Position numbers and translations under genes: made by a program. From contig CATKZK010000007.1 of the NCBI GenBank assembly GCA_949841325.1, forward strand, positions 1-51,171: 51,171 nucleotides of DNA. Direction: 5' to 3'. This document shows positions 1 to 51,171 of the stretch, one piece after another. Positions within the stretch are counted from its first letter, which is position 1. Each line of letters opens with the position of its first letter. Under the pieces are notes generated by a model. That model made no database searches and was not told where the DNA came from. It worked only from the letters and a program-made list of their open reading frames with translations. The DNA is from an uncultured Bacilli bacterium. Lineage in GTDB: Bacteria > Bacillota_I > Bacilli_A > RF39 > UBA660.

Positions 1-81
1 ATACAAAACGGTTGAGACAGCGGCAAAACCAATCGCCATCAACATGATTGCTGCAACAATCAACATTTTCCTCTTCTTCAT
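1..81 (-). CDS. Partial exported protein, SipW-type signal segment
   Basis: The first 27 codons of a minus-strand gene are visible and the rest lies beyond the left edge. They encode a Lys/Arg-rich start, a hydrophobic stretch and the ending GFAAVSTVLY. That pattern is common in Firmicutes proteins handled by SipW-type signal peptidases. The ATG at 79-81 follows GAGGAA closely; an alternative ATG five codons in follows AAGAGGAAA. The gene lies just after the T4SS operon terminator and is probably a separate unit. The mature function cannot be inferred. Confidence 0.6.
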   Translation of the reverse strand, partial: MKKRKMLIVAAIMLMAIGFAAVSTVLY

Positions 82-203
82 TTCCTCACAACTTTCTAAA
101 AAATAAAGGAATTTCTCTACTCTCTAGTCTGATTGTACCATTTTTTTAGCAAGTCCTAATAGATATGTCAAGAGGTATTTTCTTCAATTTATACATTTTA
201 TTG

Positions 204-229
204 ACAAAAAAAAGAAGCCATAGCTTCTT
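204..229 (-). terminator. Terminator of the T4SS operon
   Basis: Read on the minus strand, a 7-bp stem (AAGAAGC/GCTTCTT, loop of 4) is followed by a run of T. The stem overlaps the stop codon of the virD4-like gene, so it ends the whole secretion operon. Confidence 0.85.
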
Positions 230-2738
230 AATCATCCAAATCAAAGAAATCATCAAAGTAAGCATCATCTGAAACGGACGTTTTATTCTCAGATACCTTT
301 TCTTGAACAACTTCTTCCTTTTTTATTTCTTTTTCTACTGGCTCAGCCTTAATATACTCTTTTTCTACTATAGGCTTTTCTTCTACCTTTGGTTCAATAA
401 CAGATGTCGTTTCCTCTACTTCTTTTGAAAGAACTTCTTCCTTCGATTTAGCATTTAATAAATCTGAGAAAGTTTCAATCTTGACATTCTCTCTTCGTGG
501 CATTTCTTTTTTTTCTTCAATAATTGGTGCTTTCATTGGAGACGTTTCTATCGCTTCTACACCGTCAATAACATCCGTTTTAGGCGTGCTATTTTTCACT
601 TGCATTGAAGCAATGTTGGCAAATGGATTCGATTCTACAATATTTGTTTTATCAATTATAGACTGTTGATTAATCTTTAATGGCGAATTCTCCACTTCTT
701 TTTGTTCTTCTTTTTCCACAAGTGGTTTTGTCTCTAAAGCAGGAGATTCTAATTCTTTTTTCTTTTTTTCTTCCTCTTCTTTTTCTTGCGCTTCAAGTTC
801 AGCAATTTTAGCATCAATTCTCTTTACAAGATCATCTACATCAAAAGTTGGTCCTCCAGCTGGTTTTTGCATGGATGACTTAGGTCTTGCAAAAGGATCC
901 TTTCCCGCATTGCGTGCTGCCATAAATTCTTCAAAAGTTGGAATTTTAGGCATTGGTCTATCTCCTCCAAAAGGATTAAAATCTAGAAGCCCTGGTTTCT
1001 TAGGATCAAGCCCATCCATCATCTTACTCTTTTTACGCACCTTCACATGTTCTTTAATATCAAAAAGTTGAATCTCTTTTTTCTCACGAGTAGTAAATTC
1101 TGCTTTCCCAAAGTCTTTATCTCCCCAATCGACATTAAAACCTTGTACTAACTGAGTCTTAAATGGGTGGTAACGATTTCGTAAAATGATAACTTCATTC
1201 ATCTTCATCTTTTGTAAATCAGAAATAGTCACTAAAGGCTGACTTGCTGTCTTATCATCTTTTTTTGATTTAACTTCCCCACACATCTTTGAAATTTCTT
1301 CCAAAGCTGAAAGTTCAGTCGTAAGCAAGTAAATCAAGTTACCACAGTTAGAACGAATTGTCTCTGCATCTTCTTTTCCATAGACTTCATTTAACTGTGC
1401 AAAGTTTTGAATGATAAAAGTAAAACGAATTTGTCTCGAACGTGCAGCTGTAACCATTGTTGTAACATCTTTAAGAGGTGGCATATTAGCAAACTCATCT
1501 AATATAAAATTTGTTCTTACAGGAAGCTTTCCTCCTGATTCTTGTGCAACATCAATTAAAGTTTCATAACATTGCTTAATAAAAATAGTAGCCAAAGCAT
1601 GATATGTTGTTTTCTCATCATGAATAATCATAAAAACAGCCGTTTTCTGTTTTCCAACATCACGCATATCAAAGTCAGAATGAGAAAGCATCTCTGATAA
1701 TTGTTCACGAGAGGCAAATAGACGAATTTTTTGACGGAATACCGCTAAAATACTTCCCTTTGTCTCATTTGGAGAGTTAATTGTATTGCTGGCAAAAGTA
1801 TAGGGACTCGAAGATTCTCCTTTTAAAGTGAAGTATTCTTTTATATAATTTGACCCCGCACCAAATTTTTCTTCACCAACAGTTGTCATATAACTAACAG
1901 TATTGATATTTACTTCTTCCTCTTTGGCATCTTCAAATAATCCTAAAACACATCCTGAAAAGTAGTCACTAGCTGAATTTGACCAAAAAGGATCTTGCGC
2001 TTTTGGATCAGCTAATATATTTAAAGCAACGTCATCTACTAATTCGATGGCCTTATCAACATTTCCTGCCTTATATAATCTATAAGGTAATGTAAGTGGA
2101 TTCCAAGCATTTCCAAGTGTTGGATCACGGAAATTGAGCACAACAATCTTATAACCTAAAGACTTCATTAATTCAGCATGATTTTTATAAATCTCTCCTT
2201 TAGGATCTGTAAAGATCATACTTTCACCATGCTTACAAAGACTATAAATTAAAGGGTCAACAACAGCTGTTGTCTTACCAGATCCAGTAACACCAATAAC
2301 TAATGTATGATTTTCCGAATCATCAACCCACATATTTTTTCCATCATTTATAAAGACAACGCCACCAACTTCAGCTGAGACATCTTTAACTCCAACACGA
2401 TAGATTTTGTAGGCTTTTTTCATCTCTTTTTCCGTTAACCAACGTGAATAGCCACCTTCTTCTTTTTTTCCAAAAGAGATTCCAATACCAAATCCTCTTT
2501 GATGTTCAAAAATCGTAGATGAAACGCTAAAAAAAATAGCGACTAATACGGCAAAAAAGACAAATAAAGTAACAGGTAAATAGGCACCTGTAAAAGCTTC
2601 AGAAGGATTCAATCCTTTAAACCCATCTCCATTAATAAGAGCCAATACATTCAGTACTGCAATTGCACAAAAATAAAGTAATACGACACAAAACCCACTA
2701 AAAATAGCAGCATCTTTTGGGGAAACTTTAAATTTCAT
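228..2738 (-). CDS. VirD4/TraG-type coupling ATPase of a type IV secretion system
   Basis: This is the coupling protein that recruits substrates (DNA or protein) to the T4SS channel at the cytoplasmic membrane. The N-terminus has two membrane segments (about residues 10-35 and 52-75). The Walker A motif GVTGSGKTT is at 149-157 and the Walker B motif with DE at 414-415, in ILDEFAN, the usual TraG/VirD4 signature. After about residue 560 the chain becomes a 270-residue Lys/Glu/Pro-rich, probably disordered tail ending in an acidic DDAYFDDFFDLDD patch. At 836 residues it is longer than typical VirD4 because of this tail, which could be a substrate or adaptor docking arm (inference). It is the last gene of the operon. 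A good ribosome-binding site (AAGGAAGG) precedes the ATG. No relaxase gene is next to it. Confidence 0.93.
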   Translation of the reverse strand: MKFKVSPKDAAIFSGFCVVLLYFCAIAVLNVLALINGDGFKGLNPSEAFTGAYLPVTLFVFFAVLVAIFFSVSSTIFEHQRGFGIGISFGKKEEGGYSRWLTEKEMKKAYKIYRVGVKDVSAEVGGVVFINDGKNMWVDDSENHTLVIGVTGSGKTTAVVDPLIYSLCKHGESMIFTDPKGEIYKNHAELMKSLGYKIVVLNFRDPTLGNAWNPLTLPYRLYKAGNVDKAIELVDDVALNILADPKAQDPFWSNSASDYFSGCVLGLFEDAKEEEVNINTVSYMTTVGEEKFGAGSNYIKEYFTLKGESSSPYTFASNTINSPNETKGSILAVFRQKIRLFASREQLSEMLSHSDFDMRDVGKQKTAVFMIIHDEKTTYHALATIFIKQCYETLIDVAQESGGKLPVRTNFILDEFANMPPLKDVTTMVTAARSRQIRFTFIIQNFAQLNEVYGKEDAETIRSNCGNLIYLLTTELSALEEISKMCGEVKSKKDDKTASQPLVTISDLQKMKMNEVIILRNRYHPFKTQLVQGFNVDWGDKDFGKAEFTTREKKEIQLFDIKEHVKVRKKSKMMDGLDPKKPGLLDFNPFGGDRPMPKIPTFEEFMAARNAGKDPFARPKSSMQKPAGGPTFDVDDLVKRIDAKIAELEAQEKEEEEKKKKELESPALETKPLVEKEEQKEVENSPLKINQQSIIDKTNIVESNPFANIASMQVKNSTPKTDVIDGVEAIETSPMKAPIIEEKKEMPRRENVKIETFSDLLNAKSKEEVLSKEVEETTSVIEPKVEEKPIVEKEYIKAEPVEKEIKKEEVVQEKVSENKTSVSDDAYFDDFFDLDD

Positions 2739-2794
2739 ATTAGCCCTTCCTTCTCTTCGTATATTATAAACTATTTTCGTCTTTTTTTCTACTA

Positions 2795-3409
2795 TTATTT
2801 ATTCGCATTTATAATTTTTCTAAAAGCATGTAAAAGAACAATAAGAAGACAAAGTCCTAAAATTGAAAAAATGATGACATAGATTTTTTTTCTCGTCTTG
2901 ATTTCTTCTTTTTTCTCTTCTACTTTCGCTTCTTCTGTTGTGATTTCTTTTGTGTTTTGTATAGATTGAGTCGTTGAAGTTGTTGAAGTTGTTGTACTTC
3001 CCTTCCCTTCGTTTCCATAGATACGTGCCCATTCTTCATCAGTAATTGTGGGAAGCGTCGTATTTTGTTTTTTTTGCGTATTTTTTACTAAAACATCAAT
3101 GTAAAGATCATTGTTTTCATATCTTGAGTTGTAGTCTAGTAAATAGGTCCCAATATAATCCTCTTCTACAGCAAGAGAATCAACAACAAAACTTCCCTCT
3201 GGTATATTGGTTAAAGTAGAGGCATAATGATTTTTCTTTTCCAAATCCACTTCTATTTCATTGTCATTTACATCTGTTGTCAAAAGGATAATAGCGTTGA
3301 TTTTTTCTGTATCTACATTTTCATCAAAAGAAGTAAAGAAATGAACATTCATTGCAAAACAGACATTAGGAAATAGCAATATCGCAAAAAGAAAAAGCCA
3401 TTTTTTCAT
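2795..3409 (-). CDS. Stalked membrane-anchored surface protein of the T4SS operon
   Basis: I do not recognise a family. The protein has a clear signal peptide (residues 1-19, ending CFA), a predicted beta-rich head of about 100 residues, a Ser/Thr repeat stalk (about 137-150), a charged Glu/Lys segment and one C-terminal membrane helix (about 175-196) with a short basic cytoplasmic tail. This type I topology presents the head outside the membrane. It sits between the NlpC/P60 gene and virD4 with short gaps and its own AGGAG site, so it is probably a wall-spanning or surface component of the secretion machine. Its position suggests it was kept as part of the apparatus. The role is inferred from context only. 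Confidence 0.7.
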   Translation of the reverse strand: MKKWLFLFAILLFPNVCFAMNVHFFTSFDENVDTEKINAIILLTTDVNDNEIEVDLEKKNHYASTLTNIPEGSFVVDSLAVEEDYIGTYLLDYNSRYENNDLYIDVLVKNTQKKQNTTLPTITDEEWARIYGNEGKGSTTTSTTSTTQSIQNTKEITTEEAKVEEKKEEIKTRKKIYVIIFSILGLCLLIVLLHAFRKIINANK

Positions 3410-3423
3410 TCTATCACTCCTCT

Positions 3424-4545
3424 TTAATTGACCCCTGAATAACGCAAGTAATATTCAAAAGAGTTATATTTTCCCGTAATAACACCTTTTTTTCTACCTG
3501 CAGCATGTACATATGTTCCGTTTCCAAGATAGATACCTGTATGGCCATCTTGATTTCCTTTTCTTATTTTTAAACCAACATCCCCTGGTTGTAACTCTTC
3601 TTTTGTAATCAAAGTAAAATTCTTCCCAATAAGGGTATAAAGAGTTGAAGTGGTTAAATATGTAGTTCCTGCATCTAAACTCGGATTAACGCCCGTTGCA
3701 GTCCACAAGGCCCATTGAACAAATCCCGCACAATCTACCCCAGCTTCAGGAAACCCAGAAGCACCAGGTCCTGTTGGATGTCCTCCATAAAGGTATTTCG
3801 ATCCTACTTTAGAAGTGGCAGCTAATACAATGGCTTTTCTAGTATCACTTAAATCATTATAATTAGTACCTGAATTCGCAAAAATTTGTTGAGTCAAAGA
3901 TCCTGTTACCATATTGGATCCAATTGAATTTGACCCCATCTCGCCTTCAAATACGTCTGTGATTTGAACCATTCCACCAATAACTGGTCCCATGATAACC
4001 ACTAAGATAATAAGAACGAATCCTACAACACTACATCCAATCATAGCTGCATGACGAATTGTCTTTTTCTTAATTGTTCTTTTTACTTTATTGATATCTT
4101 TTGCAGCCTCGAGTACTTTTCCTTCTTTTAAATCTCCTACCACATCCATCGCTTCATTAGCAACATCTGTAACACCAGATTTTTCTAAGACATCGGCTGT
4201 CGTTTTAATCACTTTGTTTTGTTCTGCAATATCTGAAATCGTTCCAATTGCTTGATTAACTGGTTCACTATTTAAAACTTCTTTATCTTTTCCTAAAGAA
4301 GCTCCTCCCGTTCCATAAGCCGCTAGCCCACGTCCTCCAGCTGTTATGAGTTTTTTAACACTACTATCCTTTAGTTCCCCATCTTGGCCAATCTCTTTTC
4401 CTGGAGCAATAGAATCTCCTACTTGATAATCATCAGCTAAATAAGTTCCATTGTTTTGATATCCAAGACCAGAATTTCCTAAAGTAGAATCAGTAGATGA
4501 ACGATTAGATTTCATCATATTTCTAAAACTATTATCAAAATTCAT
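3424..4545 (-). CDS. NlpC/P60 peptidoglycan hydrolase of the T4SS (VirB1/CwlT-like role)
   Basis: This is a membrane-anchored cell-wall endopeptidase, the type of enzyme that opens peptidoglycan for Gram-positive T4SS. There is no cleavable signal. A 160-residue Gly/Asp/Lys-rich cytoplasmic region comes first, then one membrane helix (about 168-192), then the NlpC/P60 domain at about 225-373. The predicted triad is Cys272 (in VDCAGF), His335 (in GHTGIYLG) and His347 (in YVHAAG). The SLT domain found in CwlT of ICEBs1 or Tn916 is absent; a muramidase-like domain is instead on the upstream 781-residue protein. The gene starts after a GGAGG site and lies 15 nt downstream of the second VirB8-like gene. 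The long cytoplasmic leader is unusual and may contact the ATPases (inference). Confidence 0.88.
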   Translation of the reverse strand: MNFDNSFRNMMKSNRSSTDSTLGNSGLGYQNNGTYLADDYQVGDSIAPGKEIGQDGELKDSSVKKLITAGGRGLAAYGTGGASLGKDKEVLNSEPVNQAIGTISDIAEQNKVIKTTADVLEKSGVTDVANEAMDVVGDLKEGKVLEAAKDINKVKRTIKKKTIRHAAMIGCSVVGFVLIILVVIMGPVIGGMVQITDVFEGEMGSNSIGSNMVTGSLTQQIFANSGTNYNDLSDTRKAIVLAATSKVGSKYLYGGHPTGPGASGFPEAGVDCAGFVQWALWTATGVNPSLDAGTTYLTTSTLYTLIGKNFTLITKEELQPGDVGLKIRKGNQDGHTGIYLGNGTYVHAAGRKKGVITGKYNSFEYYLRYSGVN

Positions 4546-4560
4546 CTACTTCACCTCCTA

Positions 4561-5061
4561 TTATCTTACCTGTCCCTTTAAAGTAATTTTAATGTTCATA
4601 ACGCCTTTTTCAACAATTTCATATTGATAATTTTCTGTATCAATAACAAGATAACCATTTGCTGTTTTTTGATAAACACGAACCTTATTCTCTTTACTCT
4701 TTACAGTAATTCGCTTTTTCATTTCTTTTTTATACTCTTCTATTTTATCATGAAAAGACGTCTTTGTCTCCTCACTTAACATACTCCAAGCTTTCTCTTG
4801 ATCCATCAATAAAGCATTTAAATACATTTGATAGTATCTTTCTACCATATCTAATTCTTCAATACGCATCACTTTATATTCATTATCTTCATAATGATGC
4901 ATATTATAAGTCTCTATAGAGCCATTTCTATCTCCACTTTGATATACAATATTTCCTAGAATAAAGCGAAAAAGCGAAAAAGCAGTAAACACAAGAACAA
5001 CAACTCCTAAAAGAATAAGAAGAATTCGATTTTCCTTTAAACTCTTTTTAAACTCATTCAT
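4561..5061 (-). CDS. VirB8/TcpC-like bitopic T4SS protein, copy 2
   Basis: This is a small bitopic protein: a cytoplasmic N-terminus of about 15 residues, one membrane helix (about 15-37) and an extracellular domain of about 125 residues. That domain has a helix-rich half followed by a strand-rich half, the layout of NTF2-fold VirB8/TcpC domains. I chose the ATG at 5059-5061, because GGAG lies 9 nt before it and it overlaps the TGA of the upstream gene by 8 nt, which suggests translational coupling. Longer TTG/ATG starts up to 5076 have no proper site. The family assignment rests on topology, size and operon position rather than on a sequence motif. Confidence 0.65.
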   Translation of the reverse strand: MNEFKKSLKENRILLILLGVVVLVFTAFSLFRFILGNIVYQSGDRNGSIETYNMHHYEDNEYKVMRIEELDMVERYYQMYLNALLMDQEKAWSMLSEETKTSFHDKIEEYKKEMKKRITVKSKENKVRVYQKTANGYLVIDTENYQYEIVEKGVMNIKITLKGQVR

Positions 5062-5578
5062 GGCACTCATCTCCAAACGTTTTCTCTTCTATAGAACGTA
5101 TAGAAAAATGAAAACTACTCTCATCTAATACGACTTGATAAAAGGCTTCTCGGTAACTCTTTTGTTCATTTAACCCAACAACTGATCCCTTTACTAAAAA
5201 ATATGTTATATTTTCGCCCACTCTTTTTTCACACATCATGCCTGATTGAAATGAAATACTTACTTTTTCCTTTTTTAATTCAGTTAAAACAGTCTCTTCT
5301 GTTAAATTCTGTTCCTCTTTATATTGCTCATCTAAAATATGTAAAACACTTTCTTTATTTCCTGCATTAAGAAACTGGTAAAATTTATCCACTGTAGATG
5401 AGACGGTATAATAACGACTATAGTCAGTCACAAGATGATAATTTTTGTCAAAAGAAGAAGAGTTTCTATTAAAATCTATTTTTAAAAAGCGAAGAAAAAA
5501 GAAGAGAATAAGAACAATCATTCCCAAAAGAATCCAAAAGAGTATGACTTTTTTTTGTGTTTGGTCTAATTCTTTCAT
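5054..5578 (-). CDS. VirB8/TcpC-like bitopic T4SS protein, copy 1
   Basis: The protein has a short basic N-terminus, one membrane helix (about 10-30) and a 140-residue extracellular domain. Within that domain, helices with a YYTVSSTVDKFYQFLN-type segment come first and beta strands follow. The architecture parallels the next gene, so the operon carries a tandem pair of VirB8-like subunits, as several Gram-positive T4SS do. A strong GAGGAG site precedes the ATG. The likely role is a scaffold of the inner-membrane channel. The assignment comes from topology and context. Confidence 0.65.
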   Translation of the reverse strand: MKELDQTQKKVILFWILLGMIVLILFFFLRFLKIDFNRNSSSFDKNYHLVTDYSRYYTVSSTVDKFYQFLNAGNKESVLHILDEQYKEEQNLTEETVLTELKKEKVSISFQSGMMCEKRVGENITYFLVKGSVVGLNEQKSYREAFYQVVLDESSFHFSIRSIEEKTFGDECHE

Positions 5579-5587
5579 ATTCTCCTC

Positions 5588-7933
5588 CTATAATCCAAAT
5601 AAATTATGTCTCGTTGGACTCATCTTGTCATTCACTTGCCAAAGTGCATAAGCTTTTTGGTCTTCATCTGTTGATCGAATACAACTTCCCGAACCATCTT
5701 TTTCACACTTTGCTTCACTACAGCTCTGTCCAACAACACTTGCTCGTTCAGCCGCCATATACTTTTTGATATAGGGATAATAGGCACATCCACCAATTCC
5801 CCAATCGATATTCCCTTTTGAGTTTCGCAATTCTTTTACCCAATACTTTCCAATATAGGCATATTTCATCATCATATCAGAAGCATTTTCATAAGAAGAA
5901 ACAGTTGCTGCAAACCCTTTAATTCCCTCTTCTAAATTGCGATATTGACTACATACTTTCGTTCCTTTTCCATTATAACAACGGATTCCCCAATAATTAT
6001 TTGAACCATTGCTTATCCCTGGTGAAAAACCTTCGGAAATGGCACGTATAACCACTAATTCGGGATTTACATTATTTGCAACTGAAACATCATATACTTC
6101 TTCTGCATGTCCTACAAATACATTTAAAAATACTTTCATTTCTTTAGAGGAACAGCTATGGTTGTTACAATATGTTCTCATTTTGGAAACAAATTCTGCT
6201 TTAGTTAAAGAAGTTTGATGAACAGAAAAATCTCCTGATGCAAGCTTTGGTCTTGGATTTGATGCACTCATATAGTTTAATACATCTACAGCAAATGAAA
6301 CATCAGCCCCACCTTTACGAAGTTCAAAATGTAAAATATCATCATTGGTTCTTCCCGTATGTCCAACATGTCCAATGACTTGCCCTTGTAAAACAGTATC
6401 TCCTACTGTGATTTCATAGATATCATGTAAGTGAGCATAAACCGTATAATCTCCATTGGTATGAGAAAGAACTATCATATTTCCATAGCCTTCATTACAG
6501 TCATAATCACCAACTGTACAGGAATTTATAATACTTACAACTTCTCCACTATAAACAGCAATGACATTCGTTCCGTTTGGAGCACTAATATCAATTCCAT
6601 AATTGATTTCCTCTTCTTTCGTTACTGGATTTGTTCTCGTTCCAAAATAACTCACAATATTTGTACTCACTGGATCTTTATCTGCAAATAAGACTCCATT
6701 TTTCTTTTCAGTTTCCCTACTTCCAATTGGCCAGTAAAAACTCTTACGTGTCGATTCTTCTTTTGACACTTCTATAAATTCAGACTCTCCACCTGACTCA
6801 TTATAAGAGATATTTAAACCATAGTCATTTAATATATCAATGATATCATCGATTATTCTTTTTCGCACTATCACTATTTGCTCTTCATAATCATCATATA
6901 AGCCCCTTGCTTCTAATGAATCACTACAGACATCATTCGTCATACATTTTACTCCCGCTGGCTCTAAAACAGTCTTCTTAAAACGCTCTTGTAAATGCGC
7001 TTTTTTATCAAAGTAAATATTTTGACTTAAAAAGTCAAAGTAACGATCTGTTGAAACGTGAGGATTATCATCATAAACATATGTCGATTTTTCAGGATAA
7101 TTAGCACCTATATTTTGACAATCTTCATATTTTTCATCTTTTGGCAGTCTTCTTAAAAATCCCATGGTTGCATTTCTTGGAAGTTTTTCATCATGTGCCC
7201 ATTTGCTCGAAAAATATTCCCAAAAGCCATATTCATAACTTGATAAACGATCAGCACATTTGGTCTTTTTAGAATACCCTCTTGCTGGCAAATCTACTAA
7301 TGCCCCTTCCTCACAATATAATCTTTCTGAATTATCTTCTAAAATTTCTTTTTTAGGATTGCCATAAACCCCATAACAACCCGTATTATAGGCAATCATA
7401 TTCTTTATTAACATTTTCAAAGTATCTTTTTCTTCTTCATAATAATTAGCAGTTGTCTCTCCATCTGCGTCATAATTATCTTCTATATTAATTGTGTCCA
7501 TTTCTGACTCATCAATAGCATACGAACCAGAAAAACTACGCCAACTTGCCTTATATTCCTCTCCTGTATCCGTTAAATCTGAAGGCGTCATATCAATAAA
7601 AACCGTTTCAATGATAATATTGTCATTGATATAGAGTCCTTCTTCTTGATATTTGGCAAGTAGTTTATATAATTTTTTATAAAATTTCTCTTGTTGTTTT
7701 AAAATTAAATCTTCACAAGTAGATTTATCCTCAGCATCTTTACAATATCCGCTCCAATATTCTTTATTAGCATCTTTAAAAGTATCCCAATCAAAATCTT
7801 GATATTGAAAAGAAGCTGAAGAGATTTGCAAAGGATGTAAAACACATACAAAAAAAAGAACAATAAAAGAAAACATAAGAATTTTTTTACTTACAACAGA
7901 TATTCTACAGTTTCTCTTTGTTCTTAATTTCAT
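5588..7933 (-). CDS. Exported wall-remodelling protein with degenerate M23 and muramidase-like domains
   Basis: A signal peptide (about 1-40, ending ISSA) is followed by about 350 residues of unassigned, Cys-containing, acidic sequence. A peptidase M23/LytM domain lies at about 420-545 and a lysozyme-like domain at about 600-745. In M23 the first zinc ligand (His of HxGxD) is Asn444. Asp448, the HxH pair His501/His503 and the later His535 are kept, so zinc binding is probably weak and the domain may only bind wall. The C-terminal domain has VNPELVVIRAISEGF with a candidate catalytic Glu, followed by NYWGI, as in glucosaminidase/SLT-type folds. There are many cysteines, unusual for a low-GC Gram-positive, so disulfides are possible. 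The gene sits between virB4 and the VirB8-like genes. The likely role is local wall opening for the channel. Confidence 0.8.
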   Translation of the reverse strand: MKLRTKRNCRISVVSKKILMFSFIVLFFVCVLHPLQISSASFQYQDFDWDTFKDANKEYWSGYCKDAEDKSTCEDLILKQQEKFYKKLYKLLAKYQEEGLYINDNIIIETVFIDMTPSDLTDTGEEYKASWRSFSGSYAIDESEMDTINIEDNYDADGETTANYYEEEKDTLKMLIKNMIAYNTGCYGVYGNPKKEILEDNSERLYCEEGALVDLPARGYSKKTKCADRLSSYEYGFWEYFSSKWAHDEKLPRNATMGFLRRLPKDEKYEDCQNIGANYPEKSTYVYDDNPHVSTDRYFDFLSQNIYFDKKAHLQERFKKTVLEPAGVKCMTNDVCSDSLEARGLYDDYEEQIVIVRKRIIDDIIDILNDYGLNISYNESGGESEFIEVSKEESTRKSFYWPIGSRETEKKNGVLFADKDPVSTNIVSYFGTRTNPVTKEEEINYGIDISAPNGTNVIAVYSGEVVSIINSCTVGDYDCNEGYGNMIVLSHTNGDYTVYAHLHDIYEITVGDTVLQGQVIGHVGHTGRTNDDILHFELRKGGADVSFAVDVLNYMSASNPRPKLASGDFSVHQTSLTKAEFVSKMRTYCNNHSCSSKEMKVFLNVFVGHAEEVYDVSVANNVNPELVVIRAISEGFSPGISNGSNNYWGIRCYNGKGTKVCSQYRNLEEGIKGFAATVSSYENASDMMMKYAYIGKYWVKELRNSKGNIDWGIGGCAYYPYIKKYMAAERASVVGQSCSEAKCEKDGSGSCIRSTDEDQKAYALWQVNDKMSPTRHNLFGL

Positions 7934-7951
7934 TTTATTTCACCGCCTTAA

Positions 7952-9745
7952 TTATAGTCCGCCGCCACTTCCGAATGAATCTAATTCATCCTGTGTAAGT
8001 TCTACATGGATACGCATTCTTCTAGAACCACAGACAAACAAAGCTTCTCCTTGAGTGTATGATTTTATACTTTCTTTTTCAGCATCATTTAAGTCAATCA
8101 ATTTTGCCAAATCTTCAACAGCTTGTTTGCGAAGTCCCATAATCAGATAATAGGAAGCATTATCAAAAATGGCTTTTCCATGCATAATGACATTTTCTGA
8201 TGCAAAGTCTGTCGGTTGTTGTGTAATAATAATCGTTCCTGTATTGTATTTTCGACTTCTTCTTTGCATTTGAGCAAGATATTCTGCACCTAGTTCATTA
8301 TTTCCAGAGAGTAAAATATGCGCTTCATCTACCATCATAATCGTGTTTTTAGATTTATCTAAACACAATCCCCAAGCATATTTTAAGATATTAAAGAACA
8401 GTGCATTTCGAATATTAGCATCACTATTCATGACTTCTTTTATATTAAAGACAATAAAGTCTGTATTTTGATTTACTGTCGTATGACCATTAAAATAATA
8501 GCGAAGCTCATTGACAAATGGTCGTACTCTTAGTTCAAGTCTCTCCATTACATCTTTTTCTCTAGTTGCCTCTGGCATAGAAAGTAACTTTCCTTTAATG
8601 GTTGCATATACATCATCAAAAATTGGATAATTATTTGGTTTAAAATTTGCAAAATTAGTATTAAAATCTATTCCAAATCTTTTATACGTCTCTTGAACAA
8701 CTTCTGAAAACATAGCAAGCACATCATCTTCGATTGTTGGAGAATAATACTTCATGAAAGCTTTAAGTGATTGTAAAGCTCTCGTCAATACAGTATATCC
8801 CAGTCCTTGAGCTAATTCTTCTTCATCAGAGTCAACGATCACTTCTAGTGGGTTTACCATTCCATAAATGCCACCCTTACCTAAATCAACATTAGTTCCG
8901 CCATTCATTCTACATAAATATTCATTTTCATTTTCTGGGTCTATACAAACAATTTGATAGCCATTGCGAATGTGATTGCGAAGTTGTAACTTGGCCGCTG
9001 TTGATTTTCCTGATCCAGAAGTACCAAGAATAATCATATTGGCATTATTTCGATTATGTTCTTTTTTTATTTGGTATAAAAATTGATTAAACAAAACAAC
9101 TCCACCAGAAAAATCAATTCCAAAAAGTGTCGATAACCCTGGGTCTTTTATACTATCAAATACAAAAGGATACATGGCTGCAATCGTTGGTGCAGGTATT
9201 GGAATACCGATACGCGATTCAACATCTTGTTTAGGGAATATCGGAAGCATCGATTTCAAGACTTTTTCTTGTTCAAACATCATTGGAATTGCTCGCATAT
9301 TTAATGCCGTTAAAAAGCTTTTAACCGATAATTTTTTCGAGTCTAATTCATCTTGTGTATCTGCAACAATCATAATATGCATTTGAAAATCAAAGATTTT
9401 TGACTGCGTTGCAGCTAACATTTGTACAAAGCTTTCCATTGATTCATAGTCAATGCGAATTCTTTCTTTTAATGTCGCATCACGTTCCTTCAAAAAATTT
9501 TCCTTTAACTCAGCAATTTCTTTATTGATGGTCTTTTGCATCGTTCCAAAATCAATTGGAATATGTTTAATACTAATCTTTACTCCTGGAATAGAAGAAA
9601 TATTGCTTAAAAATCCTGGTCCAATGATTTTAGGATACTCTAAAACTGTCAAAATAGTAGCATACTTATCACTAATCATAAACTCATTAATTTTAAAATT
9701 TAACCCCTTCGGAGCTATTTCACTCTTTAGTGACGCTTTAGACAT
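7952..9745 (-). CDS. VirB4-type ATPase of the type IV secretion system
   Basis: This is the conserved assembly/transport ATPase. An N-terminal VirB4 domain (about 1-200) precedes the P-loop domain. Walker A GTSGSGKST is at 241-249, and Walker B contains Asp473-Glu474 in MMVDEAHILL. A later ITQQPTDF segment is typical of VirB4/TraE. The 597-residue length is at the short end for the family because a further N-terminal-like portion is encoded by the preceding 197-residue gene. The ATG overlaps that gene's stop by 8 nt, so translation is probably coupled. Together with VirD4 and PrgI it makes the T4SS assignment firm. Confidence 0.95.
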   Translation of the reverse strand: MSKASLKSEIAPKGLNFKINEFMISDKYATILTVLEYPKIIGPGFLSNISSIPGVKISIKHIPIDFGTMQKTINKEIAELKENFLKERDATLKERIRIDYESMESFVQMLAATQSKIFDFQMHIMIVADTQDELDSKKLSVKSFLTALNMRAIPMMFEQEKVLKSMLPIFPKQDVESRIGIPIPAPTIAAMYPFVFDSIKDPGLSTLFGIDFSGGVVLFNQFLYQIKKEHNRNNANMIILGTSGSGKSTAAKLQLRNHIRNGYQIVCIDPENENEYLCRMNGGTNVDLGKGGIYGMVNPLEVIVDSDEEELAQGLGYTVLTRALQSLKAFMKYYSPTIEDDVLAMFSEVVQETYKRFGIDFNTNFANFKPNNYPIFDDVYATIKGKLLSMPEATREKDVMERLELRVRPFVNELRYYFNGHTTVNQNTDFIVFNIKEVMNSDANIRNALFFNILKYAWGLCLDKSKNTIMMVDEAHILLSGNNELGAEYLAQMQRRSRKYNTGTIIITQQPTDFASENVIMHGKAIFDNASYYLIMGLRKQAVEDLAKLIDLNDAEKESIKSYTQGEALFVCGSRRMRIHVELTQDELDSFGSGGGL

Positions 9746-10331
9746 CGCTCATCACCGTCCCATACTCTATTCTTTTACTATCGTTTAAGAAACTATCTAT
9801 TAACACGCGAACATCATCCTCATTGATTTGCCTTGAGACAAGTCCTGCTCCTGCAAGTCCCGAGATGATATTATGTATTCTCTTTTGCATAAGCTCTAAG
9901 TTTTTAGGACTATCTTTAAACAATAGATAAAATTCTGTGTCTACGGCATTAATTGCAGGGCCCGTAAACATATCACACTTATTAATATCTTGAATGATGA
10001 GCTTGCGAACTTGAGGAGAAGTCTCTTCACGATTAAGCATTACTTCCAATTCTGATTTGTAAAGATTGATGTCCACTGGTCGATCACAACAGATAAGCCA
10101 AAACTCAAAATTCAGCGTATTATAAAAATTTCTTAATTGATAAATTGTTCTTGTTTGTGTCTCTTGATCACTGATGAAAATATTTTTAGGTTCTATTTTT
10201 ACGCCTGTTACAAGTTGTTTCCCTTCTAACATTTTTCCTTCGACTTCGATAAAACCTCCACGAATATTCGTTAAAGGAAGCCAATCCTCTGTATACTTCG
10301 AACTATCTGTTTTTTTCGCTCTCTTCATCAT
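9738..10331 (-). CDS. VirB4-associated N-terminal-like T4SS protein
   Basis: This soluble protein of 197-198 residues contains EDWLPLTNIRGGFIE, then an alternating strand/helix pattern resembling the extreme N-terminal domain of VirB4/TraE proteins. It lies between prgI and virB4, overlapping both. The start is ATG at 10329-10331 or 10326-10328, both spaced 5-8 nt after GGAG; a GTG at 10335 is less likely. Its length plus the next ORF (about 795 residues) matches a one-piece VirB4. It may therefore be a natural split of VirB4, or a TraC-like accessory subunit. Both genes look intact. Confidence 0.7.
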   Translation of the reverse strand: MMKRAKKTDSSKYTEDWLPLTNIRGGFIEVEGKMLEGKQLVTGVKIEPKNIFISDQETQTRTIYQLRNFYNTLNFEFWLICCDRPVDINLYKSELEVMLNREETSPQVRKLIIQDINKCDMFTGPAINAVDTEFYLLFKDSPKNLELMQKRIHNIISGLAGAGLVSRQINEDDVRVLIDSFLNDSKRIEYGTVMSDV

Positions 10332-10623
10332 ACACACTCCAACCTTTCCAAAAATAGGTTCTTCTATTACTTAAGAATCCATAAATATTTGCCGTTAATG
10401 TCCACATATTTCGATGATTAGGTACTGGTAAAACCATTGTCCCACTCACCAATGCAGGGGAAAAGCAGACAAGCAAATCACTCATAGTATCTGTTGGTAA
10501 CAAAAATAGCAAAATAAGGGTTATTCCTATTCCTGTCCCAAAGATAATCAAATCAATGGGTTCAAACAAACCCAAAAGAAGCATTGATCTTTTCGAGTTT
10601 GCTGGAATCATATATTGATTCAT
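10303..10623 (-). CDS. PrgI/VirB3-family T4SS membrane protein
   Basis: A short protein of 106 residues with the PrgI pattern: MNQYMIPANSKR at the N-terminus, two closely spaced membrane helices (about 22-43 and 48-65), then a basic/aromatic C-terminus. PrgI is the VirB3 equivalent that docks the VirB4 ATPase at the membrane. Its position directly before the VirB4 pair is the canonical order. A strong AAAGGAGGAG site lies 6 nt before the ATG. The 3' end overlaps the following gene by about 28 nt. Confidence 0.88.
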   Translation of the reverse strand: MNQYMIPANSKRSMLLLGLFEPIDLIIFGTGIGITLILLFLLPTDTMSDLLVCFSPALVSGTMVLPVPNHRNMWTLTANIYGFLSNRRTYFWKGWSVYDEESEKNR

Positions 10624-10638
10624 TCTATCTCCTCCTTT

Positions 10639-11064
10639 TTATTTCCTTTGAAAGGCATTTATCATGGCTTTTATTCGATCCAATTCTCTCACTAGATGTT
10701 CATAATTTACATAAATTTCTGTAGGAGTTAGTATCGTTTTATCCTTAAATGCCAATTGTAATTTTTCACTTTCAATACGATGTCCTTTCACATATTGACT
10801 TAACTTCTTTTGTACATGCCGTAATGCATCATTTTCATCAATCAATCGGTTCATATGTTTTACTCTCTTTATTCGATACATCATAGAAATTTCTTTTTTA
10901 GTATATCGACATTTTCCGAGTAAAACTTGGTCTAATAACATTTTTTCTTCCTCATCAAGCCTTTCCATCCCCTCTTTATCAAAGAGAATAATAAGTTCAG
11001 CTAAACGATTATATTCTTCAGAAAAAGATTGTAAGGAAGGCAGTTCAAAGCGATTATAGTGCAT
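10639..11064 (-). CDS. Small helical protein of the T4SS operon, unknown function
   Basis: This soluble, highly charged protein of 141 residues is predicted almost entirely helical, with coiled-coil potential in the second half. It has no signal peptide or membrane helix. It lies 2 nt after virB6 and 15 nt before prgI, so it is co-transcribed, and AAGGA is placed 9 nt before the ATG. I do not recognise the family. A cytoplasmic adaptor or assembly factor of the secretion machine is a guess from context. Confidence 0.7.
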   Translation of the reverse strand: MHYNRFELPSLQSFSEEYNRLAELIILFDKEGMERLDEEEKMLLDQVLLGKCRYTKKEISMMYRIKRVKHMNRLIDENDALRHVQKKLSQYVKGHRIESEKLQLAFKDKTILTPTEIYVNYEHLVRELDRIKAMINAFQRK

Positions 11065-11066
11065 AC

Positions 11067-13244
11067 TTACTTATCCTTCTTACTTTCTTTTTCTTGTTGT
11101 TTTACTTGATTAGCAATAATAATATTTTGTTGTTGCCTTCCCATTTCCTTTGAAAGCTCTTGAACAACACCAATTTCTTCCACTGTTGTCATATGATTTT
11201 TATCGCTTAATTGTCTTACTAATTGATCGACACTAGTAAGTCCTAGAGGAGCAAGCTTGGCATTAAGCTTATTCGCATTTTCACTACTGATATTTGCCAT
11301 ATTTTTAGATAAATCTTTAAGCATCGATGCCATATAAGTATTGGCTGCCTCTTTATAATCTCCTGTAACAGCTTTGGCGATCTTTTCACGCTTCTGCTTT
11401 TTAATTAACTTATCAAGGGCATCAAGATTATTTGGATCTAATGGATTATTAGAATATCGTACACCTTCATAATTAACAGAACCATTACGCAAAATTTCAT
11501 CTTTTAAAGTTTTAAACGTATTGTCTAATGCATCCGTCTGTTTTTTGGCAAGGTCAGTATATTTTTTAAAGAAATCATTCATCGTTTTCAATGAATCACT
11601 GGCAATATTTGCATTGACTTGAGCTCCAATAAAAGCTTGTCCAAAATCGCTTACGTTTTCAACAATAACTTCACCACGTCCAGCAATACGATTTTTTGTT
11701 CTCTCTACTATCGTGCTTCCTAAATTTTCATTGGCATTGAAAGCAGCAACCCCTGCCGCAGATCCTCTCGTCGTTGCATTCGCTGCATCTTGAACAGACA
11801 ATTTTCCAGTTCTATTTTTATAGCCACCTTTTCCACCAGAAATAACTCCACGTGGTATATCTTTAAGTGCATAAGCTGCTGATCTAATGCCTAAATTTGA
11901 GTGGTTAGCACTAGCATTTTCAGGTCTGTTGTTCAAATCAGCATATCGTTTTTTATATGACTGATAAGCACTTGCGACACCACCACCAATAGCACCTACG
12001 CCAATAGCGCCAGCTTTCATAGCATATTCGTTTTCCTCTATGCGCTTCTTAACGCCTGGTTTAAAGTTGATTCCTGCAAACAATCCACTGTTACTTGAGA
12101 AGATATCTTTAAACAATTGTGGACAATCCTTAGCAAATTTCAAAATACCAAGAATTAAGATAATGTTGGTCAAAGATTGTGTCATAATCCCTCCAGGTAC
12201 AGCATCATTACTATCCCAAATGATATGCCAGAAAGAAGGAACTAATCGTATAAGTTCAACAGCAAAAAAGACAACTGCCAATCGAGCAAACAATTCTAAA
12301 TATGTCTTTTTCAATTCGCCAAACCACGAATCAAAAGTTTTCTTTCCCATTGGAAAGACATTTAAAAGAACGGGAATTGGTGCAATCAATTGCAACACTC
12401 CCAGCTTTACAGCACGTACTCCCAAATCAAGAGCATAACTGATAAAGAACCATGCGGCAATAACAGCTGTTAATGTACTAAGAACCCATCCATAGTACAT
12501 TCCTCCTTCTTCATTTATAGATAATTGTAACGTATCATTTAAAGCAAGAGGCGCTATCGAAGTTCTTAAAGTTCGCAAAAGCCCATCAGTTCCGTTTTCA
12601 TAACTTTCATTCCATACAGCAAGAGCATGTCCATAAGCTTCACAAGTTTCTGTATTGCCCTCTGCACCAGCCCCGCCACCTTGTTTACATCTGTCAATTG
12701 CCGCACTCTCTCCAATAAATTTTCCTGATTCATCAAAATAATCAGCATATTGTGTATTCTCTGGATGAAAGTTAGAAGAAAATAACATCATAGCAATTTG
12801 TTGACCAGGATCTCTATCTTGAGTTCCACTCTGTCCTAAAATAATAGCACCTATCGTATTATTTGTAACCACATGTTGTTGAAATAAGGAAAGATAACCA
12901 AATATCGTCGGTAAGATAATGATCAAAAGGACCGAAATAATCGTTTGTTTTACTAGTTGTGTTGTCGATTTTCCACTCTTTCCATCTGGGTCGATAATTA
13001 GCATAATTAGATAATATGCAAAGACAAAAATCATGACAATCGAAAGTGTTTGGTAAATCCGCTCTGTAATGCCGTTAAAAAGAGATTCACTTCCTGGTGT
13101 TCCAAAAATATCAACTTTTGATATGGCATAAAAAACAGAATACGCTCCTGACACTAAGGAATACGCAATCACATCAAAAACCTCAAGAAGAATTGAGGCG
13201 AATCCTTTTAAAATGTATCCTAGTGCAAAAAATGGCATATTCAT
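11067..13244 (-). CDS. VirB6/TrbL-like polytopic T4SS protein
   Basis: This is the first gene of the secretion operon. The N-terminal 390 residues contain about six to eight membrane helices, with an extracellular loop (about 130-230) carrying a short Gly/Cys insert. The remaining 330 residues are soluble: a Gly/Ala-rich part, then a helical Lys-rich part ending in QQEKESKKDK. Membrane channel plus long cytoplasmic tail is the layout of Gram-positive VirB6/TrbL/ORF15 proteins. I chose the ATG at 13242-13244 because AGGAG lies 8 nt before it; the longer start at 13280 has no ribosome-binding site. A consensus promoter lies 60 nt upstream. Confidence 0.85.
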   Translation of the reverse strand: MNMPFFALGYILKGFASILLEVFDVIAYSLVSGAYSVFYAISKVDIFGTPGSESLFNGITERIYQTLSIVMIFVFAYYLIMLIIDPDGKSGKSTTQLVKQTIISVLLIIILPTIFGYLSLFQQHVVTNNTIGAIILGQSGTQDRDPGQQIAMMLFSSNFHPENTQYADYFDESGKFIGESAAIDRCKQGGGAGAEGNTETCEAYGHALAVWNESYENGTDGLLRTLRTSIAPLALNDTLQLSINEEGGMYYGWVLSTLTAVIAAWFFISYALDLGVRAVKLGVLQLIAPIPVLLNVFPMGKKTFDSWFGELKKTYLELFARLAVVFFAVELIRLVPSFWHIIWDSNDAVPGGIMTQSLTNIILILGILKFAKDCPQLFKDIFSSNSGLFAGINFKPGVKKRIEENEYAMKAGAIGVGAIGGGVASAYQSYKKRYADLNNRPENASANHSNLGIRSAAYALKDIPRGVISGGKGGYKNRTGKLSVQDAANATTRGSAAGVAAFNANENLGSTIVERTKNRIAGRGEVIVENVSDFGQAFIGAQVNANIASDSLKTMNDFFKKYTDLAKKQTDALDNTFKTLKDEILRNGSVNYEGVRYSNNPLDPNNLDALDKLIKKQKREKIAKAVTGDYKEAANTYMASMLKDLSKNMANISSENANKLNAKLAPLGLTSVDQLVRQLSDKNHMTTVEEIGVVQELSKEMGRQQQNIIIANQVKQQEKESKKDK

Positions 13245-13302
13245 TCTCATCACTCCTGCCAAACAGTTTATGTTTTTCATCTAATTACAATACACTACCA
13301 TA

Positions 13303-13331
13303 ATTATAACGGAATTAAAAGTGTTTTACAA
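13303..13331 (-). promoter_or_regulatory. Promoter of the T4SS operon
   Basis: The minus strand shows TTGTAA, a 17-nt spacer and TATAAT. This leaves a 5' UTR of about 50 nt to the chosen virB6 start. Confidence 0.75.
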
Positions 13332-13355
13332 TAAAAAGACTCACTTTTGTACAAA

Positions 13356-13388
13356 TAAAAAGGATAATTTACAAAAATGCAAATTATC
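13356..13388 (-). terminator. Terminator of thymidine kinase
   Basis: An 8-bp AT-rich stem (GATAATTT/AAATTATC, loop of 10) is followed on the minus strand by TTTTT. It overlaps the tdk stop codon and separates it from the T4SS promoter. Confidence 0.65.
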
Positions 13389-14016
13389 TGTTCGTCTTTT
13401 CATAACTTTTAATAGACTTCTTTATGTATCTAACATATACTTTTTGTTTTTGACTTTCTAACCGTCTTCTACGAAGACAATGTTCGCATAAAGAAATGTA
13501 GCCTTCGTCTCCTACTAATACGTCTTCTGTTTTATCATCTAAATAGTAGTAAGTATAACGAGATTCTTTATTACAATCTTGACAAAAACCCTTGATATTT
13601 TCAACAGCATCAGAAATCGCCATAATATCTCCCATCTTCCCAAATGGTTTTTGTTCGCTTGTCATATTTAGACCCGCAATATAGAAATTAATATCATATA
13701 AAACAGACAAATCGCTAATCTCTGTCACATCACCCTCTAGCAATTGAGCTTCATCGATAAAAACAGTTCGATACTTTGCTCGAAAACCATCTCCTATAGG
13801 TTCTAAAACATACTCTTTTATTTCACTAATATTAGCAATAGGAATAGCTTCAATCGCAATATCTTTATAATTTTTCGATTTTATTTTAGCTCCATCTCTA
13901 GAATCTTTCTTTGGTTTAAAAGCGACAATTAAATCCTTATTCCACATCTTTTGATAAATATTAATCAAACTGTCACTTTTCCCACTAAACATGGGACCAA
14001 CATATGTATAAACCAT
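13384..14016 (-). CDS. tdk: Thymidine kinase
   Basis: The enzyme phosphorylates thymidine to dTMP in the cytoplasm (salvage). It is a type II (TK1-like) enzyme: P-loop GPMFSGKS at 7-14, a DEAQ motif with Asp88-Glu89, and two zinc cysteine pairs (CQDC and CEHC) in the lid and C-terminal region. At 210 residues it has normal family length. The start is the ATG at 14014-14016, with GGAGG 6 nt ahead; an upstream in-frame ATG at 14055 has no site and would overlap the promoter. It has its own promoter and terminator, so it is a one-gene unit. Confidence 0.95.
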   Translation of the reverse strand: MVYTYVGPMFSGKSDSLINIYQKMWNKDLIVAFKPKKDSRDGAKIKSKNYKDIAIEAIPIANISEIKEYVLEPIGDGFRAKYRTVFIDEAQLLEGDVTEISDLSVLYDINFYIAGLNMTSEQKPFGKMGDIMAISDAVENIKGFCQDCNKESRYTYYYLDDKTEDVLVGDEGYISLCEHCLRRRRLESQKQKVYVRYIKKSIKSYEKTNR

Positions 14017-14053
14017 ACAAAACCTCCTATTATATCTTTCATGTTCTAAATTC

Positions 14054-14082
14054 ATTATAAAAAGAATTTAAACCAAATACAA
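14054..14082 (-). promoter_or_regulatory. Promoter of tdk
   Basis: The minus strand shows TTGTAT, a 17-nt spacer and TATAAT, about 38 nt before the chosen tdk ATG. Confidence 0.7.
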
Positions 14083-14154
14083 GAAAAAATACTTTTTTAT
14101 AAAGTTTTTTTCAAAATAATGAGTAATTTCGGTTTTTTTTGTGTATATATTAAG

Positions 14155-14256
14155 TAGAAGGAGACGATTCCTTCTAGAGAAGATTTTCTAATTACTGTCC
14201 TTTCTAGAAAATATTATGTACTACACCTTCCAATACTAGAGGATCTTCTCTTTTTA
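14155..14256 (+). ncRNA. Candidate structured RNA between tdk and the thioredoxin-like gene
   Basis: This stretch has no coding potential but nested inverted repeats. There is an 8-bp hairpin (TAGAAGGA/TCCTTCTA, 14155-14176). A perfect 9-bp closing stem pairs AGAGAAGAT (14176-14184) with ATCTTCTCT (14243-14251) and encloses a 6-bp inner hairpin (TTTCTA/TAGAAA). A T run follows the closing stem on the plus strand, as in an intrinsic terminator. No known riboswitch or small-RNA consensus was recognised. The orientation is a guess; on the minus strand it would lie upstream of the tdk promoter. Confidence 0.35.
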
Positions 14257-14303
14257 AAATAAAAATGAAAACACCTGTTTTCTAATAAATCTTATATATC
14301 ATC

Positions 14304-14330
14304 AAAAAAGAAGCTTATTTTAGCTTCTTT
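14304..14330 (-). terminator. Terminator of the thioredoxin-like gene
   Basis: A 9-bp stem (AAAGAAGCT/AGCTTCTTT, loop of 6) lies just after the stop codon on the minus strand, with a short T run. Confidence 0.75.
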
Positions 14331-14331
14331 C

Positions 14332-15048
14332 TTACTCTGTTTCTTTTTTCTTACGAGTTGATGTTGTCTTTTTTGCTGCTGTTTTCTTCGCTACTGTTTT
14401 ACTTGTTTCTTTCTTTTCTTTTTTTTCTAAAGCATCTTCTGCTACAGGTTCATCGTCGATTATTTCATCTAATTCCTTTTTATTTCGGATACTTGCAATG
14501 ATAATAATAATGACAATAACGCCTGTAATACCTAAAATGATATAACCTGCTACGTTTTGATTAGGTCCTTCTGGTAAACAGTTCTCTTTTCCCTCATCAA
14601 GACAAGTTACAACATCTTTATCTCCTTTTTCATAAGCTTCATCAATCACAGCCTCTAAATCACTACTATAAGCAGTTTGAGCATATAAGTCACTGATAAC
14701 AACAAAAGGAGTTCCATCATAAGAGGCATCTTTAAAGCCTGCAGCATTAAAGGCATTCGCAACTTTAACACCTAAATTATAATCTTCACCATGTGCCCAT
14801 GCTTCTGTTTCTGTTGTCTTATAAAGCTCTTTTTTTACAATAGTAAACTTTTTATTTAAAGATTCTAACCCTTCTAAATATTCCAATTGTAGCTCACAAT
14901 ATTGACAACCATCTTTTTGAAAGACATAAACCTTAACTAAATCATCTGGAAGCTTAGTCGTTGTCGTTGTTGTTGTCTTCGCTTTCGCATAAGTTGTCAT
15001 AGGTACTAAACAAAGTACAGCAAGTAAAGCAATAATATATTTTTTCAT
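14332..15048 (-). CDS. Exported, membrane-anchored thioredoxin-fold protein
   Basis: Signal peptide (1-22), a seven-Thr linker, then a thioredoxin-like domain (about 36-170) with the redox pair CQYC and a GTPF segment that supplies the cis-proline. One membrane helix (about 182-203) and a 40-residue Lys/Ala/Thr-rich cytoplasmic tail follow. It likely acts outside the membrane as a thiol-disulfide oxidoreductase; several exported proteins in this window are Cys-rich and could be substrates (inference). I chose the ATG at 15046-15048, because AAAGGA precedes it and the residues after it form a clean signal peptide; a longer ORF to 15090 exists. At 238 residues it is longer than plain thioredoxins because of the anchor and tail. 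Confidence 0.8.
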   Translation of the reverse strand: MKKYIIALLAVLCLVPMTTYAKAKTTTTTTTKLPDDLVKVYVFQKDGCQYCELQLEYLEGLESLNKKFTIVKKELYKTTETEAWAHGEDYNLGVKVANAFNAAGFKDASYDGTPFVVISDLYAQTAYSSDLEAVIDEAYEKGDKDVVTCLDEGKENCLPEGPNQNVAGYIILGITGVIVIIIIIASIRNKKELDEIIDDEPVAEDALEKKEKKETSKTVAKKTAAKKTTSTRKKKETE

Positions 15049-15139
15049 TTCTTTCTTTCCTTTCTGTACACTATTATACCACATATTCAAAAATTGTTCA
15101 TAAATTTAGGAAAGAAGAACATTAATCTATAGTTTTTTC

Positions 15140-15961
15140 CTATTCCTCCGTGTTTTTTGTATAGACATCATTTGCTTTTACATAGCCATCAACTATACGA
15201 TAAGGAGCCTCACTACCTTCCACTACTTCTTCTATGCGATAAAGAGTATCACAGACTGTTTTTATCTCTTTCGATGCTTCACGATCTTCATAAATAGGTC
15301 CCGTCACATAAACTTCATCCCCTACTCGATATTTTAAAGTTGAATCTTCTAAATGATTTAAATGTGCTTCTCTAATAATTTTAGGATAATCATAAAAGGC
15401 AATATCGCCATCTACTCTTCCTCTAATACCTGCTAATTCTTCATAAGATGTATGTTGCCACATTCCTGCTTTTCCTCTATAGGTAAAACGATCATTCCAC
15501 TCAGCTACCCATTTATCGAATGCATCAAGTTCACGTGAATCTAAGTTGCTTCTAAAACGATCTAAACTGGCATAAATACCTACATAATAACCATGTCGTT
15601 CCATCTCTTCACAATAGTATTTAACAATTTCTACTAAGTCTTCTTTTTTTAAGGCCATTTGTCTTCGCGATTCTACATCCAAAAATACAGGATATTCTAA
15701 TCTTTTATCACGAATAAGTCTCAAAGTATGTTCTACTTCACTTCTTGCTTCATCTAAAGTTGTTGCATAACTAAATAAGTATACGCCAAATGGAATATTC
15801 AGTTCTTTACACATTTTTGCATTTCTTTCAAAATAAACATCATCCTGACTTCTTACATCATTTCCAAAACCACATCTAATAATAGCAAAATCAATATAAG
15901 GTTTTACTTTTTGCCAATCGATTCTCCCTTGATAAGAAGAAACATCAATTCCCTTTCTCAC
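15140..15961 (-). CDS. GH25 family lysozyme-like muramidase
   Basis: A GH25 (1,4-beta-N-acetylmuramidase) domain occupies about residues 3-205. The conserved Asp6 is in GIDVSSYQG, and the catalytic strand FLDVE carries Asp95 and Glu97. A C-terminal region of about 60 residues looks like an SH3-type wall-binding beta domain. No signal peptide is present, which is odd for a wall hydrolase; phage endolysins share this trait, so non-classical export or a prophage-derived origin is possible. The start is GTG at 15959-15961, preceded by GGAGGTG. It lies 61 nt downstream of the ligase gene on the same strand. Confidence 0.88.
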   Translation of the reverse strand: MRKGIDVSSYQGRIDWQKVKPYIDFAIIRCGFGNDVRSQDDVYFERNAKMCKELNIPFGVYLFSYATTLDEARSEVEHTLRLIRDKRLEYPVFLDVESRRQMALKKEDLVEIVKYYCEEMERHGYYVGIYASLDRFRSNLDSRELDAFDKWVAEWNDRFTYRGKAGMWQHTSYEELAGIRGRVDGDIAFYDYPKIIREAHLNHLEDSTLKYRVGDEVYVTGPIYEDREASKEIKTVCDTLYRIEEVVEGSEAPYRIVDGYVKANDVYTKNTEE

Positions 15962-16022
15962 TGTTTCACCTCCTTATACTAATAGTGTATGAAGGCTATA
16001 ATTAGACGTCTTTACACTTACC

Positions 16023-16901
16023 CTAGGAAGTAATCAATTTTATAAATTGTGGGTGTCTTAATTTTCCTGTATCACTTCGCTCTAGGTAGGAAACAAGGCA
16101 TTTCATAATAGGTTTTATATAGATAGCGTTCGTGTCATTTTTATCTCCTCTTTCTTTCTCTTTTGGGACACTTTTTATTTTAGAAGCAATATCCTTTTTA
16201 CCTAATAATACTTTTCCACAGAAGAAAAACTGACCTTTCCTTTTTTCGCCTAACAAAAGACTCATGGTATGATTCTTATTTTCAATATATCCCATAATAA
16301 AAAAAGCTTCTATCTGTTTATTTTTAATTTTTATCCATTTATCTGTACGCATCCCCATTTCATAGGGACTATTGATTTCTTTTGCAACAATTCCTTCTAA
16401 TGATAAGGCCTTTACGTTTTCATATAATGAAAGTCCTTTCCCTAATATATAGGGAACAACCATTAAGAAATCATTTTCTTTTAACTTCGCTAATATTCTT
16501 TTGCGTTTAATCAAAGGAAGTTCTACTAAGGATTTCTTTTTATAAAGGATATCAAATGCCATAAATAAAACAGGATTTTCACTCTTACAAATCTTTATTT
16601 TTTTGTCTGCCTTTGCCAAAATGCGTTCCATCACTTTTCTAAAATGCGGCTTTCCCTCATGTAAGGCAATAATTTCTCCATCTAAAATAACTTCTTCCTT
16701 AACAAGGGTTTGTAGACTTTTTAATTCTGGAAATTTATCAGTCAAATCAATTCCCTTTCGACTATCAATACGAAAAGAGGTTGGACTGACATGTATAATG
16801 GCTCTTATTCCATCATATTTCATTTCAAAGAGGTACATATCATCATCAAATGGAAGATTTCTTTCACTTAATAGCATCGGATAAAGAATGGATAAAAACA
16901 T
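16023..16901 (-). CDS. ligD: ATP-dependent DNA ligase of the NHEJ LigD type (ligase-only)
   Basis: This protein seals double-strand breaks with Ku. Nucleotidyltransferase motif I is KYDGIR with Lys28 as the adenylated residue. Motifs ILDGEII, LFMAFDILY, EGIVAK and WIKIKN follow in order, then a C-terminal OB fold. At 292 residues it is the ligase domain alone; the polymerase and phosphoesterase domains of large LigD proteins are absent, as in some Bacilli. The ATG lies immediately after the Ku stop codon, with GGAAG upstream, so the two are co-translated. An NAD-dependent ligase for replication is presumably elsewhere. Confidence 0.93.
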   Translation of the reverse strand: MFLSILYPMLLSERNLPFDDDMYLFEMKYDGIRAIIHVSPTSFRIDSRKGIDLTDKFPELKSLQTLVKEEVILDGEIIALHEGKPHFRKVMERILAKADKKIKICKSENPVLFMAFDILYKKKSLVELPLIKRKRILAKLKENDFLMVVPYILGKGLSLYENVKALSLEGIVAKEINSPYEMGMRTDKWIKIKNKQIEAFFIMGYIENKNHTMSLLLGEKRKGQFFFCGKVLLGKKDIASKIKSVPKEKERGDKNDTNAIYIKPIMKCLVSYLERSDTGKLRHPQFIKLITS

Positions 16902-17648
16902 CTATTTTGCTTCCAAACTTTTCTGTAATGATGTCATTAAGTCTTTCACAGAAGGCGCTTTTGAACTCTTCTTTTTAGAAATCGTTTTCCCCTCTTGTTT
17001 TTTCTGTATAGCCTCTTTGATTTGTTTTTGATAATCATCTTGATAGTCTTCAGGTGTAAAATGACTTGCTAATTGATCCACTAGTTTTAATGCAAGATCA
17101 AATTCTTGTTTACTGAAGGCTGCTGTAGTCACTGTTTCAGGAATTTCTACTTCTTCTTCAAAATACATCGTCGACATGAGAATAACGCCTTCATAAAAGC
17201 GAAGAAGACAATAATAAAATTTAGTTCCTAATGTCGTTTTAGCTACTGCTACTTTACCACTTTTTTTTAAAACTTCTAAAAATAGTGAATAAGCTTTTTC
17301 TTTTTTAGGAGGAGATAAAACATACGTTTTTTCATAGTAAAAGGGAGGAATTTCTTTTTCAGGAACAAAGGCAACAACTTCAATCGTTCCCTTTAAATCA
17401 ATTCGCATATTTGCGAGTTCATCTTTGGTAAACGTAATAAATTCATTCTCTTCTACTTCATATCCTTTTACTAAATCAATTTCCTTTACTTGTTTTTTAC
17501 AATGATTGCAATATTTTTGATATTGAATACGATGTCCACATTTTTTATGCAACTGATGAAATGTCATATCATTATTATGAATAATGGGTGTATAGACTAC
17601 GGGAATATTAACTAAACCAAAGGATATTGCACTTTTTATATTAGCCAT
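16902..17648 (-). CDS. ku: Ku protein for non-homologous end joining
   Basis: Bacterial Ku forms a homodimeric ring that threads DNA ends and recruits LigD. The N-terminus MANIKSAISFGLVNIPV is highly typical. A CGHRIQYQKYC...CNHC segment follows; bacterial Ku lacks a strict zinc site, but this Cys pattern is known. The C-terminus is Lys-rich, fitting DNA contact. At 248 residues it has normal length. The ATG at 17646-17648 follows AAGGTG by 7 nt; a GTG three codons upstream is less likely. It is directly followed by ligD and divergent from tspO. Confidence 0.95.
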   Translation of the reverse strand: MANIKSAISFGLVNIPVVYTPIIHNNDMTFHQLHKKCGHRIQYQKYCNHCKKQVKEIDLVKGYEVEENEFITFTKDELANMRIDLKGTIEVVAFVPEKEIPPFYYEKTYVLSPPKKEKAYSLFLEVLKKSGKVAVAKTTLGTKFYYCLLRFYEGVILMSTMYFEEEVEIPETVTTAAFSKQEFDLALKLVDQLASHFTPEDYQDDYQKQIKEAIQKKQEGKTISKKKSSKAPSVKDLMTSLQKSLEAK

Positions 17649-17675
17649 ACCAATCACCTTCTCATAGTTTACGTA

Positions 17676-17704
17676 TTGTTTAGGCTTTCTATACTAGGTA
17701 TAAA
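17676..17704 (+). promoter_or_regulatory. Promoter of tspO
   Basis: The plus strand shows TTGTTT, a 17-nt spacer and TATAAA, about 42 nt before the chosen tspO ATG, in the divergent region with ku. Confidence 0.65.
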
Positions 17705-17746
17705 GGAAATGATTTTGCATAAACTAAAAGAGAAAGGATGTTTCAT

Positions 17747-18205
17747 ATGGAAAAATCATGGAAAAAATATGTATATCTATTTACTCCATTAGCTGTGGGA
17801 GGAATTGTCATTCCTTTTATTGCTAAACACATTGATTACACGAGTTTAATCAAACCTCCATTTGCACCTCCAAAAATGATTTTCCCCATTGCTTGGACGC
17901 TTTTATACTTATTAATGGGAATTTCTTATAAACGATTAAAATCACATGAAAAGTTTAACTTAACATTAGAAACTGTTGTCTATTATGGACAATTAATAAT
18001 AAATGCCTTTTGGCCTATAATCTTTTTTACATTAAAATGGCGTTATCTTGCTTGTTTCTGGATTGCATTTTTAGATTGCCTTATCACATATATGATTGTT
18101 CTATTTTATAAAAAAGATAAAAACTGTGCTTATTTAAATATTCCCTATTTCATATGGAGTCTATTTGCAACATATTTAACAATTGGCATTTATACTTTAA
18201 ATTAA
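17747..18205 (+). CDS. tspO: TspO/MBR-family membrane protein
   Basis: Five membrane helices in 152 residues match the TspO/translocator family, which binds tetrapyrroles and is linked to stress responses. Visible signatures are PPFAPPKMIFPIAWTLLYLLMG in the first loop to helix 2, and aromatic clusters such as NAFWPIIFF in helix 3. I chose ATG at 17747 because AAGGA is 8 nt before it; an upstream ATG at 17738 is too close to that site. It is one of the few plus-strand genes and shares a bidirectional terminator with the converging fibre operon. Confidence 0.92.
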   Translation: MEKSWKKYVYLFTPLAVGGIVIPFIAKHIDYTSLIKPPFAPPKMIFPIAWTLLYLLMGISYKRLKSHEKFNLTLETVVYYGQLIINAFWPIIFFTLKWRYLACFWIAFLDCLITYMIVLFYKKDKNCAYLNIPYFIWSLFATYLTIGIYTLN

Positions 18206-18238
18206 AAAGAAGAGATTAATCTAAAATCTCTTCTTTTT
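18204..18238. terminator. Bidirectional terminator between tspO and the fibre operon
   Basis: A perfect 13-bp stem (AAAAAGAAGAGAT/ATCTCTTCTTTTT, loop of 9) has A and T runs at its outer ends, so it can stop transcription from both directions. Confidence 0.9.
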
Positions 18239-20177
18239 GACTATTGAATGAATTTTCTTCTCCTTCTAATTTAACGAGAAGAAGTTCTTCCTTTTTTTCT
18301 AATACTTCTAAAGCAGCTTCTTCAGAAAGTTCCTGAATATCAACTTTTATATCCCCATTCCAAGCTTCTAAAGGCTCTATTGTTTGAACATTCATCTCCT
18401 GCATAACGGCAGTCTCTTGAATAGAAGCATTTTCTGGAACTAACATATTAGCTAAATTTTCTTGAGTCGTATTTTCTTCTTCCTCTGGAACATCATTAGT
18501 TGAAGCAGTATGTGTAAGTGTGATTTCTACTTTTTGATCATTAGTATTTCCCTTATCGTTAGTTATCGTAACGGTAACACTATCTACAAAGTCACCATTT
18601 TGAATACTTCCAATACCACCATTTGTAAGAATAGTATCTAAATCAGAAATCGTATGATATAAAGTATCATCAAGAGTATCACTCTTAGCATTCTCTTCAT
18701 CAATCTTGCTAATAAATTCAATTAATGATGTAGCAGTATAGAGAACACTATTAGTTCGAGTTGTTATAACGATAGGTTCATCATTACTTAACTTAACTGC
18801 ATTTACATAAATTAATTCATCCATATTTGAAACTAAGTGAATTAAAATTTGTTCGTTTGTATCTTTAATTGTATAAGATATATATTCATCTACTTTTTGG
18901 CTAGTAAATGTCATAGCCTTCATAAATATTGCCATATACAAATCTCTATCTTCTGCAATATTTTCAGGTAAATAAGAATATTTTAAACTCAACATTGTAA
19001 GTATATCAGTTGTAACTGTTTGAGCATTAAAGTTTGTACTTGAATATTCAATTGGTTTTTCCTCTCCATTGAAGATATCGATAAATGTCATTAAATTCTC
19101 TGATAAAACAAACATATCTGGAGTATCTCCATTTAAGATACCTCTTATACTTCCTGTTCCTTTAATCACTTTATAGATTCCACCAGAATCGCGAATATAA
19201 TTACTAATCTTTGTATGTTCTTCACTTGGTGTTCCATCACTTGAGTTAGGATAGAAGAATTCAAGATAATCTTCTAAAATTTCATTTGCTCGTTCTTCTG
19301 TAATATTAGTATTCGAGAAATATAAGTCTTCCTTATGAGTTGTACCTCTATAAGTTTTTACATATCCTACAAAGTCATCAGTAATATGGAAGACAAAATA
19401 TTTTTGCCCATCTACCGTCTTCGTAGTAATGTCGAGTCCTCCCAAGTCAATTGTTGTAATATCAACTGGCGTTTCTGTATAAGCACTTTGCAAATAAGAT
19501 GTAATATAAGATTCCAAATCTGCTAGGCCATTTGCCTCAGGATAAGTTTCTCTAATCCATGTTTCAATTTCATGTTTACGAGCTTCTGCATCAAGGTCAG
19601 ATATATCAGGTAAATAATAGTATTCTTTTTTATCTCCCTCAACATAACCATGTGGTTTTTTTACATTAGTAATGCGATGATCTTTATAAAACAAGAATCT
19701 AAAATCATCCATTGTCTCATATATTTTTGCATAAGTTGTAACTCTTGTTGTATTCTCATCAATTGCTGTTCCATTTAAATTTGCAACAGTACAAGTATAA
19801 GAAACAGAAACTTGATCATCACTCTTATTGTCATACGCTAATGATACTTTATTTGCATCTATCGTCGTTTTCGCTTTGCTCTCGACTCCATCAGCATCAA
19901 TAAGACATCCACTTGGTACTTCCACTTCATAAAAATCATTATCTACAAATGTATTACGATTAAAGGACACTCTATATTGTAGTTCTACCCAATTTCCTTT
20001 TAGAAGAGTGATGTCACCCTCTCCTGAAGGATTAACAAATGACATATTTGATTCAAGTGCAACATAATTATCCTTTACATACTTGGAAGTAGTTTTAGAA
20101 TAATTCGCAAATGTTGGAATACTAAAAACTAAAAGGGTTGTCATTAACACTTTATTGACATACTTTAAATTACTCAT
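18216..20177 (-). CDS. Exported acidic-tailed protein of the fibre operon, unknown function
   Basis: This is the last gene of the seven-gene surface operon. The N-terminal hydrophobic segment (about 10-28) is followed by NYSKTTSKYVKDNY, reminiscent of the (T)YxRYxS signature after the SipW-type signals of neighbouring genes. The rest is a predicted beta-rich extracellular protein with a helical middle, no membrane anchor and a Glu-rich C-terminus. No known domain is recognised. The ATG at 20175-20177 follows AAGGAAG by 8 nt; an upstream GTG is too close to that site. It may be a fibre-associated or adhesive subunit processed by the adjacent SipW-2 (inference). Confidence 0.7.
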   Translation of the reverse strand: MSNLKYVNKVLMTTLLVFSIPTFANYSKTTSKYVKDNYVALESNMSFVNPSGEGDITLLKGNWVELQYRVSFNRNTFVDNDFYEVEVPSGCLIDADGVESKAKTTIDANKVSLAYDNKSDDQVSVSYTCTVANLNGTAIDENTTRVTTYAKIYETMDDFRFLFYKDHRITNVKKPHGYVEGDKKEYYYLPDISDLDAEARKHEIETWIRETYPEANGLADLESYITSYLQSAYTETPVDITTIDLGGLDITTKTVDGQKYFVFHITDDFVGYVKTYRGTTHKEDLYFSNTNITEERANEILEDYLEFFYPNSSDGTPSEEHTKISNYIRDSGGIYKVIKGTGSIRGILNGDTPDMFVLSENLMTFIDIFNGEEKPIEYSSTNFNAQTVTTDILTMLSLKYSYLPENIAEDRDLYMAIFMKAMTFTSQKVDEYISYTIKDTNEQILIHLVSNMDELIYVNAVKLSNDEPIVITTRTNSVLYTATSLIEFISKIDEENAKSDTLDDTLYHTISDLDTILTNGGIGSIQNGDFVDSVTVTITNDKGNTNDQKVEITLTHTASTNDVPEEEENTTQENLANMLVPENASIQETAVMQEMNVQTIEPLEAWNGDIKVDIQELSEEAALEVLEKKEELLLVKLEGEENSFNSQKEEILD

Positions 20178-20203
20178 AAACTTCACTTCCTTTCCATTTC
20201 ATT

Positions 20204-20854
20204 TTAATCCTTTTGGATTGCTGAAAAACCAACTTGAATAGCTTTTGATACATTTGGACTTTCCTGACTAAACTCATAATCTCCATCACTATCTAGATGG
20301 CCTCCACCAGTATATTGCATTTGTACTTCATATACATATTGCGTCGATCTACTTGTATCATTTATATTAATATAATTGTCAACGACGAAACTATTGTATT
20401 TCGCTGTATCTTGTTCATCTGTTCCCATACCCTCATGATAGCTTGTATTCCCTGTTATAGTGCCATCACTTGAATAAAGGGTTTTGCTTCCACTTCCACT
20501 AGTTTCCACTACTTTTAAAACTTTAAAATCACTGGCAACACCAATTCTTGTAAATAACTGTGCTGATACTCCTAAATTACTTGAATCTAATGTGAATGTA
20601 TAAGTAATGATTTCTCGTGGTCGTAAAGCATTGTAATTCAAGTTACAAGTATCACTTTCTTCATTACAAACCATTCCATCTTTTAAAATTTTAACATCGA
20701 ATTTTGCTGAAGTAGTCGTTGAATCCCCCTGTAATTTTGATATATATCGTGAATAGGTTATTACAGTCGAAGTTAAGCAAATAACCGCGATATACATAAA
20801 AACCCATCTGATTAATTTTTGTCTAAATAACTTACTATGTAATAACCCTTTCAT
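20204..20854 (-). CDS. TasA/camelysin-like exported protein (SipW-2 partner)
   Basis: A membrane/signal segment (about 15-33) ends in TYSRYISK, aligning with TYARYTST of the TasA-like subunit at 24452-25039 and similarly followed by an xxTTSAKFDVKI-type first strand. The body (about 35-216) is predicted beta-rich, with two cysteines near residues 78-85. It directly follows SipW-2 (8-nt gap), forming a second signal-peptidase/substrate pair in the operon. It is probably an extracellular fibre or minor-subunit protein. Family membership is inferred from the signal signature rather than a full-domain match. Confidence 0.7.
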   Translation of the reverse strand: MKGLLHSKLFRQKLIRWVFMYIAVICLTSTVITYSRYISKLQGDSTTTSAKFDVKILKDGMVCNEESDTCNLNYNALRPREIITYTFTLDSSNLGVSAQLFTRIGVASDFKVLKVVETSGSGSKTLYSSDGTITGNTSYHEGMGTDEQDTAKYNSFVVDNYININDTSRSTQYVYEVQMQYTGGGHLDSDGDYEFSQESPNVSKAIQVGFSAIQKD

Positions 20855-20862
20855 TATATTTC

Positions 20863-21417
20863 CTACTTTCTTTCTTTTTTCTTATATTCTAAGAATTCTT
20901 TTTCTTCATCACTCAAATCTTTTGGTATCAAATTCTTATCAGTACTTCCCAAGAAGCAAATCACGATACCTATAATTAAGATCAGTACCATAACAACTGG
21001 ATTTTGAATCGACTTCAAAAGAACTCCTAATCCTTTAAATCTTCTGACATATTTTCCTACAACAACACTGGTTTCCATCTCTTCATCTGGAGAATCATTC
21101 GCGTCTCCTTGAGTAATCATCTTAGAACCATTAATTTCTTTGATACGATGGGTAACAAAAGCTCCATTGACATCCCGGAAGGTTACAATATCACCTTCCT
21201 TTAAATGTTCTTCTTTTGTATCAATAATAATGATATCCCCAATACCAAGGGTAGGTTCCATAGAGCCCGATATGACTTCTAATATAGCATATCCATTGAC
21301 GGTTGCCAAGTCTTGTTTCAAGACTTCTATACTTACAAATTGATAGACATTAAAAGCAACTAATAAGACAAGTATGATATAAATGCACTTTACTAGTATT
21401 TTTTTTGCTATTTTCAT
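20863..21417 (-). CDS. sipW: SipW-type signal peptidase I (second copy)
   Basis: An ER-type (S26B) signal peptidase that matures TasA-like substrates. Nucleophile Ser52 is in ISGSMEP. His90 in THRI replaces the Lys of ordinary bacterial SPases, and Asp105 in QGDAND completes the triad. Membrane helices lie at about 8-30 and 140-160, with a charged C-terminal tail. At 184 residues it is normal for SipW. It lies between the 971-residue protein and the second TasA-like gene. The gene symbol denotes type; orthology with B. subtilis sipW is not proven. Confidence 0.9.
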   Translation of the reverse strand: MKIAKKILVKCIYIILVLLVAFNVYQFVSIEVLKQDLATVNGYAILEVISGSMEPTLGIGDIIIIDTKEEHLKEGDIVTFRDVNGAFVTHRIKEINGSKMITQGDANDSPDEEMETSVVVGKYVRRFKGLGVLLKSIQNPVVMVLILIIGIVICFLGSTDKNLIPKDLSDEEKEFLEYKKKERK

Positions 21418-21434
21418 AAGTACACCTCTTTATC

Positions 21435-24350
21435 CTAATTCTTCATGCAAGCTTTATTTTCCTTTGTATAAAGGATACTTACCTTTAGATAATATTCATT
21501 ATTATCCTCTGTTACTTGACTTCCAATTAATGTGTCTACAACATCATTATCAAACCATTTCCATAAAATTGTCAACTGAGTAGAATCTCCATCTTCTAAG
21601 CGAATGGCATCACTACCTAAGTCAATAGTATTTTCTGTATAGAAACGCTTCAATTTAGAAGTGTAATTAATTGGCGTATATTTGGTGTTCGCATCTTGAT
21701 TTAGTATTGTATATCCAGAGCGATTTCGCAAGAAGAATTTATCATTGGCTTCTCTTGTTGTCTGTCTAATCATATATCCTAGATTAACACATTCTGTTTC
21801 TCTAAGACAAATTGTATCTTCTTCAAGTTTTATTCCTGTAATCGTAAGAACTTGTCCAGTATCATTTGTAAAGTTCATCTCTTGTGCTCCACTTAATCCA
21901 GGATAGATTAAATTTGAAACATTTAACTCTTCTTCTGATTTCGCATTTTTAAATAAATCTAAATTTTCAAATACGACAAGGCCTTCTTCTTTTACAATCT
22001 CTAACTGACTGTCATCAACTGTTTCATCAAAGATTGCATATAAAGTTAGATTTCCCTTTATTTCAACTTTATCATCTAATGCATAAGATGTTCCTTTGCC
22101 ATCAGCTTGTGTATTCCATGTTGCTTTATAATATAGACATTCATCAGGTTTAGCTGGTTTATAAGCTTTATATAGGCTTAAATCTAATACTTCACCTGGT
22201 TTCATCACTAACTCTTTATTCGCTTGTAACGAATTGATAAATCCACCATTCGTTTTAGCATTTAAAAGAACATTATATTCAGCAACAATTGTCGCTTTAA
22301 AGCTTACCTCTTTTATGACTTTATCAAATGCAGATCCTGTGATCTTAATATCAGCGCTTCCTGTATCTTTTAAAGCGTTAAGAGAAAGTACGAAAGACTC
22401 ACTACCATCAGCATTCACTTTTTTCGATACTGAAACACCTACAACACTTGGATCTGAACTTGTAATGATGATTTCTCCCTTTGTGTCAATTCCGTTTGTA
22501 TTCTTAGCAGTCAATTTAATTCCGTCAGCAATCGAAGTAACATCAAAGTCATCTCCTAAAATGTTAGTATTGAAAATAACATTTCTTGATTTATTATCAT
22601 CTGTATAAGTAATATCATAATTCTTACAAACATCACTTTCGCAAGTTGTAAGATAATATGGAACCGTTCCAACTGTAACTTTTGCACTCGTCTTATGTCC
22701 ATTATAATCAAGTGTAATCGTATGAGTTGCACCTACATCATCTTTTGTCGGTGTAATATTAACGATATCTTGTTCAACAGTTACAGAACCTTTAAATGTC
22801 CCCTTATCTACCGTTACATTATAATTTCCACTTAATTCTTCCCATACACCAGAATCAATCGTCTTTTCATAGATTTTATAGCCAAGTCCCTTTGTTCCAT
22901 CCTCTACCTGAATAGATACAGATTTTTGGTTAAATTCAATTTTTCTTTCTGGTCTATAAATATTTACTGTATATTCTGCTGCATTTCCATCAGCTGAAGT
23001 AACTGTCAATTTTACTGTATTCTTTCCCTCTTTTAAATCGATATTATTTAATACAGAAGAAACAGAAGCACTATCTGATGGGAACGCTTTTAATTCTCCA
23101 ATAGAAGTTGTATCATAATCTACTTTTAAAGTATATGTTCCATCTTTTTCAAGTGTTAATTCTTGATTGTCAGCAACGACTTTATCTACAGATACATCAC
23201 CATCTAATTCCTTTTTAATCACAACTGTATAGATTTTTTCTGATTTATCTTCAGCAATTACTTTTATTTGAGTCTCTGTTATATTTGATGTAAGATTAAC
23301 GTTTTTTGTGTACTCAATTGTTGCTTTGCTATCTTCTGGAAGTGCTGTAATGGTTATCGCATTAACATTCTTTCCTACCGTAATTTCATATTTGGTATCG
23401 CTAACTTTTTTAACAGTTCCTGTTGATGAGGTTAACGAAGCAAGATTTTTATTATTTGATTTATTCGGATCTGTCGGTTTCTCTGATGGATTTGTCGGAG
23501 TCGTCGGTTTCTCTGTTGGTTCGGTTGGTTTTTGAGTCACCTTTTTAGTTGTCGTCGTCGTTTTCTTCGTTGTTGTTTTCTTCGTCTTCTTCGTCGTCTT
23601 TGTTGTATTAGTGCTTTGATTTGTACTCTTATCTTTAATATTAAGTGTATATTCAGTTGTATAAACTTTATTATTTGCAGTAACTTCAAGTGTAACTGTA
23701 ACTTTTCCAGCCTTTTTAGCTGTAACTGTCAAAACGCCATCTTTAGCTTCAGCTGATGCTATACTGTCATCACTTACTGTCACTTTTACATCATCTTTAA
23801 GTCCCTTCAATTCATATGGGATTTTTTTCGTTTTACCGTAACTTAGAACAATGTTACCACTTGTACTATCTAAGATGATACCATTAGTTCCTTCTGTAAT
23901 CTTAAGTCTCGTCTCTGCTCTATAGAGAATATCATTTTTCTCTGTTTCTGCAAAAATTTTAACAGTTCCCACTGCCTTAGGATAGATGACTACATAATCC
24001 TTTTCAGCAATACAAGTTGCAATTGTCGCATCACTTGTCGTACAGTGTACATCATCACCTTTGATATTTTTAACAGTATAACTAATCTTATACCCTGTAT
24101 CATCCAAAGTAATTTCACTTTCTTGTGTTTGGAATATTAAATTTGTATTTGTAACAACATTCTTATCCTTTGAATCTTTATTAAAAATATAATCAATAGA
24201 CCCAAATAAATTTCCAATACGTCCCCAAAATGAGGAAGTACAGCTCGTAATCAATAATAAAATAATAATGATGATAATAATAATACAAATTGTAAGTTTT
24301 GTTTTTGTATGGTTATTTTCTTCTTCATTCTTTTGAATGTTTTTTTTCAT
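21435..24350 (-). CDS. Large Ig-like surface protein with TasA-like C-terminal domain
   Basis: A short cytoplasmic N-terminus and a hydrophobic segment (about 19-37) ending ITSC suggest either a membrane anchor or a lipobox. Bacterial Ig-like (Big_2-type) modules follow, then a Thr/Lys/Pro linker (about 245-300), cadherin-like beta-sandwich modules (about 300-460), more Ig-like repeats and a Listeria-Bacteroides-type repeat (about 740-790, WNTQADGKGTSYALDD). The last 150 residues resemble the TasA-like neighbour: a WKWFDND strand parallels the WEWPFNA strand there. It could cap or anchor the fibre at the membrane (inference). It is 971 residues long and has a GGGGAGGTG site. Confidence 0.8.
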   Translation of the reverse strand: MKKNIQKNEEENNHTKTKLTICIIIIIIIILLLITSCTSSFWGRIGNLFGSIDYIFNKDSKDKNVVTNTNLIFQTQESEITLDDTGYKISYTVKNIKGDDVHCTTSDATIATCIAEKDYVVIYPKAVGTVKIFAETEKNDILYRAETRLKITEGTNGIILDSTSGNIVLSYGKTKKIPYELKGLKDDVKVTVSDDSIASAEAKDGVLTVTAKKAGKVTVTLEVTANNKVYTTEYTLNIKDKSTNQSTNTTKTTKKTKKTTTKKTTTTTKKVTQKPTEPTEKPTTPTNPSEKPTDPNKSNNKNLASLTSSTGTVKKVSDTKYEITVGKNVNAITITALPEDSKATIEYTKNVNLTSNITETQIKVIAEDKSEKIYTVVIKKELDGDVSVDKVVADNQELTLEKDGTYTLKVDYDTTSIGELKAFPSDSASVSSVLNNIDLKEGKNTVKLTVTSADGNAAEYTVNIYRPERKIEFNQKSVSIQVEDGTKGLGYKIYEKTIDSGVWEELSGNYNVTVDKGTFKGSVTVEQDIVNITPTKDDVGATHTITLDYNGHKTSAKVTVGTVPYYLTTCESDVCKNYDITYTDDNKSRNVIFNTNILGDDFDVTSIADGIKLTAKNTNGIDTKGEIIITSSDPSVVGVSVSKKVNADGSESFVLSLNALKDTGSADIKITGSAFDKVIKEVSFKATIVAEYNVLLNAKTNGGFINSLQANKELVMKPGEVLDLSLYKAYKPAKPDECLYYKATWNTQADGKGTSYALDDKVEIKGNLTLYAIFDETVDDSQLEIVKEEGLVVFENLDLFKNAKSEEELNVSNLIYPGLSGAQEMNFTNDTGQVLTITGIKLEEDTICLRETECVNLGYMIRQTTREANDKFFLRNRSGYTILNQDANTKYTPINYTSKLKRFYTENTIDLGSDAIRLEDGDSTQLTILWKWFDNDVVDTLIGSQVTEDNNEYYLKVSILYTKENKACMKN

Positions 24351-24380
24351 ACAGCTTTACACCTCCCCTAAGCACTTAAT

Positions 24381-24422
24381 CTTCCAACTAAATCTATGAT
24401 AGCTCATAGACTTAGTTGGAAG
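24381..24422 (-). promoter_or_regulatory. 19-bp mRNA hairpin after the TasA-like gene
   Basis: CTTCCAACTAAATCTATGA pairs with its near-perfect complement (one mismatch) around a 4-nt loop. There is no T run after it on the minus strand, so it is more likely an mRNA stability or processing element between the fibre subunit and the downstream gene than a terminator. Confidence 0.7.
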
Positions 24423-24451
24423 TTAAATTAACTTCCAAATATGTTAACTGA

Positions 24452-25039
24452 TTAGTCAACTTGGTTAACTGTAACTGTAGCTGATACTTCTGCAGTATTG
24501 ACTACAGCAGCTTGGTAATTTTCATCACCTTCTGCTCCAACAGCATCTTTAGATGCATATTGAGTATCGTCTCCAGTAGCATTGAATGGCCATTCCCATT
24601 CAACTAAAATAGTAGCTTCACCATTCATGTTGATTGGAGTAGCAGTAATGTTAGTTAAACCTGCAACACCATTAACCTTAAATTCTAATGGTAAAGTAGT
24701 TCCAGTTTGAGCAAAATCAATTGTATATTCTGCATTAACTTCTGATTTATTAGCTAATTTGATTGTAAATTCACCTTTTGTACCAGGAGCAATTAATCCA
24801 GCAGCTACATCAGTTTCTTCAGAACCATTTGAATCTTTAATTGTTTTAAACAAATCAAAGTTAAATGTTTGCTCAGTTGAATCGTTTAATTCAATAGCCC
24901 ATTTTGCAACAGTAGCTGTACTTGCACTTCCAGTGAAAGTACTTGTATATCTAGCGTAAGTTCCACTTACTGAATAAGCTGTAACAACAACTAACATAAC
25001 TAATACAGCTAAGATTGACATCTTTTTATTTTTCATCAT
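24452..25039 (-). CDS. TasA/camelysin-like major fibre subunit candidate
   Basis: The SipW-dependent-type signal (about 1-28) is followed by GTYARYTSTFTGS, then a compact beta-sandwich of about 165 residues. Motifs such as AKWAIELND, TKGEFTIKLANKSEVNAEY and LVEWEWPF are typical of TasA/CalY proteins, which self-assemble into extracellular fibres of biofilms. I chose ATG at 25037-25039 after GGGAGGTG; a longer ORF start at 25054 would overlap this site. It directly follows SipW-1, and the mRNA is framed by strong hairpins on both sides, fitting high expression. No cysteines are present. Confidence 0.88.
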   Translation of the reverse strand: MMKNKKMSILAVLVMLVVVTAYSVSGTYARYTSTFTGSASTATVAKWAIELNDSTEQTFNFDLFKTIKDSNGSEETDVAAGLIAPGTKGEFTIKLANKSEVNAEYTIDFAQTGTTLPLEFKVNGVAGLTNITATPINMNGEATILVEWEWPFNATGDDTQYASKDAVGAEGDENYQAAVVNTAEVSATVTVNQVD

Positions 25040-25070
25040 TTTCACCTCCCTCATTGTAAACTTCTTTCAT

Positions 25071-25151
25071 ATAGTGCATAAGTCGACACTATGCGATCGG
25101 AAGCATATGCTTGTACTTCCTATATATGTAAACAATCTTTCGATTGGTTAC
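25071..25151 (-). promoter_or_regulatory. Multi-hairpin leader of the TasA-like gene
   Basis: Between the sipW-1 stop and the fibre-subunit start, three inverted repeats stack: a 10-bp stem with a GAAA loop on the minus strand (25128-25151), a GGAAG/CTTCC stem containing palindromic GCATATGC (25099-25120), and an ATAGTG/CACTAT stem (25071-25092). It may stabilise or process the mRNA. No riboswitch class was recognised. Confidence 0.55.
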
Positions 25152-25163
25152 ACCAATGTTTGG

Positions 25164-25832
25164 TTAGTTTTCCTTAGGTTTATCTTGCGACTTTTCTTTC
25201 TGTTTCTTATCCTCAGTCTTTTTTTCTTCTTTTTGTTGTTCTTCTAATTCTTTTTGTCTCTTATACTCTAAGAATTCCAACTTTTCTTGACTGATTTGCT
25301 TTTTGCTCGAAATCATGAAAGATGCTGCAAATACAACCGTAATTCCTAAAATGACAATTATAATAGTTGTCGGATTTGCAAGACCATTTAGGAGATTACC
25401 AACACTTGGAATACGTGTGACATAAATTCCTTCAACATCACCAAGTTCTACTAAGTTTTGATCTTGACTAGTATTATTATCTCCCTTTGTGATGAAATAG
25501 TCAATACCTTCTCGATTCACAACTTCAATAATGCGGTGAGTCGTAACGGCACCTTCCGAATCACGAAACGCGATAACATCGTCTACGCCTAAAGTGGTAG
25601 GATCGACCATTTTTGTAATAATTAAGTCTCCCACTTTAATTTCAGTCTCCATCGAACCTGATAGAACGATAAATGGTTTATAGCCAAATACACTAGGTAC
25701 TTTGTCTTTATCTGTATTGGCTTGAATCATAATGGAAAGGTTTACTGCAAGAACTCCTATAAGAATTGTACAGACAATTACCATTAACCAATTCGATCCC
25801 TTTTGATACCATTTTTTGTTTCCTTTCTTCAT
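25164..25832 (-). CDS. sipW: SipW-type signal peptidase I (first copy)
   Basis: An ER-type signal peptidase with Ser60 in VLSGSME, His99 in TTHRI and Asp118 in KGDNN. Membrane helices lie at about 15-36 and 165-185. The C-terminus is a Lys/Glu/Gln-rich tail of about 40 residues, longer than in SipW-2. I prefer the ATG at 25830-25832, with AGGAG 10 nt ahead; the ATG at 25839-25841 is only 2 nt from the site. It immediately precedes the TasA-like gene, so it most likely matures that subunit. Confidence 0.9.
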   Translation of the reverse strand: MKKGNKKWYQKGSNWLMVIVCTILIGVLAVNLSIMIQANTDKDKVPSVFGYKPFIVLSGSMETEIKVGDLIITKMVDPTTLGVDDVIAFRDSEGAVTTHRIIEVVNREGIDYFITKGDNNTSQDQNLVELGDVEGIYVTRIPSVGNLLNGLANPTTIIIVILGITVVFAASFMISSKKQISQEKLEFLEYKRQKELEEQQKEEKKTEDKKQKEKSQDKPKEN

Positions 25833-25867
25833 ATCACACATGCTCCTTTTTTTATTTTATTTATTTT

Positions 25868-28705
25868 TTAAGACTGAAGACTTAGTACAGGTCCTGTTGC
25901 ATTTGTCTCTTGTGTTTTTTGGTCATCTAAGAATTTTAAGAGTTCAGCATATTGTGCTTCCATTTCTTTAATTTCTTGTTCACGAAGCTTATGATATTCT
26001 GCCATCTTTTGTCCGTATTCATCAAGTTCCTCTTCTTCAATAACCTCTTGTTTTTCTTCAACGACTTTTTCAACAACTTTTTCAACTTCTTCCTGTGTAT
26101 CCACTACCTCTTCAGCAGATTCCTCTGGAGCAGCCGAATTTTCAATTGTAGAATCTTTTTCGTCCTTTATTACCTTATTCTTTTCTGGATCATCTCCGAA
26201 CGTCCATTCTTCTTCAGATTCTTCCATATAGACGTCTTCTTCTTTTATGATTCCATCTACTTTTATAATTGTAGTAGTTTCAGATGTTTCTTCTGCATCA
26301 GATTCTTTTATAATAGTTTCCTCTTCTTCTACCACTACATCTTCTTCTACTTCTATTACTTCTTCCACTGTAACCTCAGGTGTGTGAGTTGCAATAAATG
26401 CATCAACATCTGTTTCAGGTAATCCATGTTTATTTTCAAATTCATGAATTGCATCATATCCATTCGCGAAGTAAAATTGAACTTGTCTTTTACATCCGTT
26501 ATCATGTTGACATTTATACTCAAGTCCCATCAACATATCAAATACGAATACAGGTGTTGGTTCTCCAAAATCGTGTGCTATAGCTATTCTTTCTTTTTCT
26601 ACACCACCTACCATATGAATTTCTTCATAACAGTAGCTCTCATAACGAGGATCATCTATTCCGATCAATTCAGGGAATATAACTTCTTCTGGAGTTTCTT
26701 CAAGAACATGTTCATAATTACAGTTTTGACAAATTTCTACGCCATCTATAACGTTTCCATAATTATGTTTTTCTGTATTTGTATTTGTACATCCAGTTAC
26801 TAAGCATGACTGTTCACAATGTTCACTATCTACCATTACCCAAGCTCCAAACTTGTCTATATGTGCATACATATGAACATGTCCGCAAAGTGGATCAACT
26901 TCATATTCATATCCATTTTCAACATACGGATCTCCATAAGTACATGCTTCACTAGGTTTTGTGACCGTAATCACTTCTCCACAAGAACAAGTATAACTTC
27001 CAATTTGATAATGTTCTGCGCGTTTATGTGCAGTCGCACCAGGAACGGTTACAGTTGTATATTTCAAATCTGCAGGTACTTTGTCATGTTCATGAACTCT
27101 TACTAACTCTTGTCCACAATGTTGACAATTCGAGTATTCTTGACCATCTCTATAAATCCACTCACCTGGAGTACATTCTGCTTCTTCGTTTGACACTTCT
27201 TTTTCATGATCACATGTAGGACATGTTTTCGTTACATAAACTTGATGCGTTTTTCCATCCCCATTTGAAATATATTCTGTTACTGGATTATTATAACCAT
27301 GTTTTCTTTCTTCTAACACTTTATCACAATCCAAGCATACAAGTTGTTCTATTTCATCATCTTTAGAAACCCATTTTGTGTTTTTATGTTTTTCTCTTGT
27401 TTCTTGATATCCACAATCTTTACAATCATGCTTTTCTAAACATTGGTCAGCATCTTCTGTCCAAGAATTATAACGACATGATTCTTTTTCATCTACTAAA
27501 GTTTCAAACAAGTGATCACATGTAGTACACTTATTTTGTTCATTTTTCTTATGCGTTCCATCACCATTGCTTCTGAAGATGTTTTGAACAAATTTCAACA
27601 CTCCATGTTTTCTCGTTTCTGTATAATTACATCCATCCTCATCACAACTTCTTTGTTCTAAAGAAGCATTTAAGTATGCCCAGACAGTTAGATTATGTTT
27701 ATGATCAATTTCCTGTGTAACTTTGTGTCCACATCTTTTACATTCCTTTTGTTTCTCTGTATCCGAAATATTTTCCCATTTTCCATAATCATGTTCGCCA
27801 TATTCTACATGACCACAAGTATTACAAATTTTCTTCTCTTGAGTATCGCTAATAGATACCCATCTAGCATAGGCATGTTTTCTTTTTTCTATCTTACCGC
27901 TAGTTGATACTCTTTGTTCGTATTCATCATCAATAGCTTCCCAAGGTCCCCACTCTTCTTTATCTTCTGGTTTTTCTGGTTCAGCAGGTTTTGTAGGTGG
28001 TGTACTTGGTTTATTAGATGACGAACTAGACGATGAATTAGATGATGAACTAGAAGAAGTATTTGAGCTTTCATGATCAGAATTTACTTCATTTGACTTT
28101 TCCTCAGTTTCCTCATCTTGTCCAATCTCAATTTGTCTATTTCTTAAAATTTCTAGCAAGAATATATTTTGGCTATCTAATCCTTTATAAGGGATCAAGC
28201 TGCTATAAAGTTCTGGATTTTCATTAGCAAAGTATTCTGCTAAAGCTTTACGGTAGGCAAAATCGCTTGGATAACCAGCAACACTTAACGCTTTTCCTAT
28301 AGAATTTCCATTATACTGATTAATATCCAAAACAGGAATAACTAAAGTACGATCTTCAATAATTTGTTCATCTTTCATCGTAGTATTAACTATATCTGTT
28401 TCAGAAGATTCAGGAATCACTTCTTCTTTTGTTTCCTCTTGACCTTCTTCTTTTAAATCTGATGGTTTGACAGTATCTATAATTTCTTGTGTTTCTTTAT
28501 CGCCTTTTGGCATTTCTTCAGGAACCTCATCAATAACATCTACCGTCTTTTTCACTAGATCATTAGATTCCAATGTTTTGTAAAAATATCCAGCCCCTCC
28601 AACTGCTACAGCACTTAAGATAGCTGCGCTTCTTCCAAGAGCTTTCTTTATATTATTTTTCTTTTCATTTTTGTTTTCTGTTATAATTTCGTTTTCCTTT
28701 TCCAT
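25868..28705 (-). CDS. Surface-anchored Cys/His-repeat (zinc-ribbon-like) protein
   Basis: This is the first gene of the fibre operon. It has a basic N-terminus with a membrane segment (about 26-45) and an acidic spacer. A Ser-rich linker follows (about 205-230), then about ten to twelve repeats of 30-45 residues (about 250-690), each with a CxxC-type pair (CNTC, CKRC, CTTC, CKDC, CLDC, CPTC, CQHC, CQNC), a following Gly and a nearby HxY or HxW. Similar repeats occur in clostridial surface proteins. The C-terminal 230 residues are extremely Glu/Val-rich and end in a coiled-coil-like segment. About 25 cysteines outside the membrane imply metal binding or disulfides. An AGAGGGG site precedes the ATG. 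Confidence 0.8.
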   Translation of the reverse strand: MEKENEIITENKNEKKNNIKKALGRSAAILSAVAVGGAGYFYKTLESNDLVKKTVDVIDEVPEEMPKGDKETQEIIDTVKPSDLKEEGQEETKEEVIPESSETDIVNTTMKDEQIIEDRTLVIPVLDINQYNGNSIGKALSVAGYPSDFAYRKALAEYFANENPELYSSLIPYKGLDSQNIFLLEILRNRQIEIGQDEETEEKSNEVNSDHESSNTSSSSSSNSSSSSSSNKPSTPPTKPAEPEKPEDKEEWGPWEAIDDEYEQRVSTSGKIEKRKHAYARWVSISDTQEKKICNTCGHVEYGEHDYGKWENISDTEKQKECKRCGHKVTQEIDHKHNLTVWAYLNASLEQRSCDEDGCNYTETRKHGVLKFVQNIFRSNGDGTHKKNEQNKCTTCDHLFETLVDEKESCRYNSWTEDADQCLEKHDCKDCGYQETREKHKNTKWVSKDDEIEQLVCLDCDKVLEERKHGYNNPVTEYISNGDGKTHQVYVTKTCPTCDHEKEVSNEEAECTPGEWIYRDGQEYSNCQHCGQELVRVHEHDKVPADLKYTTVTVPGATAHKRAEHYQIGSYTCSCGEVITVTKPSEACTYGDPYVENGYEYEVDPLCGHVHMYAHIDKFGAWVMVDSEHCEQSCLVTGCTNTNTEKHNYGNVIDGVEICQNCNYEHVLEETPEEVIFPELIGIDDPRYESYCYEEIHMVGGVEKERIAIAHDFGEPTPVFVFDMLMGLEYKCQHDNGCKRQVQFYFANGYDAIHEFENKHGLPETDVDAFIATHTPEVTVEEVIEVEEDVVVEEEETIIKESDAEETSETTTIIKVDGIIKEEDVYMEESEEEWTFGDDPEKNKVIKDEKDSTIENSAAPEESAEEVVDTQEEVEKVVEKVVEEKQEVIEEEELDEYGQKMAEYHKLREQEIKEMEAQYAELLKFLDDQKTQETNATGPVLSLQS

Positions 28706-28736
28706 AATATCCCCTCTAAATAAAATTTTGTTTGCT

Positions 28737-28765
28737 ATTATACATTCTTTTATTTAATTTGTCAA
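28737..28765 (-). promoter_or_regulatory. Proximal promoter of the fibre operon
   Basis: A perfect TTGACA, 17-nt spacer and TATAAT on the minus strand, about 32 nt before the ATG of the Cys/His-repeat gene. Confidence 0.9.
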
Positions 28766-28798
28766 ATTTCAACTTCCTTCTTAACAGAGTTCTTTTTC

Positions 28799-28827
28799 AT
28801 TATACTCTTTTTTTTCATTTTTTGCAA
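28799..28827 (-). promoter_or_regulatory. Distal promoter of the fibre operon
   Basis: TTGCAA, a 17-nt A-rich spacer and TATAAT lie 62 nt upstream of the proximal promoter on the same strand, making a tandem pair. Confidence 0.65.
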
Positions 28828-28836
28828 ATCCTTTTT

Positions 28837-30033
28837 TCAATTTTTTATAAAAATTTGATGCGTCTGTTTTTTCTCTCGCTCATATTTCGCGATCACTTCG
28901 GCATTTGTTACATTATAATGTCTTATAAATTCTTTTTCTCCTAGGAACAATGTTCTACTGCTACAATCTCCACAAAAACTATAAAATCTTGCGAGTGTCA
29001 ATTTTGCGCTTTGCATCAGGTTCTTAGGATTTTTAAAAAGAAACTCTAAGCTATTTGTATACACCCCTACATCTAACTTCTCGCGAATATTTTCACAACT
29101 CATCGAAAAATATCCTGGGAATCGTACAAGCATAGAAATTGCCTCTTCTTCATCATAATATTCTGTTAAGATATCTTTTTTTCTTTTTAGTGTTTCATAA
29201 TCAATGACGATAACTCCTACAGAAGTTTCCATAATCGTTTTAATCTGTTCTTCATCAAATCCTAATTTTTTAAAATTAGTTGAAAAATCATAGATTGTCA
29301 TTGAAGAACTGTTTAAAGTATTTGGATTACTAAATAGACTCTTCTTAAACTTCTCTTTATCGACACTTAACGCATTCGCTACTTCAAAGAGAGCAAATAC
29401 CCCCTCAAATTGAAAGTTTGCTCGCCTTTTCATTTTCATTCTTAATACTTCCGCTAATTTTATACGGTATGGTGCTATTACTTTTTCTACGCGCCGATAA
29501 AAGGCTTCATCATATTCTAAAATCTTGTAGTTAAATTCTAAACAAGCGGAAATTTCTTCCCTGCTTAAACCTATGCCAATTAAATAGATTAAATTCTTTT
29601 TTATACGTTCAGGTTCTTCAAATATAATAGGAACATTTTCCTTAAACAACTTTTCAATTCGTTTTTTCGATATGCCAAGACCTACTAAAATTTTAAGAAT
29701 ACCTTCCATATCAACATGATATTCTCTGGCGCTTGTTTTTGCCGTTTCTTTTATTCTCTCAAAACCATTTGGACGATATTTACTATAATAGACAGGCTGA
29801 TTAACAGCAGTCATCGCTTTTGGATACAGACAAGCAAAATCGCGAATTTGTTCCTTTGTATACTGTAAGGATTGTAAATACTCTTCAAAAATGGGAAAAT
29901 TCTTTTCCACTTTGTCAATTGTTTCGCTTAACACATTCCATCGTCTTAAAAGTAATATAATTTGTTCATCTGTAAAGTCTAAACCACGAAATATCGTGAA
30001 AACTTGGTTAACACATTCATTACTTATGAACAT
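28837..30033 (-). CDS. mTERF-like helical-repeat protein
   Basis: This soluble 398-residue protein appears fully helical, with no signal peptide or membrane segment. It is built of repeats of about 32-36 residues with the mTERF pattern: a Leu-Gly-(Phe/Ile/Leu)-(S/D)-x-(E/K)-x-Ile first helix, a hydrophobic second helix, then an F/Y-P or similar turn. Clear units start at LDFTDEQI (about 18), GLGISKKRI (about 118), GIGLSREEI (about 152) and KLGFDEEQI (about 259); further units (RFPGYF, KNPKNL) continue to about 350. mTERF proteins bind nucleic acid in mitochondria and chloroplasts. A bacterial role (transcription termination, RNA or DNA binding) is inference. The gene has its own promoter, with a hairpin covering the ribosome-binding site. 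Confidence 0.65.
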   Translation of the reverse strand: MFISNECVNQVFTIFRGLDFTDEQIILLLRRWNVLSETIDKVEKNFPIFEEYLQSLQYTKEQIRDFACLYPKAMTAVNQPVYYSKYRPNGFERIKETAKTSAREYHVDMEGILKILVGLGISKKRIEKLFKENVPIIFEEPERIKKNLIYLIGIGLSREEISACLEFNYKILEYDEAFYRRVEKVIAPYRIKLAEVLRMKMKRRANFQFEGVFALFEVANALSVDKEKFKKSLFSNPNTLNSSSMTIYDFSTNFKKLGFDEEQIKTIMETSVGVIVIDYETLKRKKDILTEYYDEEEAISMLVRFPGYFSMSCENIREKLDVGVYTNSLEFLFKNPKNLMQSAKLTLARFYSFCGDCSSRTLFLGEKEFIRHYNVTNAEVIAKYEREKKQTHQIFIKN

Positions 30034-30036
30034 AAA

Positions 30037-30090
30037 AATACACCCCTTTTTTATTGAGGTGTATTATAGCACAAATTTTAAAAAATGCAA
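30037..30090 (-). promoter_or_regulatory. Promoter and ribosome-site hairpin of the mTERF-like gene
   Basis: On the minus strand TTGCAT, a 16-nt spacer and TATAAT (30063-30090) run into an inverted repeat (AATACACC/GGTGTATT, 30037-30065). Its right arm includes the GGGGTG ribosome-binding site 5 nt before the ATG. The layout would allow repression at the DNA or translation level. Confidence 0.6.
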
Positions 30091-30095
30091 ATTTC

Positions 30096-31607
30096 TTATT
30101 TTAGATTTGTTACCACAGTATCATTTGGATTATTTCGTGGAATTACTCGTTTCACTGTTTTTACATTAGAACCCGAAGGCACTACTTGTTTTTTCACCAC
30201 TTTCACTTGAGGAGAAGCCTTTTCCACCATATTTACAGGTGCAGCTGCTGGCACTGGATTAACAGGCGATGGGTTCGTTGCTGGTTTTACATCCATCACT
30301 TTTGTTGGCGTTACAAGTCCTCGTCCCGTACTTACCACACTCTCTCCACCTACTTGAATTTGTGGAGAAGCCATTTTTGCTTCTCTGTTTTCTTCTGCTT
30401 GCTCACGTATTTTCGCAGAGGATGCCGCTTCTAATTTTTTCTTTGTATGATTTCTTGAATAAAAGATAAATCCTAAAAAGCTTATGGTCAATACTCCAAT
30501 AACAGCTAATAAGATTGTCGAAGAATAACTTCTTTTGATATGTATTTTATATTCAGTTGCCGCTAAATCTCCATAAGTTACCGTAACATAAGCTGTATTG
30601 TTTCCCTTACTTAAAACTTTTAATCCTGCTCCTGTAATGACAACATCTTCACTATAAGATTCAGCCATAATATAAATTTCTTTTACAGAACTTGGAACGG
30701 TTACTGTATACTCTTTTACATCTGGTTTAAAATCAAGGTCATAATCTACGACTTTTAAGTTTGTAAGTAAAGTATCATAAACACCAGATCCATCTGGTTT
30801 TGTAATGATAAGTTGAACTGTAGCTGTTCGATTTGTATTATCTTTTAAAACAAGTTCAACGGCATTCTTTCCTTCTGCTAAATTTCGTTTTCCTGTTCCA
30901 ATAATTGTAATACCCTCAGCCGCAGTCGCTTCAATCATTACGCTTTCTGTTTCGGCATCTACTGTTGCATAGTAAATACCTCCTTCATTCGTTACCGTAA
31001 AGTCATCGACTTTTAAACTGGCAAGCGTAAGTGGTATTGGCGGTTCAGTCGTTGGTTCAGTTGTTGGCTCTGTTGTCGGATTTGTCGCTTGCGTATTATT
31101 GGTATACTTCGTTGTTGTTTTTTTCGCCGTTGTCGTTGTGCTCTTTGTTGTAGTCGGTTTTGTCGTTGCCGCATTTACTTTGAATGATGCGCTTCTACCT
31201 GATGCACTAAATTCATTTAAGTCATTATCCCCAGCGATGATATTACTTACGTTGAAAGTGACACTTCCAGCTTTTGTTCCTTTTATTTCAAAGGTCGCAA
31301 TTGTAAAAGAATTTCTATGCGCATCTCCATAAAGGGAAAAAGAATTTCCACTGGCTTGTCCCATCCATCCACTACCATTACTCATATTTACAAAACTTGC
31401 TGCACCACTTGAACCTTGAACAGAAAAATTTCCACGAACAGAAATAATTTCTCCGCCTGATGCAGTTCCTGTGACAGTACATTTTGTCGTATTATTTATC
31501 GTGACGTCACTACACCTTACATTGACACTCATTGAAGTCGCATGCACACTTATCGGCAGTACAAAACTCGTCAAGATAAACAACAGTATAAAGTTTCTCT
31601 TTCTCAT
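30096..31607 (-). CDS. Membrane-anchored protein with cohesin-like head and cadherin-like modules
   Basis: Signal peptide (1-23, ending VHA). A beta-sandwich of about 125 residues follows, resembling a cohesin/carbohydrate-binding fold (strands around TVTGTASGGEIISVRGNF and SFTIATFEIKGTKAGSVTF). Next come a Thr/Pro repeat linker (about 150-195), two cadherin-like beta-sandwich modules (about 197-365), a membrane helix (about 370-392) and a 110-residue basic cytoplasmic tail. It is the third gene of an operon whose first gene encodes a dockerin protein, so the head is a likely dockerin receptor at the surface. The gap to the preceding gene is 1 nt. The cohesin call is from fold-level resemblance and needs a profile search. 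Confidence 0.7.
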   Translation of the reverse strand: MRKRNFILLFILTSFVLPISVHATSMSVNVRCSDVTINNTTKCTVTGTASGGEIISVRGNFSVQGSSGAASFVNMSNGSGWMGQASGNSFSLYGDAHRNSFTIATFEIKGTKAGSVTFNVSNIIAGDNDLNEFSASGRSASFKVNAATTKPTTTKSTTTTAKKTTTKYTNNTQATNPTTEPTTEPTTEPPIPLTLASLKVDDFTVTNEGGIYYATVDAETESVMIEATAAEGITIIGTGKRNLAEGKNAVELVLKDNTNRTATVQLIITKPDGSGVYDTLLTNLKVVDYDLDFKPDVKEYTVTVPSSVKEIYIMAESYSEDVVITGAGLKVLSKGNNTAYVTVTYGDLAATEYKIHIKRSYSSTILLAVIGVLTISFLGFIFYSRNHTKKKLEAASSAKIREQAEENREAKMASPQIQVGGESVVSTGRGLVTPTKVMDVKPATNPSPVNPVPAAAPVNMVEKASPQVKVVKKQVVPSGSNVKTVKRVIPRNNPNDTVVTNLK

Positions 31608-31608
31608 A

Positions 31609-32139
31609 TCACTTTCCTACTTTCTTTATTCTTTTTTGTATAATGAATATTCCTACTACAACTATAATACCACATATCAAATAAAAATATAGACTTCTTT
31701 CATGATTTTTATCATTTTTTTCCAAATCATTGACAGATTGTTCTTTATGATCGATAATTACATGATCCTGTAAATCTTTATCTCCAAATAGCAACCATGT
31801 CGTCTTAATGTCATCAGAATTAAATTTTTTACTTGTCTTCAAGGTAATCGTTCCTACTTCAAAATCTCCTACTTTATTATCTTCTGTATAGAGAACAACT
31901 TTATTCTCATATTCTCCTCCCTGCCAAATGGGATCAATCTGAAAATCAATCTTTTGCAATGAAGAAGGAATCGCAAATTGATATTCTAATGCACAGATTT
32001 CATAAGAGGAATACCCCTTTACTGCACATGTGAATTCTTCGTTTTTATTTACCTCTTTTGGACACTCTAGCCAAATACTTTCAGCTAAAACAGAACTTGG
32101 AGAAAGAAGAAAGAAGATAAGCACAATAGTTCTTTTCAT
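31609..32139 (-). CDS. Small membrane-anchored cohesin-like protein
   Basis: A signal peptide (1-19, ending VLA), a single beta-sandwich domain (about 20-135) with a Cys pair near 24 and 38, a short charged linker and a C-terminal membrane helix (about 148-168) with a basic tail. Strand spacing and VGTITLKTSKKF recall cohesin/CBM-like folds and the head of the following protein (LYGD, TIATFEIKGTKAG). It lies 9 nt after the dockerin gene and 1 nt before the larger anchor gene, so the three are translated as a set. The likely role is a second, shorter docking receptor (inference). Confidence 0.65.
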   Translation of the reverse strand: MKRTIVLIFFLLSPSSVLAESIWLECPKEVNKNEEFTCAVKGYSSYEICALEYQFAIPSSLQKIDFQIDPIWQGGEYENKVVLYTEDNKVGDFEVGTITLKTSKKFNSDDIKTTWLLFGDKDLQDHVIIDHKEQSVNDLEKNDKNHERSLYFYLICGIIVVVGIFIIQKRIKKVGK

Positions 32140-32148
32140 TCTTTCCTC

Positions 32149-35100
32149 TTAAATTTGTTGTCTTTTGCCAATTGAAAATTGGTATAAAGCAGCAACATCT
32201 GTTCCTGTAATATTTTGTACTTTTCGTATGCGACCAGCTTTCAATTGATTCGCATCTAAGCGTCTTTTTCCTATTGTATATTGATAAAGCGCTCCAACAT
32301 CTGTTCCTGTAATACTTCCATCCCCATTGATGTCTCCAATGACTATTATTTTATATGTTTCATTTCCATTCTTTATACTCATATTGGTTCCAATCACTCC
32401 AACAATTGATGTAATATTTTGTCCCTTACTATCAAAAATTTGATAATTCGTTTGAAGTCCAAAAATGTGTTTTAAGAATGTCGAAGCAAGAAGTTTTGTC
32501 GTCGTCATGCGATTGACATATATCGTCATATCACTATAGTTCATTTCATAGAGATCAGAAGTTAAATGTTCTAATGCTGTAATACGAATCTCTTTTTCGA
32601 TTTCCCCATTAGATACACGAAGTGAAGTCGTTCCCGCACCAACAATCTCTAATGTATTGTTTTTTATTTGAGCAATACTTCCTGATCCAACTGAGAAATT
32701 GAAATTTTGATTTGTCGCATTCTTTGGCTCTACTTGATAGCTAATGGTTCTAGTCTGTCCTTGATAGAATGTCGCATCCCCATTTTGAACAGTGCCATTT
32801 AAAAGGATTGATACACTTGTTGCCTTAATGTAGGCTTCTACTTTAGCTTCTTTTTTATCATATGGAAGTGAAAATAATGCAATCGCCACTTCATAGTCTC
32901 CTTTTTCTAAAGCGCCCGATTCAAAGTCAACAACATAGACTTTCTTCGCATCATCATAAGTAATGCCATCCTTTATTACTGAAACCACTTTACCATCTTT
33001 CATTAATAGAACTGAATAATCTGAACTACTAGCTTCTTTATAATCACTCACAAATTCATAGTGTCCTACAAATCCATCTTTATCATAAAATACATTCTGA
33101 CTATTATAACTAATCTTCTGTTTCAAAGTAGACTTTTCTGTTAACGTAATCTTATATTTCAAAGCATCTACTGTAAAGTCTAGGGCATTAGATAGATTCT
33201 TCTCTCCTACCTCATCTACTGTAAACATACTAATCTTATACTCTCCTACTGGTGACACAAAAGGAAGTATATCTAAACGATAAGTATCTGTATAATCAAT
33301 ACTTGACTCTTTTGTCACTTTAAATTGTGCTGTTACATCAACACCAAAGGCATTTTCAACTAGTGGCTTCAACTCTTCAGTACCAACAAAAGTAGTATCA
33401 ACATCAAAGGTATAATATTGTCCATCTACATCGCCATAAATACGGTCAAAAGTAGTAAAAAGATTAGAAAGGATTATCTCTTTATAATTTCCAAGCATCT
33501 TAACTATAATCTCTTTATCACTGCTTGTTTTCATATCGTCTTCCTTATAACTTAAGACAATCTTTAAATCTCCTGCATCTACTTGATTCGTTCCTTTATA
33601 GTAAACATCTACATAGTCATTAAATACATTAATATCAAAGGAAGAAGTAACGTCTATTCCTGTTGCATTAAACACTTTCGCGCTCATTTTTGAACGATCT
33701 AAATCATAACCACTTGAATAATAAACACGATACGTTCCTGCCTTATTTTTATGGAGTAGTTTATCCAATGTGTCACTCAACATTTCTACGCGATCAATTT
33801 GGAAACTCTTATAGAAGTTTGCCACCGTAAACGTCTTTGTCTTTTTCAATTCTCTTCCAAAATACGTATAACTTACTTCAATAGTATACGTTCCTGGAAA
33901 CGTTAATTCTAGTTGTTCTAAGACGAGATCAAAAGAATTAGGTCCATTTAAATTATTAACAGCAGATATCTTAAACGAAGAAGTAACTTCTTGTTTTCTT
34001 GCATTATAAACTTTCGTTTGTTTAGCAAAATTATGTTTTTCGGATAAGACATCTTGCCCATTAATTCCATTGGCGACATTCTCAATTTCCTCTGTATCTA
34101 CTTGGAATATTACTTTTCCTTTAGAATCTGGAAGCAAAGGATCTGGTTCTATCTTTGGTTCTCCCAATGTATAATTAAAATACTCTGCATTCATAGTAAA
34201 ATCTAGGGAACGTTCAATAACTTCATCTCCTGTATCACAAGAGATAGAAATGCGATAGCCTTGTACTAAAGCTTCAGCTACACTAGGATTATACGTAATA
34301 TCGAGAATATGATCTTTTAGATATTTTGATTCATCATAAACGAATATATTTTTATAATTTCCTCCACCATTAGAATCGGTAATGGAAACTAACGTATCTT
34401 CATAGGACATACCATACACTCTTACAGGAAGGTAAAGATGCCCCACTTTATTTTTATATAAACCATCTGCTGTCTTATCTTTTATATCAGAATAAATCGT
34501 CGCCTCTTTAAGAACAATATCTGCATAATTCCCCTTTACTTCAATGTCAAACATTTTAACATCTCTTGTCGTATAGTATAAAACTAAAGCATAATGTCCT
34601 TTTTCAAGCTTTTGTCCATCTACTTCATGATAATTTAGCTTTAATTGTTGATTAGAAGCAATCGTATTCTCCTCTGTAAAATAACGATTATAGTTTGCTC
34701 CTGATGTAAAATCACAAGTACCATTGTCGTTATTTAAGACATCTAAACATTCTTTATTGATTACCCAATGAAGGGTATCTTTTCTTTGTGTATTAACCTC
34801 AATATCAATACCTGTATCTTGCAAGTTTTGATAGAAACCTTTGACATCCAAAACTTCATTTGTCTCTTCATCATAGAATTTTCCTCTAGGTTCAATTTTA
34901 TCAACAGTCCAGTCGAATAAAGTCTTTAAAGAAGGCATATCGAAGTAACGGACTTTTTCATCTTTGAAAACAACACCTAATCGATAATCGCCATCTAATT
35001 CAATAATCGCTTCACGATCTAGAGAAATTTTAATTTGTCCTTTATGAGTCAAGTGTTCCACGGTGTCATCATAATCTTCACTTTGAGCATCCCATGTATC

Positions 35101-38100
35101 TGTAATAGATTTTGTCATTTTATAAGAAACTCCTGGAGTTGAAACATCTACCCATTGATGTTCTTTTGTACTATATCGTTCAAGAATATATTGAAAATCA
35201 TCCAATTCATCTGTATCAATATATTGAGTCTCAATATCTTTTAAAATATACATTTCATCTTCTGTTGCATATGGATAATCATTTTCTACATTATATTCAT
35301 AAGCCGCTTTAAGAACTTCAAAAGTTAAAGTTGTCTGTGTGGCCTCTTCTCCCTCTTCTTGATAGTCAAATGTTAAATCATAAAGTGCCATATCAGCCTG
35401 ATCTTTTACATTTGTTAAAGAGAAAACATAACGTATGATACCCTCTTCTTTATAATACGTTTCATCTACCTCGGTATTATAAGTAAATAGCACCACTCCA
35501 TCACGATTTTTAAATTCGTGTTTTTCGGTATCGACTTGAAGAGAAGTATCTGAAAGTCCCGAAATCTTTTGAACAAGACTAGGAACAATTTTATCAGGAT
35601 CATTAATATAATACCCTTTCATATTAATCTTTGCTGTAAGTACTTGATTTGGATAAAATTCTAACGGATCAGGTTCCGTATCTTCTACAAACAAACCATA
35701 GTATTTTCCTAACACTTCAAACTCTTGACTACTACTTGCTGTCTGTTTTCTATTTTCATAAGAAATAGTAGCTCGATATTTTCCACTTGGAATCGTTCCT
35801 TTTGTAATAAGAGATAACACATATTGTTCTCCATCTAATTGATTTGAATCACGATTTAAGTTATCTTCTTTCTTAAAATAACTTGAAGCATCTACCCATT
35901 CATCTGCATCTTCATCATAATACTCTATTTTAGAGTCTATCCCTGCATATGTATAGATATCGATTAAATCAGCACGAATAGTAGCTTTACTTTCGATATT
36001 TGTATACATTCTTTTTTTATCATTTCCTGTATTTGATAATTCTGGCAATGAAGTTTCAATTTCATAAACAGGTTCAACATAAGTAATGCTTGTTCTATGA
36101 ATATTTTGCATCCACATATCAGGATAATTTTCACGACTAATAACGGCATCTTCTTCTTTATTGACATATCCTACACCAATATAGTTATCATAAGCAACAT
36201 AAACATAGTATTGACCAGGATCAATTTCTGATTTAGGTGTAATTGTAATCGGATTTGTAATATTTGTCTCATCATCCGTAATTTCAATATCAAATAGATT
36301 TGTAATCTCATGACCTTCAATCGGTTTTCCATCGCGTTCCTTTACGATATAACTTCCCTTTAGACGTCCCATAATGATATTTCCTGATGCATCAAATAAG
36401 AAACGTGTTACAACATAAGCATACATATCAGGATACTTCGTTCTAAATTCTTGTAAAAGCATTTGTTTTTGTGCACCTGCTTGATCTACATAGGTAACAA
36501 GCATATCTCCACCTGTTGCTGGGGTAAAACTTTTGATATGCAAATCAAAATTATCTGTTGTTTTTATTAGATTTCCTGATGCATCATATTGATATTTTAA
36601 AACATCATCTGCGACAGTAGCGTACTTACTTTTGAACACTTCAAAAGCTTCATCTATTACTTCTTGTGTCTCATCTCCAATTGTCACTTTATAGCTAATG
36701 AGTGCATCTTTATATTTCAAAATCTCGATATCATAATTGACTTGTTCATAAAAGAATAGATTTCCTGCCTCATCCAAATCTGCCATTTTATCATAAATAG
36801 AGACATCAATAAGTCTTGGATTGATATACGTATAATCTAACCCTGCTTTTTGTAAATAAAGTGCGATTTCCCATTTTATCTTCTTATTTGCTGGCACCTC
36901 AGAGGAATATCCTTGCTCAACTTGTGCATTTAAATAGTAATCGACCTCAGCATCATAAAGGTGGAAATCAACTCGACATTCACTTACATCAGGGAATTTC
37001 AATGAAATATAATAATCTCCAATATACTTTTCATCTGTATTGTCATAGATAAGTTTTATCGTCATTTCTGAATCGGTATGACTATATTCAATCGAAAAAC
37101 CTTCCTCTTCTGTTAAAGTAGTTCCATCTTCTGACATAATTGCATATTTTAAAGAGTTAAAGTCGTCTTCAGAGATATCTTCATAATGATAGACAAACGT
37201 TATTTCTCCACCACTTAACGCCAAGATATTTTGATTTTTTGAAAGCAATAATTTATTTGGTATCGTTCTTTGTCCTCGTTCAAAACGGATAAGATTTCCT
37301 GATGCATCTGTATTATACTTTTCATCTGCTATAAAAGCATCATATACTTTTTTATAAGCAGAGACAAAAGCACTTTTTGTTACAGTCGTCAGATTATTTT
37401 GTAAATCATAATAACTTACTTGAGCATCTGTTGCCTTTACAATCGCACCTTCATCAAAACGATAAAGAATCGCACCGTTTTCATCAGCTGCTATAGAAGT
37501 AACATCGACTGCTGTATATACAGATTTGAAATTTTCAATCGTATCTGTATGTGTCGTTCCTTCTAATATATAGGTAATATGTGTGGCTGTTTTCTTTAGA
37601 ATTTGTAATTCATATGAGATGATTAAAGGTGTTCGATCATATCGATGAGATTCAATACTTAGTCTTTCAAACACTAACTGACGATTTCCAATCGTAAAAT
37701 CAAATGTATACGTAATAATTCCACATGCACCACTAGATGACCCATAACTTATTGTCACTTTATAATCTCCTGCTGGTGGACGATTAGTTCTTGATCCTGT
37801 CTTATTTTTAATAACGATGGTATCTTCTGATCGTGTAATGTTAAAACGTGAAGTATAATTTGTATTTCCTTTTTTTATCGCAATTTGATAATCTTGAATA
37901 GAAGGAATATTAAAGATATCTTTTAATGTCATATGCCATTCATTTTCTACATTTGCTGGATTGCCCAAATTATGAGAAATTTGTTGCCAATCCACATCAA
38001 AATGGTAGTAATCTCCAAGCATTGTAAACGAAATCATTTTAGTAATACCATTTGCACGAACTTGAACTGAATAAGTTCCTGCAGTATATCCCTGTTCACT

Positions 38101-38718
38101 TTTAAGTTCTAAAGTGATGTCCATAGAAGTACCATCAAACCAACCTTTGTTGATATCAAATTGATGCGTTACTTCACTTCCATTTTTGTATACAGAAACG
38201 GACAAAGCTTCTGCTTCATCAATAGCGATATTACGAATATCATAAATAGAAAAGAAAACAGATCCCAATCTATTCGTATAAAGTGACTCTAGCCCGCCTT
38301 CTCCATTAATAATAGGTTCACTTACTAAAAAATCAGTAGTTTCTTCTATAAAACCACCATCAAAATCATTATAATCTGCAAGCGTCATAGGACTTAAGAC
38401 ATTTTTAGATAACCATTTATTACTCGTCTTACTCACCTTAACAAACCCGTTCTCTTCACAATAAGCCCTAACAGCAGAATTGCCGCTCACGTTTTCTACA
38501 TCTTTATAACGTATACTAGGTCCCTCATAAAGAGTAGTATCCTCATTCACATAATAAAGACTGCCATCACCTGTATAACAGGTGCCTGATAGTTTCCCTT
38601 TATTTGTAAGAAGTCGAGCCTGATTTTTAAGCTCGTATGGAATATTCATTTGTACAACAACTGCAAAAAATGCAGCAAAGAAAAATATTGGTATAATGCG
38701 CGCGATAACCTTTTTCAT
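32149..38718 (-). CDS. Giant secreted multi-Ig protein with C-terminal dockerin
   Basis: At 2189 residues it is the largest gene here. N-terminal signal/membrane segment (about 5-27), an SH3-like domain (about 45-110), then about ten Ig-like modules, each ending in a GxYxVxIxY strand and a following FxV-YY boundary. Four ~33-residue inserts ending DxxGN(L/I) occur in the first third. A Big_2-like module is at about 1985-2060. The last 62 residues are a type I dockerin: repeat 1 GDINGDGSITGTDVGALYQY keeps the calcium ligands, while repeat 2 (NITGTDVAALYQF) has lost the first-loop aspartates. No catalytic domain is recognised. It is co-transcribed with two cohesin-like anchors, so it is probably a surface filament or adhesin tethered non-covalently. 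Confidence 0.85.
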   Translation of the reverse strand: MKKVIARIIPIFFFAAFFAVVVQMNIPYELKNQARLLTNKGKLSGTCYTGDGSLYYVNEDTTLYEGPSIRYKDVENVSGNSAVRAYCEENGFVKVSKTSNKWLSKNVLSPMTLADYNDFDGGFIEETTDFLVSEPIINGEGGLESLYTNRLGSVFFSIYDIRNIAIDEAEALSVSVYKNGSEVTHQFDINKGWFDGTSMDITLELKSEQGYTAGTYSVQVRANGITKMISFTMLGDYYHFDVDWQQISHNLGNPANVENEWHMTLKDIFNIPSIQDYQIAIKKGNTNYTSRFNITRSEDTIVIKNKTGSRTNRPPAGDYKVTISYGSSSGACGIITYTFDFTIGNRQLVFERLSIESHRYDRTPLIISYELQILKKTATHITYILEGTTHTDTIENFKSVYTAVDVTSIAADENGAILYRFDEGAIVKATDAQVSYYDLQNNLTTVTKSAFVSAYKKVYDAFIADEKYNTDASGNLIRFERGQRTIPNKLLLSKNQNILALSGGEITFVYHYEDISEDDFNSLKYAIMSEDGTTLTEEEGFSIEYSHTDSEMTIKLIYDNTDEKYIGDYYISLKFPDVSECRVDFHLYDAEVDYYLNAQVEQGYSSEVPANKKIKWEIALYLQKAGLDYTYINPRLIDVSIYDKMADLDEAGNLFFYEQVNYDIEILKYKDALISYKVTIGDETQEVIDEAFEVFKSKYATVADDVLKYQYDASGNLIKTTDNFDLHIKSFTPATGGDMLVTYVDQAGAQKQMLLQEFRTKYPDMYAYVVTRFLFDASGNIIMGRLKGSYIVKERDGKPIEGHEITNLFDIEITDDETNITNPITITPKSEIDPGQYYVYVAYDNYIGVGYVNKEEDAVISRENYPDMWMQNIHRTSITYVEPVYEIETSLPELSNTGNDKKRMYTNIESKATIRADLIDIYTYAGIDSKIEYYDEDADEWVDASSYFKKEDNLNRDSNQLDGEQYVLSLITKGTIPSGKYRATISYENRKQTASSSQEFEVLGKYYGLFVEDTEPDPLEFYPNQVLTAKINMKGYYINDPDKIVPSLVQKISGLSDTSLQVDTEKHEFKNRDGVVLFTYNTEVDETYYKEEGIIRYVFSLTNVKDQADMALYDLTFDYQEEGEEATQTTLTFEVLKAAYEYNVENDYPYATEDEMYILKDIETQYIDTDELDDFQYILERYSTKEHQWVDVSTPGVSYKMTKSITDTWDAQSEDYDDTVEHLTHKGQIKISLDREAIIELDGDYRLGVVFKDEKVRYFDMPSLKTLFDWTVDKIEPRGKFYDEETNEVLDVKGFYQNLQDTGIDIEVNTQRKDTLHWVINKECLDVLNNDNGTCDFTSGANYNRYFTEENTIASNQQLKLNYHEVDGQKLEKGHYALVLYYTTRDVKMFDIEVKGNYADIVLKEATIYSDIKDKTADGLYKNKVGHLYLPVRVYGMSYEDTLVSITDSNGGGNYKNIFVYDESKYLKDHILDITYNPSVAEALVQGYRISISCDTGDEVIERSLDFTMNAEYFNYTLGEPKIEPDPLLPDSKGKVIFQVDTEEIENVANGINGQDVLSEKHNFAKQTKVYNARKQEVTSSFKISAVNNLNGPNSFDLVLEQLELTFPGTYTIEVSYTYFGRELKKTKTFTVANFYKSFQIDRVEMLSDTLDKLLHKNKAGTYRVYYSSGYDLDRSKMSAKVFNATGIDVTSSFDINVFNDYVDVYYKGTNQVDAGDLKIVLSYKEDDMKTSSDKEIIVKMLGNYKEIILSNLFTTFDRIYGDVDGQYYTFDVDTTFVGTEELKPLVENAFGVDVTAQFKVTKESSIDYTDTYRLDILPFVSPVGEYKISMFTVDEVGEKNLSNALDFTVDALKYKITLTEKSTLKQKISYNSQNVFYDKDGFVGHYEFVSDYKEASSSDYSVLLMKDGKVVSVIKDGITYDDAKKVYVVDFESGALEKGDYEVAIALFSLPYDKKEAKVEAYIKATSVSILLNGTVQNGDATFYQGQTRTISYQVEPKNATNQNFNFSVGSGSIAQIKNNTLEIVGAGTTSLRVSNGEIEKEIRITALEHLTSDLYEMNYSDMTIYVNRMTTTKLLASTFLKHIFGLQTNYQIFDSKGQNITSIVGVIGTNMSIKNGNETYKIIVIGDINGDGSITGTDVGALYQYTIGKRRLDANQLKAGRIRKVQNITGTDVAALYQFSIGKRQQI

Positions 38719-38805
38719 TTTGTACCCTCCTATAGAGAATTATAGCATTGAAGCCTATTTAAGTAAATACAATAGTTGGCAATTTTCCCTATTATTTTAC
38801 CCCAA

Positions 38806-38834
38806 TATGTAAAAAATATAGCAAAGATTGTCAA
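38806..38834 (-). promoter_or_regulatory. Possible promoter of the dockerin operon
   Basis: TTGACA is exact; with a 17-nt spacer the -10 is a weak TACATA. A second -10 candidate, TATAAT, lies about 20 nt before the ATG with a poor -35 (TTTACT at 17 nt). Which one is used cannot be told. Confidence 0.45.
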
Positions 38835-38836
38835 CT

Positions 38837-38873
38837 AAAAAGAATCTCTACTGTAAGACATGAGATTCTTTTA
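38837..38873 (-). terminator. Terminator after the cysteine desulfurase gene
   Basis: An 11-bp perfect stem (AAAAGAATCTC/GAGATTCTTTT, loop of 13) with T-rich flanks. It lies about 125 nt beyond the stop codon and just before the next promoter. Confidence 0.8.
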
Positions 38874-38998
38874 GGTTATTTGTTGATAACAAAGAATTCT
38901 GAACAGATATATTCTTGACTAAGGAAGTTTCTTCCAAAATTTGTAAAATTTAAGTCAACACTTATAGCACAAATTGTGTAAAACTTGTCATTTTTCAA

Positions 38999-40123
38999 CT
39001 ATTTTAACTTACTTAGCTTTTCATAATGTTTATCAAACGAGTCTAAAAATTCATTGATTTCAGACGGAAGCGTCATATAAGAAAGACTAATTCTTATCGT
39101 TGTTTCGCTTCTTTTATATTCCCCATACATATTCATTACGGATTCGCTTCTTTTGCCATGTGAACAAGCTGTATTTGAAGAAACATAGATTTCATCGCTT
39201 TCTAAGGCGTGAATAAAGGTTTCTGGCTTTATCGACATTAAACTTAGATTCAAAATATGAGGAATGCAATACTTACTAGAATTAATTTGTATTTCAGGAT
39301 ATTTTCTCATATGCGCAATAATCACTTCATTTAATTTACGCACTCCTTCTTCCTTTTTGTTTAAGTCTGTAAGAGCAAGCCGTAAAGCTTTCGCAAAAGA
39401 GACAATCAAAGGAAGTGCTGGAGTTCCTGGATGCAATTCCCCATCTTCTACTCCATACATAAGAGGTGTTAAAACTACATTGCGGTTTTTATATAAAAGT
39501 CCAATCCCCTTAGGTCCATAGATTTTATGTCCTGACATACTAGCCAAATCAACATCATTGATTGTCAAATTTACTTTTCCAATAGCTTGCGTCATATCAC
39601 TGTGAAAAATACAATTTTCATTATTCTTACGAATGACTTGTCTAACTGTTTTTAACGGTTGTCTTGCTCCTGTTTCTGAATTTACAGCACATATACTGAC
39701 AAGAATCGTTTCCTTTGTCACTTTGCGTTTTAAATCCTCAAAATCAATAACGCCTTCTGCTGTAACATTGACATAATCAATCACAAACCCTAACTTTTCT
39801 AAATATTTGGCAATCCCATAAATACTTGGATGTTCCATTTTTGAAAATAGAATTCTCTTACCATATCTTCTGTAGGTCAAAGCAGCTCCAATGATAGCTA
39901 AATTATTAGCTTCTGTAGCTCCACTAGTATAAATAAACTCTGTCTCTTTGATGTGCAACAATTCCGCAATTTGTGAATTAGCGCTTTCGAGCAATTCTTG
40001 CGATTTCACTCCCAAACTATGCAAACTATTTGGATTTCCAAAATATTCCTCTGTTACTTTATTATAGCTATCCAACACTTCTGGTAAAACAGGTGTTGTT
40101 GCTGAATAATCTAAATAAACCAT
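38999..40123 (-). CDS. Cysteine desulfurase, NifS/IscS family
   Basis: This PLP enzyme removes sulfur from cysteine for Fe-S cluster or thio-tRNA synthesis in the cytoplasm. The N-terminus MVYLDYSATTP is typical, the PLP-binding lysine is in SGHKIYGPKG, and the catalytic Cys is in SSNTACSHG. At 374 residues it matches the NifZ/IscS-like class of Bacilli. It follows ezrA by 2 nt, the same arrangement as in B. subtilis and many Bacilli, where it supplies sulfur to ThiI. No thiI gene follows it here; a terminator comes instead, so its partner is elsewhere. Confidence 0.93.
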   Translation of the reverse strand: MVYLDYSATTPVLPEVLDSYNKVTEEYFGNPNSLHSLGVKSQELLESANSQIAELLHIKETEFIYTSGATEANNLAIIGAALTYRRYGKRILFSKMEHPSIYGIAKYLEKLGFVIDYVNVTAEGVIDFEDLKRKVTKETILVSICAVNSETGARQPLKTVRQVIRKNNENCIFHSDMTQAIGKVNLTINDVDLASMSGHKIYGPKGIGLLYKNRNVVLTPLMYGVEDGELHPGTPALPLIVSFAKALRLALTDLNKKEEGVRKLNEVIIAHMRKYPEIQINSSKYCIPHILNLSLMSIKPETFIHALESDEIYVSSNTACSHGKRSESVMNMYGEYKRSETTIRISLSYMTLPSEINEFLDSFDKHYEKLSKLK

Positions 40124-40125
40124 AT

Positions 40126-41865
40126 TTATCCCTCTAACTTATTTCCATTTTTACTTGCTTCTAATAATCGTTTATGAATACCTGGTTCAATAATATTAAT
40201 CGAATTAATGGCATATTCTAAACTACTCTTAAAATTTCCTTTAAAAAAATCTCTCTCAGCCTTAAAAAGTCCCGAGTCAATCGTTTTATTCATAGCTCGA
40301 TAACGATTTCCATAGACAATCGCATTTTCCGCCATGGAAGCTGTTTTCACAACTTCTATAGAAGTATTATAAACTTTGAGTACAAGATCACGTGCTGTAT
40401 CTACACGTGTATTTAACGTTTTAATTGAAATTGGTTGTTTTTCTAATTCAATCACTAAATTTCTCAAAGCTTCGTTCGCTTCCTCTAATTCTACATAATA
40501 GTTTTTAGGAACAATCGGCAACTTAAAGGTATTCATATGTTCCTTTGCTTGATGAATAATACTTTTGATTTCATCTAATTGTTCACGAGCACGAATCTCA
40601 TCTTCTTTAAGAGAACCTAAACTCCTTAACGTATAATCGAGTTTTTCTTCCGCTTTTACAAGACGAGAATTAATTGACTCCATTTCTTTGCTTAACCGTG
40701 TATAAGCTGTCTTTTTACTGCGATATTCAAACATGACTTCATCATAAAGTTGTTGACAACTCTCCACCTCTTTATCAAGTTCGCTTATAATTTTTACATC
40801 ATCATCTGTCAAATCATAACTGTATTTAATATCATCAATTTTTTTCGAGATATTGCCAATAATCTTCTTTAACTTTTTACATTTCAAAACAACACTACGA
40901 ATGTAATCATCAAAAAATTTCTTAGCAATTTTCTCTTTATCAAAATCTGCGTATAAACGATCAAAATAATCCATAATCGTTTTAAGTTCAAAGATAGAAT
41001 CCTCTAAATTTAATACATTCAATCGATCAAATATGTCTGCCACTTTCTTTTCAGATTCACTGATATTATAATCAATCTGCAAGTAATCGAGATTATATCC
41101 TTCTTGCAGCATATGATCACTGATTTTTTTTATCTCACTTATACGACTTGGAATCATACTTTTCCCCATCATAATAATTGAAGGTGCTTCCTCTATGACA
41201 ATTCTTAAATTTCCAATCGTATCATCTAATGCTTTGACAATTTTCCCCACTTCAGAATAAACATTACTTTCCATTGCCATTTCAAAAGCTGAAAAAAGTT
41301 TATCCACATTTTCAAATTGAAGTTCTAAAGGAATTTGGATAAGAGAATAATCTTCTTTATTGTTATTATTATATTTTAAGAAAATTGTTCGATAATCGGT
41401 TTTTAACTTTGTCACAATTTCGCGATTTTTTTGTTCCGACAAAGTAATTTCTTTAATATCTTCTAATAGTTTTTGAGCTTTACTCTTTATGATATAAATA
41501 TCAAAATCAAGCTTTGCAAGATGACGATTTGCCTCTTTTAAATGACGTAGGCGAAACATTGTATCGGCTTCTATTAAAGCATTTGTAATTTTAGGAACAT
41601 CTACATCTTTTAATTCTTTAAAAATCGTTTTCCAATAATTATATTTATCTTCTAAATCTTTGTTATTGATAAGGGATTCTACTTTATTAAGCTCAGAAAG
41701 TATAGACCCACTAATAATAAGATTTTTATTGCGTTCAAGCTCTACTAAGTTGGACATATACTGTTTTTTCAAACTGCGAATCACGAGAAAAACAGCCGTT
41801 AAAACGACAATCAATGTAATGGCTGCGTAAAAACATGTTAACATCAAAATCAATTGTTCGCTCAT
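40126..41865 (-). CDS. ezrA: EzrA, septation ring regulator
   Basis: A membrane-bound regulator that binds FtsZ and limits extra Z rings. One N-terminal membrane helix (about 7-28) is followed by 540 residues of helical spectrin-like coiled coil. The segment after the helix (ISGSILSELNKVESLINN, then a YWKTIFKEL stretch) is typical of EzrA. At 579 residues it is normal for the family (about 560-575). It is the first gene of a two-gene operon with the cysteine desulfurase, an order conserved in Bacilli that supports the call. Confidence 0.9.
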   Translation of the reverse strand: MSEQLILMLTCFYAAITLIVVLTAVFLVIRSLKKQYMSNLVELERNKNLIISGSILSELNKVESLINNKDLEDKYNYWKTIFKELKDVDVPKITNALIEADTMFRLRHLKEANRHLAKLDFDIYIIKSKAQKLLEDIKEITLSEQKNREIVTKLKTDYRTIFLKYNNNNKEDYSLIQIPLELQFENVDKLFSAFEMAMESNVYSEVGKIVKALDDTIGNLRIVIEEAPSIIMMGKSMIPSRISEIKKISDHMLQEGYNLDYLQIDYNISESEKKVADIFDRLNVLNLEDSIFELKTIMDYFDRLYADFDKEKIAKKFFDDYIRSVVLKCKKLKKIIGNISKKIDDIKYSYDLTDDDVKIISELDKEVESCQQLYDEVMFEYRSKKTAYTRLSKEMESINSRLVKAEEKLDYTLRSLGSLKEDEIRAREQLDEIKSIIHQAKEHMNTFKLPIVPKNYYVELEEANEALRNLVIELEKQPISIKTLNTRVDTARDLVLKVYNTSIEVVKTASMAENAIVYGNRYRAMNKTIDSGLFKAERDFFKGNFKSSLEYAINSINIIEPGIHKRLLEASKNGNKLEG

Positions 41866-41889
41866 GATATGCTCTCCTTATCATATTTT

Positions 41890-41910
41890 ATTATATCATT
41901 GAAATGATAT
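41890..41910 (-). promoter_or_regulatory. ezrA promoter -10 with overlapping inverted repeat
   Basis: TATAAT (41890-41895) lies about 25 nt before the ezrA start and overlaps a 7-bp inverted repeat (ATATCAT/ATGATAT, 41893-41910), a possible operator. The best -35 at normal spacing is weak (AAGACA). An exact TTGACA further upstream (near 41937) would need another -10. Confidence 0.5.
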
Positions 41911-42009
41911 TTTGTCTTTATAAATTCGTATAATTTGTCAATATTTAGTGTTAAATGTCATTTTCGCTGTAGATAAAAAATTATACTTATAAAAATACAC
42001 TCATTCAAA

Positions 42010-42041
42010 TAAAAAAAGAAAACCTATTCTTCAAGTTTTCT
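42010..42041 (-). terminator. Terminator of the AI-2E-family permease gene
   Basis: A 7-bp stem (AGAAAAC/GTTTTCT, loop of 11) precedes a T run on the minus strand. The stem lies inside the last codons of the gene. Confidence 0.75.
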
Positions 42042-43259
42042 TCTCCTTCCTACGCGTTTTTTTGCCTGTACAACTTTCTGTTCTACACCATCTACCATCA
42101 TATAATATTCTGTATCTACTGGTAAGTTTTTTCCATGCAAACGCTTTTCAACAACATCGTTAATAAGTTCATAAATAATTGTAAAGCATGGTACCCCAAT
42201 AAGCATTCCAATTATACCAAATAATCCTCCAAATAAAGTGATGGCAAAAAGCACCCAAAAGCTTGGTAATCCAGTAGCCTGTTTTTGAATTCTTGGCGTA
42301 ATTAAATTTCCATCAATTTGCTGTAAGACGATGATAAATAGGATAAAGGTAATGGCCTTAACAGGGCTTACTAAGCATATAAGCAGTGCTGAAGGAACCG
42401 TTCCAATATAAGGTCCAAAATAAGGAATCAAATCGGTAAGACCAATAATAACCGCGATAAGAAGTGGATATGGAAATTTAAAAATCATTAAAAAGGTAAA
42501 AGTTACTAAAGCCACTAACGATGAATCACAGATTTTTCCGACCATAAATTGTCCAAATACATGATTAATATGTTTCACTTCGCTAATAAAACCATTCACC
42601 TTTTCTACATTAAACAAAGAATAAAGCATTTTTCTAATTCCTGCTCCAAAGTTTGATGTATTTGCTAAGATATATACAGCAAACACAAGACCAATCGCTA
42701 GATTGAAAACAAAATTAAATATACCAAATATTCCATTGCTTAACGCCTTAATCGCATTATCTGCCATTGGCAATACAATATTATTAAGACTATTCATTAA
42801 ATAACCTACGATCGTATCATAATTCTCTAAAATAGATTGCTCCATGGCATTGTCTTTAAACCATCCTACAATAAAATGTTCTAAATCTTTAAAATAGGTT
42901 GGCGCATTCACGATAATAGATTGTACACTCATTAATAACTGTGGAATAATAACGCTAATCAAAGCAGCTAAAACACTTAAAATAATAACAATCGTCATTA
43001 AAATACTTAAGTTTCTTCTTATGGTATTCTTTTCAATTCGATTAAGTACTTTATAATCGAAAAAATTTACAATCGGATGCATAATATAGGCAAGAACTAA
43101 CCCAAAGATCAATGGCATCAAGATTTTTGTAAAAGCCTGTAATGCAGCAAATACTTTTCCTATTCTTAGCAAAAAGAAAGTAAATAATATACAGGCCGCC
43201 ATTACGCAAAAAGTGGTAATTCCAATTTGTACTACTTTATTATTTAATATTTTTTTCAT
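42024..43259 (-). CDS. AI-2E/PerM-family membrane transporter
   Basis: Seven to eight predicted membrane helices and the family layout: two N-terminal helices, a third, a large extracellular helical loop (about 110-200), then a C-terminal helix bundle. Typical motifs are DLIPYFGPYIGTVPS and a following QQIDGNLITPRI with VLFAITLFGGLFG. This family includes TqsA, the putative autoinducer-2 exporter, and Na+/H+ antiporter-like members; substrate cannot be assigned. The ATG at 43257-43259 follows AGGTG; a GTG at 43268 is inside the site. It has its own promoter and terminator. Confidence 0.92.
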   Translation of the reverse strand: MKKILNNKVVQIGITTFCVMAACILFTFFLLRIGKVFAALQAFTKILMPLIFGLVLAYIMHPIVNFFDYKVLNRIEKNTIRRNLSILMTIVIILSVLAALISVIIPQLLMSVQSIIVNAPTYFKDLEHFIVGWFKDNAMEQSILENYDTIVGYLMNSLNNIVLPMADNAIKALSNGIFGIFNFVFNLAIGLVFAVYILANTSNFGAGIRKMLYSLFNVEKVNGFISEVKHINHVFGQFMVGKICDSSLVALVTFTFLMIFKFPYPLLIAVIIGLTDLIPYFGPYIGTVPSALLICLVSPVKAITFILFIIVLQQIDGNLITPRIQKQATGLPSFWVLFAITLFGGLFGIIGMLIGVPCFTIIYELINDVVEKRLHGKNLPVDTEYYMMVDGVEQKVVQAKKRVGRRRKLEE

Positions 43260-43276
43260 TCTATTCACCTAAATTC

Positions 43277-43305
43277 ATTATAAAGAATAAACCATAAAAT
43301 GTAAA
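43277..43305 (-). promoter_or_regulatory. Promoter of the AI-2E-family gene
   Basis: TTTACA, a 17-nt spacer and TATAAT on the minus strand, 17 nt before the ATG. Confidence 0.7.
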
Positions 43306-43333
43306 TAAAAAAGAAACATGTTACCACATTTCT
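43306..43333 (-). terminator. Terminator of the NlpC/P60 gene
   Basis: A 9-bp stem with two wobble pairs and a GTAA loop on the minus strand, followed by a T run. It includes the stop codon. Confidence 0.75.
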
Positions 43334-44643
43334 AAATAATCATCATTGGCTATATACTCCTCATCTAATTTATTAATATACGCATAATATTTATACAAAC
43401 CACTATTCTTATTTTTATAACTTACTTTTTCAATACGCACTCCCTTAAGTAAAGATTCAGCAATATATAAGTATTGATCATCTTTCCCTGCAATTAAAGC
43501 AGTATGTCCCCATCTAGCAATTAAATCACCTACATGATAATCATCGGAGTTTGCATAATCATAGGTAAGTGTATGCATTTCTCCTACATCACTCATATCT
43601 TTGACATTAGGATCAATTCCAGCACCAATATCACCAACATCTATTCCTGCATTATAAAGAGCCCAAGTAACAAAACCACTACAATCCAACCCATTTGGAT
43701 ATCTAGAACCTGGCTTATACTTTCCATGGTCCTCTAAATTCGTAAGTGGGCATCCCCAAATAGCAGGTCCCTTGTGTGTTGCTACTAAATCTTTAAACTT
43801 ATTTTCTGATAAAAAGAGTCCCTTATGATAATACCTACCTTCTCCATCTGCTTTATTTCGCACATTATTTTGAGTTAATCTCCCATTTTCATAAAAGTAA
43901 GAAATCTTATAGGGAAAAGATAATGTCAAAAAACGAATCGTTTCAATTAAAGCTGCACGAGATCCTTCTCCTTTATTTTTAATACGTGTTTCTAAAGCTT
44001 CATCAAAAACGAGAGCTTCCTCTTCTGTAAAGGCTTTGCAAGGCAAAAACTTCTTTTTATCATTCAACACTGGCTTTTCTAATAAATCAGTTACAATAAC
44101 TAATACTTCCGCTTTTTTCCCTGTCCCATCTGATAAAGAAACTTTTGACGTCCCAAGACTTTTTCCTTCAATTTCTCCTTCAGAAACAGAAACAATATCT
44201 TCCTTTTCACTTGACCAATTTAAATGCCCTTCTCCTACTACAATAGCTGAATAATTGAGTTTTGCTTTCTCTCCTACTGCTAAATAATATTTATCAACAT
44301 GAAAAGAAATACTCTTTGCTCCATTTATATCCATTTTTACATTTTCTGTAAGCACTTGATTTTGTCTCTTGATTTGAATCTCATAATCTCCTGCACCAAC
44401 GTCTAAAGAGCATTTTCCATCATTTACTTCTACCCATGTTTTTCCATCAATACTACAAGTTGCATCTAACGTATTTCCTCCTATTGTCATCATAACAGTT
44501 CTTGTATTGTTTTCATTAATACCTTCTTTATATTCAATATTTACAATTTCCAAAGTATTGATTAAACCTTTATAATAATGCAAGACAACGACATTAATAC
44601 TAAGTAAAATAACAAGGATGATTCGAAGGATTCCTTTGCTCAT
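43321..44643 (-). CDS. Membrane-anchored Big_2-NlpC/P60 peptidoglycan hydrolase
   Basis: An N-terminal membrane helix (about 5-24), a beta region, a Big_2-like Ig module (about 110-190) and a C-terminal NlpC/P60-type domain (about 280-425). The catalytic Cys is in NGLDCSGFVTWAL and the His in WGHTALIAG. It cleaves stem peptides of peptidoglycan outside the membrane. Its position directly after ftsW in a division region suggests a role in septal wall processing (inference). I chose the ATG at 44641-44643; upstream TTG and GTG codons have no better site. A consensus-like promoter lies 27 nt upstream, so it can be transcribed apart from ftsW. Confidence 0.85.
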   Translation of the reverse strand: MSKGILRIILVILLSINVVVLHYYKGLINTLEIVNIEYKEGINENNTRTVMMTIGGNTLDATCSIDGKTWVEVNDGKCSLDVGAGDYEIQIKRQNQVLTENVKMDINGAKSISFHVDKYYLAVGEKAKLNYSAIVVGEGHLNWSSEKEDIVSVSEGEIEGKSLGTSKVSLSDGTGKKAEVLVIVTDLLEKPVLNDKKKFLPCKAFTEEEALVFDEALETRIKNKGEGSRAALIETIRFLTLSFPYKISYFYENGRLTQNNVRNKADGEGRYYHKGLFLSENKFKDLVATHKGPAIWGCPLTNLEDHGKYKPGSRYPNGLDCSGFVTWALYNAGIDVGDIGAGIDPNVKDMSDVGEMHTLTYDYANSDDYHVGDLIARWGHTALIAGKDDQYLYIAESLLKGVRIEKVSYKNKNSGLYKYYAYINKLDEEYIANDDYLEMW

Positions 44644-44670
44644 ACTACTCAACCACTTTCCATCGTCTTA

Positions 44671-44699
44671 AGTGTATCACAAATTTGAAGAAGTAACAA
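44671..44699 (-). promoter_or_regulatory. Promoter of the NlpC/P60 gene
   Basis: TTGTTA, a 17-nt spacer and TACACT on the minus strand, 27 nt before the chosen ATG. Confidence 0.6.
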
Positions 44700-44722
44700 T
44701 CAATGATTAAAAATGTATATGC

Positions 44723-45805
44723 CTATTCACTTGACTTACAAATATTTAAGATAATGCCCATCGCTGATAGACAAATCAAAAGACTTGATCCCCCATAACT
44801 TAAAAATGGCAATGTAACCCCTGTCACTGGGATTAATCCAACAACAACTAAAAGATTTAAAAGTGTTTGCAAAATAAGTTCCAATATAAGACCCAAAGAT
44901 AAATATTTTCCAAATAGATTTTCCGTCTGTAAACTTATTTTTACAATATGATAAAACAATATAATATAGCAACTTGCTAATATTAAAATACCAATAAACC
45001 CAAGTTCTTCAGAGACAATAGCAAAAATAAAGTCAGTCTGCGGTTCTGGTAAATAAAAATGTTTTTGAATAGAATTTCCAAGTCCTAAACCAAATAAACC
45101 ACCTGGTCCAATGGCATAAAGACTTTGAATAATTTGAAAACCACTTCCCAAAGGATCACTCCATGGATCCAAATAAGCAAGAATTCTTGCCACACGATAA
45201 GGTGCTGCAATAATAAGCCCAACAATACCAAATAATCCAACAAGTCCTAACTTAACAAAAAAAGAAAGTTTGATTTTAGAAGTAAAGATTAAAACAAGTA
45301 AAGACAAAACAATAATAGCGCCACTTCCAAAATCTGGTTCTAACAAAATCAGAAAGAAAAAAAGAAAAATAATACCTAAAATGGGTAATGAATAATGCAG
45401 AATATCATCCATATTGTTTTGATGATTGGCAAGATATTTTGAAACAAAGATAATAAGTCCTAATTTTGCAAGTTCACTAGGTTGTATTCCAAACGAACCT
45501 ATACCAAACCAACTTCTAGAACCATTACGAACACTTCCTATTCCTGGAATTAAAACCAAAATCAATAAAATGCCACACACTAATAAAATCAAGTTTGCAT
45601 GCTTCGCATAAATTTTATAATCAATCTTACTTAAGATAAAAAGCAAGATAAAACCAACACCTGCAAAAAGGGATTGATGAATTAAAAATTTATAAGGATT
45701 TTGAAACTTATACTCTGCCCATACATAGGAAGAAGAATAAATCATCATAATGCCAAAAATTGTTAAAAAAATAGTAATTAATAATATAATATTTTTTCTC
45801 TTCAT
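44723..45805 (-). CDS. ftsW: FtsW/RodA-family lipid II polymerase (FtsW-like)
   Basis: A SEDS glycosyltransferase that polymerises lipid II at the septum with a cognate class B PBP. About ten membrane helices. Family motifs include MMIYSSSYVW at the first helix, RSWFGIGSFGIQPSELAKL, PEPQTDFIFAIVSEELGF and LPFLSYGGSSLL. The last two favour FtsW/SpoVE over RodA, though paralogues are hard to separate. At 360 residues it is normal. No ribosome-binding site is visible, and a TATACT box ends 5 nt before the ATG, so translation may be leaderless or coupled by read-through. Neighbouring mraY and ezrA support a division role. Confidence 0.92.
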   Translation of the reverse strand: MKRKNIILLITIFLTIFGIMMIYSSSYVWAEYKFQNPYKFLIHQSLFAGVGFILLFILSKIDYKIYAKHANLILLVCGILLILVLIPGIGSVRNGSRSWFGIGSFGIQPSELAKLGLIIFVSKYLANHQNNMDDILHYSLPILGIIFLFFFLILLEPDFGSGAIIVLSLLVLIFTSKIKLSFFVKLGLVGLFGIVGLIIAAPYRVARILAYLDPWSDPLGSGFQIIQSLYAIGPGGLFGLGLGNSIQKHFYLPEPQTDFIFAIVSEELGFIGILILASCYIILFYHIVKISLQTENLFGKYLSLGLILELILQTLLNLLVVVGLIPVTGVTLPFLSYGGSSLLICLSAMGIILNICKSSE

Positions 45806-45824
45806 AGTAAAGTATATTCACATA

Positions 45825-45848
45825 GAAAAAAGTTAGACTTCTCTAACT
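45825..45848 (-). terminator. Terminator between the HExxH lipoprotein and ftsW
   Basis: A 7-bp stem (AGTTAGA/TCTAACT, loop of 4) and a T run directly after the lipoprotein stop codon, only 20 nt before the ftsW start. Confidence 0.8.
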
Positions 45849-47498
45849 CTTCAAATCAACATAGAACTTTCCTTTCGCCATGTAAGTATCGTATGCAGAA
45901 TAAGGCAATTCATATTTTGTCATAATATTTTTCAAAATTGGAAAACGCTCAAGTAAGGAATATGTATTAGACAGACCAGTATGTTCTCCTAAATCATTAA
46001 TTCCATAAGATAAATAATAGTATTCTCTTTCCAAATTGTCAGTTTTTAATGCTTCAATTTCTTCAGAAGATACATGATAATAATCTCTTAGAAAAGTGAG
46101 ATAAATTGTGTCTATTTCTTCAATAGATTTGAGAAAATCGGCATCATAAGTCTTGGCATAATACTCAAATCCTGATGGTGACGTAGCAATACTATAACCA
46201 TTTGCCTCGTCTGTCAAATAATTTTTTATGATTTGATAAAGTAAAATATTTTCTTCTAAGGTAAACTCAGGATGTTTTTCAGTATATTTTATCATATCAA
46301 TTAATGTTCTTTTTATAATGGCTACACGATAGGTTTCCCCTATTTGATCACGAATATTTTCTGCATTAAATTGTTCAGCTAAAGTTGTCCTAAAATTAAG
46401 GGTATCCATTGTATACATAATACGATAAAAATCATAAATGTCTTCTCTTGTCTCTAAGTGAAAAAAGTTATAGAGTTCATTTAAATCCGTGTCAAACATC
46501 GCATGATAATAATCTTCTGACTTTGCATTTTCATTAAATAAAGCTAAAAACATCAAATACATTTCTGATTTTCGCTCATACGAATAACTATAATCATCAT
46601 ATACTTTCTGATTCTTATATGGATCTAAATCCATGATATATAAAGAAGATTCACATGACGATTCACTTAAACTTGGAACATACTCCCCATCATAATCAAT
46701 TCCACGAGTTGTGATTGCTCCTTGTTCGATACGACAGTCACAAATAGATTCTCTTAAATGGTTCATTTCATGAAGTAAAGTGGATAGAAAGATAGTATAG
46801 TAGCTTTCATAAGATCCATCATAAACAAAATAATTATAATATGTATCAATTCCATCTTTATAAAGAATAATCATATTGTCTTCTTCACGATATTCACCTA
46901 TAATAAATTCCTTCTCATTGCGAAAAAGAGTAATAGGACGAATATTTGCTTCTACCGTTTTTATATCCCCTTCTTCTGTAAAATGATTGATGAAAAGAAT
47001 GCTTGATTCACTTAGACGATGCCCATCTTCTATAATATTGTTTTCTTCATGCATAATCTGCGATAAAGCTTTTTTTAGAGCCTGACAAAACTCCTCATTT
47101 TCAAAAGGATTACTATATTCACTAGACTGTTGCAACTTCTCCTGAGTATTTTTATAAATTTGACGATACATTTCTTCGTCGTTTAATTCTTGCTCCATAA
47201 GACAAACTGTTTCTAAACTTACGTTGGCTATATAAGCATCTATTTCATCTTCAGTTGGATAAGCATCAAAATAACGATAATCAACAGAAATGTTCTGAAG
47301 CTCATCTATTGTTTTTTCCACCAAAATACTTTGAGTGATTTGCTCAAATTCTATTTCATTTAACTCCGTTGGCTTGTCAAAGTCTGGAATATCTTCTGCT
47401 TCTACACTAAAGACAACCTCATCATCACGTGTACAAGATGTCATCAAAAGTGATAATGCAAGCATAAGAGTTGCTATTTTTTTCCTATTCTTTTCCAT
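45843..47498 (-). CDS. Lipoprotein with HExxH zinc-metalloprotease motif
   Basis: The signal ends in a lipobox, LLMTSC, with Cys22 as the lipidated residue. The mature 530 residues are acidic, Tyr-rich and mostly helical. At 243-247 HEMNH sits in a hydrophobic helix (FLSTLLHEMNHLRES), the classic zincin motif, with candidate third ligands in the following 60 residues. No larger family is recognised. It lies between mraY and ftsW, with its own promoter and a terminator, so it is a one-gene unit within the division region. A role in surface protein or wall processing is possible, but protease activity is not proven. Confidence 0.75.
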   Translation of the reverse strand: MEKNRKKIATLMLALSLLMTSCTRDDEVVFSVEAEDIPDFDKPTELNEIEFEQITQSILVEKTIDELQNISVDYRYFDAYPTEDEIDAYIANVSLETVCLMEQELNDEEMYRQIYKNTQEKLQQSSEYSNPFENEEFCQALKKALSQIMHEENNIIEDGHRLSESSILFINHFTEEGDIKTVEANIRPITLFRNEKEFIIGEYREEDNMIILYKDGIDTYYNYFVYDGSYESYYTIFLSTLLHEMNHLRESICDCRIEQGAITTRGIDYDGEYVPSLSESSCESSLYIMDLDPYKNQKVYDDYSYSYERKSEMYLMFLALFNENAKSEDYYHAMFDTDLNELYNFFHLETREDIYDFYRIMYTMDTLNFRTTLAEQFNAENIRDQIGETYRVAIIKRTLIDMIKYTEKHPEFTLEENILLYQIIKNYLTDEANGYSIATSPSGFEYYAKTYDADFLKSIEEIDTIYLTFLRDYYHVSSEEIEALKTDNLEREYYYLSYGINDLGEHTGLSNTYSLLERFPILKNIMTKYELPYSAYDTYMAKGKFYVDLKS

Positions 47499-47530
47499 CG
47501 TTAGAATCCCCTCTTTAACATTGATGACCT

Positions 47531-47558
47531 ATTATATCACTTTTTTTAAAAAATGCAA
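47531..47558 (-). promoter_or_regulatory. Promoter of the HExxH lipoprotein gene
   Basis: TTGCAT, a 16-nt spacer and TATAAT on the minus strand. Same hexamers and spacing as the mTERF-like gene promoter; the -35 lies in the T run of the mraY terminator. Confidence 0.7.
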
Positions 47559-47578
47559 AAAAAAGAGGAAAATCCTCT
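47556..47578 (-). terminator. Terminator of mraY
   Basis: A 6-bp stem (AGAGGA/TCCTCT, loop of 3) followed by seven or more T on the minus strand, overlapping the stop codon. Confidence 0.85.
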
Positions 47579-48569
47579 ATAACCAAACGCCATAAACTAC
47601 ACCAAACATAGCAAGCAAGAATCCAGCAACCCAAAATATTTTAACAATATCTTGCTCTGTCCAGCCTAATTCTTCAAAATGATGATGAAGTGGGGCCTTT
47701 AAGAAAACTTTTTTATTAAATTTACGAATCGCGACAATTTGAATAAAACTTGATAAAGTTTCTACAACAAATACACCGCCTATCAAAGCAAGAGATACTT
47801 CATGATGAGTAAGTATAGCAATACTTGCTAGTGCTCCACCTAAAGCCAAAGATCCTGTATCTCCCATAAATACCCTTGCAGGATGCGTATTAAAGAGCAA
47901 AAAGCCGAGCAAACTTCCCACTAATACAAAAGAGAAAATTGCCATTCCGTCATAGCCTACAATCCAATCACTTCCCCATGAAATGACACCATAAGCAAGA
48001 AAGGCCATGACAGATAATCCTCCACATAATCCGTCTAATCCATCAGATATATTCACTGCATTTGTCGTTCCAACTAAAAGAAAAAGAATAAACAAACCAT
48101 ACATCCAACCTAATTCCCATTTAATTCCAAGTAAAGTGACTTCTAAAGAAGTAGATCCTCCACTATGTTTATAAATCGTATAGAAAATAACAGCAATTAA
48201 TAATTGTGCAACAAACTTCGTTACCGTGGGAATTCCTTTATTATTATGGTATCTAATCTTAAGAAAATCATCGATAAAACCTAAAATTCCATATGTCACA
48301 AAGACAAATAAAACAATCACTAAGTTTGAGGTAATCGTAAGACTATGACGAAAAGACAATAATGCCAATGCAAGAAGTGGAGGAATAATAAATATTAATC
48401 CACCTATTGTTGGGGTTCCCTCTTTTTTTAGATGTCTTTTATTAATGAGTCGACTTACACTTTGTCCCGCTTTTAACTGCTTTAAAACAGGAATGATGAT
48501 AATTCCTATAATAATAGATAGTACAAAACCTAATGTTAGTCCTAAGATTGATTTAGCTAAGATAAGCAT
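47577..48569 (-). CDS. mraY: Phospho-N-acetylmuramoyl-pentapeptide transferase
   Basis: MraY makes lipid I from UDP-MurNAc-pentapeptide and undecaprenyl phosphate in the membrane. Ten membrane helices are predicted. Signatures are GTPTIGGLIF, DDFLKIR, NAVNISDGLDGL, FMGDTGSLALGG and LKAPLHHHFE, covering the catalytic aspartates and the HHH motif. At 330 residues it is normal. The ATG at 48567-48569 is preceded by AGGTGG; two GTG codons upstream lie within that site. It stands apart from a full dcw cluster: no mur genes are adjacent, and a terminator follows directly. Confidence 0.96.
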   Translation of the reverse strand: MLILAKSILGLTLGFVLSIIIGIIIIPVLKQLKAGQSVSRLINKRHLKKEGTPTIGGLIFIIPPLLALALLSFRHSLTITSNLVIVLFVFVTYGILGFIDDFLKIRYHNNKGIPTVTKFVAQLLIAVIFYTIYKHSGGSTSLEVTLLGIKWELGWMYGLFILFLLVGTTNAVNISDGLDGLCGGLSVMAFLAYGVISWGSDWIVGYDGMAIFSFVLVGSLLGFLLFNTHPARVFMGDTGSLALGGALASIAILTHHEVSLALIGGVFVVETLSSFIQIVAIRKFNKKVFLKAPLHHHFEELGWTEQDIVKIFWVAGFLLAMFGVVYGVWL

Positions 48570-48671
48570 AAAATCCACCACCTATATCTATATTATACAA
48601 CAAATATATGAAGATTAAGCACTACGAATAATCATAGTTTACATATTCTCTACATTTTATGCGTAAAGTAT

Positions 48672-48700
48672 AAAAAAAAGAAATTGATTATTTCAACTTC
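48672..48700 (-). terminator. Terminator of the repeat-rich membrane protein gene
   Basis: An 8-bp stem with one G·T pair (GAAGTTGA/TCAATTTC, loop of 5 that holds the stop codon) followed by eight T on the minus strand. Confidence 0.7.
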
Positions 48701-49413
48701 TTTTGTTTCTTTTTATCTTTCTTCAATTTTTTACGACAAGAGACAACTAATTCTCCCATGTCTTCATTATAAGTTTCCCATAATTTTTCTAATAAATTTA
48801 GGAATGCAGCAATTCCAATCGCTCCACCTATTCCATAAGCAACTTGTTCTCCTATTTCTCTTCCCATTTGTGGTGGTATAATAGGTGGTTGCTCTATTGG
48901 AGGTTCCTCAATTTTGGGTGGATTTTCCTTAGGTGGATTTTCCTTAGGTGGATTTTCCTTAGGTGGATTTTCCTTTGGCGGATTTTCTTGAGGTGGAGTT
49001 ATCGGTTTAAGCTTCTTTATTTCAGCCTCAGTTTGTACTGTATCAGGAATGGTTAAACCTGCATTTGGATCCGCATCAATTTCAGAACTCCAATTCTCAT
49101 CATCAATAAATTCGTCTTTTCCAAATTCTTTCTTCTCTGTATCTTCTGCACTATCCTTGCTATCTGTATCTTCTGTACTATCTTTCTTCTCTGTATCTTC
49201 TGTATTATCTTTGCTATCTGTATCACCTGTATTTCCTGTAGTACTGTCTACAATGTCTACTTGTTTATGTTCATCTTGATCTTGTTCGTAAAGAATATCC
49301 CCTACAGCTATTGTTTCTTCAGCAAAAGTAACCATTGGATTTGATAAAACAAAACCTACACCCATGGTTGCTGCAACTAATCTTAATCTTTCAAATACTT
49401 TTAAATCTTTCAT
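48688..49413 (-). CDS. Exported repeat-rich protein with C-terminal membrane helix
   Basis: The signal peptide (about 1-31, ending TFA) is followed by an acidic Asp/Thr/Ser/Lys repeat of 9-residue units (64-99), a mixed segment and a proline repeat of the type ENPPK (about 141-165). A Gly/Ala-rich membrane helix follows (about 188-207) and a strongly basic 30-residue C-terminus. The architecture is a wall-spanning rod anchored in the membrane. No LPxTG- or NPxTN-type sorting signal is visible although sortase B is the gene before it (20-nt gap), so it may be an accessory rather than a substrate. No family is recognised. Confidence 0.75.
   Translation of the reverse strand: MKDLKVFERLRLVAATMGVGFVLSNPMVTFAEETIAVGDILYEQDQDEHKQVDIVDSTTGNTGDTDSKDNTEDTEKKDSTEDTDSKDSAEDTEKKEFGKDEFIDDENWSSEIDADPNAGLTIPDTVQTEAEIKKLKPITPPQENPPKENPPKENPPKENPPKENPPKIEEPPIEQPPIIPPQMGREIGEQVAYGIGGAIGIAAFLNLLEKLWETYNEDMGELVVSCRKKLKKDKKKQKKLK
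48917..48991. repeat. 15-bp tandem repeat coding for the ENPPK units
   Basis: Five head-to-tail copies of a 15-bp unit (GGTGGATTTTCCTTA on the plus strand). The first three are identical, the fourth has one change and the fifth is diverged. The unit is in frame, so copy-number change would alter rod length without a frameshift. Confidence 0.9.
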
Positions 49414-49432
49414 CTTTCTTCCCTCTTTCTTT

Positions 49433-50389
49433 CTATCGTAAACCTAATGTTTTTTCATTAGATTCTACTTCTAATTCTTTTTGTAATGTCATTACTCCAT
49501 AAAGAATAAATCTTTCACTTCCACCTGCGTAATTTCCACCACAAGTTACTAATCCTATAATTTTATCTCCATAATGGATTTCTACTGGACTTTCAAAAGT
49601 CGAATTATCAATTAGATTTTGAATGTATGCATCATATTCTATTTCACTAATGAAATCTGGTGTATAAATATACTCAGTTTCTATATCTACAATATTTCCT
49701 GCAAAGAAATCAATCTTATAAATATCACCATTCTCGCCATATAAAACAGCATAAGGATACTTGTCAAAATAAGCTTGAGACTTATAATTAACGATTGGAG
49801 CAAACATCGTACCATCTCCACGCATGTTATGGCCATAGATGAATGTTACGTCACTTAACTCTTCCATTTCATATTCAAAATCATTATTTCGATAATCTAT
49901 AAAAAGTGTTCCTCGTTTAGATTCTTCTCCAGCAAAATTATGATCCGAATAATACTCATTATCAGTTCCTTGAACAACTCGATGATTAATATCAGTTCCA
50001 TCAATTTGTAACCAAGCTGTATAATCTTCATTGATTTCCTTATTTTTTTCACAATTTGGATTTCCGAATTCATATCCCATATCGCTTAGTTCGGTAGAAG
50101 TTCTTAAAGTTTCAATTTCCTCTTCTGCATATTCCTCTACTTCTTGACTCACAATATCCTCTTCATTATTATGTCTTCTAAACTCTTCTGGAATATCCTC
50201 TGCAATAATGACAACATCTTGTAGCTCATCATCTGTTGTAGAAAAAAACTCTTTCACAGTTTTATTTTGTTCTATATAACCTTTAAGAGGACGAAACAAA
50301 CTTAATACAGTCAATGGCGTTACAATAGTAAGTCCAATTAATGTTTTTGTAAACTTTTTAAAACGTGAGTGTTTCCCCTTTTTATTCAC
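49433..50389 (-). CDS. srtB: Class B sortase
   Basis: A membrane transpeptidase that attaches proteins to the wall. It has an N-terminal membrane helix (about 14-32), an acidic linker (about 50-105) and a sortase B domain (about 110-305). The catalytic triad is His187 (IYGHN), Cys283 (LVTCGG) and Arg293 (SERFILYG); TLFIDYRNN is a class B signature. I chose the GTG at 50387-50389, because GGGGGAG is 6 nt before it and the resulting N-terminus is basic; the longer ORF would include the site. The substrate is not identified in the window. A perfect consensus promoter precedes it. Confidence 0.93.
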   Translation of the reverse strand: MNKKGKHSRFKKFTKTLIGLTIVTPLTVLSLFRPLKGYIEQNKTVKEFFSTTDDELQDVVIIAEDIPEEFRRHNNEEDIVSQEVEEYAEEEIETLRTSTELSDMGYEFGNPNCEKNKEINEDYTAWLQIDGTDINHRVVQGTDNEYYSDHNFAGEESKRGTLFIDYRNNDFEYEMEELSDVTFIYGHNMRGDGTMFAPIVNYKSQAYFDKYPYAVLYGENGDIYKIDFFAGNIVDIETEYIYTPDFISEIEYDAYIQNLIDNSTFESPVEIHYGDKIIGLVTCGGNYAGGSERFILYGVMTLQKELEVESNEKTLGLR

Positions 50390-50448
50390 AGTATCTCCCC
50401 CTTTAAATTCTCTATAAGTTCTCACAATTCACCAAACTTATGTGGCGT

Positions 50449-50477
50449 ATTATAACAGAGAACATTTACTTTGTCAA
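50449..50477 (-). promoter_or_regulatory. Promoter of the sortase gene
   Basis: Perfect TTGACA, 17-nt spacer and TATAAT on the minus strand, about 60 nt before the GTG start. Confidence 0.9.
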
Positions 50478-50483
50478 ATTCCC

Positions 50484-50951
50484 CTATTGCCCTAAATTCA
50501 CGGCAATTTTATATCCACAATTTACTTCATTTTCGGGAAAAATTTCTCCTGTATATTCAGTAGAGACATAAATATTAACTGTTTCTCCACTTCCTATAAC
50601 CAAAGAACTTTGTTTTTCATTATTCTGTACTTTAGAAAATAATGCATTTATTTTCATATTTTTTTCTACGATTAATTCGTCTTTTTCTCTATTCGATCCT
50701 TTTCCACGACAAGTAAGCTTAATATTAGAAACATCTAATCGAATATCATGACTTGTAGTGTTGGTATATTGCGTCATCGATAAAGAATCATGATTTGTAT
50801 CATTTAAATTTGCATCGGCAAGGAGATAACTATTCTTTTCTCCACTCGTATTACCACTAATAGCTTTTACTTCTGTCTTATACGGATTCTGTAAAATAAT
50901 ACATATTGCAACAATAGGCAAAAATGCACCTATTAATTTTACGATTTTCAC
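50484..50951 (-). CDS. Small secreted protein, unknown function
   Basis: With the GTG start at 50949-50951 the product is 155 residues: a signal peptide (about 1-30) and a 125-residue predicted beta-rich domain with one Cys pair (about residues 81 and 147). GGGGG lies 8-9 nt before the GTG. The longer ORF to 51098 would run through the promoter and hairpin and is rejected. No membrane anchor or sorting motif is visible. It precedes the sortase gene, which has its own promoter. No family is recognised; the size and fold suggest a small surface or pilus-like protein. Confidence 0.7.
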   Translation of the reverse strand: MKIVKLIGAFLPIVAICIILQNPYKTEVKAISGNTSGEKNSYLLADANLNDTNHDSLSMTQYTNTTSHDIRLDVSNIKLTCRGKGSNREKDELIVEKNMKINALFSKVQNNEKQSSLVIGSGETVNIYVSTEYTGEIFPENEVNCGYKIAVNLGQ

Positions 50952-50952
50952 A

Positions 50953-50974
50953 ACCAATTCCCCCTTGAATTGGT
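50953..50974 (-). promoter_or_regulatory. Hairpin displaying the ribosome-binding site
   Basis: A perfect 8-bp stem (ACCAATTC/GAATTGGT) has AAGGGG in its 6-nt loop, and its base is 1 nt from the GTG start. A third copy of the arm (ACCAATT on the plus strand, 50984-50990) overlaps the -10 edge. It may be a translational control element or an operator. Confidence 0.6.
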
Positions 50975-50978
50975 GCAT

Positions 50979-51007
50979 ATAATACCAATTTTTAAGAAAA
51001 TTGTCAA
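50979..51007 (-). promoter_or_regulatory. Promoter of the small secreted protein gene
   Basis: TTGACA, a 17-nt spacer and TATTAT on the minus strand, 27 nt before the GTG start. Confidence 0.8.
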
Positions 51008-51118
51008 ATTTTAACGCAAGTGTTAATTTAAATCTGAAGTGCAACAAAGATGCATTGAAAAAGACACATGAATAATTTATAATATCTATTCGCAACAAAC
51101 AGAAAGGAAATTACTCAT

Positions 51119-51171
51119 ATGTCTATGGCAAATAATACAATAAAATCAAAGAAAAATCAATATCACCATTT
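51119..51171 (+). CDS. Partial plus-strand gene, possibly an IS30-type transposase
   Basis: Only the first 17 codons are present before the right edge, starting after AAAGGAAATT. They encode MSMANNTIKSKKNQYHH, a basic leader similar in style to IS30-family transposases, whose first helix would follow. The 80 nt upstream include GAAGTGCAACAAAGATGC (about 51036-51053), which could be the left inverted repeat. With so little sequence this is a tentative call. Confidence 0.35.
   Translation, partial: MSMANNTIKSKKNQYHH

Follow-up and report, generated by a model that had tools for sequence, protein, structure and literature searches.

A non-cellulosomal cohesin-dockerin gene set in an uncultured gut Bacilli bacterium, with a probable role in tethering a giant Ig-rich protein to the membrane

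The window (the whole 51,171 nt stretch of DNA analysed here) makes up contig 7 in a genome of 1.34 Mb, 93% complete, from an uncultured Bacilli bacterium. Three consecutive minus-strand genes lie within it, encoding a giant protein, a small membrane anchor and a large membrane anchor (Table 1), with 9 nt between giant and small anchor and 1 nt between small and large anchor; the open reading frames, sizes and gaps were exactly as an earlier note on this DNA had given them. A candidate promoter and a Shine-Dalgarno sequence precede the set, and no convincing terminator was seen between the three genes, which are probably transcribed together; a promoter scan of the region showed no overall enrichment over shuffled sequences. 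No plant-polysaccharide enzyme adjoins the three genes in the window.

Table 1. Features of the three-gene locus, in window coordinates; residue numbers refer to the encoded protein.
Feature	Position	Strand	Basis or remark
Candidate promoter TTTACT-17-TATAAT with TG (extended -10)	38739..38767	(-)	Upstream of operon
Shine-Dalgarno GGAGGG	38730-38725		Ahead of giant gene
Giant protein, 2189 aa	32149..38718	(-)	ORF; C-terminal dockerin; secreted or surface
Giant N-terminal hydrophobic stretch, residues 1-28	38635..38718	(-)	Hydropathy maximum 2.63
Giant SH3-like region, residues 62-97	38428..38535	(-)	Weak Pfam SH3_3, E 0.077
Giant Big_2-like Ig domain, residues 1981-2024	32647..32778	(-)	Pfam Big_2
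Small module ahead of dockerin, residues 2045-2120	32359..32586	(-)	Conserved in orthologues; high-confidence model
Type I dockerin, residues 2128-2189	32152..32337	(-)	Pfam Dockerin_1 and Foldseek 2ccl_B
Sole intact calcium loop DINGDGSITGTD, residues 2129-2140	32299..32334	(-)	Ligand table
Small membrane anchor, 176 aa	31609..32139	(-)	ORF; orthologues in G002, G006, G081
Small-anchor cohesin head, residues 17-130	31750..32091	(-)	VIA-align Z 12.8 to 2VO8; profile match
Small-anchor membrane helix, residues 147-172	31624..31701	(-)	
Large membrane anchor, 503 aa	30096..31607	(-)	ORF; orthologues 40-46% identity
Large-anchor cohesin head, residues 23-147	31167..31541	(-)	VIA-align Z 16.7, 1.9 Å over 123 residues
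Thr/Pro-rich linker, large anchor residues 148-192	31032..31166	(-)	Sequence; low pLDDT 149-186
Two cadherin-like beta domains, ~193-359	30531..31031	(-)	PF12733 at 281-359; second stretch; modelled strands
Large-anchor membrane helix, residues 360-385	30453..30530	(-)	
Large-anchor tail, ~118 residues, predicted cytoplasmic	30099..30452	(-)	Conserved motifs in alignment

Orthologues of the giant protein occur in the same genus at 28–37% identity. Judged from sequence, its N-terminal hydrophobic stretch may be either a signal peptide or an uncleaved membrane anchor: there is no clear A-x-A cleavage site, so that the giant is possibly inserted in the membrane at this end too, and the orthologues are similarly ambiguous, apart from one with an AVFA-like site. 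The SH3-like region, for which the best match among the orthologues reached E 0.0026, could possibly bind the cell wall. Pfam Big_2 was present in 5/5 orthologues (best E 1.4e-5), and the giant carries neither a recognised enzyme domain nor a sortase sorting signal. The earlier description of a secreted multi-Ig protein with a type I dockerin is therefore borne out in its Ig and dockerin parts but ambiguous as to secretion, given the lack of a clear cleavage site; likewise, the length and Ig-like repeats behind the term ‘filament’ are present, but the filament itself was a guess from them.

The dockerin scored below the Pfam cut-off of 22.9 bits in a scan of the protein (Dockerin_1, residues 2128–2176, 18.9 bits, E 0.0018) and above the curated cut-off in a whole-genome Pfam search (23.7 bits), and its model superposed closely on a solved Clostridium thermocellum dockerin (2ccl_B, Foldseek TM 0.88, 0.7 Å over 57 columns). 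It has the two 22-residue calcium-loop-helix repeats near the terminus that characterise PF00404, the second keeping its helix without the calcium ligands. The expected ligands in both loops were thus not found: loop 1 is standard (DNDSD) and loop 2 has lost them (RRVND), being degenerate in 6/6 orthologues compared. The giant's dockerin is a variant, non-canonical type I dockerin. Its two recognition helices are nevertheless alike, with a mean identity of 0.44 within a protein vs 0.21 between proteins, the true pairing being the best of 720 permutations, and residues 10–11 co-vary between the two (GT/GT in the window, LG/LG in G002, FT/FT in G005). Such matching suggests that selection has acted on a pair of similar binding faces despite the single calcium site; in this the dockerin would resemble the known dual-mode dockerins, which have two such faces.

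That the next two genes encode single-pass membrane proteins with cohesin-like heads, as had been proposed, agrees with their membrane stretches (residues 147–172 and 360–385) and with the predicted folds. In Pfam Cohesin (PF00963) and NCBIfam scans neither head matched cohesin at all, one small-head orthologue giving a sub-threshold Pfam match (E 0.0081), and phmmer searches of both anchors against PDB sequences returned nothing meaningful. Cohesin identity therefore rests on folds and profiles. The AlphaFold2 model of the large head was closest to 2VO8, with cohesins in every row down to rank 31. The small head was folded by AlphaFold2 as a fusion to the dockerin, the two being joined as they would be if translation ran on in frame through the stop codon between them; against 2VO8 it reached Z 12.8, with 2.4 Å over 114 residues, and no non-cohesin row exceeded Z 8.8. 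Nearly all top solved-structure matches of both heads were cohesins, and both predicted models show the cohesin beta-sandwich of PF00963. The refuting outcome named in the earlier note, that the heads fold as something else, was thus not what the modelling gave (Z 16.7 and 12.8). The dockerin–small-anchor fusion had a pTM of 0.48 and gave no readable interface; it was the only fusion folded, since the alignment for a larger one (dockerin, small anchor and large head) stacked small-head relatives on the large head.

Profiles agree with the folds. A family cohesin HMM, built from 28 Pfam-positive heads (27 from the same bacterial family), gave 15.6 bits for the large head and 13.1 for the small one, with orthologues of the former reaching up to 29.4 and one of the latter 29.9, against 8.4 bits for the best shuffled sequence; the suggested HMM check therefore fails with Pfam Cohesin but succeeds for both heads with the family-built profile. 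Profile-profile alignment to the family cohesins spanned 113 and 101 columns (large and small head; probability 87% and 74%), and the large-anchor profile picked out, on contig 14 of this genome, a cohesin that is Pfam-positive (head positions 1–147, E 1.5e-8). Both heads are thus cohesins by predicted fold. MAFFT stacks the two heads with a Cys pair and a Trp in common, so they are probably paralogues.

Both anchors begin with an N-terminal hydrophobic stretch and have a single C-terminal membrane stretch. The small anchor places only a short spacer between head and membrane, whereas the large anchor interposes its linker and two cadherin-like domains, and on this architecture it was fair to call them two receptors of different reach. 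A search of viral contigs found no relative of the large anchor. Some relatives' anchors end in NPxTG-type tails, and sortases are present in this genome.

The order giant–small–large recurs in two genomes of the same genus (G002 and G006) and in one of another genus (G081), and a further genome (G005) has the giant and the large anchor only. Heads of the window's type were found in many genera of the bacterial family and, among 296 sampled genomes of the class, were confined to it at E 1e-6. Of the 31 window-type-head loci examined, approximately 14 have the head gene immediately downstream of a dockerin gene, and three of these (L116, L117 and L121) repeat the window's arrangement of one dockerin cargo and then two anchors; in other genomes, roughly half of the heads of this type are not directly preceded by a dockerin gene.

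The pairing of dockerin and head extends across the family. In the family sample, 27 of the 30 strongest dockerin loci had a head gene no more than 25 nt downstream on the same strand, and these downstream genes begin with a signal peptide and head and, where complete, end in a membrane anchor. Dockerin distance followed adjacent-head distance closely (Mantel r 0.764 over 49 pairs; best of 5000 random permutations 0.239), although linked genes co-diverge by common descent, so this correlation of classes shows joint inheritance or lasting partnership rather than contact. When heads were swapped within genomes, which holds species relatedness fixed, just 2/2048 assignments reached the observed r, the true one included. 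All 15 ‘LYQ’ dockerins, the window's among them, go with window-type heads.

Nor is the giant the only cargo. The genome has a second dockerin set on contig 14, in which the dockerin is borne by an SH3 and glucosaminidase-like autolysin (phmmer E 5e-5 to autolysin E, 4pi7; no Pfam catalytic match) and has its own adjacent cohesin, of a class different from the window's. In relatives the cargo includes papain-family proteases and a phosphodiester glycosidase. The proposal of a minimal system free of enzymes is accordingly true of the locus but not of the wider setting, since the genome encodes this dockerin-bearing autolysin-like enzyme and its relatives papain-type proteases. Adjacent heads across the family, co-variation of classes and the cargo found elsewhere make this locus one private dockerin-cohesin pair among several rather than an enzyme-free oddity standing by itself.

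Gene order, the dockerin, the cohesin fold of both heads in predicted models, conservation and class matching together point to a non-cellulosomal cohesin-dockerin surface tether, in which the giant is held through its dockerin by either of two membrane cohesins; we consider this arrangement probable. The giant Ig-rich protein would be exported and presumably exposed at the surface, perhaps as a long surface or wall-spanning fibre, and its C-terminal dockerin would plug non-covalently into the cohesin head of either membrane protein; we infer both the docking and its stoichiometry. On the small anchor the head would stand ~20–25 residues above the membrane, whereas on the large anchor it would be raised by the Thr/Pro linker and the two cadherin-like domains, above a conserved and predicted cytoplasmic tail. 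Elsewhere in the family, matched dockerin-anchor sets would attach varied cargo, from autolysin-like enzymes and papain-type proteases to giant proteins. The earlier idea, in which the giant is tethered to the membrane by two receptors, one short and one long, thus largely holds and finds support in operon conservation and in the matching of dockerin and head classes, with docking as the presumed link.

A different geometry follows if the giant is inserted in the membrane by its own N-terminal stretch, for then the dockerin would close an arch on the same cell, or link laterally to neighbouring anchors, instead of mooring a free fibre. The strength of that hydrophobic stretch and the want of a clear signal peptidase site, an ambiguity shared by the orthologues, speak for such an arch, but the AVFA-like site in one orthologue does not, and the weak SH3-like region would fit wall binding equally well; we think this geometry unlikely. 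It is more doubtful still that the heads, while true cohesins, serve other ligands or other dockerin cargo (the contig-14 autolysin, for example) and that the giant docks elsewhere. The genome does have at least four cohesin-type heads for two dockerin proteins, cohesin-like heads occurring on contigs 14, 45 and 5 besides the two in the window, and elsewhere several head genes stand without a dockerin gene next to them, but giant and heads are linked in an operon in four genomes, dockerin class matches adjacent-head class, and the contig-14 dockerin is supplied with its own cohesin of a different class.

Relatives also encode proteins with head and dockerin together (L122, 548 aa; L126, 310 aa), and open frames with both Pfam cohesin and dockerin occur in G018, G036, G020 and G025, as might be expected if the set belonged, as a single arm, to a bigger branched assembly that resembles a cellulosome and whose adaptors join several cargoes. 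However, neither tandem cohesins nor a protein with both modules were found in this genome, at 93% completeness, and its two Pfam-level cohesins each stand alone, which makes such an assembly here very improbable. Finally, chance Ig-like resemblance among ordinary adhesin and membrane proteins without cohesin-dockerin function, to which the failure of both heads in Pfam Cohesin and the general similarity of bacterial Ig domains might lend colour, was rejected on fold ranking and is scarcely credible, given that cohesins fill nearly all the top matches, that the small head shows a clear gap between them (Z 12.8) and the best-scoring domain of another kind (Z 8.8), and that profile links and conserved operons agree.

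Under the preferred reading, a surface tether, uncultured gut Bacilli of many genera, all with tiny genomes, would use the cohesin-dockerin joint as an attachment device that serves one cargo from one locus. The occurrence of the same plug-beside-socket layout with other cargo in relatives suggests a general, non-cellulosomal means of holding proteins at the surface. The chances appear evenly balanced that, throughout this family of genome-reduced gut Bacilli, mutually orthogonal private dockerin-cohesin couples form a general system attaching secreted proteins to the membrane, one that complements or partly replaces sortase anchoring, carries different cargo on different plugs in each cell and, through the large-anchor tail, links the giant to the cytoplasm. 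If binding holds, this would be a general surface-display route in a reduced-genome lineage, and would provide dozens of naturally insulated, side-by-side plug-socket pairs for tests of specificity evolution and for protein engineering.

Cohesin-dockerin pairs are known mainly as the joints by which cellulosomes are assembled. A cellulosome combines a tandem-cohesin scaffoldin with several dockerin-bearing plant-polysaccharide enzymes, a combination not found here, and was rejected because a search of the 93% complete genome recovered no tandem cohesins. What the genome does contain is cohesin and dockerin modules outside a cellulosome, and two dockerin proteins with two isolated Pfam cohesins and no tandem array accord with the view that this is not a standard one. 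The closest fold matches for both heads are the cohesins of Clostridium perfringens GH33 and GH84C (PDB 2VO8, 2JH2 and 2W1N), a species in which single cohesins and single dockerins pair outside cellulosomes (PMC12997984). In C. perfringens, however, the cohesins reside in secreted glycosidases (PDB titles), whereas in this locus they are carried by membrane anchors encoded next to their cargo, a giant protein in which no enzyme domain is recognised.

The gut bacterium Limousia has a mucinolysome in which cSca5, a wall-anchored protein with a single cohesin, is predicted to hold long scaffoldins by their C-terminal dockerins (PMC12997984). That system is a multi-enzyme one, sortase-anchored, with tandem-cohesin scaffoldins and dockerin-bearing mucin-degrading enzymes (PMC12997984), whereas the search here recovered no scaffoldin, and every cargo is encoded beside an anchor of its own. 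Classical anchoring scaffoldins such as SdbA of C. thermocellum likewise hold a large dockerin-tailed protein by a surface cohesin (PMC5817068), but SdbA has a type II cohesin, SLH anchoring and a cellulase scaffold (PMC5817068), whereas in the present set the heads best match C. perfringens- and type I-like cohesins, anchoring is by a membrane helix, and there is no cellulase scaffold. Sortase-anchored LPXTG-type proteins of Gram-positive bacteria also hold large Ig-rich proteins at the surface, whereas the giant here lacks a sorting signal, and its attachment would be non-covalent, by way of a distinct receptor protein. A genomic survey of cellulosome-displaying bacteria excluded metagenome-derived genomes (PMC11557425), and our limited literature search found no paper describing cohesin-dockerin pairs in this lineage. 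Set against these systems, what appears to be new is a family-wide layout in which a single cargo has a membrane socket of its own next to it and, at this locus, a giant without a recognised enzyme domain has two.

Giants with a C-terminal dockerin, like the 2189-aa protein of the window, are found in relatives: in G001, three cohesin genes lie near dockerin giants of 4816 aa and 2303 aa, and a frame of approximately 7120 aa at locus L093 of G045 encodes another. One of the three dockerin proteins clustered at L126, of only 310 aa, bears both a dockerin and a window-type head (the cohesin-like class found on the window anchors), and is possibly a chain-forming adaptor.

The same socket has two modes of attachment, as window-type head proteins in other genera (loci L114, L124, L133 and L136) terminate in NPxTG-like sorting signals, rather than in a plain membrane helix. 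The window encodes a sortase-like protein, and three other sortases are encoded elsewhere in this genome. The conserved motifs of the large-anchor tail, centred around GxSVV..GR..VTPT, suggest from sequence that this tail may have an intracellular partner. The orphan membrane protein on contig 5 combines a divergent, Cys-bearing head with cadherin-like domains, a membrane helix and a long Gln-rich tail; no dockerin gene adjoins it. A cadherin-like domain was also seen in a 971-aa protein encoded in the window's conjugation-type region.

The proposed dockerin–cohesin tether is possibly connected with cell division or wall growth: EzrA is encoded two genes away from the giant, and mraY- and ftsW-like genes adjoin the giant operon in G005 and G006 (loci L086 and L085). 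Another window gene encodes a match to the mTERF family, known mainly from the organelles of eukaryotes.

Features of the window and of related loci (positions without a locus are those of the window)
Feature	Locus	Position (strand)	Remarks
Giant, 4816 aa	L090 (G001)	4841-19291	C-terminal dockerin
Giant, 2303 aa	L091 (G001)	425-7336	C-terminal dockerin
Dockerin cluster	L126	763-8381	three dockerin proteins, one anchor
Large-anchor tail		30099-30452 (-)	long, predicted cytoplasmic; motifs kept in four orthologues
Orphan membrane protein	L154 (genome contig 5)	3241-4869 (-)	domain plan of large anchor
Sortase-like protein		49433-50425 (-)	slightly under Pfam cut-off
398-aa protein		28837-30033 (-)	mTERF family, 48 bits, E 9e-13
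Conjugation-type region		228-2738, 5588-7933, 21435-24350 (-)	TraG/VirD4-like coupling protein, M23 peptidase protein
EzrA septation-ring regulator		40126-41865 (-)	312 bits
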